From contig JACVZW010000007.1 of assembly GCA_014654775.1 (NCBI GenBank), positions 248,001 to 312,000 of the forward strand: a DNA stretch of 64,000 nt. Direction: 5' to 3'. Shown here one piece after another: positions 1-64,000 of the stretch; position 1 is the first letter of the stretch; each line of letters starts with the position of its first letter. The position numbers and the translations under genes were made by a program. The notes under the pieces were generated by a model that was not told the origin of the DNA, did no database searches, and worked only from the letters and a program-made list of their open reading frames with translations. This stretch comes from Paracoccaceae bacterium (lineage in GTDB: Bacteria > Pseudomonadota > Alphaproteobacteria > Rhodobacterales > Rhodobacteraceae).

Positions 1-317
1 CCCAGCCCCGCCACCGCCTGCGCCGCCCAGACCACGGGCAGCGTCGGCGCCAGCGCCGTCCCCACCATCCCCGCCACCAGTATGGCAAGCGCCAGAAACA
101 GCGCCCGCGACAGCCCAATCCGATCGGCGAAAGGCGCGATCCCCACTGCCGCCGCCGCCGTCCCTGCCCCGAACAGCGCAGCCGCCACCAGCACCTCCTG
201 TGCGCTCGCCCCGCCGAAGCCCCGCCCGATCTCCAGCGCGATGGGCGACAGGGCCAGCGAATTGGACCCAACGATGGTGACCGCTGCCATCAGCAGCATC
301 AGGGGCGAAATCCGCAT
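1..317 (-). CDS. MFS transporter, N-terminal part (truncated by window edge)
   Basis: The reverse strand from 317 reads into the window edge without a stop and gives about 105 residues of a hydrophobic protein beginning MRISPLMLLMAAVTIVGS. It continues with a second hydrophobic segment followed by a G-I-A-P-F-A-D-R-I-G-L-S-R stretch, matching the loop 2-3 motif (G-x-x-x-D-R-x-G-R-R-like) of major facilitator superfamily transporters. The C-terminal majority lies outside the window, so the substrate cannot be judged. The gene lies 7 bases downstream of the GntR gene on the same strand, so the two are probably co-transcribed and the regulator may control this transporter. The start is uncertain: another ATG lies seven codons in. 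Confidence 0.7.
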   Translation of the reverse strand, partial: MRISPLMLLMAAVTIVGSNSLALSPIALEIGRGFGGASAQEVLVAAALFGAGTAAAAVGIAPFADRIGLSRALFLALAILVAGMVGTALAPTLPVVWAAQAVAGL

Positions 318-324
318 CCTCTGT

Positions 325-975
325 TCATCCCGCCAGATGCCGCAGCCCCTGCGTGACATCCGTCCGCACCGCCAGCCGCAACCCCGGCTCATCCCCCGCC
401 TTCAGCGCGGCCAAAATCATGCGGTGATGCTGCGGCGGTTCCTTCCGGCGCAGCTTCGAATACAGCGCCCGCATCGTCGGGCCCAACTGCAACCAGACCG
501 TCTCGCAGATGGCCAGCATCGCGGGGGCCTGCGCGCGCAGATAGAGCGTGCGGTGAAACTCCAGATTGGTGCGCACATAGGCCACCGCATCCTGCTTCAC
601 CACGGCCTCGGCATTCAGCGCATTGATCGCCGCCAGCCGCTCGATCAGCGCGAAATGCGCCCGCGGCAGTGCCCGCGCCGCCATCTCCGGCTCCAAGAGC
701 GCCCGGATCGCGGCCAATTCCTCAATCCGCTCGGGCGTCAGTTCCGGGGTCGAGATGCGGCCTGATGACGACAGCGTCAAAGCCCCCTCTGCCACCAGCC
801 GCCGCACCGCCTCACGGGCGGGCGTCATGCTGACGCCGAACTGCTTGCCCAAGCCCCGCAGCGTCATCGCCTGCCCGGGCGGCAATTCGCCATGCATCAC
901 CTGCTGGCGCAGGTTCCGGTACAGCCGCTCATGCGCGGCGGCATTGGGGTCGGTCTGGCGCGGGGTTATCGGCAT
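325..975 (-). CDS. GntR-family transcriptional regulator (FCD/FadR subfamily)
   Basis: A 216-residue DNA-binding regulator. The N-terminal part (about residues 15-80) is a winged helix with the family pattern L-R-x-L-G-K-Q-F-G-V-S-x-T-P-A-R-E-A-V-R-R-L, followed by an all-helical FCD ligand-binding domain containing the typical E-F-H-R-T-L element. FCD regulators usually respond to small carboxylic acids and control nearby catabolic or transport genes. The next gene downstream is an MFS transporter, which is the likely target. An in-frame GTG two codons upstream (981) is an alternative start; neither start has a strong Shine-Dalgarno sequence. Confidence 0.85.
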   Translation of the reverse strand: MPITPRQTDPNAAAHERLYRNLRQQVMHGELPPGQAMTLRGLGKQFGVSMTPAREAVRRLVAEGALTLSSSGRISTPELTPERIEELAAIRALLEPEMAARALPRAHFALIERLAAINALNAEAVVKQDAVAYVRTNLEFHRTLYLRAQAPAMLAICETVWLQLGPTMRALYSKLRRKEPPQHHRMILAALKAGDEPGLRLAVRTDVTQGLRHLAG

Positions 976-1008
976 GGGCACTAGCCAAGCACCGCCATGG
1001 CGCGGAAA

Positions 1009-1695
1009 TCAATCCCCGAAACGAAAGCCATGCAGCGCCTGCCCTTCCGCGTGCAGCCATTTCCGCTGCGCTTGCCAGCCGGGATATAGCCGCTCCACCA
1101 CCGCCCAGAAGCGGGCCGAATGGTTCATCTCCAGCAGATGCGCCACCTCATGTGCAGCCACGTAATCCAGCACCGCAGGCGGTGCCATCACCAGCCGCCA
1201 AGAATACATCAGCGCCCCATCCGCTGCGCAGGACCCCCAGCGCGACCGCGTGTCACGCAATGTGACCCGCGTGACCTGCCGCCCGATCGCCGCCGCATGG
1301 CGGTCCGAAGCCGCCACCAGCCGGTCCCGCGCCATGGCCTTAAGGAAGGCCCCCGCCCGAACGCCCGCCTGCGCCGGATCGCCGGGGATCAGCAGCGCCT
1401 CCCCCTCCACCCGCACCCCACGCCCTGCGCCGGGAACCAGCCGCAAGAGCCGCCCCTCCACCGGGATCACCGACCCGATCCCCACCCCTTCGCGCGTGGG
1501 CATGCCCGCAAGTGTCTCGCGCAGCCATCCCTCCTGCGCCCGCGCAAAGGCCATCGCCTCCGCCTCTCTCGCGCGGGCCGGCAAGGACAACGTCACCCGC
1601 CCGTCCAGCCGCGACACGCGCAGCGAGAATCGCCGCGCTCGGGCCGACCGTTTCAACACGATTTCCACCGGCGGCGATCCGGGAAGGACTGGCAT
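1009..1695 (-). CDS. YgjP-type zinc metallopeptidase (M48 / DUF45 family)
   Basis: The protein is 228 residues when started at the ATG at 1695, which has an AAGAGG ribosome-binding site about seven bases upstream. The reading frame stays open to 1923, but that extension overlaps the neighbouring divergent gene and lacks family similarity. The C-terminal half carries the zinc-binding motif HEVAH followed by L-L-E-M-N-H-S-x-x-F-W, and upstream there is an R-S-R-W-G-S-C segment; both are hallmarks of the YgjP/DUF45 family, often described as SprT-like predicted metallopeptidases. The biological substrate of this family is unclear. It is likely cytoplasmic since no signal peptide or membrane segment is visible. 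Confidence 0.85.
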   Translation of the reverse strand: MPVLPGSPPVEIVLKRSARARRFSLRVSRLDGRVTLSLPARAREAEAMAFARAQEGWLRETLAGMPTREGVGIGSVIPVEGRLLRLVPGAGRGVRVEGEALLIPGDPAQAGVRAGAFLKAMARDRLVAASDRHAAAIGRQVTRVTLRDTRSRWGSCAADGALMYSWRLVMAPPAVLDYVAAHEVAHLLEMNHSARFWAVVERLYPGWQAQRKWLHAEGQALHGFRFGD

Positions 1696-1873
1696 CCGCA
1701 ACCTCTTGATTTGCGCGCCAAGGATAGCCACTTCCCGACAGGCTGCAACGGCTGCAAAAGCCTTTGACACCCGCCCTGCGGTGTGGCAAGCGACCACGAC
1801 TCTGGACAACCCAGCCTGACCATCGGCGCGCCTGATTCCGCGAGTTTCAGGGCCGCCACAAAAGGGAACGACC

Positions 1874-2209
1874 ATGCCCAAGGAAGAATGGGGTACCAAG
1901 CGCATCTGCCCGACGACCGGCAAGCGCTTTTATGACCTGAACCGCAATCCGATCGTGTCGCCTTACACGGGCGAAGTGGTGGATATCGAATCCGCCCGCC
2001 GCAAGATGGCCGCCGCCGCCATCAGCCGCGTCATCCCCGAAAAGGATGAGGATGTGCTCGTCGACGATCTGGAAGCCGATGACGAACTGCTCGAGTCCGG
2101 GGTCGCCGACGACACCGAACTGGACGATGATCTGCTCGAAGACGATGCCGATGACAACGTCTCGCTCGACGATCTGGCCGATGTGGCCGGCGACGAGGAA
2201 GAAGTCTGA
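1874..2209 (+). CDS. TIGR02300 family protein
   Basis: A 111-residue acidic protein. The N-terminus (K-x-x-W-G-T-K-R-x-C-P, then F-Y-D-L-N-R-N-P-I-V-S-P-Y-T-G-E) is the strongly conserved signature of the alphaproteobacterial TIGR02300 family, whose function is unknown. The C-terminal half is a low-complexity tail rich in Asp and Glu (many D-D-L/E-D-D repeats), probably disordered. The single Cys in the R-x-C-P motif hints at a half zinc-ribbon, but only one Cys is present. The ATG is preceded by AAGGGAACGACC. It is a single-gene unit upstream of the tRNA-Ala gene. Confidence 0.92.
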   Translation: MPKEEWGTKRICPTTGKRFYDLNRNPIVSPYTGEVVDIESARRKMAAAAISRVIPEKDEDVLVDDLEADDELLESGVADDTELDDDLLEDDADDNVSLDDLADVAGDEEEV

Positions 2210-2360
2210 CACGCCGTCTGCCGGGGGGCTGCGGTGCCCTGCAAAAGTCGGAAAGACCCCGCGTTTTTCCCCTTGCACCCCACCGCGCCCTCCACTAGAC
2301 AGCGGCCCAACAAGGCGGTGACGCCTTGCCCATCGAAGCGGAAACGCTTCGACCTCCGGT

Positions 2361-2436
<76 letters not shown>

Positions 2437-2483
2437 AACATAATCCTCGACCGCACCCGTTGCATCGCCCGCCGCTGACTTGC

Positions 2484-2500
2484 GCAGGTTCGGAACCTGC
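2484..2500. repeat. Short perfect hairpin downstream of tRNA-Ala
   Basis: GCAGGTT-CGG-AACCTGC is a perfect seven-base inverted repeat with a three-base spacer, about 48 bases after the tRNA 3' end. There is no T-run behind it, so it is not a clear intrinsic terminator. It could be a 3' processing or transcription-end structure for the tRNA transcript, or chance. Confidence 0.4.
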
Positions 2501-2529
2501 ACTGCATTGATGCGTCAACGCGAATGGAA

Positions 2530-2555
2530 ACGGGCGCGCTTTTCGGCGCGCCCGT
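2530..2555 (-). terminator. Rho-independent-like terminator of the VPLPA-CTERM gene
   Basis: A perfect ten-base GC-rich stem (ACGGGCGCGC / GCGCGCCCGT, loop TTTTCG) lies 25 bases beyond the stop codon of the reverse-strand gene ending at 2580. On the reverse strand the stem is followed by TTTCC, a short U-rich tail. Confidence 0.65.
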
Positions 2556-2579
2556 CCGTTTCATCGTGGTCCGCGTGGT

Positions 2580-3092
2580 TCAGGCCATTGCCCCGCGCCG
2601 CCGCAGAAGCACCAGCCCGCCCAGTGCGCCGATCAGCAGGAAGCCCGCCGCAGGCAGCGGCACTTCCGACACTCGGAAGGCGTAGTTCGTGTACTCCACC
2701 CCCTGCGCATTGTCCCAGACAAAGGACGAGGCCGGGTTCGTCATCAGGCCTCGGATAAAGGACGCTCCGTCGTAATACAGGCCCGACGGAAGCGCCTGAT
2801 CAAGATCCTGTGCCAGTTCGAAACCGCCCGGCACGCCAAGGATGCTGTACCACGCCTTAAAGTTGATATTCGCCACCAGCGCGTCGATGGTCGAGATCAC
2901 GTAATCCCCCGGCGCACCACCGAACAGCAGCGCCGCCGCCTCTTGCCCGGTATAGGCCAGCGGCTGGTCTGCCCAAAATGGGCCGTCCTCCACCATCCAT
3001 GACCCCGCAAAATCATAGGTCGCGGCCTGCCCGTCCGACGCCGAAAGAACCGTCGCGGCCGCCAGTGCCGCAAGGAACCCTGCCTTCATCAT
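2580..3092 (-). CDS. VPLPA-CTERM sorting domain-containing secreted protein
   Basis: A 170-residue exported protein. It begins with a classical signal peptide (M-M-K then a hydrophobic core, probable cleavage after S-D-G-Q-A-A). It ends with V-P-L-P-A-A-G-F-L-L-I-G-A-L-G-G-L followed by R-R-R-G, which is the VPLPA-CTERM tripartite sorting signal (short motif, membrane helix, basic tail) recognised by rhodobacterial exosortases. The central region has no recognisable domain. A strong ribosome-binding site (GGAGGGG) precedes the double ATG. It is monocistronic with its own terminator. Family knowledge suggests surface or extracellular-matrix localisation; no exosortase gene is seen in the window. 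Confidence 0.85.
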   Translation of the reverse strand: MMKAGFLAALAAATVLSASDGQAATYDFAGSWMVEDGPFWADQPLAYTGQEAAALLFGGAPGDYVISTIDALVANINFKAWYSILGVPGGFELAQDLDQALPSGLYYDGASFIRGLMTNPASSFVWDNAQGVEYTNYAFRVSEVPLPAAGFLLIGALGGLVLLRRRGAMA

Positions 3093-3164
3093 CCACCCCT
3101 CCGAGTTCTACCCATGGATGAAGAATTCAACTTAAGGATGATTTACGCAAAGCCAATCTCGCCC

Positions 3165-3203
3165 CGAAACAGAAACAATCCCGCCACGAAACAGAAACGA
3201 TCC
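3165..3203. promoter_or_regulatory. Tandem 17-bp direct repeat in the 3.1-3.28 kb promoter gap
   Basis: CGAAACAGAAACAATCC (3165-3181) and CGAAACAGAAACGATCC (3187-3203) differ at one base and are spaced 22 bases start-to-start, i.e. about two helical turns. They sit between the divergent VPLPA-CTERM gene (start 3092) and GntR gene (start 3281). Helically phased repeats in a shared promoter suggest a protein-binding site; the regulator is unknown. Confidence 0.45.
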
Positions 3204-3257
3204 GGCGGCTGCGTGGCCCGCTTCGGCTTGACCGGAAATCCCCCCTCGGCCTAGTCT

Positions 3258-3271
3258 GGTGAAATATCACC
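3258..3271. promoter_or_regulatory. Putative GntR operator (TGANATATCA type)
   Basis: GGTGAAATATCACC is an inverted repeat (GGTGA-AATA-TCACC) ending ten bases before the ATG of the GntR gene at 3281. The core TGAAATATCA recurs with one varying base before the paralogous GntR gene (11505-11514) and before the ABC importer operon (10788-10797). Autoregulation by the adjacent GntR protein is inferred. Confidence 0.6.
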
Positions 3272-3280
3272 GGGTGAAAA

Positions 3281-3931
3281 ATGGCAATGATTCTAGAGCG
3301 TGACCGCGTTTTTCAGCTTGTCCGTCAGGATATCCTGACCTGCGAACTCAAACCGGGCGAAGAGTTGCGCGAGGCCGATCTCGCCCTGCGCTACGGCGTG
3401 TCCAAGACCCCGGTGCGCGATGCGATGCAGAAGCTGGAATTCGAAGGTCTGATCGAGATCGAACCCCGGCGCGGCCATCGCGTCCGCCCCGTCTCCATGC
3501 GTGATGCCGAAGACATCCTCGAATTGCGCGCCGTCCTCGAATGCGCTGTGGTCACAAAGGTCGCGCGGCGGGCGGAACCCGAGGAACTCGCCGCCCTCGA
3601 CACGTTGCGCCACTGCGAGGGCGACGGCATCCGTGCCTTCGCCGATTACAACCGCCGCTTCCATGCCACGCTGGCCCAGATGTCCGGCAACCGTCGCCTG
3701 TCCGAGGAAACCGTCCGCGTGATGGAATTCTACGACCGCCTCGCCATCGTCTCGCTCACGCTTCTGTCGCGCGAGGGCGGGTTTGACACCCCGCTCGCCG
3801 ATCACAACGCCATCATCGACGCGCTGCAGGCCCGCAACGGGCGGCTCGCCGCACGGCTGGTGCGCGACCATGTCGAACGCTCGCGCGCCCAGATCATGCG
3901 CGGGCTCACACGCAAGCCTGTGGTGGACTGA
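3281..3931 (+). CDS. GntR-family regulator (FCD subfamily), first of two paralogues
   Basis: A 216-residue regulator with an N-terminal winged helix (residues about 5-75; L-R-E-A-D-L-A-L-R-Y-G-V-S-K-T-P-V-R-D-A-M-Q-K-L) and a C-terminal FCD ligand-binding domain (Y-N-R-R-F-H-A-T-L, D-H-N-A-I-I-D-A-L). It is clearly paralogous to the regulator at 10844-11488: both share V-F-Q-x-x-R-Q-D-I-L and D-A-M-Q-K-L-E-x-E-G-L. It leads a forward operon with a dehydrogenase, a CMD-family protein and a DMT exporter. A palindrome of the TGANATATCA type lies just upstream, suggesting autoregulation by a metabolite of the pathway. Confidence 0.9.
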   Translation: MAMILERDRVFQLVRQDILTCELKPGEELREADLALRYGVSKTPVRDAMQKLEFEGLIEIEPRRGHRVRPVSMRDAEDILELRAVLECAVVTKVARRAEPEELAALDTLRHCEGDGIRAFADYNRRFHATLAQMSGNRRLSEETVRVMEFYDRLAIVSLTLLSREGGFDTPLADHNAIIDALQARNGRLAARLVRDHVERSRAQIMRGLTRKPVVD

Positions 3932-3960
3932 CCGCAGGCGCGCAGGAACAGGGGGGACTC

Positions 3961-4857
3961 ATGACTCACGGCATCTGCGGCCTTGGCCGCATGGGCGCGG
4001 CAATGGCTGAACGGCTTCTGGCGCAGGGCGTCGATCTGGTCGTCTGGAACCGCGATCCGGCCAAGGCCGCCCCGCTTGTCGCGCGTGGCGCAAGGCTGGC
4101 CGACAGCCCCGCCGCGCTGGCCGAGGCCTGCGACACGATCATCACCATGCTCTATGACGCCCCGGCGGTGGATCAGGTTTATTCCGGTCCCCATGGCCTT
4201 CTATCCGGCGATGTCACCGGCAAGCTCTTTATCGAGATGTCCACCATCGGCCCCGACGCCATCCTCGCACTGGGCCGGACCGTGGCGGCCAAGGGGGCGG
4301 ACCTTGTCGAATGCCCGGTTGGCGGCACCATCGGCCCGGCCCGCGAAGGCCGCCTTCTGGGCCTTGTCGGCGGCAGCGCGGCGGCCGTCGCCCTCGCGCG
4401 TTCCACCCTCGCCCATCTTTGCCGCCGGATTGAACATGCCGGCCCCTTGGGCGCGGGCGCGCGGCTGAAACTCGCCGTCAACCTGCCCCTTCTCGTCTAT
4501 TGGCAGGCCCTGCGCGAGGCGATGGGTCTGGTCGCCGATCTTGACATGACGCCCGAACAGTTGGCCGATCTGATGGCCGATACCTCAGGGGCCTGCATGG
4601 CGGTCAAGCACCGTGCGGGCGAACTGGCCGCCCTTCTGGCGGGCACGGGCGAGCCCGGCCTTTCGTTCGAGGCGAAGGGGGCCGCCAAGGACCTGTCCCA
4701 CATGGTCGCAACCGCCAACGCGCAGGGGCAGGCCATGCCCGTCACCGCCGCCGCCCGCGACGCCTTCACCGCCGCCGCCGCAGGCCCCATCGCCGGGCGC
4801 GACGCCATGACGATCACCGCGCTTGACTGGGCCGCCCTGCGCGCCGCGCGCCCCTGA
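3961..4857 (+). CDS. NAD(P)-dependent beta-hydroxyacid dehydrogenase (3-hydroxyisobutyrate dehydrogenase-like)
   Basis: A 298-residue oxidoreductase. The N-terminus (H-G-I-C-G-L-G-R-M-G-A-A-M-A-E-R-L) is a Rossmann NAD(P)-binding motif, followed by the family's substrate-contact segment (E-C-P-V-G-G-T) and an all-helical C-terminal dimerisation domain with the catalytic-lysine region (G-A-R-L-K-L-A-V-N). The family oxidises beta-hydroxyacids or reduces semialdehydes such as methylmalonate, tartronate or succinate semialdehyde. The gene is 29 bases after the GntR gene, with a G-rich ribosome-binding site. A second family member (13050-13931) is in the reverse catabolic block near the second GntR paralogue. 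Confidence 0.88.
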   Translation: MTHGICGLGRMGAAMAERLLAQGVDLVVWNRDPAKAAPLVARGARLADSPAALAEACDTIITMLYDAPAVDQVYSGPHGLLSGDVTGKLFIEMSTIGPDAILALGRTVAAKGADLVECPVGGTIGPAREGRLLGLVGGSAAAVALARSTLAHLCRRIEHAGPLGAGARLKLAVNLPLLVYWQALREAMGLVADLDMTPEQLADLMADTSGACMAVKHRAGELAALLAGTGEPGLSFEAKGAAKDLSHMVATANAQGQAMPVTAAARDAFTAAAAGPIAGRDAMTITALDWAALRAARP

Positions 4858-4874
4858 CGCTGCAAGGACACGCC

Positions 4875-5432
4875 ATGCCCCGCCCCCCCATCCTTGACGA
4901 AACCGCCCTCACCCCGGCGCAAAAGCCCATCTACGACGCCATCCTGAACGGCCCGCGCGGCATCGTCGAAGGCCCGCTTCGCGTCTGGCTGCACAGCCCC
5001 GGCCTTGCCGACAAGGCACAGGCGCTGGGGGCCTTCTGCCGCTACGGCACCACCCTGACGCCCGATCTCAGCGAACTGGCCATCCTCGTCACCGGGGCCT
5101 TCTGGCAATCGGGCTTCGAATGGGCCGTCCACGCCCCGATCGCCGCCAAGGCCGGGTTGGCCCCTGATGTGATCGAGGCGATCCGTCAGGGCCGCCGCCC
5201 CGAAGGCCTGTCCGACACCGCCGCCGCCGTGCATGACTTCGCCGCCGAACTCCACCGCCACCGCGCGGTCAGCGACGCCACCTATGCCCGCGCCGAAGCG
5301 GCGCTCGGCCTGCAGGGCGTGGTCGATCTGACAGGCATCCTCGGCTACTACACCCTTATCTCGATGACGATTAACGCCTTCCACGTGCCCCTGCCCGAGG
5401 GCGCGGCCGATCCTTTCCCAGCGCAGGGGTAA
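4875..5432 (+). CDS. Carboxymuconolactone decarboxylase (CMD/AhpD)-family protein
   Basis: A 185-residue all-helical protein with the CMD-family core (L-S-E-L-A-I-L-V-T-G-A-F-W-Q-S-G-F-E-W-A-V-H, then G-L-A-P-D-V-I-E-A-I). The AhpD C-x-x-C redox pair is absent, so a peroxidase role is unlikely. Members range from true gamma-carboxymuconolactone decarboxylase to uncharacterised catabolic enzymes. The operon context (GntR, hydroxyacid dehydrogenase) and an ACMSD-like amidohydrolase on the other side of the terminator suggest breakdown of an aromatic ring-cleavage product, but this is inferred. AAGGAC precedes the start. Confidence 0.83.
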   Translation: MPRPPILDETALTPAQKPIYDAILNGPRGIVEGPLRVWLHSPGLADKAQALGAFCRYGTTLTPDLSELAILVTGAFWQSGFEWAVHAPIAAKAGLAPDVIEAIRQGRRPEGLSDTAAAVHDFAAELHRHRAVSDATYARAEAALGLQGVVDLTGILGYYTLISMTINAFHVPLPEGAADPFPAQG

Positions 5433-5437
5433 GGCCG

Positions 5438-5884
5438 ATGCAGATGGCCCATCTTCTGCCGATCCTCGCCCTTCTGGGGGCAGGGTCCGTGCTGGCCATT
5501 CAGGCCCCGATCAATGCCGCCCTTGCGCGCGGCTTGGGCGATCCTGTCATCGCCGCCTGCATCAACTTCTTCGTGGGCTTCCTTGTTCTGCTGATCGTCA
5601 ACCTGATCCGTGGCAGCAGCCCGCAGGACGGGGCGCTGACGATCACGCCCCTCTGGGCCTTCGTCGGTGGCGCGCTCGGGGCCTGCTACATCGTCTCGCT
5701 GATCTGGGCGATCCCGCAGACCGGCGCGCTCACCGCCGCTGCCGCCACCATCTTCGCCCAGCTTGCCATGGCGCTGATCCTCGACCGGATCGGAGCCTTC
5801 GGCCTTCCGGTGCAGGAAATCACATGGCCCCGCGTCGCAGGCCTCGCCCTCGTCATGGCGGGGCTTCTTCTTTCGCGTATGTAA
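5438..5884 (+). CDS. DMT-family small transporter (YdcZ / DUF606)
   Basis: A 148-residue integral membrane protein with four or five hydrophobic segments and the DUF606 signature (G-S-V-L-A-I-Q-A-P-I-N-A-A-L-A-R, then F-F-V-G-F-L-V-L). This is the half-size drug/metabolite transporter type, which normally works as a dimer. It is the last gene of the forward GntR operon, six bases after the CMD-family gene, and is followed at once by a strong terminator. Export of a pathway intermediate is plausible; the substrate is unknown. Confidence 0.85.
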   Translation: MQMAHLLPILALLGAGSVLAIQAPINAALARGLGDPVIAACINFFVGFLVLLIVNLIRGSSPQDGALTITPLWAFVGGALGACYIVSLIWAIPQTGALTAAAATIFAQLAMALILDRIGAFGLPVQEITWPRVAGLALVMAGLLLSRM

Positions 5885-5889
5885 GGCGA

Positions 5890-5919
5890 AAGGCCCGGCA
5901 GGTTTCCCCGCCGGGCCTT
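5890..5919. terminator. Bidirectional intrinsic terminator
   Basis: AAGGCCCGGC, a ten-base loop, then GCCGGGCCTT forms a perfect ten-base stem ending in TTT on the forward strand and with A-runs giving TTTCGCC on the reverse. It lies between the convergent DMT gene (ends 5884) and amidohydrolase gene (ends 5939) and can serve both. Confidence 0.85.
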
Positions 5920-5938
5920 TGCGCCTAGCTGTGCAAGA

Positions 5939-7030
5939 TCACTCCAGCCCCAGCAGCCGCGCCGCCGTACCGCCCGCCACCTTGGCGGTGTCCCCGGCCG
6001 ACAGGCCCGCGCTGATGACATGCTCCACCGGATCGTAATCCGCCATGTCATAGGGGTAATCCGTCCCCATCACGATCTTGTCCGCGCCATAGACCTTCAC
6101 AAGGTATTCCAACTGATGGGGCGAGAAGACCACATTGTCGAAATAGATCTTGCGCAGGTAATGCGTCGGCGGCTTGGGCAGCCCCGCATTGCAATCCCGC
6201 CGCGCGCCCCAAGCGTGATCGATCCGCCCCGAATAGGCAGGCAGATACCCGCCCCCGTGGACGGCGAGGATCTTCAGATCCGGCATCCGCTCCAGCGTGC
6301 CCGAAAAGATCAGGTGATGCAGCGCGACCGTCGTCTCCAGCGGGTTCCCGATCACGTTCGAGAAGTAGTAATCGCTGAACCGCTCCCCACCGGTGAACCC
6401 GTTCGGGTGGATCATCACCAGCGCGCCCAACTCCTCCGCCTTTTGCCAGAAGGGGGCAAACTCCGGATCGGCCAGTTCCTTGCCGTTCACATTGGTCAGG
6501 ACCTCGACGCCCTTCATGCCCAACTCGCCCATGCAGCGGGTCAGTTCCACCACCGCCTCAGCCGGGTCGTGCAGCGGCACGGTTCCCAGCGCCGCCAGAC
6601 GGTCAGGCCGCTTGCCCACCCATCCCGCCAGCCCGTCATTCACCATGCGCGAGGCGACCACGGCATGTTCCACCGGGATATGGTAGAAACACTGCGGCGG
6701 CGGCGGCGCGACCAGCTGGAAATCGATCCCCATCGCATCCAGCACCCGCATCCGGTCATCCAGATCGGTCATGGCCAGCGTGCGGTCCTTGTCCTGCTGC
6801 ATATTGATGCCGCGCGTCTCGGCATTGGAATGCTTGACCATCGCGATCTTCATCGGGTCGTTGTGCGGGGCGATATAGGCCATTGCCTCGGGGATAAGCA
6901 CATGCGCGTGCATGTCGATCGTCCGGCTGTCCAGCCGCTTCTTCCCCTCGGGAAAGGCCCGGCCCGCCGTCGGCCCATAGCGGTTGTGGCTGTCGCCGCG
7001 GTCGCGCGTGTCGATAACGGTGTGCGTCAT
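5939..7030 (-). CDS. Amidohydrolase family protein (ACMSD-like, metal-dependent decarboxylase/hydrolase)
   Basis: A 363-residue TIM-barrel metal-dependent enzyme starting at the ATG at 7030 (GAGGAC upstream). The metal-binding D-M-H-A-H-V motif follows a 40-residue leader; later barrel elements include M-I-H-P-N-G-F, the A-V-H-G-G-G segment and G-T-D-Y-P-Y-D near the C-terminus. This pattern belongs to the amidohydrolase-2 / ACMSD group, which includes aminocarboxymuconate-semialdehyde decarboxylase and gamma-resorcylate decarboxylase. The exact reaction cannot be read from sequence. It has the same orientation as the ABC importer upstream but is separated by a terminator (7134-7161), so it probably has its own promoter. 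Confidence 0.87.
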   Translation of the reverse strand: MTHTVIDTRDRGDSHNRYGPTAGRAFPEGKKRLDSRTIDMHAHVLIPEAMAYIAPHNDPMKIAMVKHSNAETRGINMQQDKDRTLAMTDLDDRMRVLDAMGIDFQLVAPPPPQCFYHIPVEHAVVASRMVNDGLAGWVGKRPDRLAALGTVPLHDPAEAVVELTRCMGELGMKGVEVLTNVNGKELADPEFAPFWQKAEELGALVMIHPNGFTGGERFSDYYFSNVIGNPLETTVALHHLIFSGTLERMPDLKILAVHGGGYLPAYSGRIDHAWGARRDCNAGLPKPPTHYLRKIYFDNVVFSPHQLEYLVKVYGADKIVMGTDYPYDMADYDPVEHVISAGLSAGDTAKVAGGTAARLLGLE

Positions 7031-7095
7031 ATGCTGTCCTCGTCGATCTCTTGCAAAAACACCCCTGCGGCGGGCCTGCGACGGGCCACCGGACA

Positions 7096-7131
7096 GGGCA
7101 GGAAGTTGGGGCAGGAAGTTGGGGCAGGAAG
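7096..7131. repeat. 13-bp tandem repeat (2.8 copies)
   Basis: GGGCAGGAAGTTG is repeated exactly at 7096-7108 and 7109-7121, and partly (ten bases) at 7122-7131, between the amidohydrolase start and the ABC terminator. It looks like a slipped-strand minisatellite; a regulatory role is possible but unproven. Confidence 0.7.
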
Positions 7132-7133
7132 AA

Positions 7134-7161
7134 CGGGGCGGCCCCCGCAGGGACCGCCCCG
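7134..7161 (-). terminator. Terminator downstream of ABC substrate-binding gene
   Basis: CGGGGCGG ... CCGCCCCG forms a perfect eight-base GC stem, extendable with inner C/G pairs, starting 12 bases beyond the SBP stop codon (7173). On the reverse strand it is followed by GTTCTTCC. Confidence 0.65.
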
Positions 7162-7172
7162 AAAGGCCGTGC

Positions 7173-8207
7173 TTACTTGTTCGCTTCCAGCCAAGCGGCG
7201 GCCTCGGCCTCCACCTCGGCGCGGTCGAAGTCATTCGCCGCAGCGATATAGGCGTCGTTCAGGAAGGTGGCCACATCCACCTGCTCCGGGATCGCGCCCG
7301 AAGACAGCAGACGCGGCTGCAGCGCGGTCCAGACATCCGTCTGCAGATCGCCCAACCGCTCGGTGGTCGAGAGGTTCATCCCGATCGACATGTCAAGGAA
7401 CAGCTGACCCGCCGCCTCGTTCTCCCACTCAGCCGGAACGCCCAGACGCAGCGCCTGCGCCACCATCTCGGGGTTCACCTTGGCGACATACATGCCCTTG
7501 GACCATGCGCGCATGAAGCCTTCCATCGCCGGACGCTTCTCTTCCATCGTGTCCACCGCAGCGGCGAAGGTATTCGCCGGGCTCGCCAGCAGTTCCTCAG
7601 GCGTGATCAGCCGCACATTGATCCCGTTCGCGTTCAGCGCGATCCAATCCGGCGCAGCCCCCGAGATGGCAGACACCTGCCCGTCACGGATGGCGGCGGC
7701 CAGCGTCGGCCCGCTCTCGCCCAGAACCACGGTCTCCACATCGTCGATCGACTTGCCGACCACATCAAGCGCGGCCTGCAGGAAGGCGCGGTCGCGGTCC
7801 GACACCAGACCGACCGTCGTGCCGACCAGATCATCGACCGAGTCATAGGCGCTCGTGTCCAGCACGCCGATGGCTTCCGGCGCGTTCTGCATCACCTCAT
7901 AGACGGTGGCGATATTCGCTCCCGCCAGCCGCGCGTTGATGGTCTCGACCGGGTCCAGCATCGCCAGATCCGCCTGACCATTCTGCACGAAGGCCACATA
8001 GGGGATCGAGGTGTCGGAGGGCAGCAGGTTCACCTCCACCCCTTCCTCGGCGAAGTAGCCCAGCGCCTCGGCCACCACCAGCGGGAAGAAGTTGGTGGAC
8101 CGCGGCAGCGGGTTGATCATGTTGACTGTCGTCATCTCCTGCGCCGCCACCGGCAGGGCCGTGGCCGCCAGCAGCGCCGAAACGGTAAGCGCCTTGAACG
8201 TGTTCAT
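7173..8207 (-). CDS. ABC transporter substrate-binding protein (NMT1/THI5-like, SsuA type)
   Basis: A 344-residue periplasmic binding protein. It starts at the ATG at 8207 after GGAGAGACAAC and has a clear signal peptide (M-N-T-F-K-A-L-T-V-S-A-L-L-A-A-T-A-L-P-V-A-A-Q). The mature part shows the NMT1/THI5 pattern (P-L-V-V-A-E-A-L-G-Y-F-A-E-E-G-V-E-V, later A-A-I-R-D-G-Q-V-S-A). Relatives carry aliphatic sulfonates, thiamine precursors, nitrate or aromatic acids. It is the last gene of a four-gene importer operon (ATPase, two permeases, SBP); the start overlaps the permease stop as ATGA. The ligand is unknown. Confidence 0.9.
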   Translation of the reverse strand: MNTFKALTVSALLAATALPVAAQEMTTVNMINPLPRSTNFFPLVVAEALGYFAEEGVEVNLLPSDTSIPYVAFVQNGQADLAMLDPVETINARLAGANIATVYEVMQNAPEAIGVLDTSAYDSVDDLVGTTVGLVSDRDRAFLQAALDVVGKSIDDVETVVLGESGPTLAAAIRDGQVSAISGAAPDWIALNANGINVRLITPEELLASPANTFAAAVDTMEEKRPAMEGFMRAWSKGMYVAKVNPEMVAQALRLGVPAEWENEAAGQLFLDMSIGMNLSTTERLGDLQTDVWTALQPRLLSSGAIPEQVDVATFLNDAYIAAANDFDRAEVEAEAAAWLEANK

Positions 8208-9082
8208 GTTGTCTCTCCTCCCATGTTTTTCTTTTCGTCCCTCTGCCCGCGGCGTGCCATCCACGCCCGGGCCTTCGCGCGCGACACCGCAGACATGCGC
8301 GCTTCCCGCCGCCAGAAGACGACCCTGTCGTCGAGCAATTCCATTCCGTAAAACAGCAAGAGCCCCATCAGCGTCATGCTCAGCAGCGCCGCCAGCGACC
8401 CCGCCATGTCCAGCGCGAAAGACGCCCGCGCCATCAGCACGCCCACCCCAGCCGTGGCCTGCGCGAATTCCGCCACCACCGCCCCGATCAGCGCCGTGGT
8501 CAGCCCGATCTTCATCCCCGCAAACATCAGCGGCAGCGCCGCAGGCACCCGCGCCTTGAAGAAGACCTGCCGCTCCGTCGCGCCCAGCGACCGGAACAAT
8601 TCTTCCCGATCCGGGTCCATCTGGCGCAGCCCGGTCAGCGTGTTCACAAAGATCGGGAAGAAGCAGATCACCGCCGCCAAGGCGATCTTCGACCCCATTC
8701 CATAGCCGAACCACGCGATGATCAGTGGCGTCAGCGCGATCCCCGGCGTCACGTTCAACACCACCGCATAGGGCGACACATAACGTTCAAACCGCTCGGA
8801 CAGCGACGAGAACAGCGCCAACAGGATCGCCACCGCCGCCCCGATCAGGAAACCGAACACCGCTTCGCCCAGCGTGATGAAGAAATGCTCCCAGATCGTG
8901 CCCTTGATCACGTAGAGATTTGCGATGGCCACGCCGATCTTGCTCGGGCGCGGGATCATGATCGACGTGATCCAGCCCTGCGCGACCGCCACCTCCCAAA
9001 GCGTGATCAGCGCGGCGAAGATCACCAGATGCGGCGCGATCCGCCCGGCCCAGTAGGCCGCTCCGAAACTCGCATCACGCAT
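8204..9082 (-). CDS. ABC transporter permease (SsuC type)
   Basis: A 292-residue inner-membrane protein with about six hydrophobic helices and the permease EAA loop (E-L-F-R-S-L-G-A-T-E-R-Q-V-F-F-K-A-R-V-P-A-A-L-P). The overall pattern matches BPD_transp_1 permeases of nitrate/sulfonate/bicarbonate importers. It overlaps the preceding permease gene by eight bases and the SBP gene by four. The C-terminal tail after the last helix is long and basic. It probably forms a heterodimer with the permease at 9075-9941. Confidence 0.9.
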   Translation of the reverse strand: MRDASFGAAYWAGRIAPHLVIFAALITLWEVAVAQGWITSIMIPRPSKIGVAIANLYVIKGTIWEHFFITLGEAVFGFLIGAAVAILLALFSSLSERFERYVSPYAVVLNVTPGIALTPLIIAWFGYGMGSKIALAAVICFFPIFVNTLTGLRQMDPDREELFRSLGATERQVFFKARVPAALPLMFAGMKIGLTTALIGAVVAEFAQATAGVGVLMARASFALDMAGSLAALLSMTLMGLLLFYGMELLDDRVVFWRREARMSAVSRAKARAWMARRGQRDEKKNMGGETT

Positions 9083-9941
9083 GGGCCACCCCCCCGCGAC
9101 GCCCAGCCCAGACCCGCGCCCGCTTCTCCGTCATCCGCTTCATCCCGGTCTCGTTCTTCCAATAGGCGACATGGTGATCGACCATCTCCATCCCCTTGAA
9201 GATCAGAAAGCCGATCGCCGTCAGCGTCAGGATGCAGGCAAAGGCCGAAGCCATGTTCAGGTTGCGCGTATAGGTCAGGATCAGCGCCCCGATCCCCTGA
9301 TCGCGCTGGATGAACTCCGCCACCAGCACACCTGACAGGGCCGAGGTCATCGCCAGCCGCTCGCCCGCCATGATCACCGGAATGGCATCGGGCAGCACCA
9401 ACTTGCGCAGCATCTGCATCTTTGACGCCCCCAACGACCGCATCAATTCCATCCGGTCGCGGTTGACGTTGATGACCCCCGACAGCGTGTTGATGAAGGG
9501 CGCGAAAAAGCAGACCAGCATGATGATGGCGATCTTCGACTGCGGGCCAAAGCCCAGCGCCGCGATCAACAGCGGCGCCACCGCGATGCGCGGCGTGGCC
9601 TCCAACACGATCACATAGGGCTGCAGGAACCGCCGCACCGTGGCGTTCATCCCCACCACCGCCCCGAGGCCCACGCCAAGGATCGACCCAGCTGTAAACC
9701 CCGCCAGCACAAGGCTCAGCGACACATAGAGGTGATACCAGACATTCCCCTGCGACACGTAGATCCGCCAGAAGGACGCCAGAATGTCCAAGGGCGCCGG
9801 AAAGAACAACGGGTCCAAAAGCCCCGCCGAAGACCCGCCCTGCCATAGCGCCAGCAGGCCAAGGAAGATCGCCGCATGATTGCCCCTGCGCCGCCATTTC
9901 AGGCGGGCGGCATCGGGTGCCATATCCGCTGCCAGCGCCAT
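9075..9941 (-). CDS. ABC transporter permease (SsuC type)
   Basis: A 288-residue membrane protein homologous to its neighbour, with the EAA-loop sequence E-L-M-R-S-L-G-A-S-K-M-Q-M-L-R-K-L-V-L-P-D-A-I-P. The ATG at 9941 overlaps the ATPase stop codon by one base (TGATG), pointing to translational coupling. Two different permease subunits in one NMT1-type system indicate a heterodimeric channel rather than the usual homodimer. Confidence 0.9.
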   Translation of the reverse strand: MALAADMAPDAARLKWRRRGNHAAIFLGLLALWQGGSSAGLLDPLFFPAPLDILASFWRIYVSQGNVWYHLYVSLSLVLAGFTAGSILGVGLGAVVGMNATVRRFLQPYVIVLEATPRIAVAPLLIAALGFGPQSKIAIIMLVCFFAPFINTLSGVINVNRDRMELMRSLGASKMQMLRKLVLPDAIPVIMAGERLAMTSALSGVLVAEFIQRDQGIGALILTYTRNLNMASAFACILTLTAIGFLIFKGMEMVDHHVAYWKNETGMKRMTEKRARVWAGRRGGVAHA

Positions 9942-10747
9942 CAATGCGTCCCCAGAATGTCGCGCACTTCCGCCACCAGCGCATTGAACTCCGGCGTCAG
10001 TTGCAATTCCGCCGGGCGGGGCCTTGCAAAAGGCACCTCCACCATCCGCGCCAGACGGCCCGGACGCGGGGTCATCACCATCACCTTGTCGGCCAGAAAG
10101 ATCGCCTCGCCGATATTGTGGGTCACGAACAGCGTGGTGGCCTTCACCTCCGCCACGATCCGCATCAGCTCAAGGTTCAGCCGCTCGCGCGTGAATTCGT
10201 CCAGCGCGCCAAACGGTTCGTCCAGCAGCAGGATATCCGCCCCGGTCTTCAACAGCCGCGCCAGCGCCACGCGCTGCTGCATCCCGCCCGAAAGCTGGCT
10301 GGGGAAGGAAAAGACGAAATCCTTCAGCCCCACCATGTTCAACAGTGCGATCGCCTCATCTTCGTCGGCCTGCGTGGGCTTACGCACCATCTCGGTCGGC
10401 AGCAGCACATTCTCCAGCGAGGTGCGCCAATCCAGCAGCGTCGCCTTCTGGAACATCAGCCCCACGTCCCGGCGCGGCCCCTTCACCGGCTCGCCATGCA
10501 CCGTCAGCGTGCCAGAGGTCCGCTCGATCAGCCCCGCCACCATCCGCAGCAGCGTGGACTTGCCACAGCCCGACGGACCGACCAGCGACACGAAATCCCC
10601 CTGCGCGATATCGAAACTCGCCCCTTCCAGCGCCACGACCGCGCCATTGGCGAAGGTCTTCCCGACCAGTCGCCCCGAGATCACCGTCCCGGCCCCCTCG
10701 CCCGCCTTGGACATCTGGGTTTCAACCTCCCTCGCGATCTTGTTCAT
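9941..10747 (-). CDS. ABC transporter ATP-binding protein (SsuB type)
   Basis: A 268-residue cytoplasmic ATPase. It shows Walker A (G-P-S-G-C-G-K-S-T), the Q-loop, signature L-S-G-G-M-Q-Q-R, Walker B (I-L-L-L-D-E-P-F-G-A-L-D) and the switch His (F-V-T-H-N). The chosen ATG at 10747 has GGAGG five bases upstream; the frame extends 18 codons further to a TTG without a good site. It heads the importer operon. A TGANATATCA-type palindrome lies 41 bases upstream, so the adjacent GntR regulator probably controls this operon. Confidence 0.92.
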   Translation of the reverse strand: MNKIAREVETQMSKAGEGAGTVISGRLVGKTFANGAVVALEGASFDIAQGDFVSLVGPSGCGKSTLLRMVAGLIERTSGTLTVHGEPVKGPRRDVGLMFQKATLLDWRTSLENVLLPTEMVRKPTQADEDEAIALLNMVGLKDFVFSFPSQLSGGMQQRVALARLLKTGADILLLDEPFGALDEFTRERLNLELMRIVAEVKATTLFVTHNIGEAIFLADKVMVMTPRPGRLARMVEVPFARPRPAELQLTPEFNALVAEVRDILGTH

Positions 10748-10787
10748 TGTCGCCTCCGATCTCAGTCGGTCTTGTCGTTTGCAGTCC

Positions 10788-10797
10788 TGATATCTCA
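10788..10797. promoter_or_regulatory. Putative GntR operator before the ABC importer operon
   Basis: On the reverse strand the sequence is GGTGAGATATCAGG; its core TGAGATATCA matches the motif before both GntR paralogues except for the fourth base. It lies in the 96-base gap between the GntR stop (10844) and the ATPase start (10747), where the operon promoter must be. Confidence 0.6.
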
Positions 10798-10843
10798 CCA
10801 ACTCAAACAGGCCTTGGCCCCGGATCGGGCCGCAGCGGCAGTG

Positions 10844-11488
10844 TCACTCGGTTACGGCGCGGCTCCGCAATCCCCGCAGGATCGCCGCTTCAGAGCGCGC
10901 CGTATGACGGCGCGACCACAGTTGTGCCCGCCCGGCGTCGCGCGCCTGCAGGGCATCGATGATCTCGTTATGGTCGGCCAAAGGCCGTGCCCACCAGTCC
11001 GGTCCGGTCGGATTGGACAGAGACAGGACACACATCCGCTCATACCCTTCCATCAACCGCGCCAGTTCCGACGCGATCCGCCCGTTGCCCGACAGCCGCG
11101 CCAGTTCCGAATGAAAGGCCCGGTTATACTCCGCATAGGCCCGGAGACTTGAGGTATCGCCCGAACGGAACCGGTCAAGCGCGCGCAGATCCGCTTCTTC
11201 CGCCCGCTCTGCCGCAAGGCGGATCGCCGCCGATTCCAGCACCTGCCGCAGATCGATCAGATCCCCCGCATCGGCCATGGACACGGGCGCCACCCGATGC
11301 CCTTGCCGCGGCGCGATCTCCACCAGCCCCTCACGCTCCAGCTTCTGCATCGCGTCGCGCACAGGTGACTTCGACGTGCCGAAGCGCTGCGCCAGATCCT
11401 GCTCGCGCAATTCCATGCCCGGGGCAAGGCGGCAAGACAGGATGTCTTGCCGCATCTCCTGAAACACCCGATTGCGCGCCAGATTCAC
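10844..11488 (-). CDS. GntR-family regulator (FCD subfamily), second of two paralogues
   Basis: A 214-residue regulator when begun at GTG 11488, which has GAGGGG nine bases upstream and aligns with the N-terminus of the paralogue at 3281 (N-R-V-F-Q-E-M-R-Q-D-I-L). An upstream ATG frame to 11539 exists, but it would read through the operator palindrome. It has a winged helix (L-A-Q-R-F-G-T-S-K-S-P-V-R-D-A-M-Q-K-L) and an FCD domain (Y-N-R-A-F-H-S-E-L, D-H-N-E-I-I-D-A-L). It probably controls the ABC operon downstream and itself through TGANATATCA sites, and possibly the operon at 3281. Confidence 0.88.
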   Translation of the reverse strand: MNLARNRVFQEMRQDILSCRLAPGMELREQDLAQRFGTSKSPVRDAMQKLEREGLVEIAPRQGHRVAPVSMADAGDLIDLRQVLESAAIRLAAERAEEADLRALDRFRSGDTSSLRAYAEYNRAFHSELARLSGNGRIASELARLMEGYERMCVLSLSNPTGPDWWARPLADHNEIIDALQARDAGRAQLWSRRHTARSEAAILRGLRSRAVTE

Positions 11489-11504
11489 GGAATTCAGCCC
11501 CTCG

Positions 11505-11514
11505 TGATATATCA
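11505..11514. promoter_or_regulatory. Putative GntR operator (perfect palindrome)
   Basis: TGATATATCA is a perfect ten-base palindrome 17 bases upstream of the chosen GTG start of the GntR gene. It shares TGA-N-ATATCA with the sites at 3260-3269 and 10788-10797. Such spacing fits autorepression. Confidence 0.6.
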
Positions 11515-11553
11515 GTAACTCTTGCGACCCATCCATCACCCGTCAAGCCCCAA

Positions 11554-12561
11554 TCACGCCCCCGCTGCGCCAAGGCGCACGGTTTCACCAGTGGCGGCGG
11601 ACTTCACCACCGCCTCCACCACCGCGATATTCCCGATCTTCTGCGCATCGGTGAAGGCATAGGCCTCCACCCCTCGGATAGCGCGGGCGAACTGGTCCAG
11701 ATTGGCCCGCACCGAATCGGTCCAGTCATAGGTCGTCACCTGCGCGGGCTCTCCCGTCACCTGCATCACAAGGGTCGAAGGCCCCGGCGTGTCGGGATGC
11801 GTCTCGTTGCGATACTCCACCCAAGCCTTCGTGCCAAAGACGGCAAAGCGCAGATACAGCGGCGTGTAGAGGATCGCGTTCAAATAGGTCGTGACCCCGC
11901 TCTCATGCCGCAGCAGGGCGCTCACCACATCGCCATTCTCGCCCTCCAACACCCGACGTGCGGTCATCGCCTGCACCTCGGCCACGGGGCCGAACAGGTT
12001 CACATAGGCGTCCGACAGATGGATCCCCATCGCCGTCATCCCCGCCGCCGGGCTTTCCTTGGCGCTTCGCCGCCAATCACTCGGCGGCACGTTGATCAGC
12101 TTGTCATGGGAAAAGCTCGACTCCGCATGCATGATCGTGCCCAAGGCACCCGACCGCACCAGCCGCTCGATCTCCTGCATGGCCAGTTCGAACCGCCGCT
12201 CATGCCCGATGCCCAGCTGCACCCCATGCGCAGCACAGATCGCCACGCTCGCCTCCGCCTCGGCCCGGGTCAGCGCCAGCGGCTTTTCGCAGAACACATG
12301 CTTGCCCGCCCGCGCCGCCGCCGCCACTTGCCCCGTGTGCAGGCTGTTGGGCGTGCACAGAACGACCACATCCACCCCCGGATCGGCCAGCACCTCGTCA
12401 TAGCTGGCCCCCACCGGGATGCTATGCTCGGCCGCATAGTCGCCATGCCGCTCGGGGAACAGGTCCACCGCCCGCACGACGCGCAACTCCTCGGATCCGG
12501 CCAGACGGCGGGTGATCGTCTTCCCCCACCAGCCAAGGCCGATCACGGCCACATTCAACAT
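11554..12561 (-). CDS. Gfo/Idh/MocA family NAD(P)-dependent oxidoreductase
   Basis: A 335-residue enzyme starting M-L-N-V-A-V-I-G-L-G-W-W-G-K, a Rossmann motif at the very N-terminus. The family motif E-K-P-L-A-L-T, with the catalytic lysine, follows at about residue 95, and the C-terminal half is the alpha/beta Gfo/Idh/MocA substrate domain. Members oxidise sugars, inositols and various hydroxy compounds; the substrate here is unknown. It lies in the reverse block, 57 bases after the GlcG-like gene and 65 bases before the GntR start. Confidence 0.9.
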   Translation of the reverse strand: MLNVAVIGLGWWGKTITRRLAGSEELRVVRAVDLFPERHGDYAAEHSIPVGASYDEVLADPGVDVVVLCTPNSLHTGQVAAAARAGKHVFCEKPLALTRAEAEASVAICAAHGVQLGIGHERRFELAMQEIERLVRSGALGTIMHAESSFSHDKLINVPPSDWRRSAKESPAAGMTAMGIHLSDAYVNLFGPVAEVQAMTARRVLEGENGDVVSALLRHESGVTTYLNAILYTPLYLRFAVFGTKAWVEYRNETHPDTPGPSTLVMQVTGEPAQVTTYDWTDSVRANLDQFARAIRGVEAYAFTDAQKIGNIAVVEAVVKSAATGETVRLGAAGA

Positions 12562-12618
12562 CTTCCGTCCCCTTCGCATCCCCAACTGCCACCCCCGCAA
12601 GGGCGGCAGCCCTCCCCG

Positions 12619-13050
12619 TCAGCCGCGCCCGACATCCCCCGTCAGGCCACAGCCCTCGATCCCCGCCAAAGCGCAGACCTCGTCCATATCCGCGGTATCC
12701 CCGCTCACCCCCACGGCCCCCACGATCCGGCCCGCCGTGTCCCGCAACAGCACGCCGCCTGGGTTCGGCACCAGCCGCCCGCCTGAAGCCATCGCCACCG
12801 CGTTGAAGAAATTCGCGTTTTCCTGCGCCCGCGCATACAGAACCCGGCTCGGCAGGCCAAAGCCCAGCGCGCCATAGGCCTTGCCCGTGGCAATCTCGAT
12901 CCGCAGGATGCCGGAATTGTCGGCCCGCTTGGCCACCACCACATGCCCGCCCGCATCCAGCACCACCACGGTCAAAGGCTGCGCCCCCTTCTCCCGCCCC
13001 GCCGCCAGCGTGCCATCCGCGATCAGATCCGCGATCTCCAGAGTCAGCAT
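12619..13050 (-). CDS. GlcG/HbpS-like heme-binding-family protein (DUF336)
   Basis: A 143-residue protein with the GlcG/HbpS pattern: A-x-x-x-G-A-Q-P-L-T-V-V-V-L-D-A-G-G-H-V-V-V-A-K-R near the N-terminus and P-N-P-G-G-V-L-L-R-D-T-A-G-R-I-V-G-A-V-G-V-S-G-D-T-A-D-M-D-E towards the C-terminus. The family occurs in glycolate and aromatic catabolic operons, often with unknown function; some members bind heme. The ATG at 13050 overlaps the stop of the preceding dehydrogenase gene by one base (TGATG), so translation is coupled. Confidence 0.85.
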   Translation of the reverse strand: MLTLEIADLIADGTLAAGREKGAQPLTVVVLDAGGHVVVAKRADNSGILRIEIATGKAYGALGFGLPSRVLYARAQENANFFNAVAMASGGRLVPNPGGVLLRDTAGRIVGAVGVSGDTADMDEVCALAGIEGCGLTGDVGRG

Positions 13051-13931
13051 CACGCGCCCTCTCCCGCCAATTGCGTCAGCACGGCGAACAGCGCCGCCGT
13101 GTCCTGCTTGGCCCGCCCCTGTGCCAGCCCCGCCTCGTAATAGGGCACCGTCGCCGCCATCAGGGGGATGGGCGCATCCACCGCCCGCGCCTGTTCAAGG
13201 ATCAGCGCCACATCCTTCATATAGACATCCATCTTCATCGTGGCCGGCTCATACCGCCCCTCGATCATCAGCGGACCCCGCACCTCGAACATCCGCGACG
13301 TCGCCGCGCCCCCGCCTGCCAGCGCGTCATAGACCATCCGCAAGTCCAACCCCTGCCGCTCTGCAAACAGCAGCGCCTCTGCCGTGGCCAGGTTGTGGAT
13401 CGACACCAGCAGGTTCGCCACCAGCTTCAACTTCATCCCGTTGCCAAAGGGGCCGACCGCCCGCACATCCTTGGCAATCGCCTCCAGCACCGGGCGAAGC
13501 CGCGCCCCCGCCGCCTCCGGCCCCGAAAGGTAGACGACCAGATCGCCCTTCTCTGCCTGCGCCCCAGTGCCAGACACGGGACAATCCAGCAGCACAGCCC
13601 CGCGTTCCGCCATCTGGTCGCGCGCGACCTCCTTCGCGGGGATGGGAAGCGTGCCCATCTCCGCCACCACCTGACCGGGGCGCAGGGCCGGGGCCATCTC
13701 GGCCACCACCGCCTCCAGCGCCGCCACGCTGGGCAGCGCCATCAGGATCACATCCGCCCGCGCCGCGACCTCCGCCGCGCTGTCCACCGCCACCGCGTCG
13801 GGAAATGCAGCCAACCGCGCCCGCGCCTCGGGCACCGGGTCGAACCCCACAAGGCCAAACCCCTTGCGGGACAGATTGCCCGCATAGGCCATCCCCATGA
13901 TCCCCAGCCCGATCAGCCCGACGGTGATCAT
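13050..13931 (-). CDS. NAD(P)-dependent beta-hydroxyacid dehydrogenase (3-hydroxyisobutyrate dehydrogenase-like)
   Basis: A 293-residue enzyme beginning M-I-T-V-G-L-I-G-L-G-I-M-G, the NAD(P) Rossmann motif. It continues with D-C-P-V-S-G-T-G (substrate loop) and a G-N-G-M-K-L-K-L-V-A-N-L segment carrying the catalytic lysine. It is related to, but clearly diverged from, the enzyme at 3961-4857. It is encoded between the alpha/beta hydrolase (ATGA overlap) and the GlcG-like gene (TGATG overlap), so it belongs to a tightly coupled operon led by the LLM monooxygenase. Confidence 0.9.
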   Translation of the reverse strand: MITVGLIGLGIMGMAYAGNLSRKGFGLVGFDPVPEARARLAAFPDAVAVDSAAEVAARADVILMALPSVAALEAVVAEMAPALRPGQVVAEMGTLPIPAKEVARDQMAERGAVLLDCPVSGTGAQAEKGDLVVYLSGPEAAGARLRPVLEAIAKDVRAVGPFGNGMKLKLVANLLVSIHNLATAEALLFAERQGLDLRMVYDALAGGGAATSRMFEVRGPLMIEGRYEPATMKMDVYMKDVALILEQARAVDAPIPLMAATVPYYEAGLAQGRAKQDTAALFAVLTQLAGEGA

Positions 13932-14716
13932 GCCGCCTCCAGATAATCCCCCAGCGCCGCCGCAAAGGCCGCCGGGTTCTCCATATTGGGCACATGCGCC
14001 GTGCCCGCGATCTCGGCAAAGGATGCCCCCGGGGTCGCTTCGGCCATCGCCCGCATCACCGCTGGCGGCGCGCCCATATCCTCGGCCCCCACGATGTACC
14101 GCACGGGCACCGTCATCCCGCCCAGATGCCGCAGGTAATCCAGCCGCTTCAACGCACCCGCGCAACCCTCATATCCGATGGGCGAGGTGGCAAGGATCAT
14201 CGCCTTCGCCCGCGCGGGAACCGCCGGGTCCGCCGCAGGCGTGAACCACCGCGCCAGCGTCCCCTCCACGATCGATGCCATACCGCCCGCCCGGATCGCG
14301 GCGATCCGATCATCCCAGCTTTGGACAAAGGGCGGCGGCGCATCGGCCCGCGCGTCGCAGACCACCATCCGCCGCACCCGCGCCGGATGGGCAAGACCCA
14401 GCCCCAGCGCCGTCATGCCGCCCAGCGACAGGCCCATCACATCGGCCCGCTCTGCCCCCACATGATCCAGAAGGGCGGCCATATCCGCCACCAGATCGTC
14501 AAAAGAGTACGGCCCCGAAGGCGCACCGCTCTCGCCATGCCCCCGCGTGTCATAGCGCAGTACACGATGCGTGCGGGTCAGATGGGCGATCTGGTCATCC
14601 CACATCGTCAGGTCGGCAGCCAAAGAGTTCGACAGCAAAAGCCACGGCTTTCCCGCCGCCCCGTCCACCTGCGCCGAAAGAGCCACCCCGCCCGCATCGA
14701 CGGTGATCCGGCTCAT
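13928..14716 (-). CDS. Alpha/beta-fold hydrolase (3-oxoadipate enol-lactonase-like)
   Basis: A 262-residue hydrolase. It has the oxyanion region L-L-L-S-N-S-L-A-A-D-L-T-M-W, the R-Y-D-T-R-G-H-G-E-S strand, the nucleophile elbow G-L-S-L-G-G (Ser97) and a late G-T-A-H-V-P-N-M-E-N-P segment with the catalytic His. This pattern is close to PcaD-type enol-lactonases and RutD-like hydrolases. Together with the flavin monooxygenase that precedes it by a four-base overlap, it may hydrolyse a lactone or ester formed by oxygen insertion; that link is inferred from context. Confidence 0.88.
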   Translation of the reverse strand: MSRITVDAGGVALSAQVDGAAGKPWLLLSNSLAADLTMWDDQIAHLTRTHRVLRYDTRGHGESGAPSGPYSFDDLVADMAALLDHVGAERADVMGLSLGGMTALGLGLAHPARVRRMVVCDARADAPPPFVQSWDDRIAAIRAGGMASIVEGTLARWFTPAADPAVPARAKAMILATSPIGYEGCAGALKRLDYLRHLGGMTVPVRYIVGAEDMGAPPAVMRAMAEATPGASFAEIAGTAHVPNMENPAAFAAALGDYLEAA

Positions 14717-15816
14717 TCCGCGGCCTCCGCCACCTTCTCGGCGTCGTTGACGCGCGGCAGCACCTCTTCGGCCATCAGGCGCATCGATGTCCGCGCCAGC
14801 CCCACATCGGCCCAGTCATGCCCCGCATAAAGCAGCGTGCCAAAGCGCCCCACCTCCTCGCGGAAGGACAAAAGCTCATCCGCCACCTTGTCCGGCGTGC
14901 CATAGCAGACCAGCCGATCCAGAACGTAATCCAGCGTCACCGCCTCATCCGGCATGGATGGGTCATCCTTGAACAGGTTCGCCCGTCCGTTCTTTTTCAG
15001 CTTGGTCAGAAGTTGGCGGTAATAGAACACATAGGGGCTGTTCGGGCTCAGCGCATAGTCGCGCGCCGTCGCCATGTCCTTGGCCACAAAAACCGACTTC
15101 GCCACCCGCCAATTCGCCAGATCCGCCGTCCGCCCGCCCTGTGCGCAGCCCTCGATATAGCTGTCCTTATGCGTCGCCACCCATCGCGGCATCAGGAAAT
15201 TGGCCGAGATCGGATCCCACCCCCGCGCCGCCGCCGCCGTCACGCCCTTGGAAAAGGGCGCGACCGCCGTCACCACGATGGGCGGATGCGGCCGCTGCAA
15301 GGGCTGGCCCACGATGCCCTGCCCGATCTCTTCCATGATCGTGCGTTCCGTCGTGATGTTCCAGAACCGCCCCTTCAGCGCATAGGGCGGCTTCTCCCGC
15401 CACAGCGCCAGCACCATGTCGATCGCCTCAAGGAACATCGCGTTCCGGTCATTGTCGAGATTCCCGAAAATCTCCGCATCCGACAGCAGCCCACCGGGGC
15501 TGATCCCGAAATTGAACCGCCCGTCCAGCAGGTGATCCAGCATCGCGATCTGCGACGCGACATGCGCGGGGTGGGTGTTGGGCAGGTTCACCGTCCCCGT
15601 GCCCAGCCGCATCTTCTTCACCCGGTCCACCAGAGCCGCGATGAAGACAACCGACGAAGTGATGTTCTCCGCCTTGTCCGTCACATGCTCGCCGACATAG
15701 GCCTCCGCGAAATCCAACTCGTCGGCCAGCACGAAGGCATCCCGATCCTCGTGCAGGCATTGCCGCCAGTCCTTGTCCAGCGGGTGGATGGGCATGGTGA
15801 AAAAGCCAAGTTGCAT
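14713..15816 (-). CDS. LLM-class flavin-dependent monooxygenase
   Basis: A 367-residue bacterial luciferase-like TIM-barrel protein: Q-L-G-F-F-T-M-P at strand 1, A-Y-V-G-E-H at strand 2, L-G-T-G-T-V-N-L-P-x-x-H-P at strand 3 and G-R-F-N-F-G-I-S-P-G-G near the flavin site. Such enzymes use FMNH2 supplied by a separate reductase, or F420. A flavin reductase gene sits 1.1 kb away across a LysR gene. It is the first gene of a four-gene coupled operon (LLM, hydrolase, dehydrogenase, GlcG-like). The substrate is unknown. Confidence 0.9.
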   Translation of the reverse strand: MQLGFFTMPIHPLDKDWRQCLHEDRDAFVLADELDFAEAYVGEHVTDKAENITSSVVFIAALVDRVKKMRLGTGTVNLPNTHPAHVASQIAMLDHLLDGRFNFGISPGGLLSDAEIFGNLDNDRNAMFLEAIDMVLALWREKPPYALKGRFWNITTERTIMEEIGQGIVGQPLQRPHPPIVVTAVAPFSKGVTAAAARGWDPISANFLMPRWVATHKDSYIEGCAQGGRTADLANWRVAKSVFVAKDMATARDYALSPNSPYVFYYRQLLTKLKKNGRANLFKDDPSMPDEAVTLDYVLDRLVCYGTPDKVADELLSFREEVGRFGTLLYAGHDWADVGLARTSMRLMAEEVLPRVNDAEKVAEAAE

Positions 15817-15917
15817 CGGGTCCTCTCCGCGTTGCGCCGAACCCTCACGCTAGCGGGAAAGGGATATTCAGAAGAAACGATAAATTTCTATAGGCCCCAT
15901 CGTATCCTGTGATACCC

Positions 15918-16850
15918 CTATCGGCGCGGGATCGAGGCGATGATCTCGTCCCATTGCCGCGCGCTGCGGCGGTATTCGGCCTCCAAATGGGTGATGAATT
16001 CGGTCGCCGCCGGGATCGGCGCGCGGCGGGCGGGTTCGATGATCGCATAGCCCACCGTGAGAACCGGATCCACGATCGGATGCAGCCAGCGCAGCCGCCC
16101 CTCCAGATCCTTGCCGCAGATCGTCTGCGGCAGGATCGTCGCATAGTCCGAACTGGCGACGAAATCCAAGGTCGCAATCATCGCATCCATCGCGAGGATG
16201 GAATTCACCTTCACCCCCATCGTCTCAAACGCCCGGTCCAGCCGATCCCGCCGGGCATTCCCCTTCAGTGGCAGAACAAGGTTCAGCGGCGGCAATTCAG
16301 CCAGCCGCGCGGGTTCCAGATGCTTCAGCTTCCCCCCCGCCCGCGTGACAAGGATCTCCCGATCCTCACCCAGCGGCCTTGTGCGGATGCCGTCCCGCTC
16401 CCCGCTGCGCGGCACCACGGCGAAATCCACCTCGCCCTCGGCCACCTTGTCCATCAACACGGCCGAATAGGCCTCCACCACCGACACCTCCACATTCGGA
16501 TGCTCGGCCATATACCCGCTCAGCACCGGCGCCAGCAGGCCCCGCGTGAAGGTGGGCATCAGCCCCACCCGCAAGGGCCCGGTGATCTGCCCCGACAGAT
16601 CGCGCAACTCCAGCCCTACCCGATCCAACTGCCGCAACACTTCCACCGCCGTCGCATAAAGCCTGCGCCCCGCCAGTGTCGGCTGCACCCCCTTGGCCGA
16701 CCGTTCGAACAGCGCGGTCCCCATCGTCTCTTCCAGATTGCGGATCTGCACCGACAGGCCCGACTGCGTGGCGTTCAACCGCCGCGCCGCCTTGTTGAAG
16801 GACCCGTCCTCATAGATGCCCACGAAGGTGGCAAGCTGACGAAAGTTCAT
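15918..16850 (-). CDS. LysR-family transcriptional regulator
   Basis: A 310-residue regulator. The N-terminal winged helix-turn-helix reads M-N-F-R-Q-L-A-T-F-V then G-S-F-N-K-A-A-R-R-L-N-A-T-Q-S-G-L-S-V-Q-I-R-N-L-E, followed by a periplasmic-binding-like effector domain. It is divergent from the flavin reductase (start 16957) and lies upstream of the LLM operon, so it could control both. An in-frame GTG at 16859 has GAGGA four bases upstream and is an alternative start. Confidence 0.92.
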   Translation of the reverse strand: MNFRQLATFVGIYEDGSFNKAARRLNATQSGLSVQIRNLEETMGTALFERSAKGVQPTLAGRRLYATAVEVLRQLDRVGLELRDLSGQITGPLRVGLMPTFTRGLLAPVLSGYMAEHPNVEVSVVEAYSAVLMDKVAEGEVDFAVVPRSGERDGIRTRPLGEDREILVTRAGGKLKHLEPARLAELPPLNLVLPLKGNARRDRLDRAFETMGVKVNSILAMDAMIATLDFVASSDYATILPQTICGKDLEGRLRWLHPIVDPVLTVGYAIIEPARRAPIPAATEFITHLEAEYRRSARQWDEIIASIPRR

Positions 16851-16956
16851 GGCTATCACCGTTCCTCATGGCTGGGTGAAAATCTTATTATTACTTGCGA
16901 TGGCTGTCCTGCCCTATCTTTACCCTCGCGCAGAACAGGACAGACAGGAGACCGCC

Positions 16957-17487
16957 ATGCAAGTGGTGAACCCGGCCACGCTCACCGCCCCGGCGATGAC
17001 GGACCTTCGCCACCCCGACCCGTCGCTGTACCGCGACGTGATGGGGGCCTTCCCCACCGGCGTGACCGTGATGACCCTCACCACCGCCGATGGCACCCGC
17101 ATCGGCGTCACCGCCTCGTCCTTCAACACCGTCTCGCTCGACCCGCCCCTGATCCTGTGGAGCCTTGCGCTCAAGGCCCCCAGCCTGCACGCCTTCCGCA
17201 GCACCGACCATTTCGCCGTCAACATCCTCGCCGAGGAACAGCGCCAGATCGCGCTGCAATTCGCACGGCCCTCAGATGACAAGTTCACGGGCATCGCCAC
17301 AGAAACCGGCCTCACCGGCGCACCGCTCCTGACGGGTGCTCTGGCCCATGTCGAATGCCGCACCGTGGCCCGCCATCCCGGCGGCGACCATGAAATCATC
17401 GTCGCCGAGGTCCTCACCCTGCGCCGGCGCGATGGCGCGCCCCTCGTCTTCCAGCGCGGCGCCTTCCACGGCCTGACCCCGGGTTAA
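16957..17487 (+). CDS. Flavin reductase family protein (FMN-binding split barrel)
   Basis: A 176-residue protein starting at the ATG at 16957 with ACAGGAG upstream; the frame is open further upstream, but that part is promoter. It shows the signature F-P-T-G-V-T-V-M-T, then G-V-T-A-S-S-F-N-T-V-S-L-D-P-P-L, and H-F-A-V-N-I-L-A-E-x-Q. These proteins reduce FMN/FAD with NAD(P)H for two-component monooxygenases. The natural partner candidate is the LLM enzyme at 14713-15816. Its stop codon overlaps the stop of the convergent deacetylase gene. Confidence 0.9.
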   Translation: MQVVNPATLTAPAMTDLRHPDPSLYRDVMGAFPTGVTVMTLTTADGTRIGVTASSFNTVSLDPPLILWSLALKAPSLHAFRSTDHFAVNILAEEQRQIALQFARPSDDKFTGIATETGLTGAPLLTGALAHVECRTVARHPGGDHEIIVAEVLTLRRRDGAPLVFQRGAFHGLTPG

Positions 17488-18362
17488 CCGACCCGCGCCA
17501 TCTCGGCCCCGTACCAGTCGCCGATCTGCGAGGCGGTCATGAACTTCGCCCCGCCCTTCTCGCCGATGTAATCCAGAAGCCGCTCCAGCACCCCAATGCG
17601 GTGCGGCACCCCGGTGATATAGGGGTGGATAGAGATCGCCATCACCCGCGCATTCTGCGCCCCCTCCGCATGCAGCCGGTCAAATTGCGCCATGCCCCGC
17701 GTCAGGAATTCCTCGGCGCTGTGCTGCTGCAGGGCAAAGACGGTGATGTCGTTCATCTCCACCGTATAGGGCACCGTGGTGATCGGCCCGTGCGGCGTCT
17801 CGATCCGCTGCGGCAGATCGTCGATCACCCAATCGGCCACATACTCCACCCCTTCGGCGCGCAGCAGGTCCAGCGTCGCCTCCGTCTCGGTCAGGCCGGG
17901 GCTTTCCCAGCTACGCGGGCGGTATCCGCAGAAGGCCTCGATCCGGTCCTGCGCGCGGCGGATCGCGTCATGCTGATCCTCCAGCCGATGCATGGGCCCC
18001 TGCTCATAGCCATGGCCCATGAACTCCCACCCCGCCTCCAGCGCGGCCTCGGCCACGCGCGGATAGCTGTCACAGACCTTTCCGTTCAGCGCGAGAACCG
18101 CCGGAATCCCGCGCGAGGTCAGCGCCTGATGCTGCCGCCAGAACCCCGCCCGCATCCCGTATTCATGCCATGACCAATTCGGCACATCGGGCAGCAGCGG
18201 CTGGCCCATCGGCGGCGGCAGAACCGTGCGCGGCATGGCCCGCGTGATGTTCCAATGTTCGACATTCACGATCACCCAGACTGCCACCCGCGCGCCGTCA
18301 GGCAGGGTCAGGCGCGGGCGATCGGGGGCCGCGACATAGGGAATTCGGTCCGACAGGATCAT
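17484..18362 (-). CDS. Polysaccharide deacetylase-family protein (PuuE/allantoinase-like)
   Basis: A 292-residue NodB-fold protein. Relatives include PuuE-type allantoinases and cyclic imide/amide hydrolases acting on C-N bonds. Visible elements are V-W-V-I-V-N-V-E-H-W, G-M-R-A-G-F-W-R, L-N-G-K-V-C, E-F-M-G-H-G-Y-E-Q and S-W-E-S-P-G-L-T-E-T near the middle, plus a late S-I-H-P-Y-I-T-G-V-P-H-R metal/His segment. An upstream ATG at 18374 is an alternative start. It lies downstream of the TRAP binding-protein gene in the same direction, separated by a strong hairpin, so it is likely in the TRAP-linked catabolic unit. An amide or ring-opening hydrolase is more likely here than a sugar deacetylase. 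Confidence 0.82.
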   Translation of the reverse strand: MILSDRIPYVAAPDRPRLTLPDGARVAVWVIVNVEHWNITRAMPRTVLPPPMGQPLLPDVPNWSWHEYGMRAGFWRQHQALTSRGIPAVLALNGKVCDSYPRVAEAALEAGWEFMGHGYEQGPMHRLEDQHDAIRRAQDRIEAFCGYRPRSWESPGLTETEATLDLLRAEGVEYVADWVIDDLPQRIETPHGPITTVPYTVEMNDITVFALQQHSAEEFLTRGMAQFDRLHAEGAQNARVMAISIHPYITGVPHRIGVLERLLDYIGEKGGAKFMTASQIGDWYGAEMARVG

Positions 18363-18395
18363 GGGGCAGTCCATCCGTGACGTCAGGAAAGGTGG

Positions 18396-18422
18396 GGGGC
18401 GCGGGCACCCGGCCCGCGCCCC
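18396..18422 (-). terminator. Strong hairpin after TRAP binding-protein gene
   Basis: GGGGCGCGGG and CCCGCGCCCC form a perfect ten-base stem with a seven-base loop, six bases beyond the stop codon at 18429 and before the deacetylase start. There is no U-run. It may stabilise the binding-protein mRNA and reduce read-through rather than fully terminate. Confidence 0.6.
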
Positions 18423-18428
18423 GCCGCA

Positions 18429-19496
18429 TCAGTCGATCTTGTATTCGACAGGCCACGTGTAACCGGCCGCGCTCACCGCCGCGATATAGGCCTTAAGGAC
18501 CTGCGACGCGGGCATGTCGCGCCCGTCGCCATCCGCCGCCATCCGCGCCGGGAAGCCCGCCATCGTCTCGGCCCAGGCCTGCCGCGCTTCGGGCGACAGT
18601 TCTACGATATTGGCCCCCGCCTCCTTCAGCCCGGTCAGGCCGCGCTCCTGCGCCGCGTTCAGGTTCGCACCCGCCGCCGCCTCATATTGCGCACCCACCT
18701 CGCGGATGATCGCCTGCACATCCTCGGGCAGCCGCGACAGGGTGGCCGCGTTCATCGTCAGCGCATTCACCCCCATCGCACCAAAGCCGATCAAGGTGAA
18801 GTTCGGCGCAGGCTCATGGAACTTGAACCCCAGATAGCCCGAGGGGAACATGATCCAGCCCGAATAGACCCCGGTCTGCAGCGACATATAGCCGTCGGGC
18901 AGCGCCGATTGCACCGGCACCGTCCCCGCCGTCTCCAGCCATGGCAAGTTCGGCCCCGCGCCCGCGATCTTGACGCCTTTCAGATCTTCCAGCGTGGACC
19001 ACGGCTCCACCGTGCCGAGATGATAGTTGTCCCAGCCATGCAGCCCCAGCAGCACCTGCCCGTAATCCTTTTCGAAGGACTCGGTCAGCCACGGCACCTC
19101 GTTATAGACCTGCCGCACGGTCTGCATCGCCTGCACGGAATCCTGCGGCCCGAAGGGCGCGTAATAGGGGAAGTTGTGCAGGTACAGCTTGGAGGTCTCG
19201 AAGCACATGCAGAACCCGCCGATGTCCAGCAGCCCGCTCTGCACCGCCTCGAAGGTATCGGCCACCCCGGCGATGGCCCCGCCATAGCCTTCCACGAATT
19301 CGATCTCGTGCTCCGTCTCTTCGGCCACCCGGCGCTTCACCTCGGGCACGAAGAAATTGGCCATGTCGTTGACATAGACCGTGGGCCCGTTCGGGTGCCC
19401 TGCCCCGATCCGCAGCGTGAAGGTCTCCGCCGCCACCGGCGCGGCAAGCGAAAGCGCCGCCACACCCATGAAAATCCCCGCAAAACGCGCAGTCAT
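18429..19496 (-). CDS. TRAP transporter substrate-binding protein (DctP family)
   Basis: A 355-residue periplasmic protein with signal peptide M-T-A-R-F-A-G-I-F-M-G-V-A-A-L-S-L-A-A-P-V-A-A-E and a GGGAGGAG ribosome-binding site. The DctP fold is indicated by T-L-R-I-G-A-G-H-P-N-G-P-T-V-Y near the N-terminus, the E-D-L-K-G-V-K-I-A-G-A-G segment and a Y-x-G-W-I-M-F-P-S-G-Y segment. It is divergent from the two TRAP permease genes that start at 19741, an arrangement where one intergenic region controls the whole transporter. Two TTTATCG-type motifs lie in that gap. The ligand is unknown, but context suggests an organic acid or aromatic compound. Confidence 0.92.
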   Translation of the reverse strand: MTARFAGIFMGVAALSLAAPVAAETFTLRIGAGHPNGPTVYVNDMANFFVPEVKRRVAEETEHEIEFVEGYGGAIAGVADTFEAVQSGLLDIGGFCMCFETSKLYLHNFPYYAPFGPQDSVQAMQTVRQVYNEVPWLTESFEKDYGQVLLGLHGWDNYHLGTVEPWSTLEDLKGVKIAGAGPNLPWLETAGTVPVQSALPDGYMSLQTGVYSGWIMFPSGYLGFKFHEPAPNFTLIGFGAMGVNALTMNAATLSRLPEDVQAIIREVGAQYEAAAGANLNAAQERGLTGLKEAGANIVELSPEARQAWAETMAGFPARMAADGDGRDMPASQVLKAYIAAVSAAGYTWPVEYKID

Positions 19497-19569
19497 CACG
19501 TACTCCTCCCTGTTCTGAACAAGCGGAAACGTCAGGGGCCTCCCCGCCCCATCACAGCCGCACCGCTTA

Positions 19570-19585
19570 TTTATCGCTCGCTAAA
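19570..19585. promoter_or_regulatory. Putative TetR operator, site A
   Basis: TTTATCG-CT-CGCTAAA is a 16-base partial palindrome (one mismatch between arms) in the divergent TRAP promoter gap. It belongs to a set of five related sites confined to the 19-31 kb block. Confidence 0.6.
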
Positions 19586-19649
19586 CGACTGCATTCCCCC
19601 ACAGAATCGCTATCCGGTCAAGACCGACGATCGCCCTCCGGCAATCTTA

Positions 19650-19665
19650 TTTATCGAACGCTAAT
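19650..19665. promoter_or_regulatory. Putative TetR operator, site B
   Basis: TTTATCG-AA-CGCTAAT, 80 bases from site A in the same orientation and within the same identical TTATTTATCG context. It lies 75 bases before the TRAP small-permease start. Two copies in one divergent promoter suit independent control of both directions. Confidence 0.6.
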
Positions 19666-19740
19666 TTGCTCTTGACCCATCCTGATCTTGGATTAGCGTC
19701 CAACGCCAAAGCGCTTTGCGGCAGGGTCGGGGAGGGATCC

Positions 19741-20274
19741 ATGAACGCGAACATCACCCTCGCACGGGGGCTTCACATCCTGTCCTGCTTCTGGATCCTC
19801 GCGCTGGCCTTCACGGTCTGCGCCGATGCGCTGGGGCGCGGACTCTTCAACGCGCCCGTGCCCGGCACCAAGGAAATCCTGCAGAATTCGGTGGTTGCCA
19901 TCACCTTTCTGCAATTGCCGCTGGCCATCTACTCCGGCTCCATGCTGCGCACGCCCATTCTCGTCGGCCTCTTGCCGCCCGTCCTGCGCCGCCTGATGCG
20001 CGTGCTCGCCGCCCTGCTCGGCGCGGCTCTCTTCGCCGCCCTCGTCGCGGCCAGCTGGCCCGAATTCCAGACCGCCTACCGCATCGGCGAATACGAAGGC
20101 GAAGGGGCGCTCCGCGTTCCCACATGGCCCGTGCGCGCGATCATCATCGCGCTCTCTGCCCTCACCGTTCTGGCCTATCTCTGGATGATCGCGCTCGATC
20201 TCGCTGGCCGTCTGCAGAACGAAGAAGAGGCGCCGGGTGCCATCCGCGGCTCCGAACGCGGGGGGAATGCCTGA
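19741..20274 (+). CDS. TRAP transporter small permease (DctQ family)
   Basis: A 177-residue membrane protein with four predicted helices and the DctQ-like pattern C-A-D-A-L-G-R-G-L-F-N-A-P-V-P-G-T-K-E-I near the first loop. The ATG at 19741 is preceded by GGGGAGGGATCC; the open frame upstream is promoter. Its stop overlaps the large-permease start (TGATG). It works with the DctM subunit and the divergent binding protein in sodium- or proton-driven uptake. Confidence 0.9.
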   Translation: MNANITLARGLHILSCFWILALAFTVCADALGRGLFNAPVPGTKEILQNSVVAITFLQLPLAIYSGSMLRTPILVGLLPPVLRRLMRVLAALLGAALFAALVAASWPEFQTAYRIGEYEGEGALRVPTWPVRAIIIALSALTVLAYLWMIALDLAGRLQNEEEAPGAIRGSERGGNA

Positions 20275-21590
20275 TGGGCGGCGATATCGTCCTGTGGATG
20301 CTGGGCCTCCTGATCCTCCTGATCCTCGGCGGCTTCCATATCGCCATCGCGCTGGCGGTCTGTTCCTTCCTCGGCGTCTGGCTGATGATGGGCGATCTCG
20401 ACATCGCGCTCTCCATCCTTGGGCTGACGGCCTATGAGGCAATCCGCAAAGACATCTTCGCCGTCATTCCCCTCTTCGTGCTGATGGGCGACTTCATCTC
20501 GCGCTCCGGCGCGGCGGGTGATCTCTACCGCATCTGCGACCGTGGCCTGCGCCGCCTGCCGGGGCGCCTCGCCATCGCCACCATCGCAGGCAACACCATC
20601 TTCGCCGCCGTCACCGGCGTCTCCATCGCCGCCGCCGCCGCCTTCTCGCGCATCGCCTATCCGGAAATGCGCAAGGCAGGCTACAAGCAGACCTTCTCCC
20701 TCGGCGTCGTTGCCGGATCGGCCTGCCTCGGCATGCTGATCCCGCCTTCCGTCCTCCTCATCGTCTGGGCCATCCTGACGGAGATGAGCGTGGGCGCCCT
20801 CTTCGTCGCGGGCATCGTGCCGGGGCTGCTGCTCGCCGCGCTCTTCGCGCTTTACGTCATCGTCGCGGCCAGCCGGAACCCCGCCATCGCCCCCCGCTTC
20901 GACACCCCCATCGTCCCCGCCACGCAGGCCGAGACGCGGTCCGAACTCGTCGGTGGCTTGGGCATCCTTGCCCTCGTCCTTCTGGTGATCGGCGGCATCT
21001 GGACCGGGGCCTTCACGCCGACTGAGGCCGCCGCCTTCGGCGCGGTCGGTGCCCTTATCATCGGGCTGTTCAAGGGGATGCGCAGCAAGGAATTCATGGA
21101 CTCGCTCTTTCAGGCGGGCCGCACCACCGCGCCGATCATGATCCTTCTGATCACCGCGCAGATGTATTCCCGCCTTCTCGCCATGGGCGGCGGGGTGAAC
21201 TACATCCAAGGCCTCTTCCTTGGCGCCGACCTGTCGCCGATGATGATCCTCCTCCTCATGGCGCTGATCTGGCTGATCCTCGGCATGCTGATCGACTCCG
21301 TCTCGATCATCCTGCTGACCGTGCCGATCTTCGCCCCCCTCGCTATGGGCATGGGGATCGACCCGCTCGCCTTCGCCATCTTCGGCATTCTTGTGATCGA
21401 AGCCGGGCTGCTGACCCCGCCCTTCGGCATCCTTGTCTATACCGTGCGCGGCTCGGTGAACGATCCATCGGCCACGCTGGCCAAGATCTTCACAGGCGCC
21501 ACACCCTACTGCCTCCTGATCCTTGTCGCAGCCTTCCTCGTGCTGCTGATCCCGCAACTCGCCAACTGGCTGCCGCGCGTCATGCTCTGA
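20274..21590 (+). CDS. TRAP transporter large permease (DctM family)
   Basis: A 438-residue polytopic membrane protein with about twelve hydrophobic segments. Family landmarks include F-A-V-I-P-L-F-V-L-M-G-D-F, the G-N-T-I-F-A-A-V-T-G-V-S scoop region, L-G-M-L-I-P-P-S, F-T-P-T-E-A-A-A-F-G-A-V and the late G-L-L-T-P-P-F-G. The length is normal for DctM. It is translationally coupled to the small permease and followed 31 bases later by the dehydrogenase gene, giving a dctQM-dehydrogenase-SDR operon. Confidence 0.93.
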   Translation: MGGDIVLWMLGLLILLILGGFHIAIALAVCSFLGVWLMMGDLDIALSILGLTAYEAIRKDIFAVIPLFVLMGDFISRSGAAGDLYRICDRGLRRLPGRLAIATIAGNTIFAAVTGVSIAAAAAFSRIAYPEMRKAGYKQTFSLGVVAGSACLGMLIPPSVLLIVWAILTEMSVGALFVAGIVPGLLLAALFALYVIVAASRNPAIAPRFDTPIVPATQAETRSELVGGLGILALVLLVIGGIWTGAFTPTEAAAFGAVGALIIGLFKGMRSKEFMDSLFQAGRTTAPIMILLITAQMYSRLLAMGGGVNYIQGLFLGADLSPMMILLLMALIWLILGMLIDSVSIILLTVPIFAPLAMGMGIDPLAFAIFGILVIEAGLLTPPFGILVYTVRGSVNDPSATLAKIFTGATPYCLLILVAAFLVLLIPQLANWLPRVML

Positions 21591-21621
21591 CCCGACGCTC
21601 TACTGACCAAGGGGAAACCCC

Positions 21622-22932
21622 ATGACCATCACCTATCTCAAGCGTGGCAAGCCCGCCGACCAACGCGCCGAGGATGACGCCGCTGTCCGCGCCACCGTCG
21701 AAACCGTGCTGGCGGATATCGAGGCGCGCGGCGACGCCGCCATCCGCGACCTGTCCGTGAAGTTCGACCGTTACGATCCCCCCGCCTTCCGCCTGACGCC
21801 CTCGGAAATCGAGGCCGCGATGCAAAAGGTCGCCCCCCGCGACATGGAGGATATCCGCTTCGCCCAAACCCAGATCCGCAGCTTCGCACAGGCCCAGCGC
21901 GCAGCCCTGCAGGATATCGAGGTGGAAACCCTCCCCGGTGTGATCCTCGGCCATCGCAACATCCCCGTGCAATCGGTGGGCTGCTATGTGCCGGGGGGCA
22001 AATTCCCCATGGTCGCCAGTGCCCATATGTCCGTCCTCACCGCCGCCGTGGCGAGCGTGCCGCGCATCATCGCCTCCGCCCCGCCCGTGAAGGGCGAACC
22101 CCATCCCGCCATCGTCGCCGCCATGCATATGGGCGGCGCGCATGAAATCTACGTCCTCGGCGGCATGCAGGCCGTCGGCGCTATGGCGATCGGCACCGAA
22201 ACCATCAAGGCCGTCGACATGCTGGTCGGTCCCGGCAACGCCTATGTGGCCGAAGCCAAGCGCCAGCTTTTCGGTCGCGTCGGCATCGACCTTTTCGCAG
22301 GCCCGACCGAAACCATGGTCATCGCCGATGACACCGTGGATGCCGAACTTTGCGCCACCGACCTCCTCGGTCAGGCCGAACACGGCTACAACTCGCCTGC
22401 CGTTCTGATCACCAATTCCCGCAAGCTCGCCCTTGCGACGATGGCCGAAATCGACCGCCTGCTGACCATCCTGCCCACCGCCGAAACCGCCGCCGTCAGT
22501 TGGCGCGACTACGGCGAGGTGGTGCTCTGCGACACCTACGAAGAAATGCTGTCCGAGGCCAATTTCATCGCCTCCGAACATGTGCAGGTGATGACCGACC
22601 GCGACGACTGGTTTCTGGCACACATGCACAGCTACGGCGCGCTCTTCCTTGGGCCCCGGACCAATGTGGCCAATGGCGACAAGGTTATCGGCACCAACCA
22701 CACGCTGCCCACCCGCAAGGCGGGCCGCTATACAGGCGGTCTCTGGGTCGGCAAGTTCCTCAAGACCCACAGCTATCAGCGCGTCACCACGGACGAGGCG
22801 GCGGCGATGATCGGCGCCTACGGCTCGCGCCTGTGCATGCTCGAAGGCTTCGTCGGCCATGCCGAACAATGCAACATCCGCGTCCGCCGCTATGGCGGGC
22901 AGAACGTCCCCTATGGCGCGGCGGCGGAATGA
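21622..22932 (+). CDS. Histidinol dehydrogenase-family enzyme, HpsN (sulfopropanediol 3-dehydrogenase)-like
   Basis: A 436-residue NAD-dependent zinc enzyme. It contains [42 protein letters not shown], the zinc-site segment G-Q-A-E-H-G, and [11 protein letters not shown]. The [10 protein letters not shown] run and the transporter/SDR neighbours resemble the catabolic HpsN branch more than the biosynthetic HisD found in histidine operons. HpsN oxidises a primary alcohol to the acid in C3-sulfonate breakdown; other catabolic homologues act on unknown alcohols. No sulfonate-specific lyase is visible nearby, so the substrate stays open. Confidence 0.87.
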
Positions 22933-23693
22933 CCCTTCCCCGCACCCCATCCTTCCGCCTTGACGGCCGCCGCGCGCTGGTCACCGGGGCCTCCTCCGGC
23001 ATCGGCCTCGCCGCCGCCGCCGCGCTGGCCGAGGCGGGCGCAACGGTCCACCTCGTCTCCCGCCGCACCGCCGAACTGGAAACCCTCCGCGACGCCCTCC
23101 GCGCCAGCGGCGCAGAGGCCCATGCGACCGCACTCGACATCACCGACCTTGCCGCCACCGCCGCGATGGTTGCGGCCCACGGCCCCTTCGACATCCTCGT
23201 GAATTCCGCAGGTCTCGCCCGCCATTCCCCGGCGCTGGACACCACGCCCGAGGATTACGACGCCGCCATGTCCCTCAACCTCCGCGCAGCCTATTTCCTG
23301 ACGCGCGAGGTGGCGCGCGGCCTGATCGCCGCCGGAAAAACCGGCAGCCTGATCAACATCAGCAGCCAGATGGGCCATGTCGGCGGCCCCGACCGCGCCG
23401 TCTACTGCGCGAACAAGCACGCGCTGGAAGGGATGACCAAGGCGATGGCGCTGGAATGGGCGCCCCACGGCATCCGCGTCAACACGCTCTGCCCCACCTT
23501 CATCCGCACGCCCTTGGCCGAACAAACGCTCAATAACCCCGAACGCAAAGCGTGGATCCTGTCCAAGATCAAGCTCGGCCGATTGGGAGAGGTCGAGGAT
23601 CTCATGGGTCCCATCACTTTCCTCGCCTCCGACGCCGCCGCCCTGATCACCGGCACCCATCTCATCGTCGATGGCGGCTGGACGGCGGAATAA
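22929..23693 (+). CDS. SDR family oxidoreductase
   Basis: A 254-residue short-chain dehydrogenase/reductase. The cofactor motif is T-G-A-S-S-G-I-G (residues 19-26), then N-S-A-G (92-95) and the catalytic Ser near 145 with Tyr159-x-x-x-Lys163. Arg-rich residues after beta-2 (S-R-R) hint at NADP use. It overlaps the HpsN-like gene by four bases (ATGA), so the two dehydrogenases probably act in consecutive steps. It is last in the TRAP operon, convergent with the molybdenum hydroxylase gene 22 bases away. Confidence 0.92.
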
Positions 23694-23715
23694 ACCACCG
23701 CAGCCAAGGCGCCGA

Positions 23716-26100
23716 TCAATCCGCCACCACCCCCAGCGCCCGCAGCACCCGCTCCGGCGTGATGGGCATCTGCCAGACGCTCGCCCCCAAGGGCGCCAGC
23801 GCATCATTCACCGCGTTCAGAATCGCCCCCGGCGCGCCGCCCGTCCCGGCCTCTCCTGCCCCCTTCGCGCCAAGGATCGACGTCTTGGTCGGCGTCTCCA
23901 CATGCGCCACCACGATATCCGGCATCTCCGCCGCCATTGGCACCAGATAATCCGCCATCGTCGTGTTCAGCAGTTGCCCCTGATCATCGTAAAGGCATTC
24001 CTCATACAGCGCGCCACCGATCCCCTGCACCACCCCGCCGCGCACCTGTTCATCCACCAGCATCGGGTTGATCACCCGCCCGCAATCCTCCACCGCCCAG
24101 AAACCCAGCACCTTGGTAAAGCCCGTATCGGTATCCACCTCCACATAGGCCCCCATCGCCCCGTTGGTGAAGACAAAGGGCATATCCGACACCCGGTAAT
24201 GCCGCGTGGCCACCAATTCCGGCTTCAGGTCGGCGGGCAACTCATTGCCCCGATAATACACGGTGCGCGCCAGATCGGCCAAACCCATCCGCTCCGCCCC
24301 CGTGGCCTCATCCACGATCTTGCCCGCGCGGATATCAAGGCTCTCCACCCCCGCCTGCAGCATGACGCCCGCCACCTCCAGCACCTGCTCCTTCAGCGCA
24401 TGCGCCGCCAGCAGCATCGCCTCGCCGCCGATCCCCGCCCCGCGGGATGCCCAAGTGCCCCCGCCATAGGGCACCGTCGCCGTGTCGCCCGTGGTCACCT
24501 TCACCCGCCCGATATCGACGCCGAACACCCCCGCCGCGATCTGGGCAAGGATGGCATTCGTCCCCTGCCCCTGCTCCGTCACCGAAGACGAGATATGCAA
24601 GGCCCCGCCCGCATCCAGCCGCACCGTCGCCCCGTCCTGACTGGCAATCGGCGCGCCGCCGATGCCGTAGAACATGGGCGAAGGGTTCGTCACCTCCACC
24701 ATCGACAGGATGCCGATGCCACGATGCACCCCCCGCGCTCGCGCCGCCGCCTGATCGGCGCGCAGGGCCTCGTACCCCATCACCTCCACCAGCTTGGCCA
24801 GCGTCTTCTGATGCGACAGGTCATCCAACTTCATACCGCTCGCCGATGTCGTGGGATAGGCGTCATCCGCGATCAGGTTCCGCTGCCGGATCACAACCGG
24901 GTCCATGCCCAGCGCACGGCCCGCCTCGTCCAGCAGCCCATCCGCCACCGCCATGGCGATCGGATGGCCCACCGCGCGGTACTGGCACATCATGTTCTTG
25001 TTCTGGAACACCACCCGCCCCCGCGCGCGATAGGCCTCCATCCGATAGGGCGCGCCCGTCAGGTTCAGCACCTGATTGCATTCGATGGCCGAGGTGCGGG
25101 GATACATCGAAAACGGCCCGATCCCGGTCAGATCGTCGATCTCCAGCCCCGCGATGCGGCCATCCGCATGCACGCCGATCCGCCCCGTCACCACGTGGTC
25201 CCGGGCATGGATATCGGTCATGAAGCTTTCCATCCGGTCCGCCACGAACTTCACCGGACGGCGCAGCAGCCGCGCCGCCGCGCCCACCGCGATCTCATCG
25301 CCATAGGTGTGAATCTTGATCCCGAAACTGCCGCCCACGTCGTTTGAGATGACGCGGATATTCTCTTCCGGCAGCCCCAGATGCCGCGACAACACGACCT
25401 GCATCATATGCGGGGCCTGCCCCGAATAATGCATGGTCAGACGGTCCTCCGCCGGATCGTAGTCCATCACTGTCGCGCGGGGTTCCAGCGTCACACCCGT
25501 GTGGCGGCCAAAGCGGAAGGTCCGCTCCACCACCGTCACGCCCGGCTGGGCCATGGCCGCCGCCATGTCCCCCGTCTCCACCCGCCGCTCCCAAGCAAGG
25601 TTCGACCCGAACTCCGGATGGATCACCGGCGCGTCGGGCGACAGCGCCTCCTCCATCCGCACGGCGGCAGGCAGGGGGTCATAGTCCGCCTCGATCCGCT
25701 CCACCGCATCCTCGGCCTCGGCGCGGGTCGCCGCCACCACCATCGCCACAGGCTCCCCCTGCCAGCGCACCACATCCACCGCCAGCGCAGGCTGCGGCGG
25801 CGACCGCAGCCCCGCCAGATGGGTCAGCACGCCCACCCATGGCGTCACATGCGCCGCCATCTCGGCCCCGGTCCAGACCGCCGCCACCCCCGGCATCGCC
25901 CGCGCCGCCGCGACGTCCAGCGAAACGATCCGCGCATGCGCATGTGGGCTGCGCAGAAAGGCCGCATGCACCATCCGCGGCAGTTGGATGTCATCGACAA
26001 ACCGCCCCCGGCCCTGCAGCAGCCGCGCCGCATCGGCGCGCGGCTCCGCCGTCCCGATATAGCGGTTGGGACGGTCGAAGATCGTCGCAGGCCCCGTCAT
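23716..26100 (-). CDS. Xanthine dehydrogenase-family molybdopterin-binding large subunit
   Basis: A 794-residue protein of normal length for CoxL/XdhB-like subunits. Elements in order: Y-I-G-T-A-E-P-R-x-D-A near the N-terminus, N-D-V-G-G-S-F-G-I-K at about 265, the active-site loop C-Q-Y-R-A-V-G-H-P at 372-380, and the catalytic glutamate in G-A-K-G-A-G-E-A-G (Glu750). The loop at 372-380 differs from the AYRCSFR of form I CO dehydrogenase and the AYRGAGR common in form II, so another substrate is likely. It hydroxylates a C-H next to a heteroatom or aldehyde, with electrons passing to the Fe-S and FAD subunits. It is the last of three coupled genes. Confidence 0.92.
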   Translation of the reverse strand: MTGPATIFDRPNRYIGTAEPRADAARLLQGRGRFVDDIQLPRMVHAAFLRSPHAHARIVSLDVAAARAMPGVAAVWTGAEMAAHVTPWVGVLTHLAGLRSPPQPALAVDVVRWQGEPVAMVVAATRAEAEDAVERIEADYDPLPAAVRMEEALSPDAPVIHPEFGSNLAWERRVETGDMAAAMAQPGVTVVERTFRFGRHTGVTLEPRATVMDYDPAEDRLTMHYSGQAPHMMQVVLSRHLGLPEENIRVISNDVGGSFGIKIHTYGDEIAVGAAARLLRRPVKFVADRMESFMTDIHARDHVVTGRIGVHADGRIAGLEIDDLTGIGPFSMYPRTSAIECNQVLNLTGAPYRMEAYRARGRVVFQNKNMMCQYRAVGHPIAMAVADGLLDEAGRALGMDPVVIRQRNLIADDAYPTTSASGMKLDDLSHQKTLAKLVEVMGYEALRADQAAARARGVHRGIGILSMVEVTNPSPMFYGIGGAPIASQDGATVRLDAGGALHISSSVTEQGQGTNAILAQIAAGVFGVDIGRVKVTTGDTATVPYGGGTWASRGAGIGGEAMLLAAHALKEQVLEVAGVMLQAGVESLDIRAGKIVDEATGAERMGLADLARTVYYRGNELPADLKPELVATRHYRVSDMPFVFTNGAMGAYVEVDTDTGFTKVLGFWAVEDCGRVINPMLVDEQVRGGVVQGIGGALYEECLYDDQGQLLNTTMADYLVPMAAEMPDIVVAHVETPTKTSILGAKGAGEAGTGGAPGAILNAVNDALAPLGASVWQMPITPERVLRALGVVAD

Positions 26101-26573
26101 TTCGCCGCCCCCCCGATCACGTCGCAGACCGCATCCACCACGGCCTGATAGCCCGTGCAGCGACAGTAATTCCCCGACAGATGCGCCCGGATCGCCGCAC
26201 GATCCGGCCCCCCGCCGCCGTCGATGTATTCAAGGGCCGAGGCGATCATCCCCGGCGTGCAGAACCCGCATTGCAGGGCGTTGCGCGCCGTGAAGGCCGC
26301 CGCCAGCGCCGCCGACCGCCCGCTCTCGGCCAGCCCCTCCACCGTCACCACCTCGGCACCCTCCGCCTGCACCGCCAGCATCAGGCAGCCGCGCACCGTC
26401 ACCCCGTCCACAAGGATCGTGCAGGCCCCGCAGACCCCATGCTCACATCCCGCATGGCTGCCCGTCAGCCCCAGATCATTGCGCAGGAAATCCAGCAGGT
26501 TCCGCCGCACGGGCACCTCCGCCCGCACCTCTTCGCCATTCACCCGGCAGGTCAGCCGCGCCATCCCCGTCAT
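26097..26573 (-). CDS. (2Fe-2S)-binding small subunit of molybdenum hydroxylase
   Basis: A 158-residue protein with both [2Fe-2S] motifs. The plant-ferredoxin-type cluster uses Cys43, Cys48, Cys51 and Cys63 (C-E-H-G-V-C-G-A-C); the C-terminal cluster uses Cys102, Cys105, Cys137 and Cys139 (Q-C-G-F-C-T-P-G-M, Y-C-R-C-T-G-Y). It transfers electrons from the molybdenum site to FAD. The start chosen at 26573 overlaps the FAD-subunit stop (ATGA), and its own stop overlaps the large-subunit start the same way. Confidence 0.95.
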   Translation of the reverse strand: MTGMARLTCRVNGEEVRAEVPVRRNLLDFLRNDLGLTGSHAGCEHGVCGACTILVDGVTVRGCLMLAVQAEGAEVVTVEGLAESGRSAALAAAFTARNALQCGFCTPGMIASALEYIDGGGGPDRAAIRAHLSGNYCRCTGYQAVVDAVCDVIGGAAK

Positions 26574-27421
26574 GCCACGCCCTCCGCCCATGCCCGCCGC
26601 AGGGCCACCCCCGCCAGATGCCGCCGCATCGGGGCCGAGGCATGGATGTCCCCCGCGAAATCGATCTCCGCCAGCGCCGCCACCGCCCGGTCCAGGGCCG
26701 TGCCATCGCCCAGCACCGCGCCGCGCAAGGCCGCCTCCGCACCCGTCGCGCGCAGCGCCCGATCCGCCACGCCGAACAGCGCGATCCGCGCCTCCATCAC
26801 CCGCGCACCCTCCACCGCCACGGCCAGCGCGGCGCCCGCCAAGGCGAAATCCCCATGCCGCCGCCCAATCTCATGGAACCCGTGGCGCAAGCCGCGCGCC
26901 TTAGGCACCTCAAGCGCGACGATCAACTCATCCGCCGCCCGCGCCGTCTCGTAATGGCCAAGGAAGAAATCCCCGGCCGCCACGCGCCGCTCGCCCGCCA
27001 GCGACCGCAGCACAACTACCCCCGCCAGCGCCAGCAGCACCGCAGGCACCTCCGCCGCCGGATCGGCCAGCGCGACCGACCCGCCGATCGTGCCCCGGTT
27101 GCGGATGGCGGGATGCGCGATCTCGGGCAGCGCGCGCGCCAGAAGCGGCACCTCAGCCGCGATCAAGCCTGACGCCATCAACTCCGACCAGCGCGTCATT
27201 GCCCCGATCACCACCCGCTCGCCCGCGTCATGGATGCCCCGCAACTCCGCCAGCGCGGCCAGATCGACCAGCGTCTCGGGCATCGCCACGCGGAAATTCA
27301 TCATCGGCATCAGGCTCTGCCCCCCGGCCAAGGGCATCGCCGCCCCCTCGCCTGCGGCCAAGGCTTGCAAAGCCTCCTCCATCCGCCCCGGTCGCAGATA
27401 TCCGAACTCCGCCGCCTTCAT
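26570..27421 (-). CDS. FAD-binding medium subunit of molybdenum hydroxylase (CoxM-like)
   Basis: A 283-residue protein starting M-K-A-A-E-F-G-Y-L-R-P after a G-rich ribosome-binding site. The FAD-contacting motif A-G-G-Q-S-L-M-P at about 38-45 and the R-N-R-G-T-I-G-G-S-V segment at about 100-110 identify the family. It is the first gene of the operon. A TTTATCG-type motif lies 55 bases upstream of its start, so the TetR encoded just upstream probably represses it. Confidence 0.93.
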   Translation of the reverse strand: MKAAEFGYLRPGRMEEALQALAAGEGAAMPLAGGQSLMPMMNFRVAMPETLVDLAALAELRGIHDAGERVVIGAMTRWSELMASGLIAAEVPLLARALPEIAHPAIRNRGTIGGSVALADPAAEVPAVLLALAGVVVLRSLAGERRVAAGDFFLGHYETARAADELIVALEVPKARGLRHGFHEIGRRHGDFALAGAALAVAVEGARVMEARIALFGVADRALRATGAEAALRGAVLGDGTALDRAVAALAEIDFAGDIHASAPMRRHLAGVALRRAWAEGVA

Positions 27422-27475
27422 GCGCCCCCCAGCCCGGTGCAAGCGCGACCCTCCCGCCGCGCCGACCCCGCCTTG

Positions 27476-27491
27476 TTTATCGATCTATAAC
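27476..27491. promoter_or_regulatory. Putative TetR operator, site C
   Basis: TTTATCG-AT-CTATAAC, in the 143-base gap between the TetR stop codon (27565) and the molybdenum hydroxylase start (27421). The left half-site is identical to sites A, B and E. Confidence 0.6.
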
Positions 27492-27564
27492 TTAACCGTC
27501 GGACAGCATCTGACAAGCCCGTTTCCATCCCCGAAAACGGCCCCATAGTCGAACTGTCCCGAAA

Positions 27565-28206
27565 TCACCCGCGCTTCAGCGCCAGCCCATGCAGAAAGGC
27601 CGCCACCGCATCCGCGATCACCTGCTGCTTGTCGGCAGAGACGCAGCTTTCATAGATCAGATCGCGCACTCCGTAATAGAAGATGCCCCCGTGCATGACC
27701 CAGGCAAACTCCACCTCGTCATCGCGCGGCACCGCCTCCGGCAGCCCCGCTTCGGCCCGCGCCTCCATGACGATGGGCTCCAGAATGCGCTGCCGTACCA
27801 GCTGCATGTAGCGGCGGTTGATGTCCACGCCCTTCAGCCCGGAAAACAGGTAAATCCGCATCCATTCCCGGTTGAAGATCACTTCCGTATAGGCATTGTA
27901 GAACTCGTTCAGCCGATCCGCCAAGGGCCGCGACCGATCCCCGATCAGCCCCGCCCATTCCGGCCGCCAGCGGTTCACATAGACCGTCTCATAGACCTCG
28001 TGGATCAGGTCTTCCTTGCTGGGGAAATAGCGGTACAGCAGCGGCTGCGTCACGCCCAGCCGCTTGGCCAGCCCGCGCGTCGAACTCTCGAACCCTTCCT
28101 CGGCAAAGAACTCCACCGCCCGCGTGACGAATTCCCGCCGCCGCTCGTCAGACGGCAGCCGCCGCCGTCGCGGCGCCGGCGTCCCCTCCGGCCGTTCATC
28201 CTTCAT
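27565..28206 (-). CDS. TetR/AcrR family transcriptional regulator
   Basis: A 213-residue regulator started at the ATG at 28206 (GGAAGG upstream). The N-terminal helix-turn-helix reads A-V-E-F-F-A-E-E-G-F-E-S-S-T-R-G-L-A-K-R-L-G-V-T-Q-P-L-L-Y-R-Y-F-P-S-K-E-D-L, preceded by a basic arm (R-R-R-R-L-P-S-D-E-R-R-R-E). The C-terminal part is an all-helical ligand-binding and dimer domain. It is divergent from the cyclase gene and upstream of the molybdenum hydroxylase operon, both of which have a TTTATCG-type motif in their promoters, making this protein the best candidate for binding all five sites. Confidence 0.92.
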   Translation of the reverse strand: MKDERPEGTPAPRRRRLPSDERRREFVTRAVEFFAEEGFESSTRGLAKRLGVTQPLLYRYFPSKEDLIHEVYETVYVNRWRPEWAGLIGDRSRPLADRLNEFYNAYTEVIFNREWMRIYLFSGLKGVDINRRYMQLVRQRILEPIVMEARAEAGLPEAVPRDDEVEFAWVMHGGIFYYGVRDLIYESCVSADKQQVIADAVAAFLHGLALKRG

Positions 28207-28304
28207 CGCCAACCCTTCCACAGCGCCCCAAAGCGCGCGCTTGCTCTCCTGATACCAAATTCCGTCGCTCCCGGGCAAGGTCGCGGCAGGTTTCCCCAGC
28301 CCCG

Positions 28305-28340
28305 CCCGCCGTCATGCCCGCCGTCATGCCCGCCGTCATG
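28305..28340. repeat. 12-bp tandem repeat, three perfect copies
   Basis: CCCGCCGTCATG occurs three times in a row between the divergent TetR and cyclase genes. Each copy contains GTCATG. It could vary in copy number between strains and so change promoter spacing. Confidence 0.75.
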
Positions 28341-28364
28341 CCCATTGACGCTATCGCATTTTTA

Positions 28365-28380
28365 TTTTTCAGTCGATAAA
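28365..28380. promoter_or_regulatory. Putative TetR operator, site D
   Basis: TTTTTCA-GT-CGATAAA: the right half is the exact complement of the TTTATCG half-site, the left half is degenerate. It ends 28 bases before the cyclase start (28409) and is the only site with its good half on this side. Confidence 0.5.
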
Positions 28381-28408
28381 TAACGCCAGACAGAAGGGGA
28401 GGATGACC

Positions 28409-29365
28409 ATGCCGAAATACACCCGCGACGACATCTACAAGGCCGCGAAAGAGCTTTCGAACTGGGGCCGCTGGGGGCCGGATGACCAGATCGGCACGCT
28501 CAACAACGTCTCCCCCGAAGACGTCGTCCGCGCCGCGGGCCTGATCCGCAAGGGCAAGACCTTCGCCCTCGGCCTCAACCTCAAGGAAAAGATCCAATCC
28601 GGCCTCTTCGGCGGGCGCTGGAACATGATCCACCAAATGCTCGCCACCGGCACCGATGCAGTGATCGGCGCGCAGGATGGCGACGGCAAGAAGTACCTCC
28701 GCTACGCAGATGACGCGATCAACCTGCCCTGTCAGGGCTCCACCCAATGGGACGCGCTCTGCCACATCTTCCTCGATGACAAGATGTATAATGGCTACCC
28801 GGCCACCGACGTGACCGTCGCAGGCGCCGCCCGTCTTGGCATCGAACATGTCCGCGACAAGATGGTGGGCCGCGGCGTCCTCCTCGACATCGCGCGCTGG
28901 AAAGGGCTGGACAGCCTGCCCGACGGCTATCCCGTCACCAATGCCGATCTGGACGGCTGCGCCGCCGCCCAAGGCGTCGAAATCCGCAAAGGCGATTTCG
29001 TCATCGTCCGCACCGGCCATCAGGAACGCTGCCTCGCCGCCGCCGACTGGACGGGTTACGCGGGCGGCGATGCCCCCGGTCTGGCCTTTGAAACCGCCTA
29101 CTGGATCCGCCAGCACGACATCGCCGCGATCTGCGCCGATACCTGGGGCTGCGAGGTCCGCCCCAACGAATGCGACGAGGCGAACCAGCCCTGGCACTGG
29201 GTCGTCATCCCCGCCATCGGGATCTCCATGGGCGAGATTTTCTACGTCAAGGAACTGGCCGAAGACTGCGCCGCCGACGGGGTCTATGAATTCTTCTTCA
29301 CCGCCCCGCCCCTTCACATCCCCGGCGCTGCAGGCTCCCCCATCAATCCGCAGGCGATCAAATGA
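28409..29365 (+). CDS. Cyclase family protein (kynurenine formamidase/isatin hydrolase-like fold)
   Basis: A 318-residue PF04199-type metal-dependent hydrolase. The start at 28409 is preferred because GGGGAGG is six bases upstream; an ATG at 28403 overlaps that site. The usual H-x-G-T-H-x-D-x-x-x-H metal motif appears as S-T-Q-W-D-A-L-C-H (111-119), a variant found in a longer subgroup of the family, keeping the Asp and final His. Members hydrolyse N-formyl amides or cyclic amides (kynurenine formamidase, isatin hydrolase) or cyclise polyketides. The neighbouring molybdenum hydroxylase and pyridine-type monooxygenase make a ring-opening hydrolase plausible. It overlaps the GST gene by four bases. 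Confidence 0.85.
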   Translation: MPKYTRDDIYKAAKELSNWGRWGPDDQIGTLNNVSPEDVVRAAGLIRKGKTFALGLNLKEKIQSGLFGGRWNMIHQMLATGTDAVIGAQDGDGKKYLRYADDAINLPCQGSTQWDALCHIFLDDKMYNGYPATDVTVAGAARLGIEHVRDKMVGRGVLLDIARWKGLDSLPDGYPVTNADLDGCAAAQGVEIRKGDFVIVRTGHQERCLAAADWTGYAGGDAPGLAFETAYWIRQHDIAAICADTWGCEVRPNECDEANQPWHWVVIPAIGISMGEIFYVKELAEDCAADGVYEFFFTAPPLHIPGAAGSPINPQAIK

Positions 29366-30006
29366 CCCTCATCCTCTGGGGCCGCGCTAGCTCGGCCAAT
29401 GTGCAGAAGGCGCTCTGGGCGCTGGCAGAACTGGGCCTGCCTTACGACCACCGCATCGTCGGCGGCCGCTACGGCGGCACCGATGGGGCGGAATTCGTCG
29501 CCCTCACCCCCACCCGCAAGGTGCCCGTCCTACAGGACGGCCCCCTCGCGATCTGGGACAGCCACGCCATCCTGCGCCATCTGGGCCTCTGGCACGCCCC
29601 CGCGGGCCACGCGCTGCACCTCGCCACGCCCGCCGCGATGGCCGCGTCCGACTCATGGCTCGACTTCACCTCGACCGTGCTGCAACCGCCCTTCATCCGG
29701 CTGTTCTGGCAACTGGTCCGCACCCCCGCCGATCAGCAGAGCGTCCCGGCACAAGAGGCCGCGAAGAAGGACATCGCCGCCGCCCTGACCGAACTCGCCC
29801 GAGGGATCGACGATCAGGGGCGGCTGGCGGGCGCGGATTTCAGCATGGCCGACATCGGCCCCGGCAGCCTGATGTATCGGCTGAACGATCTCGCCCCCGA
29901 CCTGATCGCCGCCGATCCAAAGATCGCCGCTTGGGTCGCGCGGTTGCAGGCGCGCCCGGCATGGCAAGCCCATGTCGCCACCAGCTACGAAGAACTGCGC
30001 GTGTGA
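29362..30006 (+). CDS. Glutathione S-transferase family protein
   Basis: A 214-residue two-domain protein. The thioredoxin-like N-terminal domain has L-W-G-R-A-S-S-A-N-V-Q-K-A-L-W-A-L-A-E-L, K-V-P-V-L-Q-D-G with the cis-Pro that binds glutathione, and W-D-S-H-A-I-L-R-H-L. The C-terminal domain is helical (F-S-M-A-D-I near 150). It is coupled to the cyclase gene. In catabolic operons such proteins can be glutathione-dependent isomerases or detoxify electrophilic intermediates; which applies here is not visible. Confidence 0.9.
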   Translation: MTLILWGRASSANVQKALWALAELGLPYDHRIVGGRYGGTDGAEFVALTPTRKVPVLQDGPLAIWDSHAILRHLGLWHAPAGHALHLATPAAMAASDSWLDFTSTVLQPPFIRLFWQLVRTPADQQSVPAQEAAKKDIAAALTELARGIDDQGRLAGADFSMADIGPGSLMYRLNDLAPDLIAADPKIAAWVARLQARPAWQAHVATSYEELRV

Positions 30007-30018
30007 CCACAGCGCGGC

Positions 30019-30042
30019 GGGGGGGCCGCTTCCGGCCCCCCC
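30019..30042. terminator. GC hairpin between convergent genes
   Basis: A seven-G run plus CC pairs with GG plus a seven-C run around the loop GCTTCC, giving a perfect nine-base stem. It sits between the convergent GST and FAD monooxygenase genes and could block transcription from both sides; no U-run follows. Confidence 0.55.
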
Positions 30043-30051
30043 ACACCCCCC

Positions 30052-31245
30052 CTAAATCACCATCACCGCCGTCTCGCGCATGATCTCGTCCAGATGGCGG
30101 TTGTTCGCTCCATCCGCATTGCCCCCCGGCGGGTCGTCAAATAGATAGGCCCCCAGCCGGCGCGACCGCGCCCATGCCTTCTGCGCCTCTGGCACCCGCT
30201 CGGCCGAATAGGCCGCCAGCGCCGCCGCCACATCCCCCCCGCCCGACAGATGCCGCGCCAAGGCCAGCGCATCGCAGGCGGCCTTCGTCACCCCCATCCC
30301 CACATGGGGCCGGGCCACGCAGGCCGCATCCCCGACCAGCGCCACCCGCCCCTCGGCCATCACGGGCGACACATGATCGTAGATCGGCGTGAAGAAGGGC
30401 CGCTCACCCGCCCGCAGGATGTCCACGAAGGGCCGCGCCAACCGCGCCTCGGCATCGGCTTTCATCGCAGCCACCACATCGTCCCGCACCAGGGGCGGCG
30501 GGATCGACACGGAATGCAGCACGCCCTCCGCATCCGTCAGCATATCGCGCAAGCGTCGCGGCTCCACCGGCACATACCAGACGAAGTTATAGCGCCGATG
30601 CCCCGGCCGCAGATCGTTCCCCGGCCCCGCGATGGGATAGCCGATGAATTCGCCGCCCGTCGGCAGATGAAAGCCGAAATGCGGGAACACCTCCGCCCGG
30701 ATCGCCTCGGGCAGATCGGCCTCATGCGCCAAGGTCCGCCAGACCACATAGCCGGAATAGACAGGTTGCACCTCGGGCAGCATCTGCGCCCGGATCGCAG
30801 ACCGGAACCCGTCCGCCCCCACCAGCACGTCGCCCCGCGCCTCGCCCCCGTCGGCAAAGCGCAACGTCACCCCGTCCGCGTCCTGCGCATAGCCCGCCAC
30901 GGCCCGGCCCAGATGATGCGTCCCCTCCGGCATCAACTGCCGCAGGCTCCGATGGATGCGGTCCCATGACGTCACCACCTGCGGCAGGCGCAACCGCCCG
31001 ACCTCGTTCCCCGCCAGATCCCACGTCACCCGATCCGTCACCGCCACGCCCAGATCGGCCACATCAACCCCCACCGCTTCCAGCACCGAGGTCAGCACGT
31101 CATGCGTGACGATCCCCGCCCCGCGCCCCGAAAGCTCCACCCCCGTCCGCTCGAAAACCTCCACTTGCCAGCCCACGCGCCGCAGGGCCGCCGCCGCGAA
31201 CAGCCCCCCGATCGACCCGCCGCAGACCAGCGCCTTCCCCGTCAT
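30052..31245 (-). CDS. FAD-dependent monooxygenase (2,6-dihydroxypyridine 3-monooxygenase-like)
   Basis: A 397-residue flavoprotein aromatic hydroxylase. The FAD-binding motif is C-G-G-S-I-G-G-L near the N-terminus, D-G-F at about 150 and G-D-A-A-C-V-A-R-P-H at about 300. The internal Y-S-G-Y-V-V-W-R, I-G-Y-P-I-A-G and L-R-D-M-L-T-D-A-E-G segments, and the length, resemble the dihydroxypyridine hydroxylase branch rather than salicylate or 4-hydroxybenzoate hydroxylases; this is judged by eye. It would add OH to a hydroxylated (hetero)aromatic ring using NAD(P)H and O2. It is divergent from the cupin gene, with TetR site E between. Confidence 0.87.
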   Translation of the reverse strand: MTGKALVCGGSIGGLFAAAALRRVGWQVEVFERTGVELSGRGAGIVTHDVLTSVLEAVGVDVADLGVAVTDRVTWDLAGNEVGRLRLPQVVTSWDRIHRSLRQLMPEGTHHLGRAVAGYAQDADGVTLRFADGGEARGDVLVGADGFRSAIRAQMLPEVQPVYSGYVVWRTLAHEADLPEAIRAEVFPHFGFHLPTGGEFIGYPIAGPGNDLRPGHRRYNFVWYVPVEPRRLRDMLTDAEGVLHSVSIPPPLVRDDVVAAMKADAEARLARPFVDILRAGERPFFTPIYDHVSPVMAEGRVALVGDAACVARPHVGMGVTKAACDALALARHLSGGGDVAAALAAYSAERVPEAQKAWARSRRLGAYLFDDPPGGNADGANNRHLDEIMRETAVMVI

Positions 31246-31277
31246 CCCGCCGCTCCCTTTCCTCTGGCCTCCCTCTA

Positions 31278-31293
31278 TTTATCGCACTATAAA
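31278..31293. promoter_or_regulatory. Putative TetR operator, site E
   Basis: TTTATCG-CA-CTATAAA lies in the 77-base gap between the divergent monooxygenase (start 31245) and cupin (start 31323) genes. It is the cleanest copy together with site A; TTTAT/ATAAA arms are inverted. Confidence 0.65.
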
Positions 31294-31322
31294 TAAGAAG
31301 CAATCTCGAACCGGAGGACGCG

Positions 31323-31724
31323 ATGACGCCCCATACCCCGCCGCAAGAGTTTTCGGGTCCGCACTGGACCCCTGCCCTTCTGGCCGAACTTGAGGCAGGC
31401 CGCAGCAATGGCCGCGTCGGCAGCCGGATCGTCTCGGAAAGCGACCGCGTCCGCGTCTGGCTGATCGAATTGCAGCCGGGCGAACGGCTGCCATTCCACA
31501 CCCATGTGCAAGATTACTTCTGGACCGCCACCACCCCGGGCCGCGCCCGGTCGCGCTATGCCGATGGGCGCGTGGCGGAAGTCAGCTATGATCTGGGCGA
31601 CACCCGCCACTTCACCTTCGGCAAGGGCGAGTCGATGACCCATGATCTGGAAAACATCGGCGACAGCGTCCTCTGCTTCACCACGGTCGAATTCTTCGGC
31701 AGCGCGAACCCGCCCCTGCTCTGA
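31323..31724 (+). CDS. Cupin domain-containing protein
   Basis: A 133-residue small beta-barrel protein. G-E-R-L-P-F-H-T-H-V-Q-D-Y-F-W resembles cupin motif 1 (G-x-x-x-x-H-x-H-x-x-x-x-E/D), and G-E-S-M-T-H-D-L-E-N-I-G-D is in the position of motif 2. Such proteins can be dioxygenases, isomerases or decarboxylases, or non-catalytic. GGAGGACGCG precedes the start. It is divergent from the FAD monooxygenase and probably part of the same pathway. Confidence 0.82.
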   Translation: MTPHTPPQEFSGPHWTPALLAELEAGRSNGRVGSRIVSESDRVRVWLIELQPGERLPFHTHVQDYFWTATTPGRARSRYADGRVAEVSYDLGDTRHFTFGKGESMTHDLENIGDSVLCFTTVEFFGSANPPLL

Positions 31725-31871
31725 TCCCCGCCGCGCGGGTTTCTGTGCATCATCGCACGGTTAACCATACCGTCGGCCTATCTCTCGCATAAATCGGTAT
31801 GCACACTTTGCTGCACAAAAGGCGGCACAAAACAGGGCACAGCCGTTTTCGGGCAATTCCTTGAAAAGGCG

Positions 31872-31902
31872 GCGGAAAACGGTTGTCTTAACCGTTTTCC
31901 GC
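31872..31902 (-). terminator. Strong terminator of the TTT transporter operon
   Basis: A perfect thirteen-base stem (GCGGAAAACGGTT / AACCGTTTTCCGC) with loop GTCTT starts 11 bases beyond the tctA-like stop codon (31913). On the reverse strand it is followed by CGCCTTTTC. It also faces the forward cupin gene ending at 31724. Confidence 0.8.
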
Positions 31903-31912
31903 TGCCCCCGTC

Positions 31913-33430
31913 TCAGTCCTCTGCCTGCCCCACCTGTGCCAGCACATCCCCCCGTCCCCGCGCCCGCAGGATCATCGGCAGGATCAGCGCCACCGCCGCC
32001 AGCGCCAGCAGCACCGCCGCAATGGGCGACTGCACCAAGGTCATCGGATCCCCCTGCGAAATCGACAGCGCGCGGCGCAACTGCTGCTCCGCCATCGGCC
32101 CAAGGATCAACCCCACCACCACCGGCGCGATGGGATAGCCGTAAAGCCGCATCAGATAGCCCAGCGTCCCGAACAGGACGAGCATGGTCAGTTCCACAGG
32201 CGACGGATTCACCCCCAGCGTGCCCAGCGTCGCAAAGACAAGGATACCGCCGTAAAGCCAGGGCTGCGGGATCTTCAACAGCAGGATCCAGAACCGGATC
32301 AGCGGCAAATTCAGCACCAAAAGCATGACGTTAGCCACCAACAGCGACGCGATCAGCCCCCAGACAAGGTCCGGCGCCGTGACAAACAACAGCGGCCCGG
32401 GCTGCAGCCCGAACTGCTGAAACCCCGCCAGCATGATCGCCGCCGTCGCCGTCGTGGGCAGGCCCAGCGTCAGCAGCGGCACCAGCGTCCCGGCAGCGGC
32501 GGCATTGTTCGCAGCCTCCGGTCCCGCAACCCCCTCGATGGCGCCTTTGCCGAATTCTTCCGGGTGCTTGGTCAGGTTCCGCTCCGTCGCATAGGACAGG
32601 AAGGACGCGATATCCGCCCCCCCGGCAGGCATCGACCCAATGGGAAATCCGATCCCCGTGCCCCGCAGCCACGCCTTCCACGACCGCGACCAATCCTGCG
32701 CCGTCATCTTCACGCGCCCCTTGATCGCCAGCACCGCCCCCTCATTCCCCGGCCCCTGCGCCGCCACGAACAGCGCCTCACCCAGCGCGAACATCGCCAC
32801 CGCCAGCGTCGTCACCTCGATCCCGTCCAGCAGTTGCGGCACCCCGAAGGACAACCGCGTCTGCCCCGTCAACTGGTCGATCCCGACCATCGCCAGCGCC
32901 AAGCCTATGAAAAGAGACACCAATCCCTTCAGCGCGCTTTCCCCGAAGGCGGCCGAAACGGTGACAAAGGCCAGCACCATCAGCGCGAAATACTCCCGCG
33001 GCCCGAAGACGAGCGCGAGTTTCACCACATGCGGCGCAAGGAAAGCCAGCAGCAGCGTCGCGATCAATCCCGCCACGAAAGACCCGATCGCGGCGGTCGC
33101 CAAGGCAGGCCCCCCACGCCCGGATCGGGCCATCTTGTTCCCTTCCAGCGCGGTGATGACCGATGCGCTTTCTCCGGGCGTGTTCAGCAGGATCGACGTC
33201 GTCGATCCTCCATACATCCCGCCGTAATAGATGCCCGCGAACATGATCAGCGACCCTGCCGCGTCCAGCCCATAGGTGACTGGCAGAAGCAGCGCCACCG
33301 TCAGCGCAGGCCCGATCCCCGGCAGCACGCCGACCGCTGTGCCCAGCGTCACCCCGATCAGCGCATAAAGCAGCATCATCGGTTCGAACGCCGTCGCAAG
33401 CCCCTGCATCAGAAAGGAAAACGTATCCAT
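31913..33430 (-). CDS. tctA: Tripartite tricarboxylate transporter large permease (TctA family)
   Basis: A 505-residue polytopic membrane protein. It has the TctA landmarks [17 protein letters not shown] near the N-terminus, [19 protein letters not shown] and the second, pseudo-symmetric [13 protein letters not shown] motif in the middle. The length is standard. It works with TctB and the periplasmic TctC in proton- or sodium-coupled carboxylate uptake. It is the last gene of the operon, one base after the tctB-like stop, with a strong terminator behind. Confidence 0.94.
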
Positions 33431-33431
33431 C

Positions 33432-33920
33432 TCAGCGCCCGAAGATCGCCATTTCGATCGGCCCGCCCGGCAGGTTCAACTGCAGCAGAACGTCGAAAAC
33501 GGCATAGATGAAAAGCCCAAGCCCAAGGCCCGAAGGGATGGCGACATGGAACCGCCGCTCACCAAAAGCCGCTGCTGCGCAGGTGAAAAGGATGGTCGAT
33601 CCCAGCACGAACCCGATCGTGTGGATGCTCGCCACCATCACCACCATCCCGCCCAGCAGCCACAAAAGTGGCACGGGATGCTGCTTCGCACGCTTCGGCC
33701 CCGGATTGCGCCAGCCTTCGATGGCCGTCCCGATCCCCAAAAGGACAAGGGCATAACCGATCAGCTTCGGCACATCCCCCGGCCCCACGCCGGAATAACC
33801 CGCCTTGTCAGGTATCCGCCCGCCATCCCAGACCAGCAGCGCGCCAAGCGCCACAAGGCCCAAGGCGATGATGAACGCCGCCCCATCGGGGCGGCGTCCG
33901 GATGCACCATTCGGTGTCAT
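33432..33920 (-). CDS. tctB: Tripartite tricarboxylate transporter small permease (TctB family)
   Basis: A 162-residue membrane protein with four hydrophobic segments. It has the TctB-like pattern [14 protein letters not shown] near the first helix and [12 protein letters not shown]. It overlaps the tctC-like gene by four bases (ATGA) and is followed after one base by the tctA-like gene. Small subunits of this family diverge widely, so the call leans on position as well as topology. Confidence 0.9.
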
Positions 33921-34861
33921 TGCACCAGGCCGATGTCCTTGAGGACGGCGGTCGTGGCCTCGATCTCTTTGGCAAGCTGCGCGTCGAAATCGGCCCCAGC
34001 GAGGTAGGTGTCGGCCCAGCCCTTATCGGCCAGCGCCTTCTGCCAACCCGCGGATTTCGCCAGCTTTTCGATGTCGGCCGCAACCTGCGCCTTCTGCTCG
34101 TCGCTCAGGCCCGGGGCAGCGGCGACCATGCGCCAGTTCTGCACAACAACATCATAGCCCGCTTCGGACAGCGTCGGCGCATCCACACCGTCGATCCGCG
34201 CATCCGACGACACCGCCAGAAGGCGCATCGTGCCCGCCTGCACCTGCGGCAGGAACTCGCCCAGACCCGAGATACCCGCCGTTACCTGATTGCCCAGGAT
34301 CGCCGCCGTCGCCTCGCCACCGCCCGAGAAGGCGATGTAGTTGATCTTGGTCGGGTCCACACCCGCCGCCTTGGCCAGCAGGCCCACGGTGATGTGGTCC
34401 ACGCCGCCCGCCGACCCACCGGCCCAGCTTACGGCACCCGGATCGGCGGCCATCGCATCCACCAGACCCTTGATATCCTGAATGGGCGACGCCGCCGGAA
34501 CCACGATCGCCACCGCTTCGCCGGTCAGCCGCGCGATGGGCGTGACATCGGCCAGCGACACGGGCGAGGCATTGGTCAGGATCGCGCCGACCATCACATA
34601 GCCGCCGACGATCAGCTGCGACGGATCGCCCGACGCGCTTGCGACGAATTGCGCAAGGCCCACGGTGCCGCCCGCGCCGGGGACGTTCGTCACCTGAACG
34701 TTGGACGAAATGCCTTCCGCCTGCATCACTTCCTGCATGGTGCGCGCGGTGGAATCCCACCCGCCGCCGGGGCTGGCCGGGGCCATGATCGTGTAATCAT
34801 TGGCAAAGGCCGGCATCGCCAGCGCAGCCGCAACCATCGCGCCGAAAAGGGCGTGTTTCAT
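33917..34861 (-). CDS. tctC: Tripartite tricarboxylate transporter substrate-binding protein (TctC family)
   Basis: A 314-residue periplasmic protein starting at 34861 with GGGAGGAGACT upstream and a signal peptide ending near P-A-F-A-N. Family landmarks are I-M-A-P-A-S-P-G-G-G-W-D-S-T-A-R, N-V-P-G-A-G-G-T-V-G-L and G-G-S-A-G-G-V-D-H. The first permits binding of a carboxylate. Substrates of this family include citrate, aromatic acids and nicotinate-like compounds, so the exact ligand is open. The operon is probably controlled by the TctDE-like two-component system 1.2 kb upstream. Confidence 0.93.
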   Translation of the reverse strand: MKHALFGAMVAAALAMPAFANDYTIMAPASPGGGWDSTARTMQEVMQAEGISSNVQVTNVPGAGGTVGLAQFVASASGDPSQLIVGGYVMVGAILTNASPVSLADVTPIARLTGEAVAIVVPAASPIQDIKGLVDAMAADPGAVSWAGGSAGGVDHITVGLLAKAAGVDPTKINYIAFSGGGEATAAILGNQVTAGISGLGEFLPQVQAGTMRLLAVSSDARIDGVDAPTLSEAGYDVVVQNWRMVAAAPGLSDEQKAQVAADIEKLAKSAGWQKALADKGWADTYLAGADFDAQLAKEIEATTAVLKDIGLVQ

Positions 34862-34880
34862 AGCTAGTCTCCTCCCATTT

Positions 34881-34897
34881 CCCGGGTCATGCCCGGG
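34881..34897. promoter_or_regulatory. Inverted repeat just upstream of tctC-like gene
   Basis: CCCGGG-TCATG-CCCGGG, 20 bases before the tctC-like start. It could be an operator or a leader hairpin that affects translation; no assignment is possible. Confidence 0.35.
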
Positions 34898-34934
34898 ATG
34901 ATTCCCTTGGTGGGCACCTCCTCGTGCCTCCCAA

Positions 34935-34973
34935 GTGTCAGGCAATCACAGAAACCTGTCATCAACCTGACAC
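34935..34973. promoter_or_regulatory. Long-spaced inverted repeat, candidate TctD site
   Basis: GTGTCAGG (34935-34942) and CCTGACAC (34966-34973) are perfect inverted arms 23 bases apart, with a further partial copy ACCTGTCA between them. They lie in the 116-base gap between the binding-protein gene (stop at 34978) and the tctC-like start (34861). This is where a response regulator controlling the transporter would bind; alternatively it ends the upstream transcript. Confidence 0.45.
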
Positions 34974-34977
34974 GCGC

Positions 34978-36039
34978 CTAGCGTCCCGTCAGAGCGTCAT
35001 CCCACCGCGCCAGCAGTCGCCGCCGCTTGGCCTGATCCAGATAGACCAGCAACCCGGGGCTGACCCCCACGGGCTGCAACTGCGCCCCCAAGACCGCCTG
35101 CATCATCCGCGCGCTGTTGCCGTCCGACACTTCCAGTGACACTGCCGGAAGGCGCAGCTTGCGCGCCAGAACCTCCTGCCCCTCGCGGCTCATCAGGAAC
35201 CCAAGGAAGGCCTCGCCCAGATCGGGGTTCCGCGCCGCCCTCGGCACCAGTGCCACGCGCGACACGACCACCGTGAAATCCTTCAAGAGCACCAGCCCGA
35301 TCTCGGGCCGCTGCCGCGCCTGATCGGCGGCGTACGACCCAAGGATGTTGTAGCCCAGCTTCAGCCGCCCATCGGCCACCCGGTCGATGATGTCCTGACT
35401 GGTGGGAAACACCTCCAGCCCGGCGCGCGCCATGGCCCGCACCAGCGTCCAGATATCGGCGAACCGCTCCTCGTCGCGGGCAAGGAACAGATAGCCCAGC
35501 GCCGACCGCGTGATGTCATAGGTCCCCACCGCCCCCCCAGCGCCTTCCGGCTGCGCCTTCAGCCAATCCATCAGCGCCAGCCGCGATTGCGGCGGGCCTT
35601 CCGGAAAGCTGGGGCGGTGATAGACAAGCACCGCAGGTTCAAAGGTCAGGGCATAGGCCCGATCCTGCCATTGCGCCCAATCCGGCCAATCCCGCGCCGC
35701 ATCGGGCCGTACGGCCAAGGCATAGCCGTCATTGGCCAAACTCATCTGCAAATCCATGCCCGAGGAAAAGACGAAATCCGCCGTCACCCCAGCGCCATCC
35801 GTCTCGTCCCGCACCCGGTCGCGGATCTGCCCCGTCAGCAGATCCTCATAGCGCACCGCCACATCCGGATACTGCGTCTGAAACGCCTCGATCATCGGCG
35901 CGGCCAGCCCCTCGTCCAGCGTGGAATAGATGGTCAACTCCCGCTCCGCCGCCCCGGAGGGGGCAGCGAACAGGAACACCTCCCCCCGCGCGGGCCACGC
36001 GAAGGCCAAGGCCAACAGGAACGGCAGGATCCCCCTCAT
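34978..36039 (-). CDS. ABC-type extracellular substrate-binding protein, TctDE-associated
   Basis: A 353-residue exported protein with signal peptide M-R-G-I-L-P-F-L-L-A-L-A-F-A-W-P-A-R-G and type-2 periplasmic-binding features (E-L-T-I-Y-S-T-L-D-E-G-L-A-A-P-M-I-E-A-F, then T-A-D-F-V-F-S-S-G-M-D, and Y-D-I-T-R-S-A-L-G-Y-L). It resembles Fe3+/spermidine-type binding proteins, but no ABC permease or ATPase gene lies nearby. It is divergent from the TctD-like gene and precedes tctCBA. A plausible role is a periplasmic ligand sensor for the TctE-like kinase. Confidence 0.83.
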   Translation of the reverse strand: MRGILPFLLALAFAWPARGEVFLFAAPSGAAERELTIYSTLDEGLAAPMIEAFQTQYPDVAVRYEDLLTGQIRDRVRDETDGAGVTADFVFSSGMDLQMSLANDGYALAVRPDAARDWPDWAQWQDRAYALTFEPAVLVYHRPSFPEGPPQSRLALMDWLKAQPEGAGGAVGTYDITRSALGYLFLARDEERFADIWTLVRAMARAGLEVFPTSQDIIDRVADGRLKLGYNILGSYAADQARQRPEIGLVLLKDFTVVVSRVALVPRAARNPDLGEAFLGFLMSREGQEVLARKLRLPAVSLEVSDGNSARMMQAVLGAQLQPVGVSPGLLVYLDQAKRRRLLARWDDALTGR

Positions 36040-36115
36040 GTCCGACAGCTTGCCTCAACCCCGCCCGGTTCACAACGCCGCCATTCCCCCCTACTCTGCC
36101 GGGCCGGAGGACCCC

Positions 36116-36790
36116 ATGCGCATCATGCTTGTCGAAGATGACCGCCCCCTGGCCGAGGCGCTGACCACGCTTCTGCTCGCGGCGGGCTATGCCGTGGACA
36201 CCGTCCATGACGGCGCTTCGGCCGAGGCGCTGGGGGCAGTGGAACGCTTCGATCTGGTGATCCTCGACCTCAACCTGCCGGAAATGGACGGCCTCGCCGT
36301 CCTGCGCGCCATGCGCGCGCGCTCGGACGATGCCGCCGTGATGATCCTGACGGCGCGCGGCGCGCCCGAAGACCGTGTGCGCGGCCTCAACCTCGGCGCG
36401 GACGACTACCTGACCAAACCCTTCGACGTGGCCGAATTCGAGGCGCGGGTGCGCTCGCTCCTGCGCCGTCAGGCGGGCTTGCGCGCCTCCAGCCTGACCT
36501 TGGGCGAAGTCACCTTCGACCTCATCTCGCGCCGCTTCTTCACGCCCGACGGCCCAATCGACCTGCCCGCCCGCGAACTCGCGCTGCTGGAACTTCTCTT
36601 CACGCGCGCGGGCAAGGTGGTCAGCAAGGAAACCATCGTCCAGTCCCTCACCTCGCTGGATGACAGCCTGTCGGACAACGCGATCGAACAATATGTCTCG
36701 CGCCTGCGCCGCCGTCTTGCCCCCCACGGGGTGACGCTGCGCACGGCGCGCGGCATCGGCTATTACATCGACAAGGGCCCCGGCGCATGA
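36116..36790 (+). CDS. Response regulator transcription factor (OmpR/TctD-like)
   Basis: A 224-residue two-domain regulator. The receiver has the acidic pair E-D-D at 7-9, phosphoacceptor Asp51 (L-D-L-N-L-P-E-M-D-G) and Lys101 (L-T-K-P-F). A winged-helix DNA-binding domain follows, ending R-T-A-R-G-I-G-Y-Y. The ATG at 36116 has GGAGGACCC directly upstream; the longer open frame is not used. It is translationally coupled to the sensor kinase (ATGA overlap). It probably activates the tctCBA genes when the matching carboxylate is present. Confidence 0.94.
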   Translation: MRIMLVEDDRPLAEALTTLLLAAGYAVDTVHDGASAEALGAVERFDLVILDLNLPEMDGLAVLRAMRARSDDAAVMILTARGAPEDRVRGLNLGADDYLTKPFDVAEFEARVRSLLRRQAGLRASSLTLGEVTFDLISRRFFTPDGPIDLPARELALLELLFTRAGKVVSKETIVQSLTSLDDSLSDNAIEQYVSRLRRRLAPHGVTLRTARGIGYYIDKGPGA

Positions 36791-38175
36791 CCGCCCTGCC
36801 CGTCTTCGCCCGCGGGTCGCTGCGCCGCCGCCTTCTGGGCTGGCTGCTCGTCTCCACACTGTTCCTTGGCCTCATCGCCCTTGCCGATACATGGGTCGAG
36901 GCGCGCCGCACCGCGCAGGGCGTCTCAGACCGCGTGCTGGCAGGCTCCACCCTCGCCATCGCCGAACGCGTTAGCGTCGATCTTTCCGGCATGATCGAGG
37001 TCGACATCCCCTATTCCGCCCTCGACATGCTCGCCTCCGCTGCCGAGGATCAGGTCTTCTACCGCGTCGACGGCCCCGATGGCTTTCTCACTGGCTATGA
37101 AGGCCTCGCCCTCGCCCCCCGGCCTGAGGGGGCCGAGACGGGCTTCGCTGACGGCACCTTCAAGGACACCCGCCTGCGCATCGCCACCCGCTATGGCAAG
37201 GTCTCGACAGGCGAGGATGTGCTGCCCTTCTCCGTCACCGTGGCCGAATCCACACGCGCCCGCGACGCGCTGGCGCAGTCGATCCTGCTGCGCTCGGCGC
37301 TCCGCCTTGCGGGCCTTGCCGCCGGGGCCGCGCTGATCGTCTGGGTCACCGTGACCATTGCGCTGCGCCCGCTCGACCGGCTGGCCCGCACTCTTGCCGC
37401 CCGCGCGCCCGATGACCTCAGCCCGCTGCAGGCCGACATCCCCTCCGAAGTTGCCAGCCCGATCGAGGCGATGAACAGCTTCATGCAGCGGCTCGACGGC
37501 GCAGTGGCGGCGCTGCGCAACTTCACCGGCAATGCAGGGCATCAACTTCGCACCCCGCTTGCCACCGTGCGCGCACAGCTGGCCCTGATTGCGCGGGGCG
37601 GGCCCGAAAGCCGCGACGGCATCGCCAAGGCGGAAACCGCGCTGATCCGGGCCGAACGGGTGCTGGCGCAACTCCTCATGCTCGCCCGGATCGACGCCGC
37701 CGCTGCCCGCCGCGCCCTGCCCGACACGGATATCGCTGCCATCGCCCGCGCCACCACCGCCGAGGCGATCCCCGAAGCCACGCGCTTCGGCCACGATCTC
37801 GGCTATGAAGGCGATGACACGCTCATCACCCGCGCCGACCCCGTCCTCTGCGCGGAACTCCTGACCAACCTCGTTGACAACGCCATCCGCTATGCAGGAC
37901 CCCGCGCCACGATCACCGTCCGCGCGCTTGCCACGCCCGCAGGCCCCGTGCTGGAGGTAGAGGATGACGGCCCCGGCCTGCCACCCGACGCCATCCCCCG
38001 CCTCATCGCCCGTCAGGACCTGCGCACTGACGCCGCGCAGGGCACCCATGGCCTAGGCCTTGCGGTGGTGGCCGAAATCGCCCGGCTTTTCGGGGCCACG
38101 CTCGACTTCGCCCCCGCCGCCACAGGCAAGGGCCATGTCATCCGCTGCCGCTTTCCCCTGCCCGAGGCGGATTAG
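36787..38175 (+). CDS. Sensor histidine kinase (TctE-like)
   Basis: A 462-residue membrane kinase. The first hydrophobic helix is at about 15-35; a periplasmic two-component-sensor N-terminal region follows (about 35-165), then a second helix near 175-195, a HAMP-like linker, and the dimerisation/phosphoacceptor segment with His252 (G-N-A-G-H-Q-L-R-T-P-L). The ATPase domain has N-L-V-D-N-A-I-R-Y (N box) and D-D-G-P-G-L. This layout matches TctE/QseC-type kinases. It ends in a three-base overlap with the convergent ExoD-like gene. Confidence 0.93.
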   Translation: MTALPVFARGSLRRRLLGWLLVSTLFLGLIALADTWVEARRTAQGVSDRVLAGSTLAIAERVSVDLSGMIEVDIPYSALDMLASAAEDQVFYRVDGPDGFLTGYEGLALAPRPEGAETGFADGTFKDTRLRIATRYGKVSTGEDVLPFSVTVAESTRARDALAQSILLRSALRLAGLAAGAALIVWVTVTIALRPLDRLARTLAARAPDDLSPLQADIPSEVASPIEAMNSFMQRLDGAVAALRNFTGNAGHQLRTPLATVRAQLALIARGGPESRDGIAKAETALIRAERVLAQLLMLARIDAAAARRALPDTDIAAIARATTAEAIPEATRFGHDLGYEGDDTLITRADPVLCAELLTNLVDNAIRYAGPRATITVRALATPAGPVLEVEDDGPGLPPDAIPRLIARQDLRTDAAQGTHGLGLAVVAEIARLFGATLDFAPAATGKGHVIRCRFPLPEAD

Positions 38176-38831
38176 AAGGCGTTCAGGATCAGGAACAGCG
38201 CCGCCTTCGCCAGTGCCCAGACCACGCCCGACACCACGATCATCGACAGTACGCCCATCACCGCGCCGAAGATCACCCACAGCCCGTCGCGTTCCAGCAC
38301 CCCCAAGGCCATCAGCGAAATCGCAAAGGCCGGCAGCATGTTGCCCAAGGGAATCGGCATGGCCAGCACGATGGCCAGCACAAGGCAAAGCCCGCCGATG
38401 ATCCGTTCTCCCAAGGCCGAGGTGATGAACAGAAGCCGCGGCTTCAACAGCCGCTCCGCCCGCGCCAAAAGCGGCGTGACGCGCCCGACAAAGGCATTGA
38501 AATCCGCCCGAGTCATCGACCTGTCTGCGATGATCGCGGGCAGCCATGGCAGCTTGCCCAGCATCATCTGCGCCGTCAGATACAGCAGCGGCAGTCCAAG
38601 GATCGAGGACGTGCCGGGCGGTGTCGGCACCACATTCGGCAGCGCAAAGAGAAGGATCAGCGCCGCCACCGCGCGGGCATCCATCGCCCGCATCAGATCG
38701 GATACCGAAACCCGCTCGCGCCGCTCATCCGCCCCGATGGCGTCGAGGATCTGGGAAAAGCGCTTCTTGCCCTCGGGCTGCGGGCCTTCGATCCCGCGAA
38801 AGCGCTTGGCGATCTTCCGTCCCCGGCCCAT
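38172..38831 (-). CDS. Exopolysaccharide synthesis ExoD-family membrane protein
   Basis: A 219-residue protein starting at 38831. A soluble N-terminus of about 60 residues is followed by several hydrophobic segments. The pattern L-F-A-L-P-N-V-V-P-T-P-P-G-T-S-S-I-L-G-L-P-L, then P-W-L-P and R-A-E-R-L-L-K-P-R-L, identifies the ExoD family. ExoD mutants of rhizobia are altered in exopolysaccharide and alkaline tolerance, but the molecular role is unknown. No polysaccharide genes surround it here. Confidence 0.88.
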   Translation of the reverse strand: MGRGRKIAKRFRGIEGPQPEGKKRFSQILDAIGADERRERVSVSDLMRAMDARAVAALILLFALPNVVPTPPGTSSILGLPLLYLTAQMMLGKLPWLPAIIADRSMTRADFNAFVGRVTPLLARAERLLKPRLLFITSALGERIIGGLCLVLAIVLAMPIPLGNMLPAFAISLMALGVLERDGLWVIFGAVMGVLSMIVVSGVVWALAKAALFLILNAF

Positions 38832-38929
38832 CGAAACAAAACCCCTCTCTCCGCCCCGCCCAAACTCGGCATTCCGACCGGGGGATGCAACCCCATGCCG
38901 CCCCTTCCTGTGCGCCAAGCACGCAGTTG

Positions 38930-40642
38930 TCAGGGGATGACCTCGAACCGATCGACATCCACCATCCCATGATCGGTGATCTTCAGATGCGGGATCACCG
39001 GCAGAGCGAGGAAGGCCAGCTGCAGGAACGGTTCCTCCAGCACCACGCCCAAGCCCGCCGCCGCCGCGCGCAGGGCGACCAGCCCTTCCCGCACCACCTC
39101 AAACGGCTCAAGGCTCATCAGCCCCGCCACGGGCAGCGCCAGTTCCGCCAACACCCGCCCCCCTTCGACCACCACGAAGCCCCCCTCGATCTCGCCCAGA
39201 CGGTTCGCCGCCAGCGCCATGTCGGCATAATCCGCGCCAACCACTGCAATATTGTGATGGTCATGGCAGACGGTGGACGCAATCGCCCCTCGCTTCAGCC
39301 CGAAGCCCTGAACGAAACCTGTGGCGCGGTTGCCGTTCTTCCCATGCCGCTCGATCACCGCGATGCGGATCAGGTCGCGCTGCGGATCGGGCCGCTTGTC
39401 GCCATCCTGCGGCGCGATGTCGAAGGTCAGATGTTCGGTGATGATCTTGCCGGGCAGAATACCGATCACCGGCGTCTCCACCCGGTTGCCGCCACAGCGG
39501 AAATGATGCGCCTCCACCCGTCCCGCCTTCACCGAATGCCGCGCCACGGGCGGGATCACCGCCCGGTCGGCAAAGGCCGCCTCCGTCACCTCCACCCCAC
39601 CCGCAAAGACCTGCGCGGCATGGCAGCCTTCCAGACTGTCGATCACTGCGATATCCGCCCGTTTCCCCGGCGCGATCAGCCCCCGGTCCTTCAACCCAAA
39701 GGCCTCTGCCGCCGACAGGCTCGCGGCACGATAGACCGCCAAAGGCTCCGCCCCCAGCGCGATGGCCGTCCGGATCATATGGTCCAGATGCCCATGTTCC
39801 GCGATATCCAGCGGGTTGCGGTCATCGGTGCAGAGGCAGAGATAGGGCGCAAACCGCTCCACCAGCAAAGGCGCCAGCGCGTGCAGGTCCTTGGACACCG
39901 ATCCTTCGCGGATCAGCACCCGCATCCCCTTGCGCAGCTTCTCCAAGGCCTCCTCGGCGGATGTCGCCTCATGCTCCGTCCGTATCCCCGCCGCGATATA
40001 GCCGTTCAGGTCATTCCCGCGCAGCAAAGGCGCATGCCCGTCGATATGCCGCCCCTGCCATGCCGCAAGCTTGGCCATACAACCGGGGTCCTGCATCAGG
40101 ACGCCCGGAAAATTCATGAACTCCGCCAGACCGATGCCCCTCGGATGATCCATCAACGGGATCAGGTCCGCCGCCTCCAGCCGCGCGCCCGCCGTCTCCA
40201 TATGCGTGGACGGCACGCAAGAGGACAGCTGCACCCGTATGTCCATCAAGGTCCGGCCTGACGCCTCAAGGAAATACCCGATCCCCTCCAACCCGCAGAC
40301 ATTGGCGATCTCATGCGGGTCGCAAATCGCTGTCGTCACCCCCCGCGGCGTCACGCAGCGGTCGAATTCGAAGGGCGTCACCAGCGAGGATTCGATATGC
40401 AGATGCGTGTCGATGAACCCCGGCACCAGCACCTTGCCCGTCACATCGATGACCCGCTTCCCCTCATAATCCCCGAACACCCCCACGATCGTGTCGCCAC
40501 ACATCGCGACATCCGTCTCGACCAGGTCCCCGGTGATCAGATCAAACACCCTGCCCCCCCGCAGCACCAGATCGGCAGGCACCTGCCCGCGCCCCTGCGC
40601 GATGCGGTCGGAAAGGGCGGCACTCGGGGCAATCTGCGGCAT
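38930..40642 (-). CDS. ade: Adenine deaminase
   Basis: A 570-residue amidohydrolase converting adenine to hypoxanthine and ammonia. The start at 40642 has AAAGGAG at the right distance; the very long upstream frame is spurious. Landmarks are [13 protein letters not shown] (metal ligands), [20 protein letters not shown] and the late V-C-H-D-H-H-N-I segment. The length matches bacterial Ade proteins. It serves purine salvage; the ribokinase gene 1.1 kb away fits nucleoside breakdown loosely, but the two are not in one operon. Confidence 0.95.
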
Positions 40643-40774
40643 GGGACACTCCTTTCCCCACAGCAAAGCCCAAGCCCCGCCCCCCGTCCAGCCCCCCCGA
40701 CTGCAAACCCTTGCACCGCCCGCGAAACGATGGTCCAACCGGGCCAAGCCCGGAGAAACCCCCGAAAGACTCCC

Positions 40775-41695
40775 ATGCGCCCCCTGCGCGGCATCGCCTT
40801 CAAGCTTGGCTCGGTCCTCGTCTTCATCGTGATGGCGGCGATGATCAAGGCCACGGCCGACCATGTGCCGGCGGGGCAGGCCGTCTTCTTCCGCTCCGCC
40901 TTCGCGATTCCCGTCATCGTGGTCTGGCTCATGCTGCGGCGCGAATTGGCCACAGGGCTGCGGGCTGTTCACCCGATGGGCCATGTCTGGCGCGGCTTCG
41001 CGGGCACCTGCGCTATGGGCCTTGGCTTTGCAGGCCTCGGCTACCTGCCCTTGCCCGAGGTCACCGCCATCGGCTACGCCGCCCCCCTGCTGACCGTCGC
41101 CTTCGCCGCGATGTTTCTGGGCGAAGACGTGCGCCTCTTCCGCCTCTCCTGCGTGGCGCTGGGGATGGTGGGCGTGCTGATCGTCCTGTCGCCCCGCCTC
41201 ACGGTCCTCGACGGCGGCGCAGGTCATGCCGAAGCCTTCGGCGCCATGCTGGTGCTGGGCGGGGCGGTCTTCGCGGCGCTTGCTCAGGTCTTCGTGCGCA
41301 AACTGGTGCAGACGGAAAAGACCCCCGCCATCGTCTTCTACTTCTCGCTGACCGCCACGCTCCTGTCGCTGGTCACCCTCCCCTTCGGCTGGGTCTGGCC
41401 GGAACCCTTTGAACTGGCCCTTCTGATCGGAGCGGGGCTTTTGGGCGGCATCGGCCAGATCCTCCTCACTTCCAGCTACCGCGAGGCGGATGCCTCGCTG
41501 GTCGCCCCCTTCGACTATGCCTCGATGCTCTTTGCCCTCGCCATCGGCTGGTTCGTCTTCGCCGAGATGCCCACGCTGCCCATGCTGGCGGGCGCGGCCC
41601 TCATCATCCTCGCGGGCATCCTGATCATTTGGCGCGAACGCCGTTTGGGCAAGGATCGCGCGCAGGCTCGCAAGGTGACCACACTGCAGGGCTGA
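40775..41695 (+). CDS. EamA/DMT-family transporter
   Basis: A 306-residue membrane protein with ten hydrophobic segments in two EamA repeats. Examples are [10 protein letters not shown] near the first repeat and [14 protein letters not shown] in the second, typical of the RhaT/S-adenosylmethionine-exporter-like group common in Rhodobacteraceae. The start at 40775 is the first ATG with family similarity. It is followed 65 bases later by the ribokinase gene, so co-transcription is possible. The substrate is unknown. Confidence 0.9.
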
Positions 41696-41760
41696 CACCC
41701 CCCTTGACCCCGCCGCCACAGGCGACAGGATCACCCCGCAGCGCCGCGAAAGGACCGCCC

Positions 41761-42654
41761 ATGCCCACCACGCCCACTGTCCTCGTCGCAGGCTCGCTCC
41801 ACCACGACATTATGATCGAGACGGATCACCTGCCACGTCCCGACGAAACCGCTGTCGGGCGGCGCTGGTATCCCAAGTTCGGCGGCAAGGGCGGCAATCA
41901 GGCCGTCGCCGCCGCCCACGCCGGGATCGCGGCCCGCATGTTCGGCGCGGTGGGCGAGGATGACTTCGGCCGCGTCCTGCGCGCCGCGCTCGCGGCGGGC
42001 GGGGTGGATGACCGCTTCGTCACCACCCTACCTGACCACGGCTCGGGGATGAGCGTGGCCCTCGCCCTTCCGAACGGCGACTATGCCGCCACCATCGTCT
42101 CGGGCGCGAACCTCGCACTCGATCCGGCCCGTCTGCAGGATGCGGCACTCTGGCAAGACGTCGCCCTCGTCCTGCTGCAGAACGAGGTGGCCGAAGCCAT
42201 CAACCTCGCCGCCGCGACCGAGGCCCGACGCCGCGGCCTGCCCGTCCTCTTGAACGCCGCCCCCGCCCGCCCCCTGCCCGCGGCATTGCGCGCCGCCGTC
42301 GACATCCTCATCGTGAACGCCGTCGAGGCCGCGATGATGGGCGCAGACGAAGTGCGCGACCTTGCTACCGCCGAACAGGCCGCCCGCGCGCTGGCCCGGC
42401 CCGGACAGGCCGTTATCGTGACGGCGGGCGGACATGGCCTTGCCCTCGTCACCCCAGAGGGCACGTCGCTCACCCTGCCCGCGACCCCCGTCGAGGTGGT
42501 CAGCACCCATGGCGCGGGCGATTGCTTCTGCGGCACGCTCGCCGCCGAACGGGCCCGGGGCACCGACCTCGCCACCGCCTGTCGTATTGCCTCCACCCGC
42601 GCCGCGGCGCATGTGGCCGGGCAGGGAAATGCGGCACGAATCGGGCAGGATTAA
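41761..42654 (+). CDS. rbsK: Ribokinase (PfkB family carbohydrate kinase)
   Basis: A 297-residue sugar kinase. It shows [10 protein letters not shown] near the N-terminus, [14 protein letters not shown] (PfkB signature 1, as in ribokinases), the N-A-A-P-A-R-P motif, and [11 protein letters not shown] with the catalytic Asp (signature 2). G-x-G-G-N-Q-A-V and N-x-A-P-A are specific for ribokinase over fructokinase. It phosphorylates D-ribose for the pentose pathway, or ribose released from nucleosides. No ribose transporter is adjacent. Confidence 0.9.
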
Positions 42655-42657
42655 GGC

Positions 42658-42673
42658 AGGCCCCTCGGGGCCT
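42658..42673 (+). terminator. Weak hairpin after ribokinase
   Basis: AGGCCCC-TC-GGGGCCT is a perfect seven-base inverted repeat three bases beyond the ribokinase stop codon. There is no U-run. Confidence 0.45.
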
Positions 42674-42730
42674 CGATACGCCCCGCGCGCCACCATTGCG
42701 CGAATAAGCATATGATATTAATCAATAAGT

Positions 42731-42808
42731 GGCAGTTTTCAGACCTTTTCCGACCAAATGCCGCCACGAGATCGGACCAAATGCCAATCGTAGAACTGCC
42801 GTTTTTTT
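42731..42808. other. AT-richer intergenic segment with repeats and T-run
   Basis: GGCAGTT (42731-42737) and AACTGCC (42794-42800) are inverted; the second is followed by G and seven Ts, terminator-like on the forward strand. Between them GACCAAATGCC is repeated directly at 42752-42762 and 42775-42785. The surrounding stretch 42655-42963 holds no convincing gene and is visibly less GC-rich than its neighbours. It may be a dispersed repeat or the end of an old insertion. Confidence 0.4.
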
Positions 42809-42963
42809 GCCATATTTGTGGTTCGGGCCGCTGTTGGCCCGGGTTAACGAGTGGGACAAACATGCAGCCACATCTCTTGCCCGGGTAACGCCGTTCTCTG
42901 CCATCCGGCAGCGTTCACCTCGCCCGGCTGGCGTCATGCCCACATTGCACAACGGGCATTGCG

Positions 42964-43245
42964 ATGACCGAGAACCGTGTCTCTCTTCTTTCCACCCGCA
43001 AGCAACCGACAGAGAGCTTGCTGGAACGTGCCCGCAACGGACGGCGCACCGCTCTGGCGGATCGGATGGTCACCATCATCCAGACCTCGACCGATGGCAC
43101 GACCTTCGCCGAACACCGCTTTCCCGCCATGCCGCGCGTCGTCGATCTGCTGGCCCGCCTCGGCGGCGATGCACTTGTCGTTGCCGTACGTACGGAACGC
43201 CTCGACAGCAGCCCCGTCGAACGCCCCGATATCGCGGCCGAGTGA
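42964..43245 (+). CDS. Hypothetical protein (93 aa)
   Basis: A possible small protein starting M-T-E-N-R-V-S-L-L-S-T. Codon third positions are mostly G/C in the second half, as in real genes here, and the predicted V-T-I-I-Q-T-S-T-D-G-T-T-F-A-E-H-R-F-P-A and R-V-V-D-L-L-A-R-L segments look like strand and helix. No ribosome-binding site of quality is seen and no family is recognised. There is no signal peptide or membrane segment. It could be a false frame. Confidence 0.4.
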   Translation: MTENRVSLLSTRKQPTESLLERARNGRRTALADRMVTIIQTSTDGTTFAEHRFPAMPRVVDLLARLGGDALVVAVRTERLDSSPVERPDIAAE

Positions 43246-43673
43246 TCCGCGCCCCACAAGGCGGCAGGGGCCGGGGTCACGCCCTCGCAAAGCAGGCGGA
43301 TAACGACACGGCACTCAGGCCGCGTGCTGACGCGCGACCCTGCCCCTGCCCAACACGCAATCCCGTGACCTAAAGGGGCTTTCGCCTCCCACAAACCGCG
43401 TTCCGGCCTGCCTTTTCGCCCAAGCCCAATGCAGGTCCTCGACGCACCACCGACCCCGCTGCCACTCAGCCGCAAGGCAGAGGCAGCACGGGATGTGATC
43501 ACGAACAGTCCCAAGCGTGACGTCCTCGTCAGGGGCAAGGGGGGCGTGGGCAAGATGACCGCAGCCGCCCTTGGGCGATGGCACCTTGTACCGGGGCCGC
43601 CGCGCCCCACCGGACAGATAACACGACCGACAAGATCGCCTGGGACCGGCCAAGAGCCGCAACGGGCGCGCCG
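43246..43673. other. 428-bp gap without a convincing gene
   Basis: Open frames exist on both strands, but none has a ribosome-binding site, consistent codon use or a recognisable family. The forward stretch 43429-43692 contains a G-K-G-G-V-G-K string that resembles a P-loop but lacks the rest of any P-loop protein. I see no promoter or repeat that I would defend. Confidence 0.5.
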
Positions 43674-43748
43674 TCACTTCAATCCGAAATAGCCAAGCAC
43701 GAACAGGATGATGACGATGGCTCCGACAAGCCAGATCAGATTGTTCAT
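43674..43748 (-). CDS. Tiny single-helix membrane protein (24 aa)
   Basis: An ATG at 43748, with AGGAG four bases upstream, opens a 24-residue frame (M-N-N-L-I-W-L-V-G-A-I-V-I-I-L-F-V-L-G-Y-F-G-L-K). It is one hydrophobic helix ending with aromatic residues and a lysine, as expected for a small inner-membrane peptide. It lies 43 bases downstream of the CsbD gene in the same direction, so both may be one transcript. Similar tiny LVG-x-I/V-V-I-I-L proteins are common in alphaproteobacteria near stress genes (recalled, not checked). Function unknown. Confidence 0.65.
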   Translation of the reverse strand: MNNLIWLVGAIVIILFVLGYFGLK

Positions 43749-43791
43749 TTCTCCTCATCCCTCTTCTGAGAATTCCGCCCTCGGCCGCCTG

Positions 43792-43989
43792 TCAGAAACC
43801 GCGCGTCCAATCGTCGACTTCGCGTTCCGCGGCTTCCTTGACCAGCCCGTAGCGCTCTTGAATCTTGCCGACGAGCTGGTCCCGCCTTCCTGAAATCTGA
43901 TCCAGATCGTCATTCGTCAGCTTGCCCCACTTCTCGATGGCCTTGCCCTGCACCTGCTTCGATTTGCCTTCGACCTGATCCCAGTTCAT
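43792..43989 (-). CDS. CsbD family stress-associated protein
   Basis: A 65-residue soluble protein: M-N-W-D-Q-V-E-G-K-S-K-Q-V-Q-G-K-A-I-E-K-W-G-K-L-T-N-D-D-L, then I-S-G-R-R-D-Q-L-V-G-K-I-Q-E-R-Y-G, the full CsbD-family pattern. The start at 43989 is seven bases after AGGAG; the ATG at 43995 touches that site. CsbD-like proteins are induced by general stress in several bacteria; the mechanism is unknown. It precedes the 24-residue membrane peptide. Confidence 0.92.
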   Translation of the reverse strand: MNWDQVEGKSKQVQGKAIEKWGKLTNDDLDQISGRRDQLVGKIQERYGLVKEAAEREVDDWTRGF

Positions 43990-44120
43990 TCCCATGCTCC
44001 TCGCGTGCTATCCCGGCGCTCGGTCCGCTTTGCCGAACCGCAAGGAATGCTACGCCCGCCCCGGCAGCGCGCACTCACTTGGATCTGCAGGTGCAGCCGC
44101 CCGTCGCGCCACGGCGAAGG

Positions 44121-45392
44121 TCATTGCCAGAACAGGGCGGGGAACATGCCCGCCCAACCCACCATCGCCACCAGCACCAGACCGGGCACGACCCGCAGGG
44201 CGAAAGCCCATCCCCCCGTCGCTGCCGCCATGACGATCTTGGTCAGGGTGTTAGAGGTCAGACCCGCAAGGATCGGAAGCACGGCATCATCCGGCGTGAT
44301 CTTGCCCGACGCCACCAAGGTGGCCACCGATATGGCCGCCGCATGGGTGTCCACCAGTCCCGCCGCCATCGCCGCCAATAACAGGCCCGTATGGCCATAG
44401 CGGTCCTGTAGCCCGGCCGAGATCACAAGGATGACGGCAAGGATCGACCCGAAGGCCAGCGCCGTCTTCAGGCTTAGGACGCCGCCGGTCGGCGCGGCAT
44501 CGCCGCCCGAATGCCGCGCAGCCAGAAAGGTGAAGACGGCCCCGTAGGCCGCAGCACAGCCCCCGGCCAGCAGCAGCGGGCCCGACAGGCGCAATAGGGT
44601 CGGCATGCTCGTGGCGGCCACAACCAGCGCCATCTGCAGGATCGTCGCCACCGTCGAAAGCACAGCCCCCGCGACACAGGCCGCCAAGACCGCGTCGGAT
44701 TTGCGCGCCCGAACGCCCATTGCTCCGATCGCCGCAGTGCTGGAAATGAAGCCCGAGATCGCCCCCGCCAGCGGCAATCCGAACCGCGCCCCCAACAGGC
44801 GTACGGCGACATAGCCCGCCGCACTGATCGCCATGACCAGCACAATCACAATCCAGAGCGATTGCGGATTCAGCGCCAGATACGGCCCCATCGGCCGATC
44901 CGGCACCAAAGGCAGGATCACCAGCGTCGCCGCCGCGAAGATCAGGGCGTCATCAAGCTCGTCCTTCGAGATCACGGTGATGACAAGGTTATGCAGCCAG
45001 GCCTTGGCGTAAAGAAGCGCCGCCACCGTTACCGCAATTGCCGCCGCCGTCTGGGGCGCCTGCATGCACATCCCCCCGAGCAACGCCGTCAGGACAAGCA
45101 CGATCTCCGTGGTCAGCCCCGGGTCTTCATCTTGCGCGCGCCAGTAGGAGACCGCAGCAAGCACGGCGACGCCTGCCGTCAGAACACCCAGCAGCACCGC
45201 CCCCCCAAGGCTAAAGGCGACAGCGCCGGACAGCGACGTGATCGTGAAGGTCCGGATACCAGCCGGAGATCGTGTCGGACCTTCGCCCTTGCGCCGCTCG
45301 CGTTCCGCGCCGATCAGGGCGCCGACGGCAACCGCGCTGACGAGGTTCAGGGCAAGACTGTCCGAGAGCAGCAGATTTTCCATGGAACGCAC
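44121..45392 (-). CDS. MgtC/DUF4010-type membrane protein
   Basis: A 423-residue membrane protein. The N-terminal part is MgtC-like (L-V-S-A-V-A-V-G-A-L-I-G-A-E-R-E-R-R, then G-I-R-T-F-T-I-T-S-L-S-G-A), and the rest is a DUF4010 domain with many helices (G-A-I-S-G-F-I-S-S-T-A-A-I-G-A-M-G, G-L-V-D-T-H-A-A-A-I-S). The domain combination is standard. Function is unproven; MgtC itself is linked to Mg2+ limitation and virulence. The start is GTG 45392 (AAAGG five bases upstream) or ATG 45383. Confidence 0.9.
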   Translation of the reverse strand: MRSMENLLLSDSLALNLVSAVAVGALIGAERERRKGEGPTRSPAGIRTFTITSLSGAVAFSLGGAVLLGVLTAGVAVLAAVSYWRAQDEDPGLTTEIVLVLTALLGGMCMQAPQTAAAIAVTVAALLYAKAWLHNLVITVISKDELDDALIFAAATLVILPLVPDRPMGPYLALNPQSLWIVIVLVMAISAAGYVAVRLLGARFGLPLAGAISGFISSTAAIGAMGVRARKSDAVLAACVAGAVLSTVATILQMALVVAATSMPTLLRLSGPLLLAGGCAAAYGAVFTFLAARHSGGDAAPTGGVLSLKTALAFGSILAVILVISAGLQDRYGHTGLLLAAMAAGLVDTHAAAISVATLVASGKITPDDAVLPILAGLTSNTLTKIVMAAATGGWAFALRVVPGLVLVAMVGWAGMFPALFWQ

Positions 45393-45743
45393 CGGGGCCT
45401 TTGTGCAGGACCCACGAATAGCCCCCGCCTCCGCCCGGCGTATTGATGTGGATCACCCGCCCAGCATTCGCCCGTCTGCCCCGGCGCATAGGCCGCAGGC
45501 AACAGGCGCCGCACCGTAACCTGCAGCAACGCGCGGCAGGTCCCATGGGGCTAGTCTCGTCCCTGCCTTACGGGGGAAGAATGCCGTGCCCAACCTCGCC
45601 CCCTCTTCGTGGCCCGCGCCGTCGCGCAGGCCCATCCGCGTGATGTCCTGCGCCCAGTCCCGTCCCTTGGGGGCGGTGGGGCGGTACTGGCCCCTACGCC
45701 ACCCGCAAGCCGCTTCCACAGGATGCGCTCAGGGACCGAGCCG
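45393..45743. other. 351-bp gap between divergent membrane-protein genes
   Basis: This must hold the promoters of the DUF4010 gene (reverse) and the AI-2E-type gene (forward). Short open frames on both strands have no ribosome-binding site or recognisable family. No repeats or operators stand out. Confidence 0.5.
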
Positions 45744-46829
45744 ATGAACGCAAAACCCCGCTTCCCCCGCAGCAGCCGTTTCGGACGCTCTGCCCTCGCA
45801 TTGGCCAGCCTTGCCGGTGTCTGCCTCTGCCTCCTGATCGCATGGCCGTTCCTCGGCGCGATCACTTGGGCGCTGACGCTGGCGATCCTCTTCGCACCGC
45901 TTCACGCGCGCATCGAACGGATGACCCGACACCCCGACATCGCCGCTCTGCTGTCGACGACCATGGTGGCGGTCGTCGTCGTCGTTCCGGCGGTGTTCGT
46001 GGCCGAACGCCTGATCACCGAGGCCGCCTCAGGCATCCTCGCCCTGCAACTCCGCGTCGAGAAGGGCGAGTTGCAGGCCCTGCTCGACAGCCACCCCGCC
46101 CTTTCGCCTTTCGGAACATGGATCAACCGCCAATTCGATCTGCCATCCATGATGGCCAACCTTGCAAGCTGGCTCAGCAACCTCGGGGCCAGCTTCCTCA
46201 GGGGGTCGGTGTTGCAGGCGGTCGAAGCCCTCATCACCTTCTACCTGCTCTTCTATGTCCTGCGCGACAGGCTGGCGGCCAAGGCGATGATCGTGTCGTG
46301 GCTCCCCCTCGGCAGGACCGAGACGGAGAAACTGCTGCAGCGGGTCGCAGAAACCATCCATGCGACAGTCTACGGAACGCTTGCCGTCGCCGCCGTACAA
46401 GGCAGCCTCGGCGGTCTGGTCTTCTGGGTGCTTGGCCTGCCCACCCCGCTCCTCTGGGGACTGGTGATGGGGCTTCTGTCCCTCGTGCCGGTCCTTGGCG
46501 CCTTTGTCGTCTGGTTTCCGGCGGCCCTTCTTCTCGTTATCGATGGCGGCTGGATACGCGCCCTCATTCTGGCCGTATGGGGCGCGATCGTGGTCGGCGG
46601 GATCGACAACGTGCTGCGGCCGATGTTCGTCGGCAATCGGCTGCGCCTGCACACCATCCCCGCCTTCATCGCGATCATCGGCGGCCTGCTGCTCTTTGGT
46701 CCGCCGGGGTTCATCCTCGGGCCGCTGGCCGCAACGGTGACCATGCTGTTGGTCGGGTTCTGGATCCGACAGAAGCCACCGGACCCATTGCCGGAAAAGG
46801 ACCCCGTGGCACAGCCCGACGGACCCTGA
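45744..46829 (+). CDS. AI-2E family transporter (YdiK/PerM-like)
   Basis: A 361-residue membrane protein with seven or eight hydrophobic segments. Family landmarks are I-T-W-A-L-T-L-A-I-L-F-A-P-L near the N-terminus, T-F-Y-L-L-F-Y-V-L-R-D, A-A-V-Q-G-S-L-G-G-L-V-F-W-V-L-G-L-P and the C-terminal D-N-V-L-R-P-M-F-V-G. The family includes the AI-2 exporter TqsA and Na+/H+ antiporters, so the cargo is unknown. The ATG at 45744 follows AGGGACCGAGCC; the upstream frame extension is not conserved-looking. Confidence 0.9.
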   Translation: MNAKPRFPRSSRFGRSALALASLAGVCLCLLIAWPFLGAITWALTLAILFAPLHARIERMTRHPDIAALLSTTMVAVVVVVPAVFVAERLITEAASGILALQLRVEKGELQALLDSHPALSPFGTWINRQFDLPSMMANLASWLSNLGASFLRGSVLQAVEALITFYLLFYVLRDRLAAKAMIVSWLPLGRTETEKLLQRVAETIHATVYGTLAVAAVQGSLGGLVFWVLGLPTPLLWGLVMGLLSLVPVLGAFVVWFPAALLLVIDGGWIRALILAVWGAIVVGGIDNVLRPMFVGNRLRLHTIPAFIAIIGGLLLFGPPGFILGPLAATVTMLLVGFWIRQKPPDPLPEKDPVAQPDGP

Positions 46830-46858
46830 CAGGACCGGGCGCGCCACGGCATCGCCAT

Positions 46859-46877
46859 CCCGCACTGCGGGGCTTTT
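46859..46877 (+). terminator. Possible weak terminator after AI-2E gene
   Basis: CCCGC-ACT-GCGGG followed by GCTTTT lies 29 bases after the stop codon. The stem is only five bases. Confidence 0.4.
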
Positions 46878-47127
46878 GGCCGGAGGGCGGTCGCATCGCC
46901 AACACCCTGCGACGACGGGATCGGCCCGTCGCGGCAGGCCCGCTTCCGGGGCGCTGCTGCGGGCGGTCGGTGGAATGCAGGATGTGCAACCCCGCGTGAC
47001 CGTGTTAACGTGTCAGAGTGACCATTTTCCCCCGACGTGCCCAAGGCAACGCACGGCACCGGGACATGTCACCCTCCTGTCGTGCCAGTCGCTATGCAGA
47101 GCCAAAGAAAACGGAACTGGAACACGT

Positions 47128-50100
47128 TTGAAACGGACTCCCACCAATCGCGCCGCCCCGGTGCATGCTGGGCAAGGGTCCGAGAAGACGCCCGCCGAAA
47201 CGACGGCCGACCGGAACACCCTCTGCCCGGTCGTCGGCATCGGGGCTTCGGCTGGCGGGATCGAGGCGCTGATCAGTCTCTTCGATGCGATGCCCGCCGA
47301 AAGCGGGATGGCCTTCCTCGTGGTGATGCATCTGGACCCGACGCGGGAAAGCGGGCTTGCCGACGTCCTGTCCAAGCACAACGCAATGACCGTGTCCGAA
47401 GCCACGGACGGCGCGGTGATCGAGCCGAACCATATCTACGTCATCCCGCCTGCCGCCTCGCTGACAGTTGATGGCGGCCATCTGCGGCTGGCGGAACCGA
47501 CCGAGCGGCGGGGGGCCCGCTACCCAATCAACGAGTTGTTCGAGTCGCTGGCAAGCGGGCGGCAGTCCGGGGCGATCTGCATCGTGCTGTCGGGAACCGG
47601 GAATGACGGCACGGAAGGCCTGAAAGAGGTCCGCAGCCAAGGCGGCTGCATCATCGTGCAGGACCCGGCGACCGCCCGGTTCGGGGCCATGCCGCGCAGC
47701 GCGATCGCGGCCGACCTGTCCGACCATGTCCTTGCACCGGCACAGATGCCCGATGTCCTGTTGCGCTATTCCCGTCATGCCTATGCCGCAGGCGCCGACC
47801 TTCCAGAGAATGCGGCATCGGGCGACCTGGCAATAGATCCGGTTCTGGCCCTGCTTAGAAAGCACGCCGGGCAGGATTTCCGGCTCTACAAGCGCAGCAC
47901 GCTGACCCGGCGCATCCACCGGCGCATGGGGCTGTCCAACCTTCAGACGATCAGCGCCTATCTCGACCTCCTCGCGTCCCGCCCCGACGAGATCGAAGCG
48001 CTTGGCCGCGACCTGATGATCAACGTCACCGGCTTTTTCCGCGACCCGGAGGCATGGGCGGCGCTGGACGAAACAGTCCTGACCCCGCTGGTCGCCGGAT
48101 GCGACAACGGTGCCTCCGTCCGCCTCTGGGTGCCGGCCTGCGCGACCGGCGAGGAAGCCTATACGCTCGCCATGCTTCTGGCCGCCCGCGCCGAGGCCGC
48201 GAACAAGCAGTTCGAAATCAAGCTCTTCGCCACCGACGGGCGCGAGGACAATCTGACGGTGGCCCGGGCGGGCCTCTATTCCGAAGCCGCCGTGGCAGCG
48301 ATCCCGCCGCCCCTGCTGGAGCGCCATTTCGACATTATGGACGATGGGTCCTACCGCGTGGTGGAAGATCTGCGCGGCATGGTGGTGTTTGCGGCCCACA
48401 ACCTGCTGCGCGATCCGCCCTTCTCGCGCATCGACCTGATCAGTTGCCGCAACCTTCTGATCTATCTGCAACCCGTGGCGCAGAGGCGTGCCCTCGCCTT
48501 GATGCATTTCGCCTTGCGGCCGGGCGGTCACCTGCTCGTCGGCAATTCCGAAGGCGTGTCCGGGCGCGAAGACCTTTTCGAGACGGTGTCAAAGAAATGG
48601 CGCATCTTCCGCCGCATCGGCGGAACGCGCCATGACATCCTCGACTTTCCACTTCTAAGGGGCCGCACCATGCCCACCAACAATGAGGAGTCGGCCATGC
48701 CTGACACCGGCCGCCCCATGCAGCGCATCGTCGATGTCGCGCAGCGCGCGCTGCTGGAGCGTTTTGCCCCTGCTTCGGTTCTGATCGAGCGGAACGGACA
48801 GGTCGTCTGGATCCACGGATCGACAGGTGACTACCTCGAACCCCCGCCGGGAGAGCCGAGCCGCGATCTCATGGCGATGGCCCGGCACGGCCTGCGCGCC
48901 AAGCTGCGCCACGCCGTCCGCGAAGCGGTCGAGAAAACGCGTCCCATCGATTTCCGCGCCGTGGTTCGGCACGGCAATCGCGAGCAGGCGGTCGCAGTCT
49001 CGGTGATGCCCTTGCCCGATCCCTCCGACAATCTGCTCTTGGTCAGCTTCCGCCCGGTCGATCTGCCGCCCGGAACCACCGTCGCGGATGAGGCCGATCG
49101 CCAGATCCTTCAGCAGGCCTTCGAGGATGAACTCGCCTCGGCCCGCGCCGAACTGAAAGACACGATCCAGCAATTCGAAACGACGAACGAAGAACTCAAG
49201 GCCGCGAACGAGGAAGTGACCTCGATGAACGAGGAGCTTCAGTCGACCAACGAAGAACTGGAGACGTCCAAGGAAGAACTCCAGTCCTTCAACGAAGAAC
49301 TTCAGACCGTCAACAGCCAGCTTCACGACAAAAACCAAGAACTGGCGGACACCACGGACACGTTGAACAACCTGCTGGCCAGCAGCGAGATCGCGACCGT
49401 GTTTCTCGACAAGGAATTCCGCATCAAGTGGTTTTCCCCCAGCAGCAAGGAACTGCTGGCTCTGGTCGACACGGATGTCGGCCGCCCGGTCGCCCACTTC
49501 GCCTGGAAGGTCAAGGACGAGACCCTGCTGCGCGATGCCGAAACGGTGCTGCAAAAGCTGACGGGAATCGATGCCGAGGTGCGCAGCAGCACAGGACGCT
49601 GGTATCTACGCCGCGTCCTTCCCTACCGCACGCAGGACGACCGCATCGCAGGCGTCGTCATCGCCTTCGTGGACATCACCGACCACAAGCTGGCACAGGA
49701 TGCGATCAACGAAGCCCGCCTCTTTGCCGAGGCGATCATCAGCACCGTCCGGCACCCGGTTCTGGTGCTGGATTCCGATCTGCGGGTCCGCTCGCTCAAT
49801 CCCGCCTTCTGCGAGGCGTTCAACTGCCCGGCCGCCGAGTCCGAGAACCACCTCCTTCAGGAACTGGACCACGGCGCATGGGACATCCCCGAACTGCGGC
49901 AGTTGCTGCGCAAGGTCCTCAGCGACGGACAGCCCTTCGACGGCTACAAGATCGAACATGTCTTCCCCAAACGCGGGCGGCGGCACATGCTTCTGAACGC
50001 GCGCAAGCTGGCCCACAGCGACGGGCGGTCCGAACTGATCCTGCTTGCGATCGAGGATGTGACCGAACGCCATGACGCCGATGCCCTGCGCCAGACCCTC

Positions 50101-50700
50101 ATCAGCGAACTCAGCCACCGCGTGAAGAACATGCTCGCGATGGTGCAGTCGATCTGTTTGCAGACCCTGCGCCAGAGCGACACGCTGGAACAGTTCGAAG
50201 CAGCCTTCGAGGGACGTCTGCACTCTCTCGCCCGGGTCCATGACCTGCTGGTGACCGAGAACTGGACCGGTGCCGATCTGGGCCAGCTTGTCCGTCGCAC
50301 CATGGAACCGCTTGGCCGGGGCGACCAGATCACCTTCACCGGGCCGAAACTGAACGTCACACCCGAGGTGGGCGTCACGATGGCCATGGTCCTGAACGAG
50401 CTTGCGACCAATGCGGTGAAATACGGCGCGCTGTCCCGCGACAGCGGCCGTCTAGAGGTGACATGGCGGCTGGATGCAAGGGCCGACGGCAAGTGGGTCG
50501 CACTCACTTGGACCGAAAGCGGCGGCCCGACCGTCGCACCGCCAACCCGCAAGGGTTTCGGCTCGACGCTGATCGAACGCAGCATCACCCATCAACTCAG
50601 CGGCACGATCGCGCTGCATTTCCGGCCAGAGGGCCTCTGCTGCGACATCGCCTTTCCGTTCAAACAGCGCACCGCCCCCCGCAGCGAAAAAGAGAGCTGA
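47128..50700 (+). CDS. CheB-CheR-PAS-HWE hybrid histidine kinase
   Basis: A very large multi-domain signalling protein. From a TTG start at 47128 it has 1190 residues: CheB-type methylesterase (about 33-215; G-I-G-A-S-A-G-G and S-G-T-G-N-D-G-T-E-G), CheR-type methyltransferase (about 235-505; V-P-A-C-A-T-G-E-E-A-Y), a coiled coil of N-E-E-L repeats (about 670-745), PAS domains (about 746-988), and an HWE/HisKA_2 kinase (E-L-S-H-R-V-K-N-M-L near 995, N-E-L-A-T-N-A-V-K-Y-G near 1090). The start is uncertain: ATGs at 46876 and 46975 are in frame, but the extra N-terminus is Cys-rich and unlike a domain. The next gene, four bases on, is a lone receiver. Confidence 0.9.
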   Translation: MKRTPTNRAAPVHAGQGSEKTPAETTADRNTLCPVVGIGASAGGIEALISLFDAMPAESGMAFLVVMHLDPTRESGLADVLSKHNAMTVSEATDGAVIEPNHIYVIPPAASLTVDGGHLRLAEPTERRGARYPINELFESLASGRQSGAICIVLSGTGNDGTEGLKEVRSQGGCIIVQDPATARFGAMPRSAIAADLSDHVLAPAQMPDVLLRYSRHAYAAGADLPENAASGDLAIDPVLALLRKHAGQDFRLYKRSTLTRRIHRRMGLSNLQTISAYLDLLASRPDEIEALGRDLMINVTGFFRDPEAWAALDETVLTPLVAGCDNGASVRLWVPACATGEEAYTLAMLLAARAEAANKQFEIKLFATDGREDNLTVARAGLYSEAAVAAIPPPLLERHFDIMDDGSYRVVEDLRGMVVFAAHNLLRDPPFSRIDLISCRNLLIYLQPVAQRRALALMHFALRPGGHLLVGNSEGVSGREDLFETVSKKWRIFRRIGGTRHDILDFPLLRGRTMPTNNEESAMPDTGRPMQRIVDVAQRALLERFAPASVLIERNGQVVWIHGSTGDYLEPPPGEPSRDLMAMARHGLRAKLRHAVREAVEKTRPIDFRAVVRHGNREQAVAVSVMPLPDPSDNLLLVSFRPVDLPPGTTVADEADRQILQQAFEDELASARAELKDTIQQFETTNEELKAANEEVTSMNEELQSTNEELETSKEELQSFNEELQTVNSQLHDKNQELADTTDTLNNLLASSEIATVFLDKEFRIKWFSPSSKELLALVDTDVGRPVAHFAWKVKDETLLRDAETVLQKLTGIDAEVRSSTGRWYLRRVLPYRTQDDRIAGVVIAFVDITDHKLAQDAINEARLFAEAIISTVRHPVLVLDSDLRVRSLNPAFCEAFNCPAAESENHLLQELDHGAWDIPELRQLLRKVLSDGQPFDGYKIEHVFPKRGRRHMLLNARKLAHSDGRSELILLAIEDVTERHDADALRQTLISELSHRVKNMLAMVQSICLQTLRQSDTLEQFEAAFEGRLHSLARVHDLLVTENWTGADLGQLVRRTMEPLGRGDQITFTGPKLNVTPEVGVTMAMVLNELATNAVKYGALSRDSGRLEVTWRLDARADGKWVALTWTESGGPTVAPPTRKGFGSTLIERSITHQLSGTIALHFRPEGLCCDIAFPFKQRTAPRSEKES

Positions 50701-50703
50701 TCC

Positions 50704-51093
50704 ATGCCGCCTGACGACGGAAAACTCCAAGGGCTGCGCATCCTTGTCGCCGAGGACGAACTGCTCGTCCTTCTGATGCTCGAAAACATGCTGCGCGAGA
50801 TCGGATGCCAGATCGTGGGACCGGTGGCCACGGTCGACGCGGTGCTCAAAGCGATCGGCCGCGACGACTTTGACGGCGCACTGCTCGACATGAACCTGCA
50901 TGGTGGCCGCATAACCCCGGCCGTAGAGGAACTCGTCGCGCGGGGCATCCCCTTTCTGCTCTGCACCGGATATGGCCGCAATCCGTGCGAAGACCCGGTG
51001 ATCCGGGATGCCCCGCGGCTGACCAAACCCTTCCGGCTCGATGATCTGCGCAGTGCCATCAGCAAGACATTCCTGAACGCCGACAGAAGATAG
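50704..51093 (+). CDS. Single-domain response regulator
   Basis: A 129-residue receiver domain with no output domain. It has the acidic residues in V-A-E-D-E, phosphoacceptor Asp62 (L-L-D-M-N-L-H-G-G) and Lys108 (L-T-K-P-F). The start follows the kinase stop by three bases, so it is almost certainly the cognate partner. Stand-alone receivers of HWE kinases often relay phosphate or control the general stress response in alphaproteobacteria; no PhyR- or EcfG-like gene is seen in the window. Confidence 0.93.
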   Translation: MPPDDGKLQGLRILVAEDELLVLLMLENMLREIGCQIVGPVATVDAVLKAIGRDDFDGALLDMNLHGGRITPAVEELVARGIPFLLCTGYGRNPCEDPVIRDAPRLTKPFRLDDLRSAISKTFLNADRR

Positions 51094-51734
51094 CCCCCCG
51101 CCAGAAACGGGCGTCTCCCCCGTCCTGCCCTGCGACCGCTGAACGCGCATGCAGCGCTGATCCGCGATCCTCTGGTCACAAAGGACGACTGGAACGGCCC
51201 GCAGCCGATGTCGCGGAAAGTGAGCCGGGCCGAGATGGCGCGGGCCACAAACCCCATCTGGCCGAGGGGCCTTGATCCGAATGCCGCCTGTGCGTGTCGT
51301 GGAAGCGTCCCTGTCGCCCAAGACGCAGGCCCCGGCTCCACCGCGTATCGGCTTCTGCTTTAACCAACGACGTCAGTCGTTTCACGTCGCGTGCGACCTC
51401 AGGAAACCTGCGATCCCAGCACAACGATTTATATGTGATTCAGGGTCAGGTGGCGGTGCTGTCAGACAAATGCGAACCAGTCTCCGTTTCCCTTGCCCCA
51501 GCCGGGATAAGGCCGCATGCAGGCCGCGCCGGCGAGAGCGGCGGAGCGTGCCCGGGTCGCCTCAGAAAGAGTTCCTCTGACAGCGCCTCTGTGTCTTCTG
51601 TGCAGAACGGCTAGACCGGGACACCCCCGTTACCGACGTCTGGCCGCCGACAAAACGGTATGAACGCCCAAGGTCAAAGCTCTTCCGGCAACACCGGATC
51701 AGGTCATCGGGAAACGAGCCTTCGCGTATCCAAT
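51094..51734. other. 641-bp gap without a convincing gene
   Basis: This is the longest non-coding stretch. Several open frames overlap on both strands, but none has a sensible start site or a recognised family, and composition is mixed. It ends where the reverse operon of amine-type genes terminates. It could be a decayed gene or an insertion boundary; no inverted terminal repeats were seen. Confidence 0.5.
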
Positions 51735-52604
51735 TCAGCTTCCCAGGAGACAGGCGAGCAGCACAATCGCCCCCCCGGTCCATTGCATCAGGGTCATCGT
51801 CTCTTCGGGCAGCAACAGCGTGGCGCTGACCGTTGCGACCAGTGCCTCCGACATCATGAGGATCGCGGCGCGGCCTGGGAAAAGCACGCGACTGGCCCAG
51901 AAGATGGCCATGATGCTTGGCAACAGGAGCATGGCGGAGCCGACGAATGCCAAAGGCAAAACGTCCAGCAATTGTGTGGGCGCCGGGGCCGTGCCCGGAA
52001 ACAGCAGATGGGCAAGGACAGCCCCCGCGAGAACCGCGAACACGAACTGGTAGAACGACGTTGCCAACAGCTTTTCGCCCGGCCAGCGTTTCATCCCCGC
52101 CGCCCCGAAGGCCCAGAGAACACCGGATGCTAGGGCGAGCACATCGCCAAGGCCGAAGGCGGATTGCTCTGCATCCGACGCTCCGGCGATCAGGAGAAAA
52201 AGGCCGAACAGGCCCGCCACCACCGTCGCCACGCGGCGCAGGTCAAGCCGCTCCGACAGCCAGATCACACCGATGATCGTTGACCAAACCGCGGTGAGGT
52301 AGAATTCCATCGTCACCCGGATCACCGGTGCGATCACCATGGCGGTCGAGTAAATGCCCATCGCCACTCCCGTCATCAGGCCGATGAATAGGGCGGGGCC
52401 GGGACTGGTCCAGATGTTGACGCGCTTCCAGATCATCAGCGGCAGCAGAACCAGCAGGGGGCAGAAGTTGAAGAATACAACGCCCCAAGTTCCCTCGATC
52501 CCAAGGCGGTTCATCTCGCGCAGGGGTAGCCAGTAAAGGCCCCAGACCGAAGCGCCGAGAACCAGCGCCAGCGAGGCACGTCTTTGTATCTGCGCGTCAC
52601 GCAT
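51735..52604 (-). CDS. EamA/DMT-family transporter
   Basis: A 289-residue membrane protein with ten hydrophobic segments in two EamA repeats. Landmarks include S-V-W-G-L-Y-W-L-P-L-R near the N-terminus, V-W-S-T-I-I-G-V-I-W-L-S-E-R in the first repeat and M-S-E-A-L-V-A-T-V-S-A in the second. It overlaps the MBL-fold gene by eight bases and is the last gene of the long reverse operon. It may export a product or take up a related amine. Confidence 0.9.
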   Translation of the reverse strand: MRDAQIQRRASLALVLGASVWGLYWLPLREMNRLGIEGTWGVVFFNFCPLLVLLPLMIWKRVNIWTSPGPALFIGLMTGVAMGIYSTAMVIAPVIRVTMEFYLTAVWSTIIGVIWLSERLDLRRVATVVAGLFGLFLLIAGASDAEQSAFGLGDVLALASGVLWAFGAAGMKRWPGEKLLATSFYQFVFAVLAGAVLAHLLFPGTAPAPTQLLDVLPLAFVGSAMLLLPSIMAIFWASRVLFPGRAAILMMSEALVATVSATLLLPEETMTLMQWTGGAIVLLACLLGS

Positions 52605-53397
52605 CTATGGCCTTGCTCCAATCCTGCGCGGCATAGGCATCATCCATCGCGGCCTTCATGCCATCGTACCAGTCGCCCACGCTGCCCATGGTCTGCCCAC
52701 CGCGGAGATAGGCATCGACGATCTCGCGCAGGCGCGCCTTCCCGAAGGACGGATAGTGGCCGCCATGGAAAACCTCGGCGTCCAGATCGCGCAGGCGCTC
52801 AAGTGTCAGGCGGTAGGTCGCGGGATCCGAATGGTAAAGTGCATCCAGCAAATCGCCGTCATAGACGGCATCGCCGGAAAAGACGGTGCGAGATTTCCGG
52901 TCCCACAGCGCGATGGACCCGGGTGAATGGCCAGGCACGTGCAGGACCTGATAGGCCACGTCACCAAGGTCAAGGACATCGCCCTCGTCCAGATGACCGG
53001 TCAGGGGGGCGGGTGTAATGGTCCATGTTTCGGGCAGGAAATCGGGGTGAGCCTGCGGGCTGACGATCTCGATCCTTGCCCAATCGCCGGAATACACGAC
53101 GGCATCGGCCGTCGGGTCGGCGAAGACATGCGCCTCGGCCCTGTGGCCAAGGCGGCAGTCGAATTCGTGCAGGCTGCCCATGTGGTCGAAATGGCAATGG
53201 GTACAGATGGCCTTCAGCGGACGGTCGCTGTCACGCCGCACCCAATCCTTCAGCGGCCCAAGTCCCATGCCAGTGTCGATGACCAGATCGCAGTCACGCC
53301 CGCGCACATGCCAGATGTTGCAGCGCAGGAAGTTGGCGACACCGGTTTCCTGAATAAGCGAGACGCGATCGGTGAGGCGGAGTGTCGTGAAGGGCAT
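52597..53397 (-). CDS. MBL-fold metallo-hydrolase
   Basis: A 266-residue metallo-beta-lactamase-fold protein. The metal motif T-H-C-H-F-D-H-M-G (His67, His69, Asp71, His72), then L-H-V-P-G-H-S-P-G-S-I and V-F-S-G-D-A-V-Y, and a late G-G-H-Y-P-S-F define a dinuclear zinc site of the glyoxalase-II/lactonase-like group. Substrates of this group are thioesters, lactones or other esters. It is encoded three bases after the SDR gene in the amine operon. Confidence 0.9.
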   Translation of the reverse strand: MPFTTLRLTDRVSLIQETGVANFLRCNIWHVRGRDCDLVIDTGMGLGPLKDWVRRDSDRPLKAICTHCHFDHMGSLHEFDCRLGHRAEAHVFADPTADAVVYSGDWARIEIVSPQAHPDFLPETWTITPAPLTGHLDEGDVLDLGDVAYQVLHVPGHSPGSIALWDRKSRTVFSGDAVYDGDLLDALYHSDPATYRLTLERLRDLDAEVFHGGHYPSFGKARLREIVDAYLRGGQTMGSVGDWYDGMKAAMDDAYAAQDWSKAIDA

Positions 53398-53400
53398 GAT

Positions 53401-54168
53401 CTACCAATCCGCGCCGGCATTGATCTGGATGTCGACATTGGTCAAACCGAGGGCAGAGTCCGAGCAGAAGAAATCCACCAGAGCGGCAACCTCCGCCGGC
53501 TGGACGATGCGTCCTTGCGGGTTCGATCCGGCGATCACGGCCCGTGCAGCGTCACGCGGGATGCCTTGTGCCGTTGCGATGCGGTCGAAAGCATTCTCCA
53601 TCATCGGCGTTTCCACCCAGGTCGGGCTGACCGCGATGCAGGAAATGCCATGCGGCGCACCCTCCACCGCCGTGGCCTTGCTGAGGCCGATCAGCCCGGC
53701 CTTCGAGGCGCAATAGGCCGCATAGCCGCGTTCGCCCTTGCTTCCGGCGGTTGACGCGATGTTGGCGATCCGGCCCCAGCCTGCGGCGATCATGTGGGGC
53801 ATGACGGCGCGGGTCATGCGGAAAGCACCCGACAGGTTGACCTCGATCTGGTCGTCCCATGCCGCGTCGGAATGGTCGTGCAGGAATGCCTCATGATAGA
53901 TTCCGGCGGCGTTGACCAGAATGGCGGGCGCCCCAAGGGCGTCCACGACTCGGGCAACGAAGCCATCGACTGAGGCGCGGTCGACCACATCCAGTGCAGC
54001 CAACAGGACCTCAGTGCCAAGCACATCGCGCACCGACGATTGGACGGCGCCATCGCCCGCCCGCCTTGCCCCGATCGCCACATCGTGCCCCCGCGCGATC
54101 AGCGCCTTCGCGCAGGCGAGGCCGATGCCTGTCGTGCCGCCGGTGATGATTGCGGTCCGGGTGGTCAT
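53401..54168 (-). CDS. SDR family oxidoreductase (3-hydroxybutyrate dehydrogenase-like)
   Basis: A 255-residue short-chain dehydrogenase. It has the cofactor motif T-G-G-T-T-G-I-G (9-16), N-A-A-G (86-89), catalytic Ser near 139, and Tyr152-x-x-x-Lys156. Parts such as G-R-I-A-N-I-A-S-T-A-G-S-K-G-E-R-G-Y-A-A-Y resemble bacterial 3-hydroxybutyrate dehydrogenases. It lies six bases after the iron alcohol dehydrogenase gene. Confidence 0.9.
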   Translation of the reverse strand: MTTRTAIITGGTTGIGLACAKALIARGHDVAIGARRAGDGAVQSSVRDVLGTEVLLAALDVVDRASVDGFVARVVDALGAPAILVNAAGIYHEAFLHDHSDAAWDDQIEVNLSGAFRMTRAVMPHMIAAGWGRIANIASTAGSKGERGYAAYCASKAGLIGLSKATAVEGAPHGISCIAVSPTWVETPMMENAFDRIATAQGIPRDAARAVIAGSNPQGRIVQPAEVAALVDFFCSDSALGLTNVDIQINAGADW

Positions 54169-54174
54169 GGATGC

Positions 54175-55350
54175 CTACCGCGCATGGGTCAGGGACTCGC
54201 GGATCACGACCGTCACCTCGCCAAGGCTGAATGGCCGTGGATTGGTTCCCGCTGCCGTGTCCGTCATCGCCTTGGCGGCGACGCTTTCAATACGGTCCGC
54301 CGTGACGCCAATCTCGGCAAGGGACCGGGGGATGTCGCAATGGTCCAGAAGCCGGCAAACCGCCGCGTAGAATGCCTCGAAATCCGTGGCGGCCAATCCC
54401 ATGGCCTGACACATCGGCGCCACTTTCGGCCCGATTACGGGGGCGTTGAACCGCAAGACCGCAGGCAACAGCACGGCATTGGTCAGCCCATGCTGGGTGT
54501 CGAACTCGGCACCAATCATGTGGCTGATGGCGTGGACCATCCCCAACCCCTTAAGGAAGGCCACCCCGGCAAGGCAGGAGCCGGTCAGCATCACCCCCCT
54601 CGCCTGGATCGAGGCGGGGTTTTCAAGCGCCAGAGGCAGCGCGTGGTGTATCATTCCTAAGGCCTGCAAGGCGATGCCGTCGCACATAGGATGAAAGCTT
54701 GGCACGCAATAGGCCTCGATGGCGTGGGTCAGCGCATCGCAGCCGGTCCAGGCAGTCAGGTTGCGGGGCAGACCGATGGTCAGGTCCGGGTCCAGCACCG
54801 CGGCGAAGGGCTTCTGCGCCGGATGCCAGACACAACCCTTGATCCCCCGCTTGGTGTCAGTGATCATCGCCGTGCTTTCCGTTTCAGCCCCCGTGCCCGA
54901 GGTGGTGGGCACGCAGAGAAGTGGAACGAAGTCGGCTTTGCCGATGTCGGTCGGCGGCGTCAGGTTATAGTCGAAATCCCACAGGTCGCGCGAGCTGTTC
55001 AGCACAAGGCTGATCGCCTTGCCCGCATCCATCCCCGACCCGCCGCCAAGGGCGATGATGCCGTCATGTCCATGGGCGAGAAAGGCCGCCTTGCCCGCAG
55101 CAACCTCGACGTCGGTCGGATTGGGCGAGACATCTGAGAAGGTGCCATGCGCTAATCCCGCCAAGGCCAAATGGCCGCGAAGGATCTCCACGAAGGGCAG
55201 CTTCGCGGTTGCCCGGTCCGTCACGATCAGAGGCTTGCGACATCCGGCAGCGGCGCAAAGCGCGCCCACCTCGGCCAGCCGCCCGGGCCCATACTTGATC
55301 GGAACCGGAAAGTCCCAATTGGCGGCCTGCGTGAACGGATCATCTGTCAT
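54175..55350 (-). CDS. Iron-containing alcohol dehydrogenase
   Basis: A 391-residue group III alcohol dehydrogenase. G-G-G-S-G-M-D-A-G-K-A (NAD site), P-T-T-S-G-T-G-A-E, and the metal ligands in D-A-L-T-H-A-I-E-A-Y and G-M-V-H-A-I-S-H-M-I-G, then H-G-L-T-N-A-V-L-L-P are all present. It starts at 55350; the frame extends 13 codons further without a better site. It oxidises an alcohol or hydroxyacid or reduces an aldehyde. The operon suggests an amino alcohol or hydroxyacid derived from a quaternary amine, by inference. Confidence 0.92.
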   Translation of the reverse strand: MTDDPFTQAANWDFPVPIKYGPGRLAEVGALCAAAGCRKPLIVTDRATAKLPFVEILRGHLALAGLAHGTFSDVSPNPTDVEVAAGKAAFLAHGHDGIIALGGGSGMDAGKAISLVLNSSRDLWDFDYNLTPPTDIGKADFVPLLCVPTTSGTGAETESTAMITDTKRGIKGCVWHPAQKPFAAVLDPDLTIGLPRNLTAWTGCDALTHAIEAYCVPSFHPMCDGIALQALGMIHHALPLALENPASIQARGVMLTGSCLAGVAFLKGLGMVHAISHMIGAEFDTQHGLTNAVLLPAVLRFNAPVIGPKVAPMCQAMGLAATDFEAFYAAVCRLLDHCDIPRSLAEIGVTADRIESVAAKAMTDTAAGTNPRPFSLGEVTVVIRESLTHAR

Positions 55351-55434
55351 GGCCCCTGCTGTCCTTTGTTCGATGTCAGATCGCCGCATGTCTTCGGCTG
55401 TGGAGCCAGCGCCCGCCGGCTGGATGCTCTTGTG

Positions 55435-56451
55435 TCAGTCGGCCGGCACGGTCAGGACAATCTTTCCGCTGCCGCCCGCACTTTCCAGAAGTCGATGCGC
55501 ATCGGCAGCCCTGTCCAGAGCGAAGCGGTCCTGAATGCGCACGAAGACCTTGCCTTCGGCAAGCCAGTCCATCGCCCTCTGCAGGATCGCCGCCTGACGG
55601 ATCAGATGAGGTCGCAACCCCTTCCACATCGGAGTCAACATCATCACATTGTGGATGGTCAGGTTACCATTATAGGCCGTGCCATCGGGCAAATCGCCCA
55701 GCATGCCCATCAGGGTGACGACATGGCCATAGGGCTGCAGCACCCGCAGACTTTTCAGAAACCCGTCTCCCCCGATGTTGTCGAGAACGGCCCGGACGCC
55801 GTCGCCACCGCTCCAGTCCATCACGGCCGCACCGAAATCCTCATCCCTGTAGCGGATAGCCAGTTCAGCCCCCGCGGCCACAGACAGCTTGGCCTTCTCT
55901 GCCGAACTCACAGTGGTGGCCACGCGCGCGCCCATGGCACGGGCGATCTGGGTAGCCATCTGCCCCGTGCCGCCCGCCCCAGCATGGATCAGCACCAGAT
56001 CACCCTGTCCGACCCTAGCGCGTTCGACCATAGCCTCCCACCCTGTGATGAAGACGAGCGCGATGGCAGCCGCATCCTCAAGGGCAACACCGTCAGGTAC
56101 CCGGACAAGACAATCGGCTGGCACGACCGCATGGCGGGCGTAGGTGCCCGCAGGGCCACCAACCCCACCATGACAGAAGCAAACACGATCCCCCGGCGCA
56201 AACTCTGTCGCACCCCTGCCGACCGCCTGCACGATGCCTGCGCCGTCATGGCCCAGCACGCAACCCTCGGCAGCGCCGACATAGGGGCCCAGACTGCGAA
56301 AGAAGGTATCTGCCGGGTTCACGCCTGCCGCGACCAGCTTGACCAGCACTTCGCTCCCTTCAGGGTCAAAGGCAAGGTCATGCATGCGATACTCCAACAC
56401 CTCCGGCCCGCCTGTTTGGCGCATGACCATGGCTTGGGTCGTGAACATCAT
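55435..56451 (-). CDS. NADPH:quinone oxidoreductase-like medium-chain dehydrogenase
   Basis: A 338-residue MDR-family enzyme. It has G-V-N-P-A-D-T-F-F-R, G-H-D-G-A-G-I-V-Q-A-V-G and the cofactor loop H-A-G-A-G-G-T-G-Q-M-A-T-Q-I-A. The zinc-binding cysteines of classical alcohol dehydrogenases are absent, so it belongs to the quinone oxidoreductase/zeta-crystallin branch that reduces quinones or enones. Two adjacent ATGs (56451, 56448) follow GGAGAG. Its gene lies between the HDAC-like and iron dehydrogenase genes. Confidence 0.9.
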   Translation of the reverse strand: MMFTTQAMVMRQTGGPEVLEYRMHDLAFDPEGSEVLVKLVAAGVNPADTFFRSLGPYVGAAEGCVLGHDGAGIVQAVGRGATEFAPGDRVCFCHGGVGGPAGTYARHAVVPADCLVRVPDGVALEDAAAIALVFITGWEAMVERARVGQGDLVLIHAGAGGTGQMATQIARAMGARVATTVSSAEKAKLSVAAGAELAIRYRDEDFGAAVMDWSGGDGVRAVLDNIGGDGFLKSLRVLQPYGHVVTLMGMLGDLPDGTAYNGNLTIHNVMMLTPMWKGLRPHLIRQAAILQRAMDWLAEGKVFVRIQDRFALDRAADAHRLLESAGGSGKIVLTVPAD

Positions 56452-56471
56452 TCCCGTCTCTCCTTCTGGGC

Positions 56472-57506
56472 CTAGCCTTGCAGATAGCCGGTCAGAACAT
56501 TGGTAACATTCTGTCCTAAGGGGGCGATTGCATAGCCGCCTTCCATCACGAAGAGCGTCGGCAGCCCGAGCCCGGCGATGACTTGCCCCAGACGCAGGTA
56601 ATCGGGCGTCTGCAGGCAGAACCCGCCCACCGGATCGCCGTCGAAGGTATCAACCCCCAGCGACAGGACCAGAACATCTGGCGCATAGGCCCGGATACGG
56701 GTGGCGGCGGCCTGCATTGCTGGCAGATAGGTGTCGATGCGGGTGCCGGGCGGCATGGGCAGGTTCAGGTTGAACCCGTCTCCACGTCCTCCGCCGGTTT
56801 CATGGGCAAAGCCTAGAAGGAAGGGATACTCCTCTTCCGGCCGTCCATGCAGCGAGACGAACAGCACGTCATCGCGGTCATAAAAGATGCGCTGCGTGCC
56901 ATTGCCGTGGTGATAGTCGATGTCCAGAATCGCCACCCGCGCTGCCCCCTGATCAAGGAACATCTGGGCCGCGATGGCGGCGTTGTTCAGATAGCAATAC
57001 CCCCCCGCCAGATCGCCCGAGGCATGGTGGCCGGGCGGACGGCACAGGGCGAAAGCCGCGCGCGCGCCCGACTGCACCACAGCGGCGGCCGTCAAGGTCA
57101 CATCCAATGCCGAGCGGATCGCCGTCCAAGTGCCCGGCATGAAGGGCGAGAAGATGTCGAAGGTATAGGCCGACAACATCGCGTCGATGTTGTCCATCTG
57201 CGGCTTCTGCGCCAAGCCGCGCATCCCAAACGTCCGGGCAAAAACGGCGCGGCTGGGACCGTGGCGTTTCTCCCACAGGGGATAGGCGGTTTCCAGAAAT
57301 GTCAGGAAGTCGGGGTCATGGATGCGAAGGGCCTCGGCCAGTCCATGGGGTCTTGCCGTCTCCACATCGCGCAATCCCGCCTCGGAGAGCGCCGACAGGA
57401 TGACGTCCATGCGCTCGGGGCATTCGGCCATTGGCACGAACCCATCGCCGCGCATTTCCAGTGCGCCCACATGCGCCTTGTGGGCGTCCGAATAGATGAT
57501 CTTCAT
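56472..57506 (-). CDS. Histone deacetylase-family protein (acetylpolyamine amidohydrolase-like)
   Basis: A 344-residue zinc amidohydrolase. It has the family motifs R-P-P-G-H-H-A (His160, His161), D-I-D-Y-H-H-G-N-G-T with zinc ligands Asp197 and His199 by analogy to class I deacetylases, a late G-V-D-T-F-D-G-D-P (third ligand) and E-G-G-Y-A (transition-state Tyr). The length, about 340, matches bacterial acetylpolyamine amidohydrolases, which deacetylate N-acetyl putrescine, spermidine or related amines. It overlaps the betaine-type permease gene by four bases, so it is coupled to the transporter, which supports an N-acylated or quaternary amine substrate. Confidence 0.9.
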   Translation of the reverse strand: MKIIYSDAHKAHVGALEMRGDGFVPMAECPERMDVILSALSEAGLRDVETARPHGLAEALRIHDPDFLTFLETAYPLWEKRHGPSRAVFARTFGMRGLAQKPQMDNIDAMLSAYTFDIFSPFMPGTWTAIRSALDVTLTAAAVVQSGARAAFALCRPPGHHASGDLAGGYCYLNNAAIAAQMFLDQGAARVAILDIDYHHGNGTQRIFYDRDDVLFVSLHGRPEEEYPFLLGFAHETGGGRGDGFNLNLPMPPGTRIDTYLPAMQAAATRIRAYAPDVLVLSLGVDTFDGDPVGGFCLQTPDYLRLGQVIAGLGLPTLFVMEGGYAIAPLGQNVTNVLTGYLQG

Positions 57507-59590
57507 GCAGCACCTTCCAGCTTCGCGTCTATCCGCCTTTGCCAGGCTCGGCAGAACTGATCGGCCAAGAGAGCGATCACCGCCATCGCGATCCCCGCGA
57601 GGAAGCCGATGCCGAAATTGCCCTTCGAGAGCCCGATGTAGATGACCTGTCCCAACTCGTCCGTGCCCACCAGCGCGGTAATCACCAGCATAGAAATCCC
57701 GAACATGATCGCTTGGTTCAGGCCCAGCATGATATTGGGCATCGCCAGTGGCACCTTAACCCGCCACAAGAGCTGCGACCGTGTCGCTCCCATGCTGGTC
57801 GCAGCCTCGATCACGTCCTTCGGCACATTGCGCAAGCCGTATTCGGCATAGCGGATCGGCGCGACGACGGCATAGGCGATGATCGCCAGGAGGGCCGAGA
57901 ATTCGCCAATCTTGAAGATCATGATCACCGGGATCAGCAGGACGAACACCGGCATCGTCTGCAACGTGTCGTTGATCGGGCGGAGGATGCGGGAAAAGCC
58001 GTCGCTCTCGGCCGCTGCGATGCCAAGGCCGGTGCCGATCAGGAAGGACGCGAGCACCGCCAGACCGCAAAGCTGCACCGACAGGACCGCCTTTTCATAG
58101 CTGCCCGTCAGCAGCATGAAAGCCACTGCCGCCGCCGTCCAAAGCGCCAGCCGCGTGCCGCCTGACCGATAGCCGAACCAGATCAGCAGAAGGGTCGCCC
58201 CCGGCCAGGTCAGGTTGGTCAGACCGAAGAACATGATCAGTCCAAGGCTGGCGATCGCGACGGCAAGCCCGGCTCGACCGCGCGACAGGGCATATCCCGC
58301 GCCGACGGCAACGAGGGCCGCATAGGCCGCAGCGTGCCAGACGGTCGCGGTAAAGCCCCAGGTGAAGGGTCCGACGACGTTCAGAAGCCCGATCTTCAAG
58401 GGCAGGACCAGCGTGAAGATGATGAAGTTCTTGACCGCATCAAGCACGGGCTTTGCCCAGAGAACAAACGCCTCAATCCCGGTGTTGAGCGGGCCAGCCG
58501 GATCGAAAGTCCAGGCCGCGGGCCAGCTGCGCAGGGCAGGCAGGGCGAGGGTAGCAAGATGGACCAGCACCGCCATACCGAGAACCGCCAAGGCAAAGCG
58601 GTGGCGTCCGACAAAGCCTTGCGGCGGCGACATGTCGGGCGCGCGTGTGGCCAGCCCATGGGTGATGCGGTCCAGCACCATCGCCATCAAGGCGATGACG
58701 ATGCCCGCCACCAGACTTTCGCCGAACTCCGCCTTGCGCAGGGTCGATAGGACCCGCCAGCCGATATCCTCGGACCCGCCGATGATCGAGGCCACGATGA
58801 TCATGTTAAGGGCTGCCATCGTGGTCTGGTTCACGCCCAGAAGGATCTGGCGCAGGCCCGCGCGGCACCGCACGAGGAAGAACAGTTGCCACCTCGTCGC
58901 ACCCGACATCAAGCCACTTTCGATGATGTCCGCAGGCACCTCGCGGAGACCCACGATGGTGTTCTTCACCATGGGCGGAAAGGCAAAAATGATCCCGGCA
59001 ATCAAACCCACCACCGGGCCAAAGCCGAAGAGGATCAGGATCGGCAGCAGGTAGGCAAAGGCCGGGACGGTCTGGGTGATGTCCATCAGTGGTGTCAGCA
59101 GACGCTCGGCCCGGGGAGATTGAAACCCCCAGACGCCCAGACCGAAGCCGAGGGCCACGGCCAGTGGCACGGAGACGGCAACCAAGGCGAGCGAGTTCAT
59201 CGTTTCGGGCCAAAGCCCCATCAGCAGGATGTAGACCAGCGTGCCCAAGGTGAACGTCGCCAGCGGCCAGCCGCCCGCACGGTAGCCGATCATCACGGCA
59301 ATGACCGTCCCGACCGACCAGGGCAGCCAGCCAAGAAAGGCGGACGTCCATACCAGCGGGTAGTCCATGACCGCGGAGAGAGCACGGAAGACGGGCTTGA
59401 AGACGCCGACGACCCAATCCATGCCGATGTTCAACCAATCGACGACCGGCAGCGTCCAGGCCGACGGATAGGCCTTGAGGTCGGGAACACGCGGCTGCAA
59501 CAGCGCGAGGACCAGAACCGACGCCAGAACCAGACACCAGATCAGCAGGGTCCGCCCGTCGGTCTTTCTGGCCATCGACGCTTCAGCCAT
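57503..59590 (-). CDS. Glycine betaine/choline-type ABC transporter permease, double-length (two fused permease domains)
   Basis: A 695-residue membrane protein made of two homologous ProW-like halves. The first half has the EAA-type loop G-L-R-E-V-P-A-D-I-I-E-S-G-L-M-S-G-A-T-R-W-Q-L and the second G-L-R-N-V-P-K-D-V-I-E-A-A-T-S-M-G-A-T-R-S-Q-L-L-W-R-V-K. A single-domain permease has about 280-350 residues, so the channel is probably a single-chain heterodimer. The gene overlaps the ATPase by eight bases and the HDAC-like gene by four. The ATG at 59590 is chosen; 59575 is possible. Confidence 0.92.
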   Translation of the reverse strand: MAEASMARKTDGRTLLIWCLVLASVLVLALLQPRVPDLKAYPSAWTLPVVDWLNIGMDWVVGVFKPVFRALSAVMDYPLVWTSAFLGWLPWSVGTVIAVMIGYRAGGWPLATFTLGTLVYILLMGLWPETMNSLALVAVSVPLAVALGFGLGVWGFQSPRAERLLTPLMDITQTVPAFAYLLPILILFGFGPVVGLIAGIIFAFPPMVKNTIVGLREVPADIIESGLMSGATRWQLFFLVRCRAGLRQILLGVNQTTMAALNMIIVASIIGGSEDIGWRVLSTLRKAEFGESLVAGIVIALMAMVLDRITHGLATRAPDMSPPQGFVGRHRFALAVLGMAVLVHLATLALPALRSWPAAWTFDPAGPLNTGIEAFVLWAKPVLDAVKNFIIFTLVLPLKIGLLNVVGPFTWGFTATVWHAAAYAALVAVGAGYALSRGRAGLAVAIASLGLIMFFGLTNLTWPGATLLLIWFGYRSGGTRLALWTAAAVAFMLLTGSYEKAVLSVQLCGLAVLASFLIGTGLGIAAAESDGFSRILRPINDTLQTMPVFVLLIPVIMIFKIGEFSALLAIIAYAVVAPIRYAEYGLRNVPKDVIEAATSMGATRSQLLWRVKVPLAMPNIMLGLNQAIMFGISMLVITALVGTDELGQVIYIGLSKGNFGIGFLAGIAMAVIALLADQFCRAWQRRIDAKLEGAA

Positions 59591-60641
59591 GCGCCACGCG
59601 CGAAGGGCTCGTCCCCTCGACCCGACCAAGGGTCCCGACCAGAGATGCCGCGGTCACCGTGCCGAGATAGGCGCCCCCCGAGTCCACCACGTCCAGACCC
59701 GCAGAACTGGCGGCAAGTTTGGACATCAGGCCCTCGATCCTGTCTTCGGGGGCGATGCGCGGCAGGTTATCGGGACGGTTGGCCATGAAGACCGCGCATT
59801 GATGAGCGCGGAGGATCTTGATCCGGGGAACCTCTCCGGTGAACTGGGCGACATAGTCGTCGGCGGGGTTCAGGATCAGCTCCTCGGGCGTGCCGATCTG
59901 TACCACGCGACCGTCACGCATAATCGCCATGCGGTCGGCGATGCGAAGCGCCTCAAGGAAATCATGGGTGATGAAGACGATGGACTTCTTCAGCACGCGC
60001 TGGATGCGCAGGAATTCGTCCTGCATCTGGCGACGGATAAGGGGATCAAGCGCGCTAAAGGGTTCGTCGAGGAACCACAGCTCCGGCTCCACCGCCAAGG
60101 ACCGCGCGATGCCGACGCGCTGTTGCTGGCCACCCGACAACTGCCCCGGATAAGACTGCTCCCGTCCCTTCAGCCCCACCAGATCGATGACATGCGCCGC
60201 GCGGTCGCGCTGCTCGGCCGCTGACAAGCCCTGCAGGCGCAAGGGGAAGGAGATGTTCTCGATCACCGTCAGATGCGGCAGCAGGCCGAAGTTCTGGAAC
60301 ACCATCCCCATTTTGTGCCGTCTGATCTCGATGAGGTCGCGGTCGGACTTGGCCAGAAGGTCCTGCCCGTCCAGCAAGACTTGACCAGCCTCAGGCTCAA
60401 TAAGGCGCGAGAGGCAGCGGATCACCGTTGACTTGCCCGAACCGGACAGGCCCATGATGACGAAGGTCTCGCCGACATGGACATCAAATCCCACATCGAT
60501 GGCCGCCGGGATGTGGCCCGCCGCGCGCATTTCTGCGGCTAAGGCGTCTGGTGCAGCGCCTTCCCGTGCGAAAAAGCGCGCCGGATCAGGCCCGTAGACT
60601 TTCCAAAGGTGGCGGCACGACAGCTTGACAGGTCCGGGCAT
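59583..60641 (-). CDS. Glycine betaine/choline-type ABC transporter ATP-binding protein
   Basis: A 352-residue ATPase of the ProV/OpuAA type. After an N-terminal extension it has Walker A (G-L-S-G-S-G-K-S-T), signature (L-S-G-G-Q-Q-Q-R), Walker B (L-W-F-L-D-E-P-F-S-A-L-D) and the switch His (F-I-T-H-D), followed by about 90 residues where ProV proteins carry CBS domains. Only a short CBS-like region remains, so osmotic gating may be reduced. It is started at 60641 because AGGAACC is seven bases upstream. Confidence 0.92.
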   Translation of the reverse strand: MPGPVKLSCRHLWKVYGPDPARFFAREGAAPDALAAEMRAAGHIPAAIDVGFDVHVGETFVIMGLSGSGKSTVIRCLSRLIEPEAGQVLLDGQDLLAKSDRDLIEIRRHKMGMVFQNFGLLPHLTVIENISFPLRLQGLSAAEQRDRAAHVIDLVGLKGREQSYPGQLSGGQQQRVGIARSLAVEPELWFLDEPFSALDPLIRRQMQDEFLRIQRVLKKSIVFITHDFLEALRIADRMAIMRDGRVVQIGTPEELILNPADDYVAQFTGEVPRIKILRAHQCAVFMANRPDNLPRIAPEDRIEGLMSKLAASSAGLDVVDSGGAYLGTVTAASLVGTLGRVEGTSPSRVAHG

Positions 60642-60693
60642 CGTAGGTTCCTGCAATGGAAGTCAGGCTCGACCGGGCGGGCCGGGCGGTTCA

Positions 60694-60715
60694 CCCGGGC
60701 CGCAAGAGGCCCGGG
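60694..60715 (-). terminator. Hairpin between substrate-binding and ATPase genes
   Basis: CCCGGGCC-GCAAGA-GGCCCGGG is a perfect eight-base stem between the SBP stop (60732) and the ATPase start (60641). With no U-run, it is likelier to stabilise the SBP mRNA and lower read-through than to end transcription. Confidence 0.5.
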
Positions 60716-60731
60716 CGACTGATCATGCGGA

Positions 60732-61667
60732 CTACTTAATCCAGGTGGTCCAGACGGGCTCGTTCTTGACCATCCATTCGGCGGCCAGTTCCTCGACCGT
60801 ACGGCCTTTCTGATCGACCTCAAGGATCATGGCATTGTGATCGGCGTTGTTGAGGGTGAACTTCGCCACCATCGCCGCCGCTGCCGGAAACTTGGCCGCA
60901 AAGTCGTCACTGTGGATCTTCTGCGCCTCGGCCTGCGCGAATCCGCATGCGGTTTCCTTGACCTGCGTTTCCTCGATGCACTCGCCCTCGACCGCGTTCC
61001 ATTCGACGAACTTCAACTCGGTTTCGGCAAAGATCCAATGCGGTTCCCAGAACATCATCAGGATCGGCTCCTTGGCCGCGATCGCGCTTTTCAGCTCGGC
61101 GAGCATCGCGCCTTCACTGCCGCCCGGCACGACGTTGAACGGCAGGCCGATGGCCTTGACGACATCGATGTCGCGGGTGCCCCAATCGGCCGGATAGCCA
61201 ACCAGTCGCCCGTTCGGGAAGGTTTCCGCAGTCCCGAAAGCCATCGCGCAGTCATAAAGCGCCAGGTAGTTCGGCAGGCCGGGGCAAAGCTCTTCCATAT
61301 AGGGCGGATAGATCCAGCCTTCGCGCGGTTCCAGCCCGAGGGGGCCCGCAGCGATGATCGCGCCGGATGCGAGGCCGTTGGTATAGGCCTCGGTCACCGA
61401 GTTGTCCCAGACCTCTGGGTTTAGGTCCAACTCGCCCTGCTCGATGGCGGCAAGCTGCGGCAGCGCTCCGGCGATGACCAGCTCGACGTTGTACCCCATC
61501 TTCTTAAGCACTTCGCCCACGATGGTGGCGGACAGCACCTGTCCGGTCCATTCGTTTACCGCGATCTTGATCGGATCGGGGGATTCAGGCGCCTCGGCCA
61601 GCGCAAAGTGGGGCGCCCCAAAGGCCAGTGTGGCGGCCAGAAGGCCAAGTCTCGTCTTGCGCGTCAT
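60732..61667 (-). CDS. Glycine betaine/choline-type ABC transporter substrate-binding protein
   Basis: A 311-residue periplasmic protein. It starts at 61667 (GGGAG six bases upstream; the ATG at 61673 touches that site) and has signal peptide M-T-R-K-T-R-L-G-L-L-A-A-T-L-A-F-G-A-P-H-F-A-L-A-E. The ProX/OpuAC-type fold shows in I-K-I-A-V-N-E-W-T-G-Q, D-L-N-P-E-V-W-D-N-S, Y-P-A-D-W-G-T-R-D and M-M-F-W-E-P-H-W. Several Trp/Tyr residues could form the aromatic cage that binds a quaternary ammonium group. The gene leads the transporter part of the operon. Confidence 0.92.
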   Translation of the reverse strand: MTRKTRLGLLAATLAFGAPHFALAEAPESPDPIKIAVNEWTGQVLSATIVGEVLKKMGYNVELVIAGALPQLAAIEQGELDLNPEVWDNSVTEAYTNGLASGAIIAAGPLGLEPREGWIYPPYMEELCPGLPNYLALYDCAMAFGTAETFPNGRLVGYPADWGTRDIDVVKAIGLPFNVVPGGSEGAMLAELKSAIAAKEPILMMFWEPHWIFAETELKFVEWNAVEGECIEETQVKETACGFAQAEAQKIHSDDFAAKFPAAAAMVAKFTLNNADHNAMILEVDQKGRTVEELAAEWMVKNEPVWTTWIK

Positions 61668-61686
61668 CTTCATCTCCCTGTTGTTC

Positions 61687-63420
61687 TTATAGTGTCATTT
61701 CCGACAAGAGTTGCGCTCGCAGGGCACCCCTGTCATCAGCGTAGTTACGGGCAATCTCGGGTCCCCTCTGGCGGTTTTGCCAGTCGTGATCGGCCATGAT
61801 CGGGGCATCTTCCGCTGCGGGCAGGGTCATTCCCCGGATGATGTCGGCGGCACGTTCGGCCAGCATGATGGTCGGGCCGTTTAAATCGCCCGCGGTCGCC
61901 TGCGGCATGATCGAGGCATCGACCACCCGCAGGTTCGAAACGCCGATCACCCGGCATTCGGGGTCCACAACAGCCAGCGGATCGGTGCCCATGCGACAGG
62001 TGCCGCAGGGGTGATAGGCGCTTTCGACCTTGCGGCGGATGAAATCATCCAGAGCGTCATCGGACTGCGCTTCCGGCCCCGGGGCAAGTTCCGCCCCGGC
62101 ATAGTCAGCCATCGGCGCCTGAGCAAAGATCTCGCGACTGAGGCGGATGCAGGCCCGCATCTCCTGCCAGTCCTCTTCATGGGTCATGTAGTTGAACTGC
62201 ACGCGCGGCAGGCTGTGCGGGTCGGCGTCGCGAAGCCGCACCCAGCCCCGGCTTTTCGATCGTTTCGTGCCGACATGGACCTGAAAGCCATGGCCCTTGG
62301 CCAGCGACTTCCCGTCATAGGAAATCGCCAAAGGCAAGAAGTGGAACTGGATGTCGGGATAGACGAGGCCCGCACGGCTGCGGATATGCCCGCCGGTCTC
62401 GAAATGGTTGGTTGCGCCAAGCCCTTTGCGGGTGGCCAGCCACTTCATCCCGATCAGTGCCTTGCCGGGCAAAGACATCCACGGAAACAGCGAGACGGGC
62501 TTGGTGCAGGCGTATTGAACATAAAGCTCCAGATGATCCATCAGGTTCTCGCCGACCCCAGCGCTTGCCTGCAGGACGGGAATGCCGTGATCGGCCAGTT
62601 CCTGCGCCGGTCCTATCCCCGAGCGTTTCAGGATCACGGGCGACATGATGGACCCAGCGCTTAGGATGACTTCCCGGCGGGCGCGGGCGACCTCGACCCG
62701 GCGGTTGCGCAGGTATTCCACGCCGACGGCGGTCTTGCCGTCGAAGAGAATGCGCTTGACCATGGCCCCGGTGACCAACCGCACCTGCGGATTCTTCAGG
62801 GCGGGCCGCAGGTAGGCCCGTGCGGCCGAGGCACGCATGCCGTCACCCACAGACATCTCCATCGGGCCAAAGCCTTCGTGCTGGACCTCGTTCATGTTGG
62901 CGCTGCGGGGATAGCCTGCGGCCACCGCCGCATCGACAAAAGCGTGATAGAGCGGGTTCACCTCGGGACCGCGCGTCACGCGCAAGGGCCCGTCAGTGCC
63001 GCGATAGGGCCCGCCGCCCTGAACGCGCTCCATCTTCTGGAAATAGGGCAGCACATTGGCCCAGTTCCAGCCGGTCGCGCCCTTGGCCTCCCACAACTCG
63101 TAATCCATCGGGTTGCCGCGCACATAGCACATGCCGTTGATCGACGATGACCCGCCCATTCCCTTGCCCCGGGGCAGGTTGATCCGACGACCCGCCAATC
63201 CCGGCTCCGGCTCTGTCACCATGCCCCAGTTGAAGCGCTTGGTGTTCATCGGCATGGTCAGGGCGGCGGGCATGGCGACGATCACCGACCGGTCGCTGCC
63301 CCCCGCCTCTAGAACGAGGATGCTTACCCCTGCATCCTCTGCCAACCGCCGCGCCAGCACTGACCCGGCCGAGCCTGCGCCGATTATCACATAATCGTAG
63401 ACCTCACCCTTGGCAGCCAT
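61687..63420 (-). CDS. GMC family oxidoreductase (choline dehydrogenase-like)
   Basis: A 577-residue FAD enzyme. The N-terminus reads Y-D-Y-V-I-I-G-A-G-S-A-G-S-V-L-A-R-R-L-A-E-D (FAD site), then R-G-K-G-M-G-G-S-S-S-I-N-G-M-C-Y-V-R-G, S-A-G-S-I-M-S-P-V-I-L-K-R-S-G-I-G, and the C-terminal S-A-Y-H-P-C-G-T-C-R-M-G with the active-site His. It resembles BetA (choline dehydrogenase), but many GMC alcohol dehydrogenases share these motifs. No betaine-aldehyde dehydrogenase or BetI is seen nearby, so a related amino alcohol is equally possible. It lies between the cupin and SBP genes. Confidence 0.9.
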   Translation of the reverse strand: MAAKGEVYDYVIIGAGSAGSVLARRLAEDAGVSILVLEAGGSDRSVIVAMPAALTMPMNTKRFNWGMVTEPEPGLAGRRINLPRGKGMGGSSSINGMCYVRGNPMDYELWEAKGATGWNWANVLPYFQKMERVQGGGPYRGTDGPLRVTRGPEVNPLYHAFVDAAVAAGYPRSANMNEVQHEGFGPMEMSVGDGMRASAARAYLRPALKNPQVRLVTGAMVKRILFDGKTAVGVEYLRNRRVEVARARREVILSAGSIMSPVILKRSGIGPAQELADHGIPVLQASAGVGENLMDHLELYVQYACTKPVSLFPWMSLPGKALIGMKWLATRKGLGATNHFETGGHIRSRAGLVYPDIQFHFLPLAISYDGKSLAKGHGFQVHVGTKRSKSRGWVRLRDADPHSLPRVQFNYMTHEEDWQEMRACIRLSREIFAQAPMADYAGAELAPGPEAQSDDALDDFIRRKVESAYHPCGTCRMGTDPLAVVDPECRVIGVSNLRVVDASIMPQATAGDLNGPTIMLAERAADIIRGMTLPAAEDAPIMADHDWQNRQRGPEIARNYADDRGALRAQLLSEMTL

Positions 63421-63435
63421 GTCATGCAGGCCCGG

Positions 63436-63795
63436 TCATTCGATGATCACGTAGTACTTCAGCATCGGCTGATCCTGCCGCCAGTAGCCCCGGAACCCCT
63501 TGGGTACGAAGAAGGCATCGCCCTTGCGGTAGGTCTCGGCGAAGCCCTCGGCCTCAAGCGTGACTTCGCCGTCAAGCACGACCATGAACTCGTCGGCGGC
63601 GTAGCTTTCATAGAACTCGGTGTAGGGCTGCGAGCGCCAGATCCCCATGCGATACTTTGGGTTCGCCCGATCAAAGTAGGAATGATCCGCCCCCATCGGC
63701 GTGCCACTGATGAATGTCGCCGTCTCCTGTGGCACATCGTGCTGCGCCAACCAGCCTTCCGGACCGGTAGGCGAGAACTTTATCGGAAGCTCCAC
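63436..63795 (-). CDS. Cupin domain-containing protein
   Basis: A 119-residue protein with a GTG start after GGGGGAGAG. The core Y-A-A-D-E-F-M-V-V-L-D-G-E-V-T-L, then G-D-A-F-F-V-P-K-G-F-R-G-Y-W, matches single-domain cupins of the EutQ/DUF861-like type. The usual metal-binding His residues are mostly absent, so it may be a small-ligand sensor or structural protein. It is the first gene of the long reverse operon, just downstream of a perfect palindrome. Confidence 0.85.
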   Translation of the reverse strand: MELPIKFSPTGPEGWLAQHDVPQETATFISGTPMGADHSYFDRANPKYRMGIWRSQPYTEFYESYAADEFMVVLDGEVTLEAEGFAETYRKGDAFFVPKGFRGYWRQDQPMLKYYVIIE

Positions 63796-63808
63796 GCAAC
63801 TCTCCCCC

Positions 63809-63822
63809 TGTCAGCGCTGACA
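63809..63822. promoter_or_regulatory. Perfect palindrome upstream of cupin operon
   Basis: TGTCAGCGCTGACA is a perfect 14-base palindrome 13 bases upstream of the cupin start, adjacent to its ribosome-binding site. It is positioned to act as a repressor operator. Confidence 0.5.
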
Positions 63823-63897
63823 CCGCCTGACGCGACGCCACACTCGGAAAGGTTAAGGGCGGCTTTATCAATTGCCGAATCAATAATAGTGCCAGAG

Positions 63898-63914
63898 GGT
63901 AACCTCAGGTTACC
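63898..63914. promoter_or_regulatory. Perfect inverted repeat upstream of LysR gene
   Basis: GGTAACC-TCA-GGTTACC has seven-base perfect arms around a three-base spacer, ending 15 bases before the LysR start. It probably serves autoregulation or control of the divergent operon. Confidence 0.55.
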
Positions 63915-63929
63915 GAGGGCCATCGATCT

Positions 63930-64000
63930 ATGCCGGCGAGACTCCCCCTGACCGCCCTTCGCGCCTTCGAGGCCGCGGCCCGAAGCGGCTCGCTTACAGC
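63930..64000 (+). CDS. LysR-family regulator, GcvA-like (truncated by window edge)
   Basis: The last 71 bases read M-P-A-R-L-P-L-T-A-L-R-A-F-E-A-A-A-R-S-G-S-L-T on the forward strand, which matches the N-terminal helix-turn-helix of GcvA-type LysR regulators (L-x-A-L-R-A-F-E-A-A-A-R-x-x-S). Only 23 residues lie in the window. It is divergent from the long amine-type operon and is its most likely regulator. Confidence 0.75.
   Translation, partial: MPARLPLTALRAFEAAARSGSLT

What the first reader, a model, noticed from the sequence alone, without database searches (positions are those of the whole stretch)
19570..31293. Five copies of one palindromic motif define a candidate TetR regulon
TTTATCG-NN-CKMTAAA-like sites occur at 19570-19585, 19650-19665, 27476-27491, 28365-28380 (one half only) and 31278-31293. 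All are intergenic: the divergent TRAP promoter (two), before the molybdenum hydroxylase operon, before the cyclase gene, and between the FAD monooxygenase and cupin. I did not notice other copies in the window. A TetR gene (27565-28206) sits centrally. Seen: the repeats and positions. Inferred: the protein that binds them.
Basis: partly seen in the sequence, partly recalled or inferred. Interest (0 to 1): 0.75.

Follow-up and report, generated by a model that had tools for sequence, protein, structure and literature searches.

The report
TetR regulon for N-ring compound breakdown
Five copies of one short mirror-image DNA sequence are very probably the docking sites of a single repressor that controls a bacterium's uptake and breakdown genes for what looks like a nitrogen-ring compound; this is a normal kind of switch, but newly mapped and with a clear record of how its DNA target evolved.

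Summary
A 22-bp matrix (TTATTTATCGNNCGATAAATAA) trained only on other genera ranks the five window sites 1-5 (28.6-34.7 bits; next 3.7). In the 4.52-Mb genome a held-out model reports these five and nothing else at E<=1. Of 18 genomes with a close TetR, 18 have sites; of 20 without it, 1, marginally. In 25 genomes the site precedes the cyclase (23/23), the first molybdenum-hydroxylase gene (22/22) and both TRAP units (21/21, 20/20), never the inner hydroxylase genes (0/23, 0/23). It follows these genes where they lie some 360 kb from tetR. The TetR recognition helix predicts the operator: QPLxYRYF with TTTATCR, QSLxFNYF with TTGATCR, SHAVIYRHF with GTGACCA, SQRLLYRFF with GTCGTCA. Most likely: a ligand-responsive TetR repressor of an N-heterocycle (pyridine-type) uptake and degradation regulon. 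Substrate, ligand and direct binding are untested. New member of a known kind.

The parts
19567..19588 (.). Operator 1, TRAP_P side of the divergent TRAP promoter (core 19570-19585)
   Evidence: 28.6 bits with held-out matrix; genome-wide match. A pair of sites 66-96 bp apart recurs in many relatives' TRAP promoters (31 bp in L056; a single site at the cutoff in L049, L067, L071, L074)
19647..19668 (.). Operator 2, TRAP_Q side of the divergent TRAP promoter (core 19650-19665)
   Evidence: 29.2 bits
27473..27494 (.). Operator 3, upstream of the molybdenum-hydroxylase operon (core 27476-27491)
   Evidence: 32.3 bits; site before the orthologous gene in 22 of 22 genomes
28362..28383 (.). Operator 4, 22 bp before the cyclase-family gene, in the divergent tetR/cyclase region (core 28365-28380)
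   Evidence: 34.7 bits, best in window; before the orthologous gene in 23 of 23 genomes; begins 13-15 bp after a TTGAC-type -35-like element in 13 of 15 aligned relatives and in the window
31275..31296 (.). Operator 5, shared by the divergent FAD monooxygenase and cupin genes (core 31278-31293)
   Evidence: 32.4 bits; site before FAD monooxygenase in 17 of 21 and before cupin in 15 of 21 genomes
27565..28206 (-). TetR-family regulator, 213 aa, predicted binder of the operators; recognition helix about residues 54-60 (QPLLYRY)
   Evidence: TetR_N 9.7e-14; AlphaFold2 model pLDDT 88.7 with HTH helices; helix/operator covariation
18429..19499 (-). TRAP transporter solute-binding protein (DctP)
   Evidence: PF03480 2.2e-20
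19741..20274 (+). TRAP small permease (DctQ)
   Evidence: PF04290 5.7e-23
20271..21590 (+). TRAP large permease (DctM)
   Evidence: PF06808 3.1e-81
21622..22932 (+). HisD-fold dehydrogenase, closest solved relatives are (R)-DHPS / sulfopropanediol dehydrogenases
22929..23690 (+). short-chain dehydrogenase downstream of it
23716..26100 (-). molybdenum hydroxylase large subunit, closest solved relative quinoline 2-oxidoreductase
26097..26591 (-). molybdenum hydroxylase [2Fe-2S] subunit
26570..27421 (-). molybdenum hydroxylase FAD subunit, first gene of the operon (ORF listed to 27442)
   Evidence: start read
28403..29365 (+). cyclase-family (PF04199) hydrolase
   Evidence: PDB 5ibz (uncharacterised) 1.9e-72
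29362..30006 (+). glutathione S-transferase-like, downstream of the cyclase gene
30052..31245 (-). FAD monooxygenase, closest solved relative 2,6-dihydroxypyridine hydroxylase (2vou)
   Evidence: 1.6e-49
   Evidence: no family; orthologues lie next to the site in relatives

Best explanation
The five sites are operators of the TetR protein encoded at 27565-28206. As a dimer it binds a 7-2-7 palindrome (22 bp with flanks, TTATTTATCGNNCGATAAATAA) placed in or next to the promoters of six transcription units: the two divergent TRAP units, the molybdenum hydroxylase operon, the cyclase-GST operon, and the divergent FAD monooxygenase and cupin genes, which share one site. It represses them until a small molecule, probably the substrate or an early intermediate, releases it. 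The unit then imports (TRAP) and oxidises (Mo-hydroxylase, a 2,6-dihydroxypyridine-hydroxylase-like flavoenzyme, hydrolases) an N-heterocyclic, probably pyridine-type, compound. Shown by computation: the sites, their conservation, their genome-wide confinement to this regulon, co-occurrence with this TetR, and helix/operator covariation. Inferred: direct binding, repression rather than activation, the inducer, and the substrate class.
For: Held-out matrix ranks the five sites 1-5 in the window, 25 bits above the sixth. Genome-wide only these five are reported at E<=1 in 4.52 Mb; 18 of 18 TetR-positive genomes match against 1 of 20 negatives. Six positives contributed nothing to the model (G000, G104, G481, G538, G513, G601) and all six match. 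Orthologous promoters (site of at least 15 bits within 300 bp upstream, of the genomes where the gene start lies in the fetched DNA): cyclase 23/23, MoM 22/22, TRAP_P 21/21, TRAP_Q 20/20, FAD monooxygenase 17/21, cupin 15/21; inner or other genes MoL 0/23, MoS 0/23, TRAP_M 0/19, GST 0/13, LLM 0/15, PcaD-like 0/12, flavin reductase 0/12. In G065 TetR and cyclase lie at 117-119 kb while Mo-hydroxylase, TRAP, FAD monooxygenase and cupin lie at about 477-502 kb of the same contig, each with the site; likewise TRAP on another contig in G357 and FAD monooxygenase/cupin on another contig in G284. Helix class predicts operator type in held-out loci: A 8/11, B 2/2, C 0/1, D 7/8. In two genomes with a second TetR of another class (G084, G168) all 9 and all 11 model-A rows lie on the class-A contig. 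Operators lie on or beside promoter-like elements in most aligned relatives.
Against: No binding, expression or ligand data. G165/L058 has a class-A helix (56% identity) but no site within its 20-kb locus. In the held-out set L136/L148 (the same gene picked twice) and L160 also lack class-A sites, and the one class-C locus lacks a class-C site. FAD monooxygenase and cupin lack a site in 4/21 and 6/21 genomes; tetR has one within 300 bp upstream in only 4/25, so autoregulation is uncertain. Five of 129 sites have no matched cluster gene beside them, two of them strong (L074:11434, 31.0 bits; L075:10759, 28.1 bits). TetR-negative G055 has two marginal matches with one identical 22-mer. Classes A and B are close: with 2 mismatches allowed, A loci often also match the B pattern (9/31 and 5/11). 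Helix classes change three times on the tree (operator types eight times, noise included), so the covariation rests on few events, and the independent-pairs test has no power. The strict consensus promoter scan found no promoter at the operators. The bare 16-mer pattern is not specific genome-wide.
Confidence: 0.9

Rival explanations
1. The sites are operators of another regulator (for example the LysR gene at 15918-16859 or an unlinked factor), and tetR is a neighbour by chance.
For: A LysR gene is near the cluster in the window, and a LysR relative (36-46% identity) lies in the fetched DNA of 10 of 25 genomes.
Against: The other 15 of 25 genomes show no such LysR in the fetched stretches, which are partial. 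The palindrome changes with the TetR recognition helix more than with overall identity: most loci at 41-52% identity that keep QPLxYRYF keep TTTATC, while 43-48% loci with QSLxF[NKR]YF have TTGATC-type sites. The motif is not reported in 19 of 20 genomes without this TetR.
Confidence: 0.04
2. TetR binds these sites but acts mainly as an activator, or in a dual way, rather than as a simple repressor.
For: In 11 of 16 aligned class-A MoM promoters the operator directly follows a CTTGAT or CTTGCC element, within the would-be spacer, which could also suit remodelling; the window promoter differs. Some TetR-family members activate (recalled).
Against: Positions over the spacer/-10 region of the cyclase promoter and short distances to start codons (medians 28 bp for cyclase, 36 bp for FAD monooxygenase) fit steric blocking; most TetR-family members are repressors (recalled).
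Confidence: 0.1
3. The repeats are chance AT-rich palindromes or a dispersed repeat family.
For: The genome does hold unrelated dispersed palindromes such as GAAGATTTTTCGTACGAAAAATCTTC, and the bare 16-mer pattern is hardly above its control genome-wide (43 against 32).
Against: Five of five model matches fall in one 12-kb stretch; sites stand before orthologous genes in up to 23 of 23 genomes.
Confidence: 0.01

Closest known systems
TetR/AcrR family local catabolic repressors (AcuR, RutR, BetI type; roles recalled)
   Same: N-terminal HTH, helical ligand domain, palindromic sites, gene beside its targets
   Different: Not a member of the NCBIfam TetR equivalogs that it hits: FasR 36.3 of 330, AcuR 23.8 of 247, BetI 20.6 of 201.3, RutR 19.2 of 368 bits. 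A Mo-hydroxylase/TRAP regulon
Pyridine-pathway nicotine catabolism of Paenarthrobacter (Kdh Mo-hydroxylase and 2,6-dihydroxypyridine hydroxylase; gene roles recalled, Kdh also in the abstract start of PMC8305194)
   Same: A Mo-hydroxylase (7dqx, 6-hydroxypseudooxynicotine dehydrogenase, 5.3e-97) with a DHPH-like flavoenzyme (2vou 1.6e-49)
   Different: TRAP uptake, cyclase-family and PuuE-like hydrolases; the Mo-hydroxylase is nearer to quinoline 2-oxidoreductase (8.3e-147). Substrate unknown
Comparative-genomic regulons and TF/motif co-evolution studies (LacI family PMC4052901, IclR family PMC8222616; seen in search listing and abstract starts only)
   Same: Same kind of inference: sites before orthologous genes, and motif/TF co-evolution
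   Different: TetR family; this regulon was not recognised in the titles and abstract starts listed
Homarine catabolism with Mgd (Nat Microbiol 2026, cited in PMC13390433; passages of the citing paper only, the paper itself is not held)
   Same: N-heterocycle catabolism in environmental bacteria; a lead only
   Different: Could not be compared gene by gene

Membership tests
TetR family of regulators | N-terminal TetR_N HTH | tested here: met
   PF00440 51.3 bits against cutoff 24
TetR family of regulators | All-helical fold with HTH plus ligand-binding domain | tested here: met
TetR family of regulators | Binds a palindromic operator near its targets | tested here: inconclusive
   Strong computational evidence; no binding assay
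TetR family of regulators | Ligand-induced release | not testable with these tools
   Needs biochemistry
AcuR / RutR / BetI / FasR equivalogs | NCBIfam curated cutoff reached | tested here: not met
   All far under cutoff
Regulon (comparative-genomic sense) | Conserved sites before orthologous genes in many genomes, rare elsewhere | tested here: met
2,6-dihydroxypyridine 3-hydroxylase | Sequence relation to the solved enzyme | tested here: met
   2vou_A 1.6e-49, 172 bits, residues 2-356
2,6-dihydroxypyridine 3-hydroxylase | Activity on 2,6-dihydroxypyridine | not testable with these tools
   Needs enzyme assay

The most novel reading that the evidence does not exclude
This TetR belongs to an alphaproteobacterial subfamily of regulators, most of them beside Mo-hydroxylase/TRAP clusters, in which the recognition helix was rewritten about three times, each time with a matching rewrite of the operators (half-sites TTTATCR to TTGATCR, GTGACCA or GTCGTCA, same 7-2-7 spacing). 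This keeps paralogous regulons separate in one cell: a natural, readable DNA-recognition code within one TetR subfamily.
Probability: 0.65. Interest if true: 0.55.

Novelty: new member of a known kind. Interest (0 to 1): 0.42.

Why it matters
It gives an unnamed TetR regulator a predicted operator and target list, and it ties together a molybdenum hydroxylase, a DHPH-like flavoenzyme, hydrolases and a TRAP importer as one pathway, which narrows the search for its probable N-heterocyclic substrate. The four helix/operator pairs form a small natural data set for testing how TetR repressors change DNA specificity without crosstalk.

Tried and rejected
Chance palindromes or a dispersed repeat: rejected. 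Another regulator as binder: disfavoured by helix/operator covariation. Wrong gene models that I first used: the ORFs 14818-15912(+), 15909-17279(+) and 22911-23807(-) are antisense shadows; the real genes there are a luciferase-like monooxygenase (14713-15816 -), a LysR regulator (15918-16859 -) and an SDR (22929-23690 +). The labels fredx14818, g15909 and X22911 should be read so. The ORF 19716-21590, labelled TRAP_QM and taken for a fused permease, is DctM with an out-of-frame extension: DctQ is 19741-20274 and DctM 20271-21590. The gene-by-gene counts were therefore redone (TRAP_Q 20/20, TRAP_M 0/19; the other counts are as apart from LysR and HIBDH). The PDB search with 14818-15912(+) found nothing for the shadow reason. 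Homarine pathway comparison: the primary paper is not held. Seven answered paper searches listed no paper that I recognised as describing this regulon, judged by titles and abstract starts; one search listed 15 of 341 and one search listed 12 of 14, and only open-licence PMC papers are covered. Independent-pairs test of helix against operator on a C-terminal-domain tree: one pair on supported branches, no power. In one search the class-D pattern was re-centred (GTCGTC) after the test set had been seen, so only one search is a held-out test. One search uses 25 genomes, many of whose sites trained the matrix; loci that contributed none (L110-L113, L194-L199) show the same placement. One search scored at most 150 first-look candidates a genome, also in the negatives (up to 1544 candidates), and its 20 negatives were taken from the non-matching genomes listed, not at random.
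Full report
OBSERVATION. The five palindromic sites exist at the stated positions and are intergenic. To remove circularity I built a symmetric 22-bp matrix from 67 distinct sites next to orthologous genes in other genera, leaving out the window and the same-genus locus. It ranks the five window sites first to fifth (28.6-34.7 bits); the next place scores 3.7. A sequence-only model (R1, 53 sites, none from the window or its genus) searched against the whole genome gives ten rows at E<=1, namely these five sites on two strands and nothing else in 4,519,349 bases, with 150 of 231 first-look candidates scored. The bare 16-mer is weaker evidence: with up to 3 mismatches it has 43 forward matches genome-wide against 32 for the reversed control, and the best non-window place that was fetched reaches 20.3 bits on the matrix.

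SURROUNDINGS. Just outside the given coordinates lie a luciferase-like monooxygenase (LLM), flavin reductase, PuuE-like and PcaD-like hydrolases and a LysR gene. Relatives of these recur beside the regulon but carry almost no operators of their own (LLM 0/15, PcaD-like 0/12, flavin reductase 0/12, PuuE-like 1/18); some may be read from an upstream operator as part of an operon.

CONSERVATION. TetR relatives at E<=1e-30 were found in 44 of 394 family genomes, 35 of 390 order genomes and 19 of 385 class genomes; these sets overlap. In 25 genomes with class-A TetRs, counting only genes whose start lies in the fetched DNA, the site stands before the cyclase gene in 23/23, the first Mo-hydroxylase gene in 22/22, TRAP_P in 21/21, TRAP_Q in 20/20, FAD monooxygenase 17/21 and cupin 15/21, and never before the second and third Mo-hydroxylase genes (0/23, 0/23) or TRAP_M (0/19). 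Of 129 sites of at least 15 bits in 567 kb, 124 are within 350 bp upstream of a cluster gene and none is inside a matched gene. One genome (G165, L058) has the TetR but no site in its 20-kb locus.

TETR AND SITE GO TOGETHER. Of 38 genomes scanned with R1, all 18 with a close TetR matched, including six that gave no site to the model (G000, G104, G481, G538, G513, G601). Of 20 with no TetR found at E<=1e-30, 19 had no match and G055 had two marginal ones with one identical 22-mer. Where the cluster is broken up, the site follows the targets: in G065 tetR and cyclase are near 117-119 kb, while Mo-hydroxylase, TRAP, FAD monooxygenase and cupin, each with a site, are near 477-502 kb of the same contig; in G357 the TRAP genes and in G284 the FAD monooxygenase/cupin pair lie on other contigs, again with sites.

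THE BINDER. The AlphaFold2 model (pLDDT 88.7) has a TetR fold; its third helix (model residues 53-59, i.e. 54-60 of the protein) holds QPLLYRY. Among relatives this helix falls into classes, and a search for palindromes around each tetR gene, made without a fixed motif, gave a different operator for each class at the same 7-2-7 spacing: A QPL[LI]YRYF with TTTATCR; B QSL[LI]F[NKR]YF with TTGATCR; C SHAVIYRHF with GTGACCA; D SQRLLYRFF with GTCGTCA. In the loci used to define this, the expected operator was present in A 30/31, B 17/17, C 4/5 and D 2/2, with 3 loci of other helices. In held-out loci it was A 8/11, B 2/2, C 0/1 and D 7/8, with 13 further loci of other helices not classed. Patterns A and B overlap at 2 mismatches: 9/31 and 5/11 class-A loci also match B. 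With a single best operator for each of 93 rows: A 35/42, B 18/19, C 4/6, D 10/10, 16 rows unclassed (two of the class-A rows are one gene picked twice). At similar overall identity (41-52%) the operator mostly follows the helix. On a C-terminal-domain tree the helix class changes three times and the operator type eight times, so this is a handful of events, not dozens. In two genomes that hold two TetR classes (G084: A and B; G168: A and a D-like form) all 9 and all 11 rows of the class-A scan lie on the class-A contig.

MECHANISM. Operators lie 22 bp (cyclase), 54 bp (MoM), 32 and 29 bp (FAD monooxygenase and cupin) and 70 and 75 bp (TRAP_P and TRAP_Q) before the start codons (counted). In 13 of 15 aligned relatives and in the window the cyclase operator begins 13-15 bp after a TTGAC-type -35-like element, and in 11 of 16 aligned class-A MoM promoters the operator directly follows CTTGAT or CTTGCC, though not in the window. 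This suggests blocking of RNA polymerase; the strict consensus promoter scan did not detect these promoters. Repression with release by a pathway compound is therefore the likeliest scheme (inferred). The enzyme set points to an N-heterocycle, probably a pyridine derivative (inferred). The homarine pathway is a lead only, as its paper is not held.

VERDICT. It is a new member of a known kind. The part that goes beyond the finding is the helix/operator series within one subfamily.

Noticed in passing
28241-28256 (window) against L046:11299-11314: The same-genus relative has an extra operator (GTTATCGATTGATAAC) 37 bp from the tetR start; in the window the matching stretch, aligned by eye, keeps only half (CTGATACC before AAAT), so a tetR-proximal site may have decayed here. 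Two sites in the tetR/cyclase gap are seen in 10 of 21 loci.
   Followed up: partly
L007-L009, L011, L012, L015 (other contigs of the same genome): A dispersed palindrome around TTTTTCGNNCGAAAAA (e.g. GAAGATTTTTCGTACGAAAAATCTTC), some with further GAAAATTTTTCG pieces nearby; the six places looked at appear to lie between genes, but this was not tested. Possibly a REP-like element or terminator family.
   Followed up: partly
L109 and L164 (G586; L075 is Loktanella fryxellensis and its contig has the same length): A second Mo-hydroxylase/TRAP cluster with a double class-B operator (TTGATCG..CGATCAA) sits about 8 kb from a class-A tetR, but only one TetR match was reported in that genome at E<=1e-30.
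   Followed up: partly
13928-18374: Luciferase-like monooxygenase, LysR, flavin reductase, PcaD-like and PuuE-like hydrolase genes; relatives of them recur near the regulon in many genomes, nearly always without operators before them: probably more of the same pathway, perhaps with a second regulator.
   Followed up: partly
21622-23690: The HpsN-like dehydrogenase and SDR pair follows the TRAP permease in the window and L046; in L059, L060 and L072 such a pair lies elsewhere near the cluster, and L204 (another family) has both near a class-A TetR, with two cyclase genes.
   Followed up: no
31913-36039: A TctABC-type transporter and another solute-binding protein gene follow the regulon in the window and in same-genus L046; they were not found in the other loci.
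   Followed up: no
L201 and L202 (G055): Two identical 22-mers close to the operator in a genome without this TetR; not explained.
   Followed up: no
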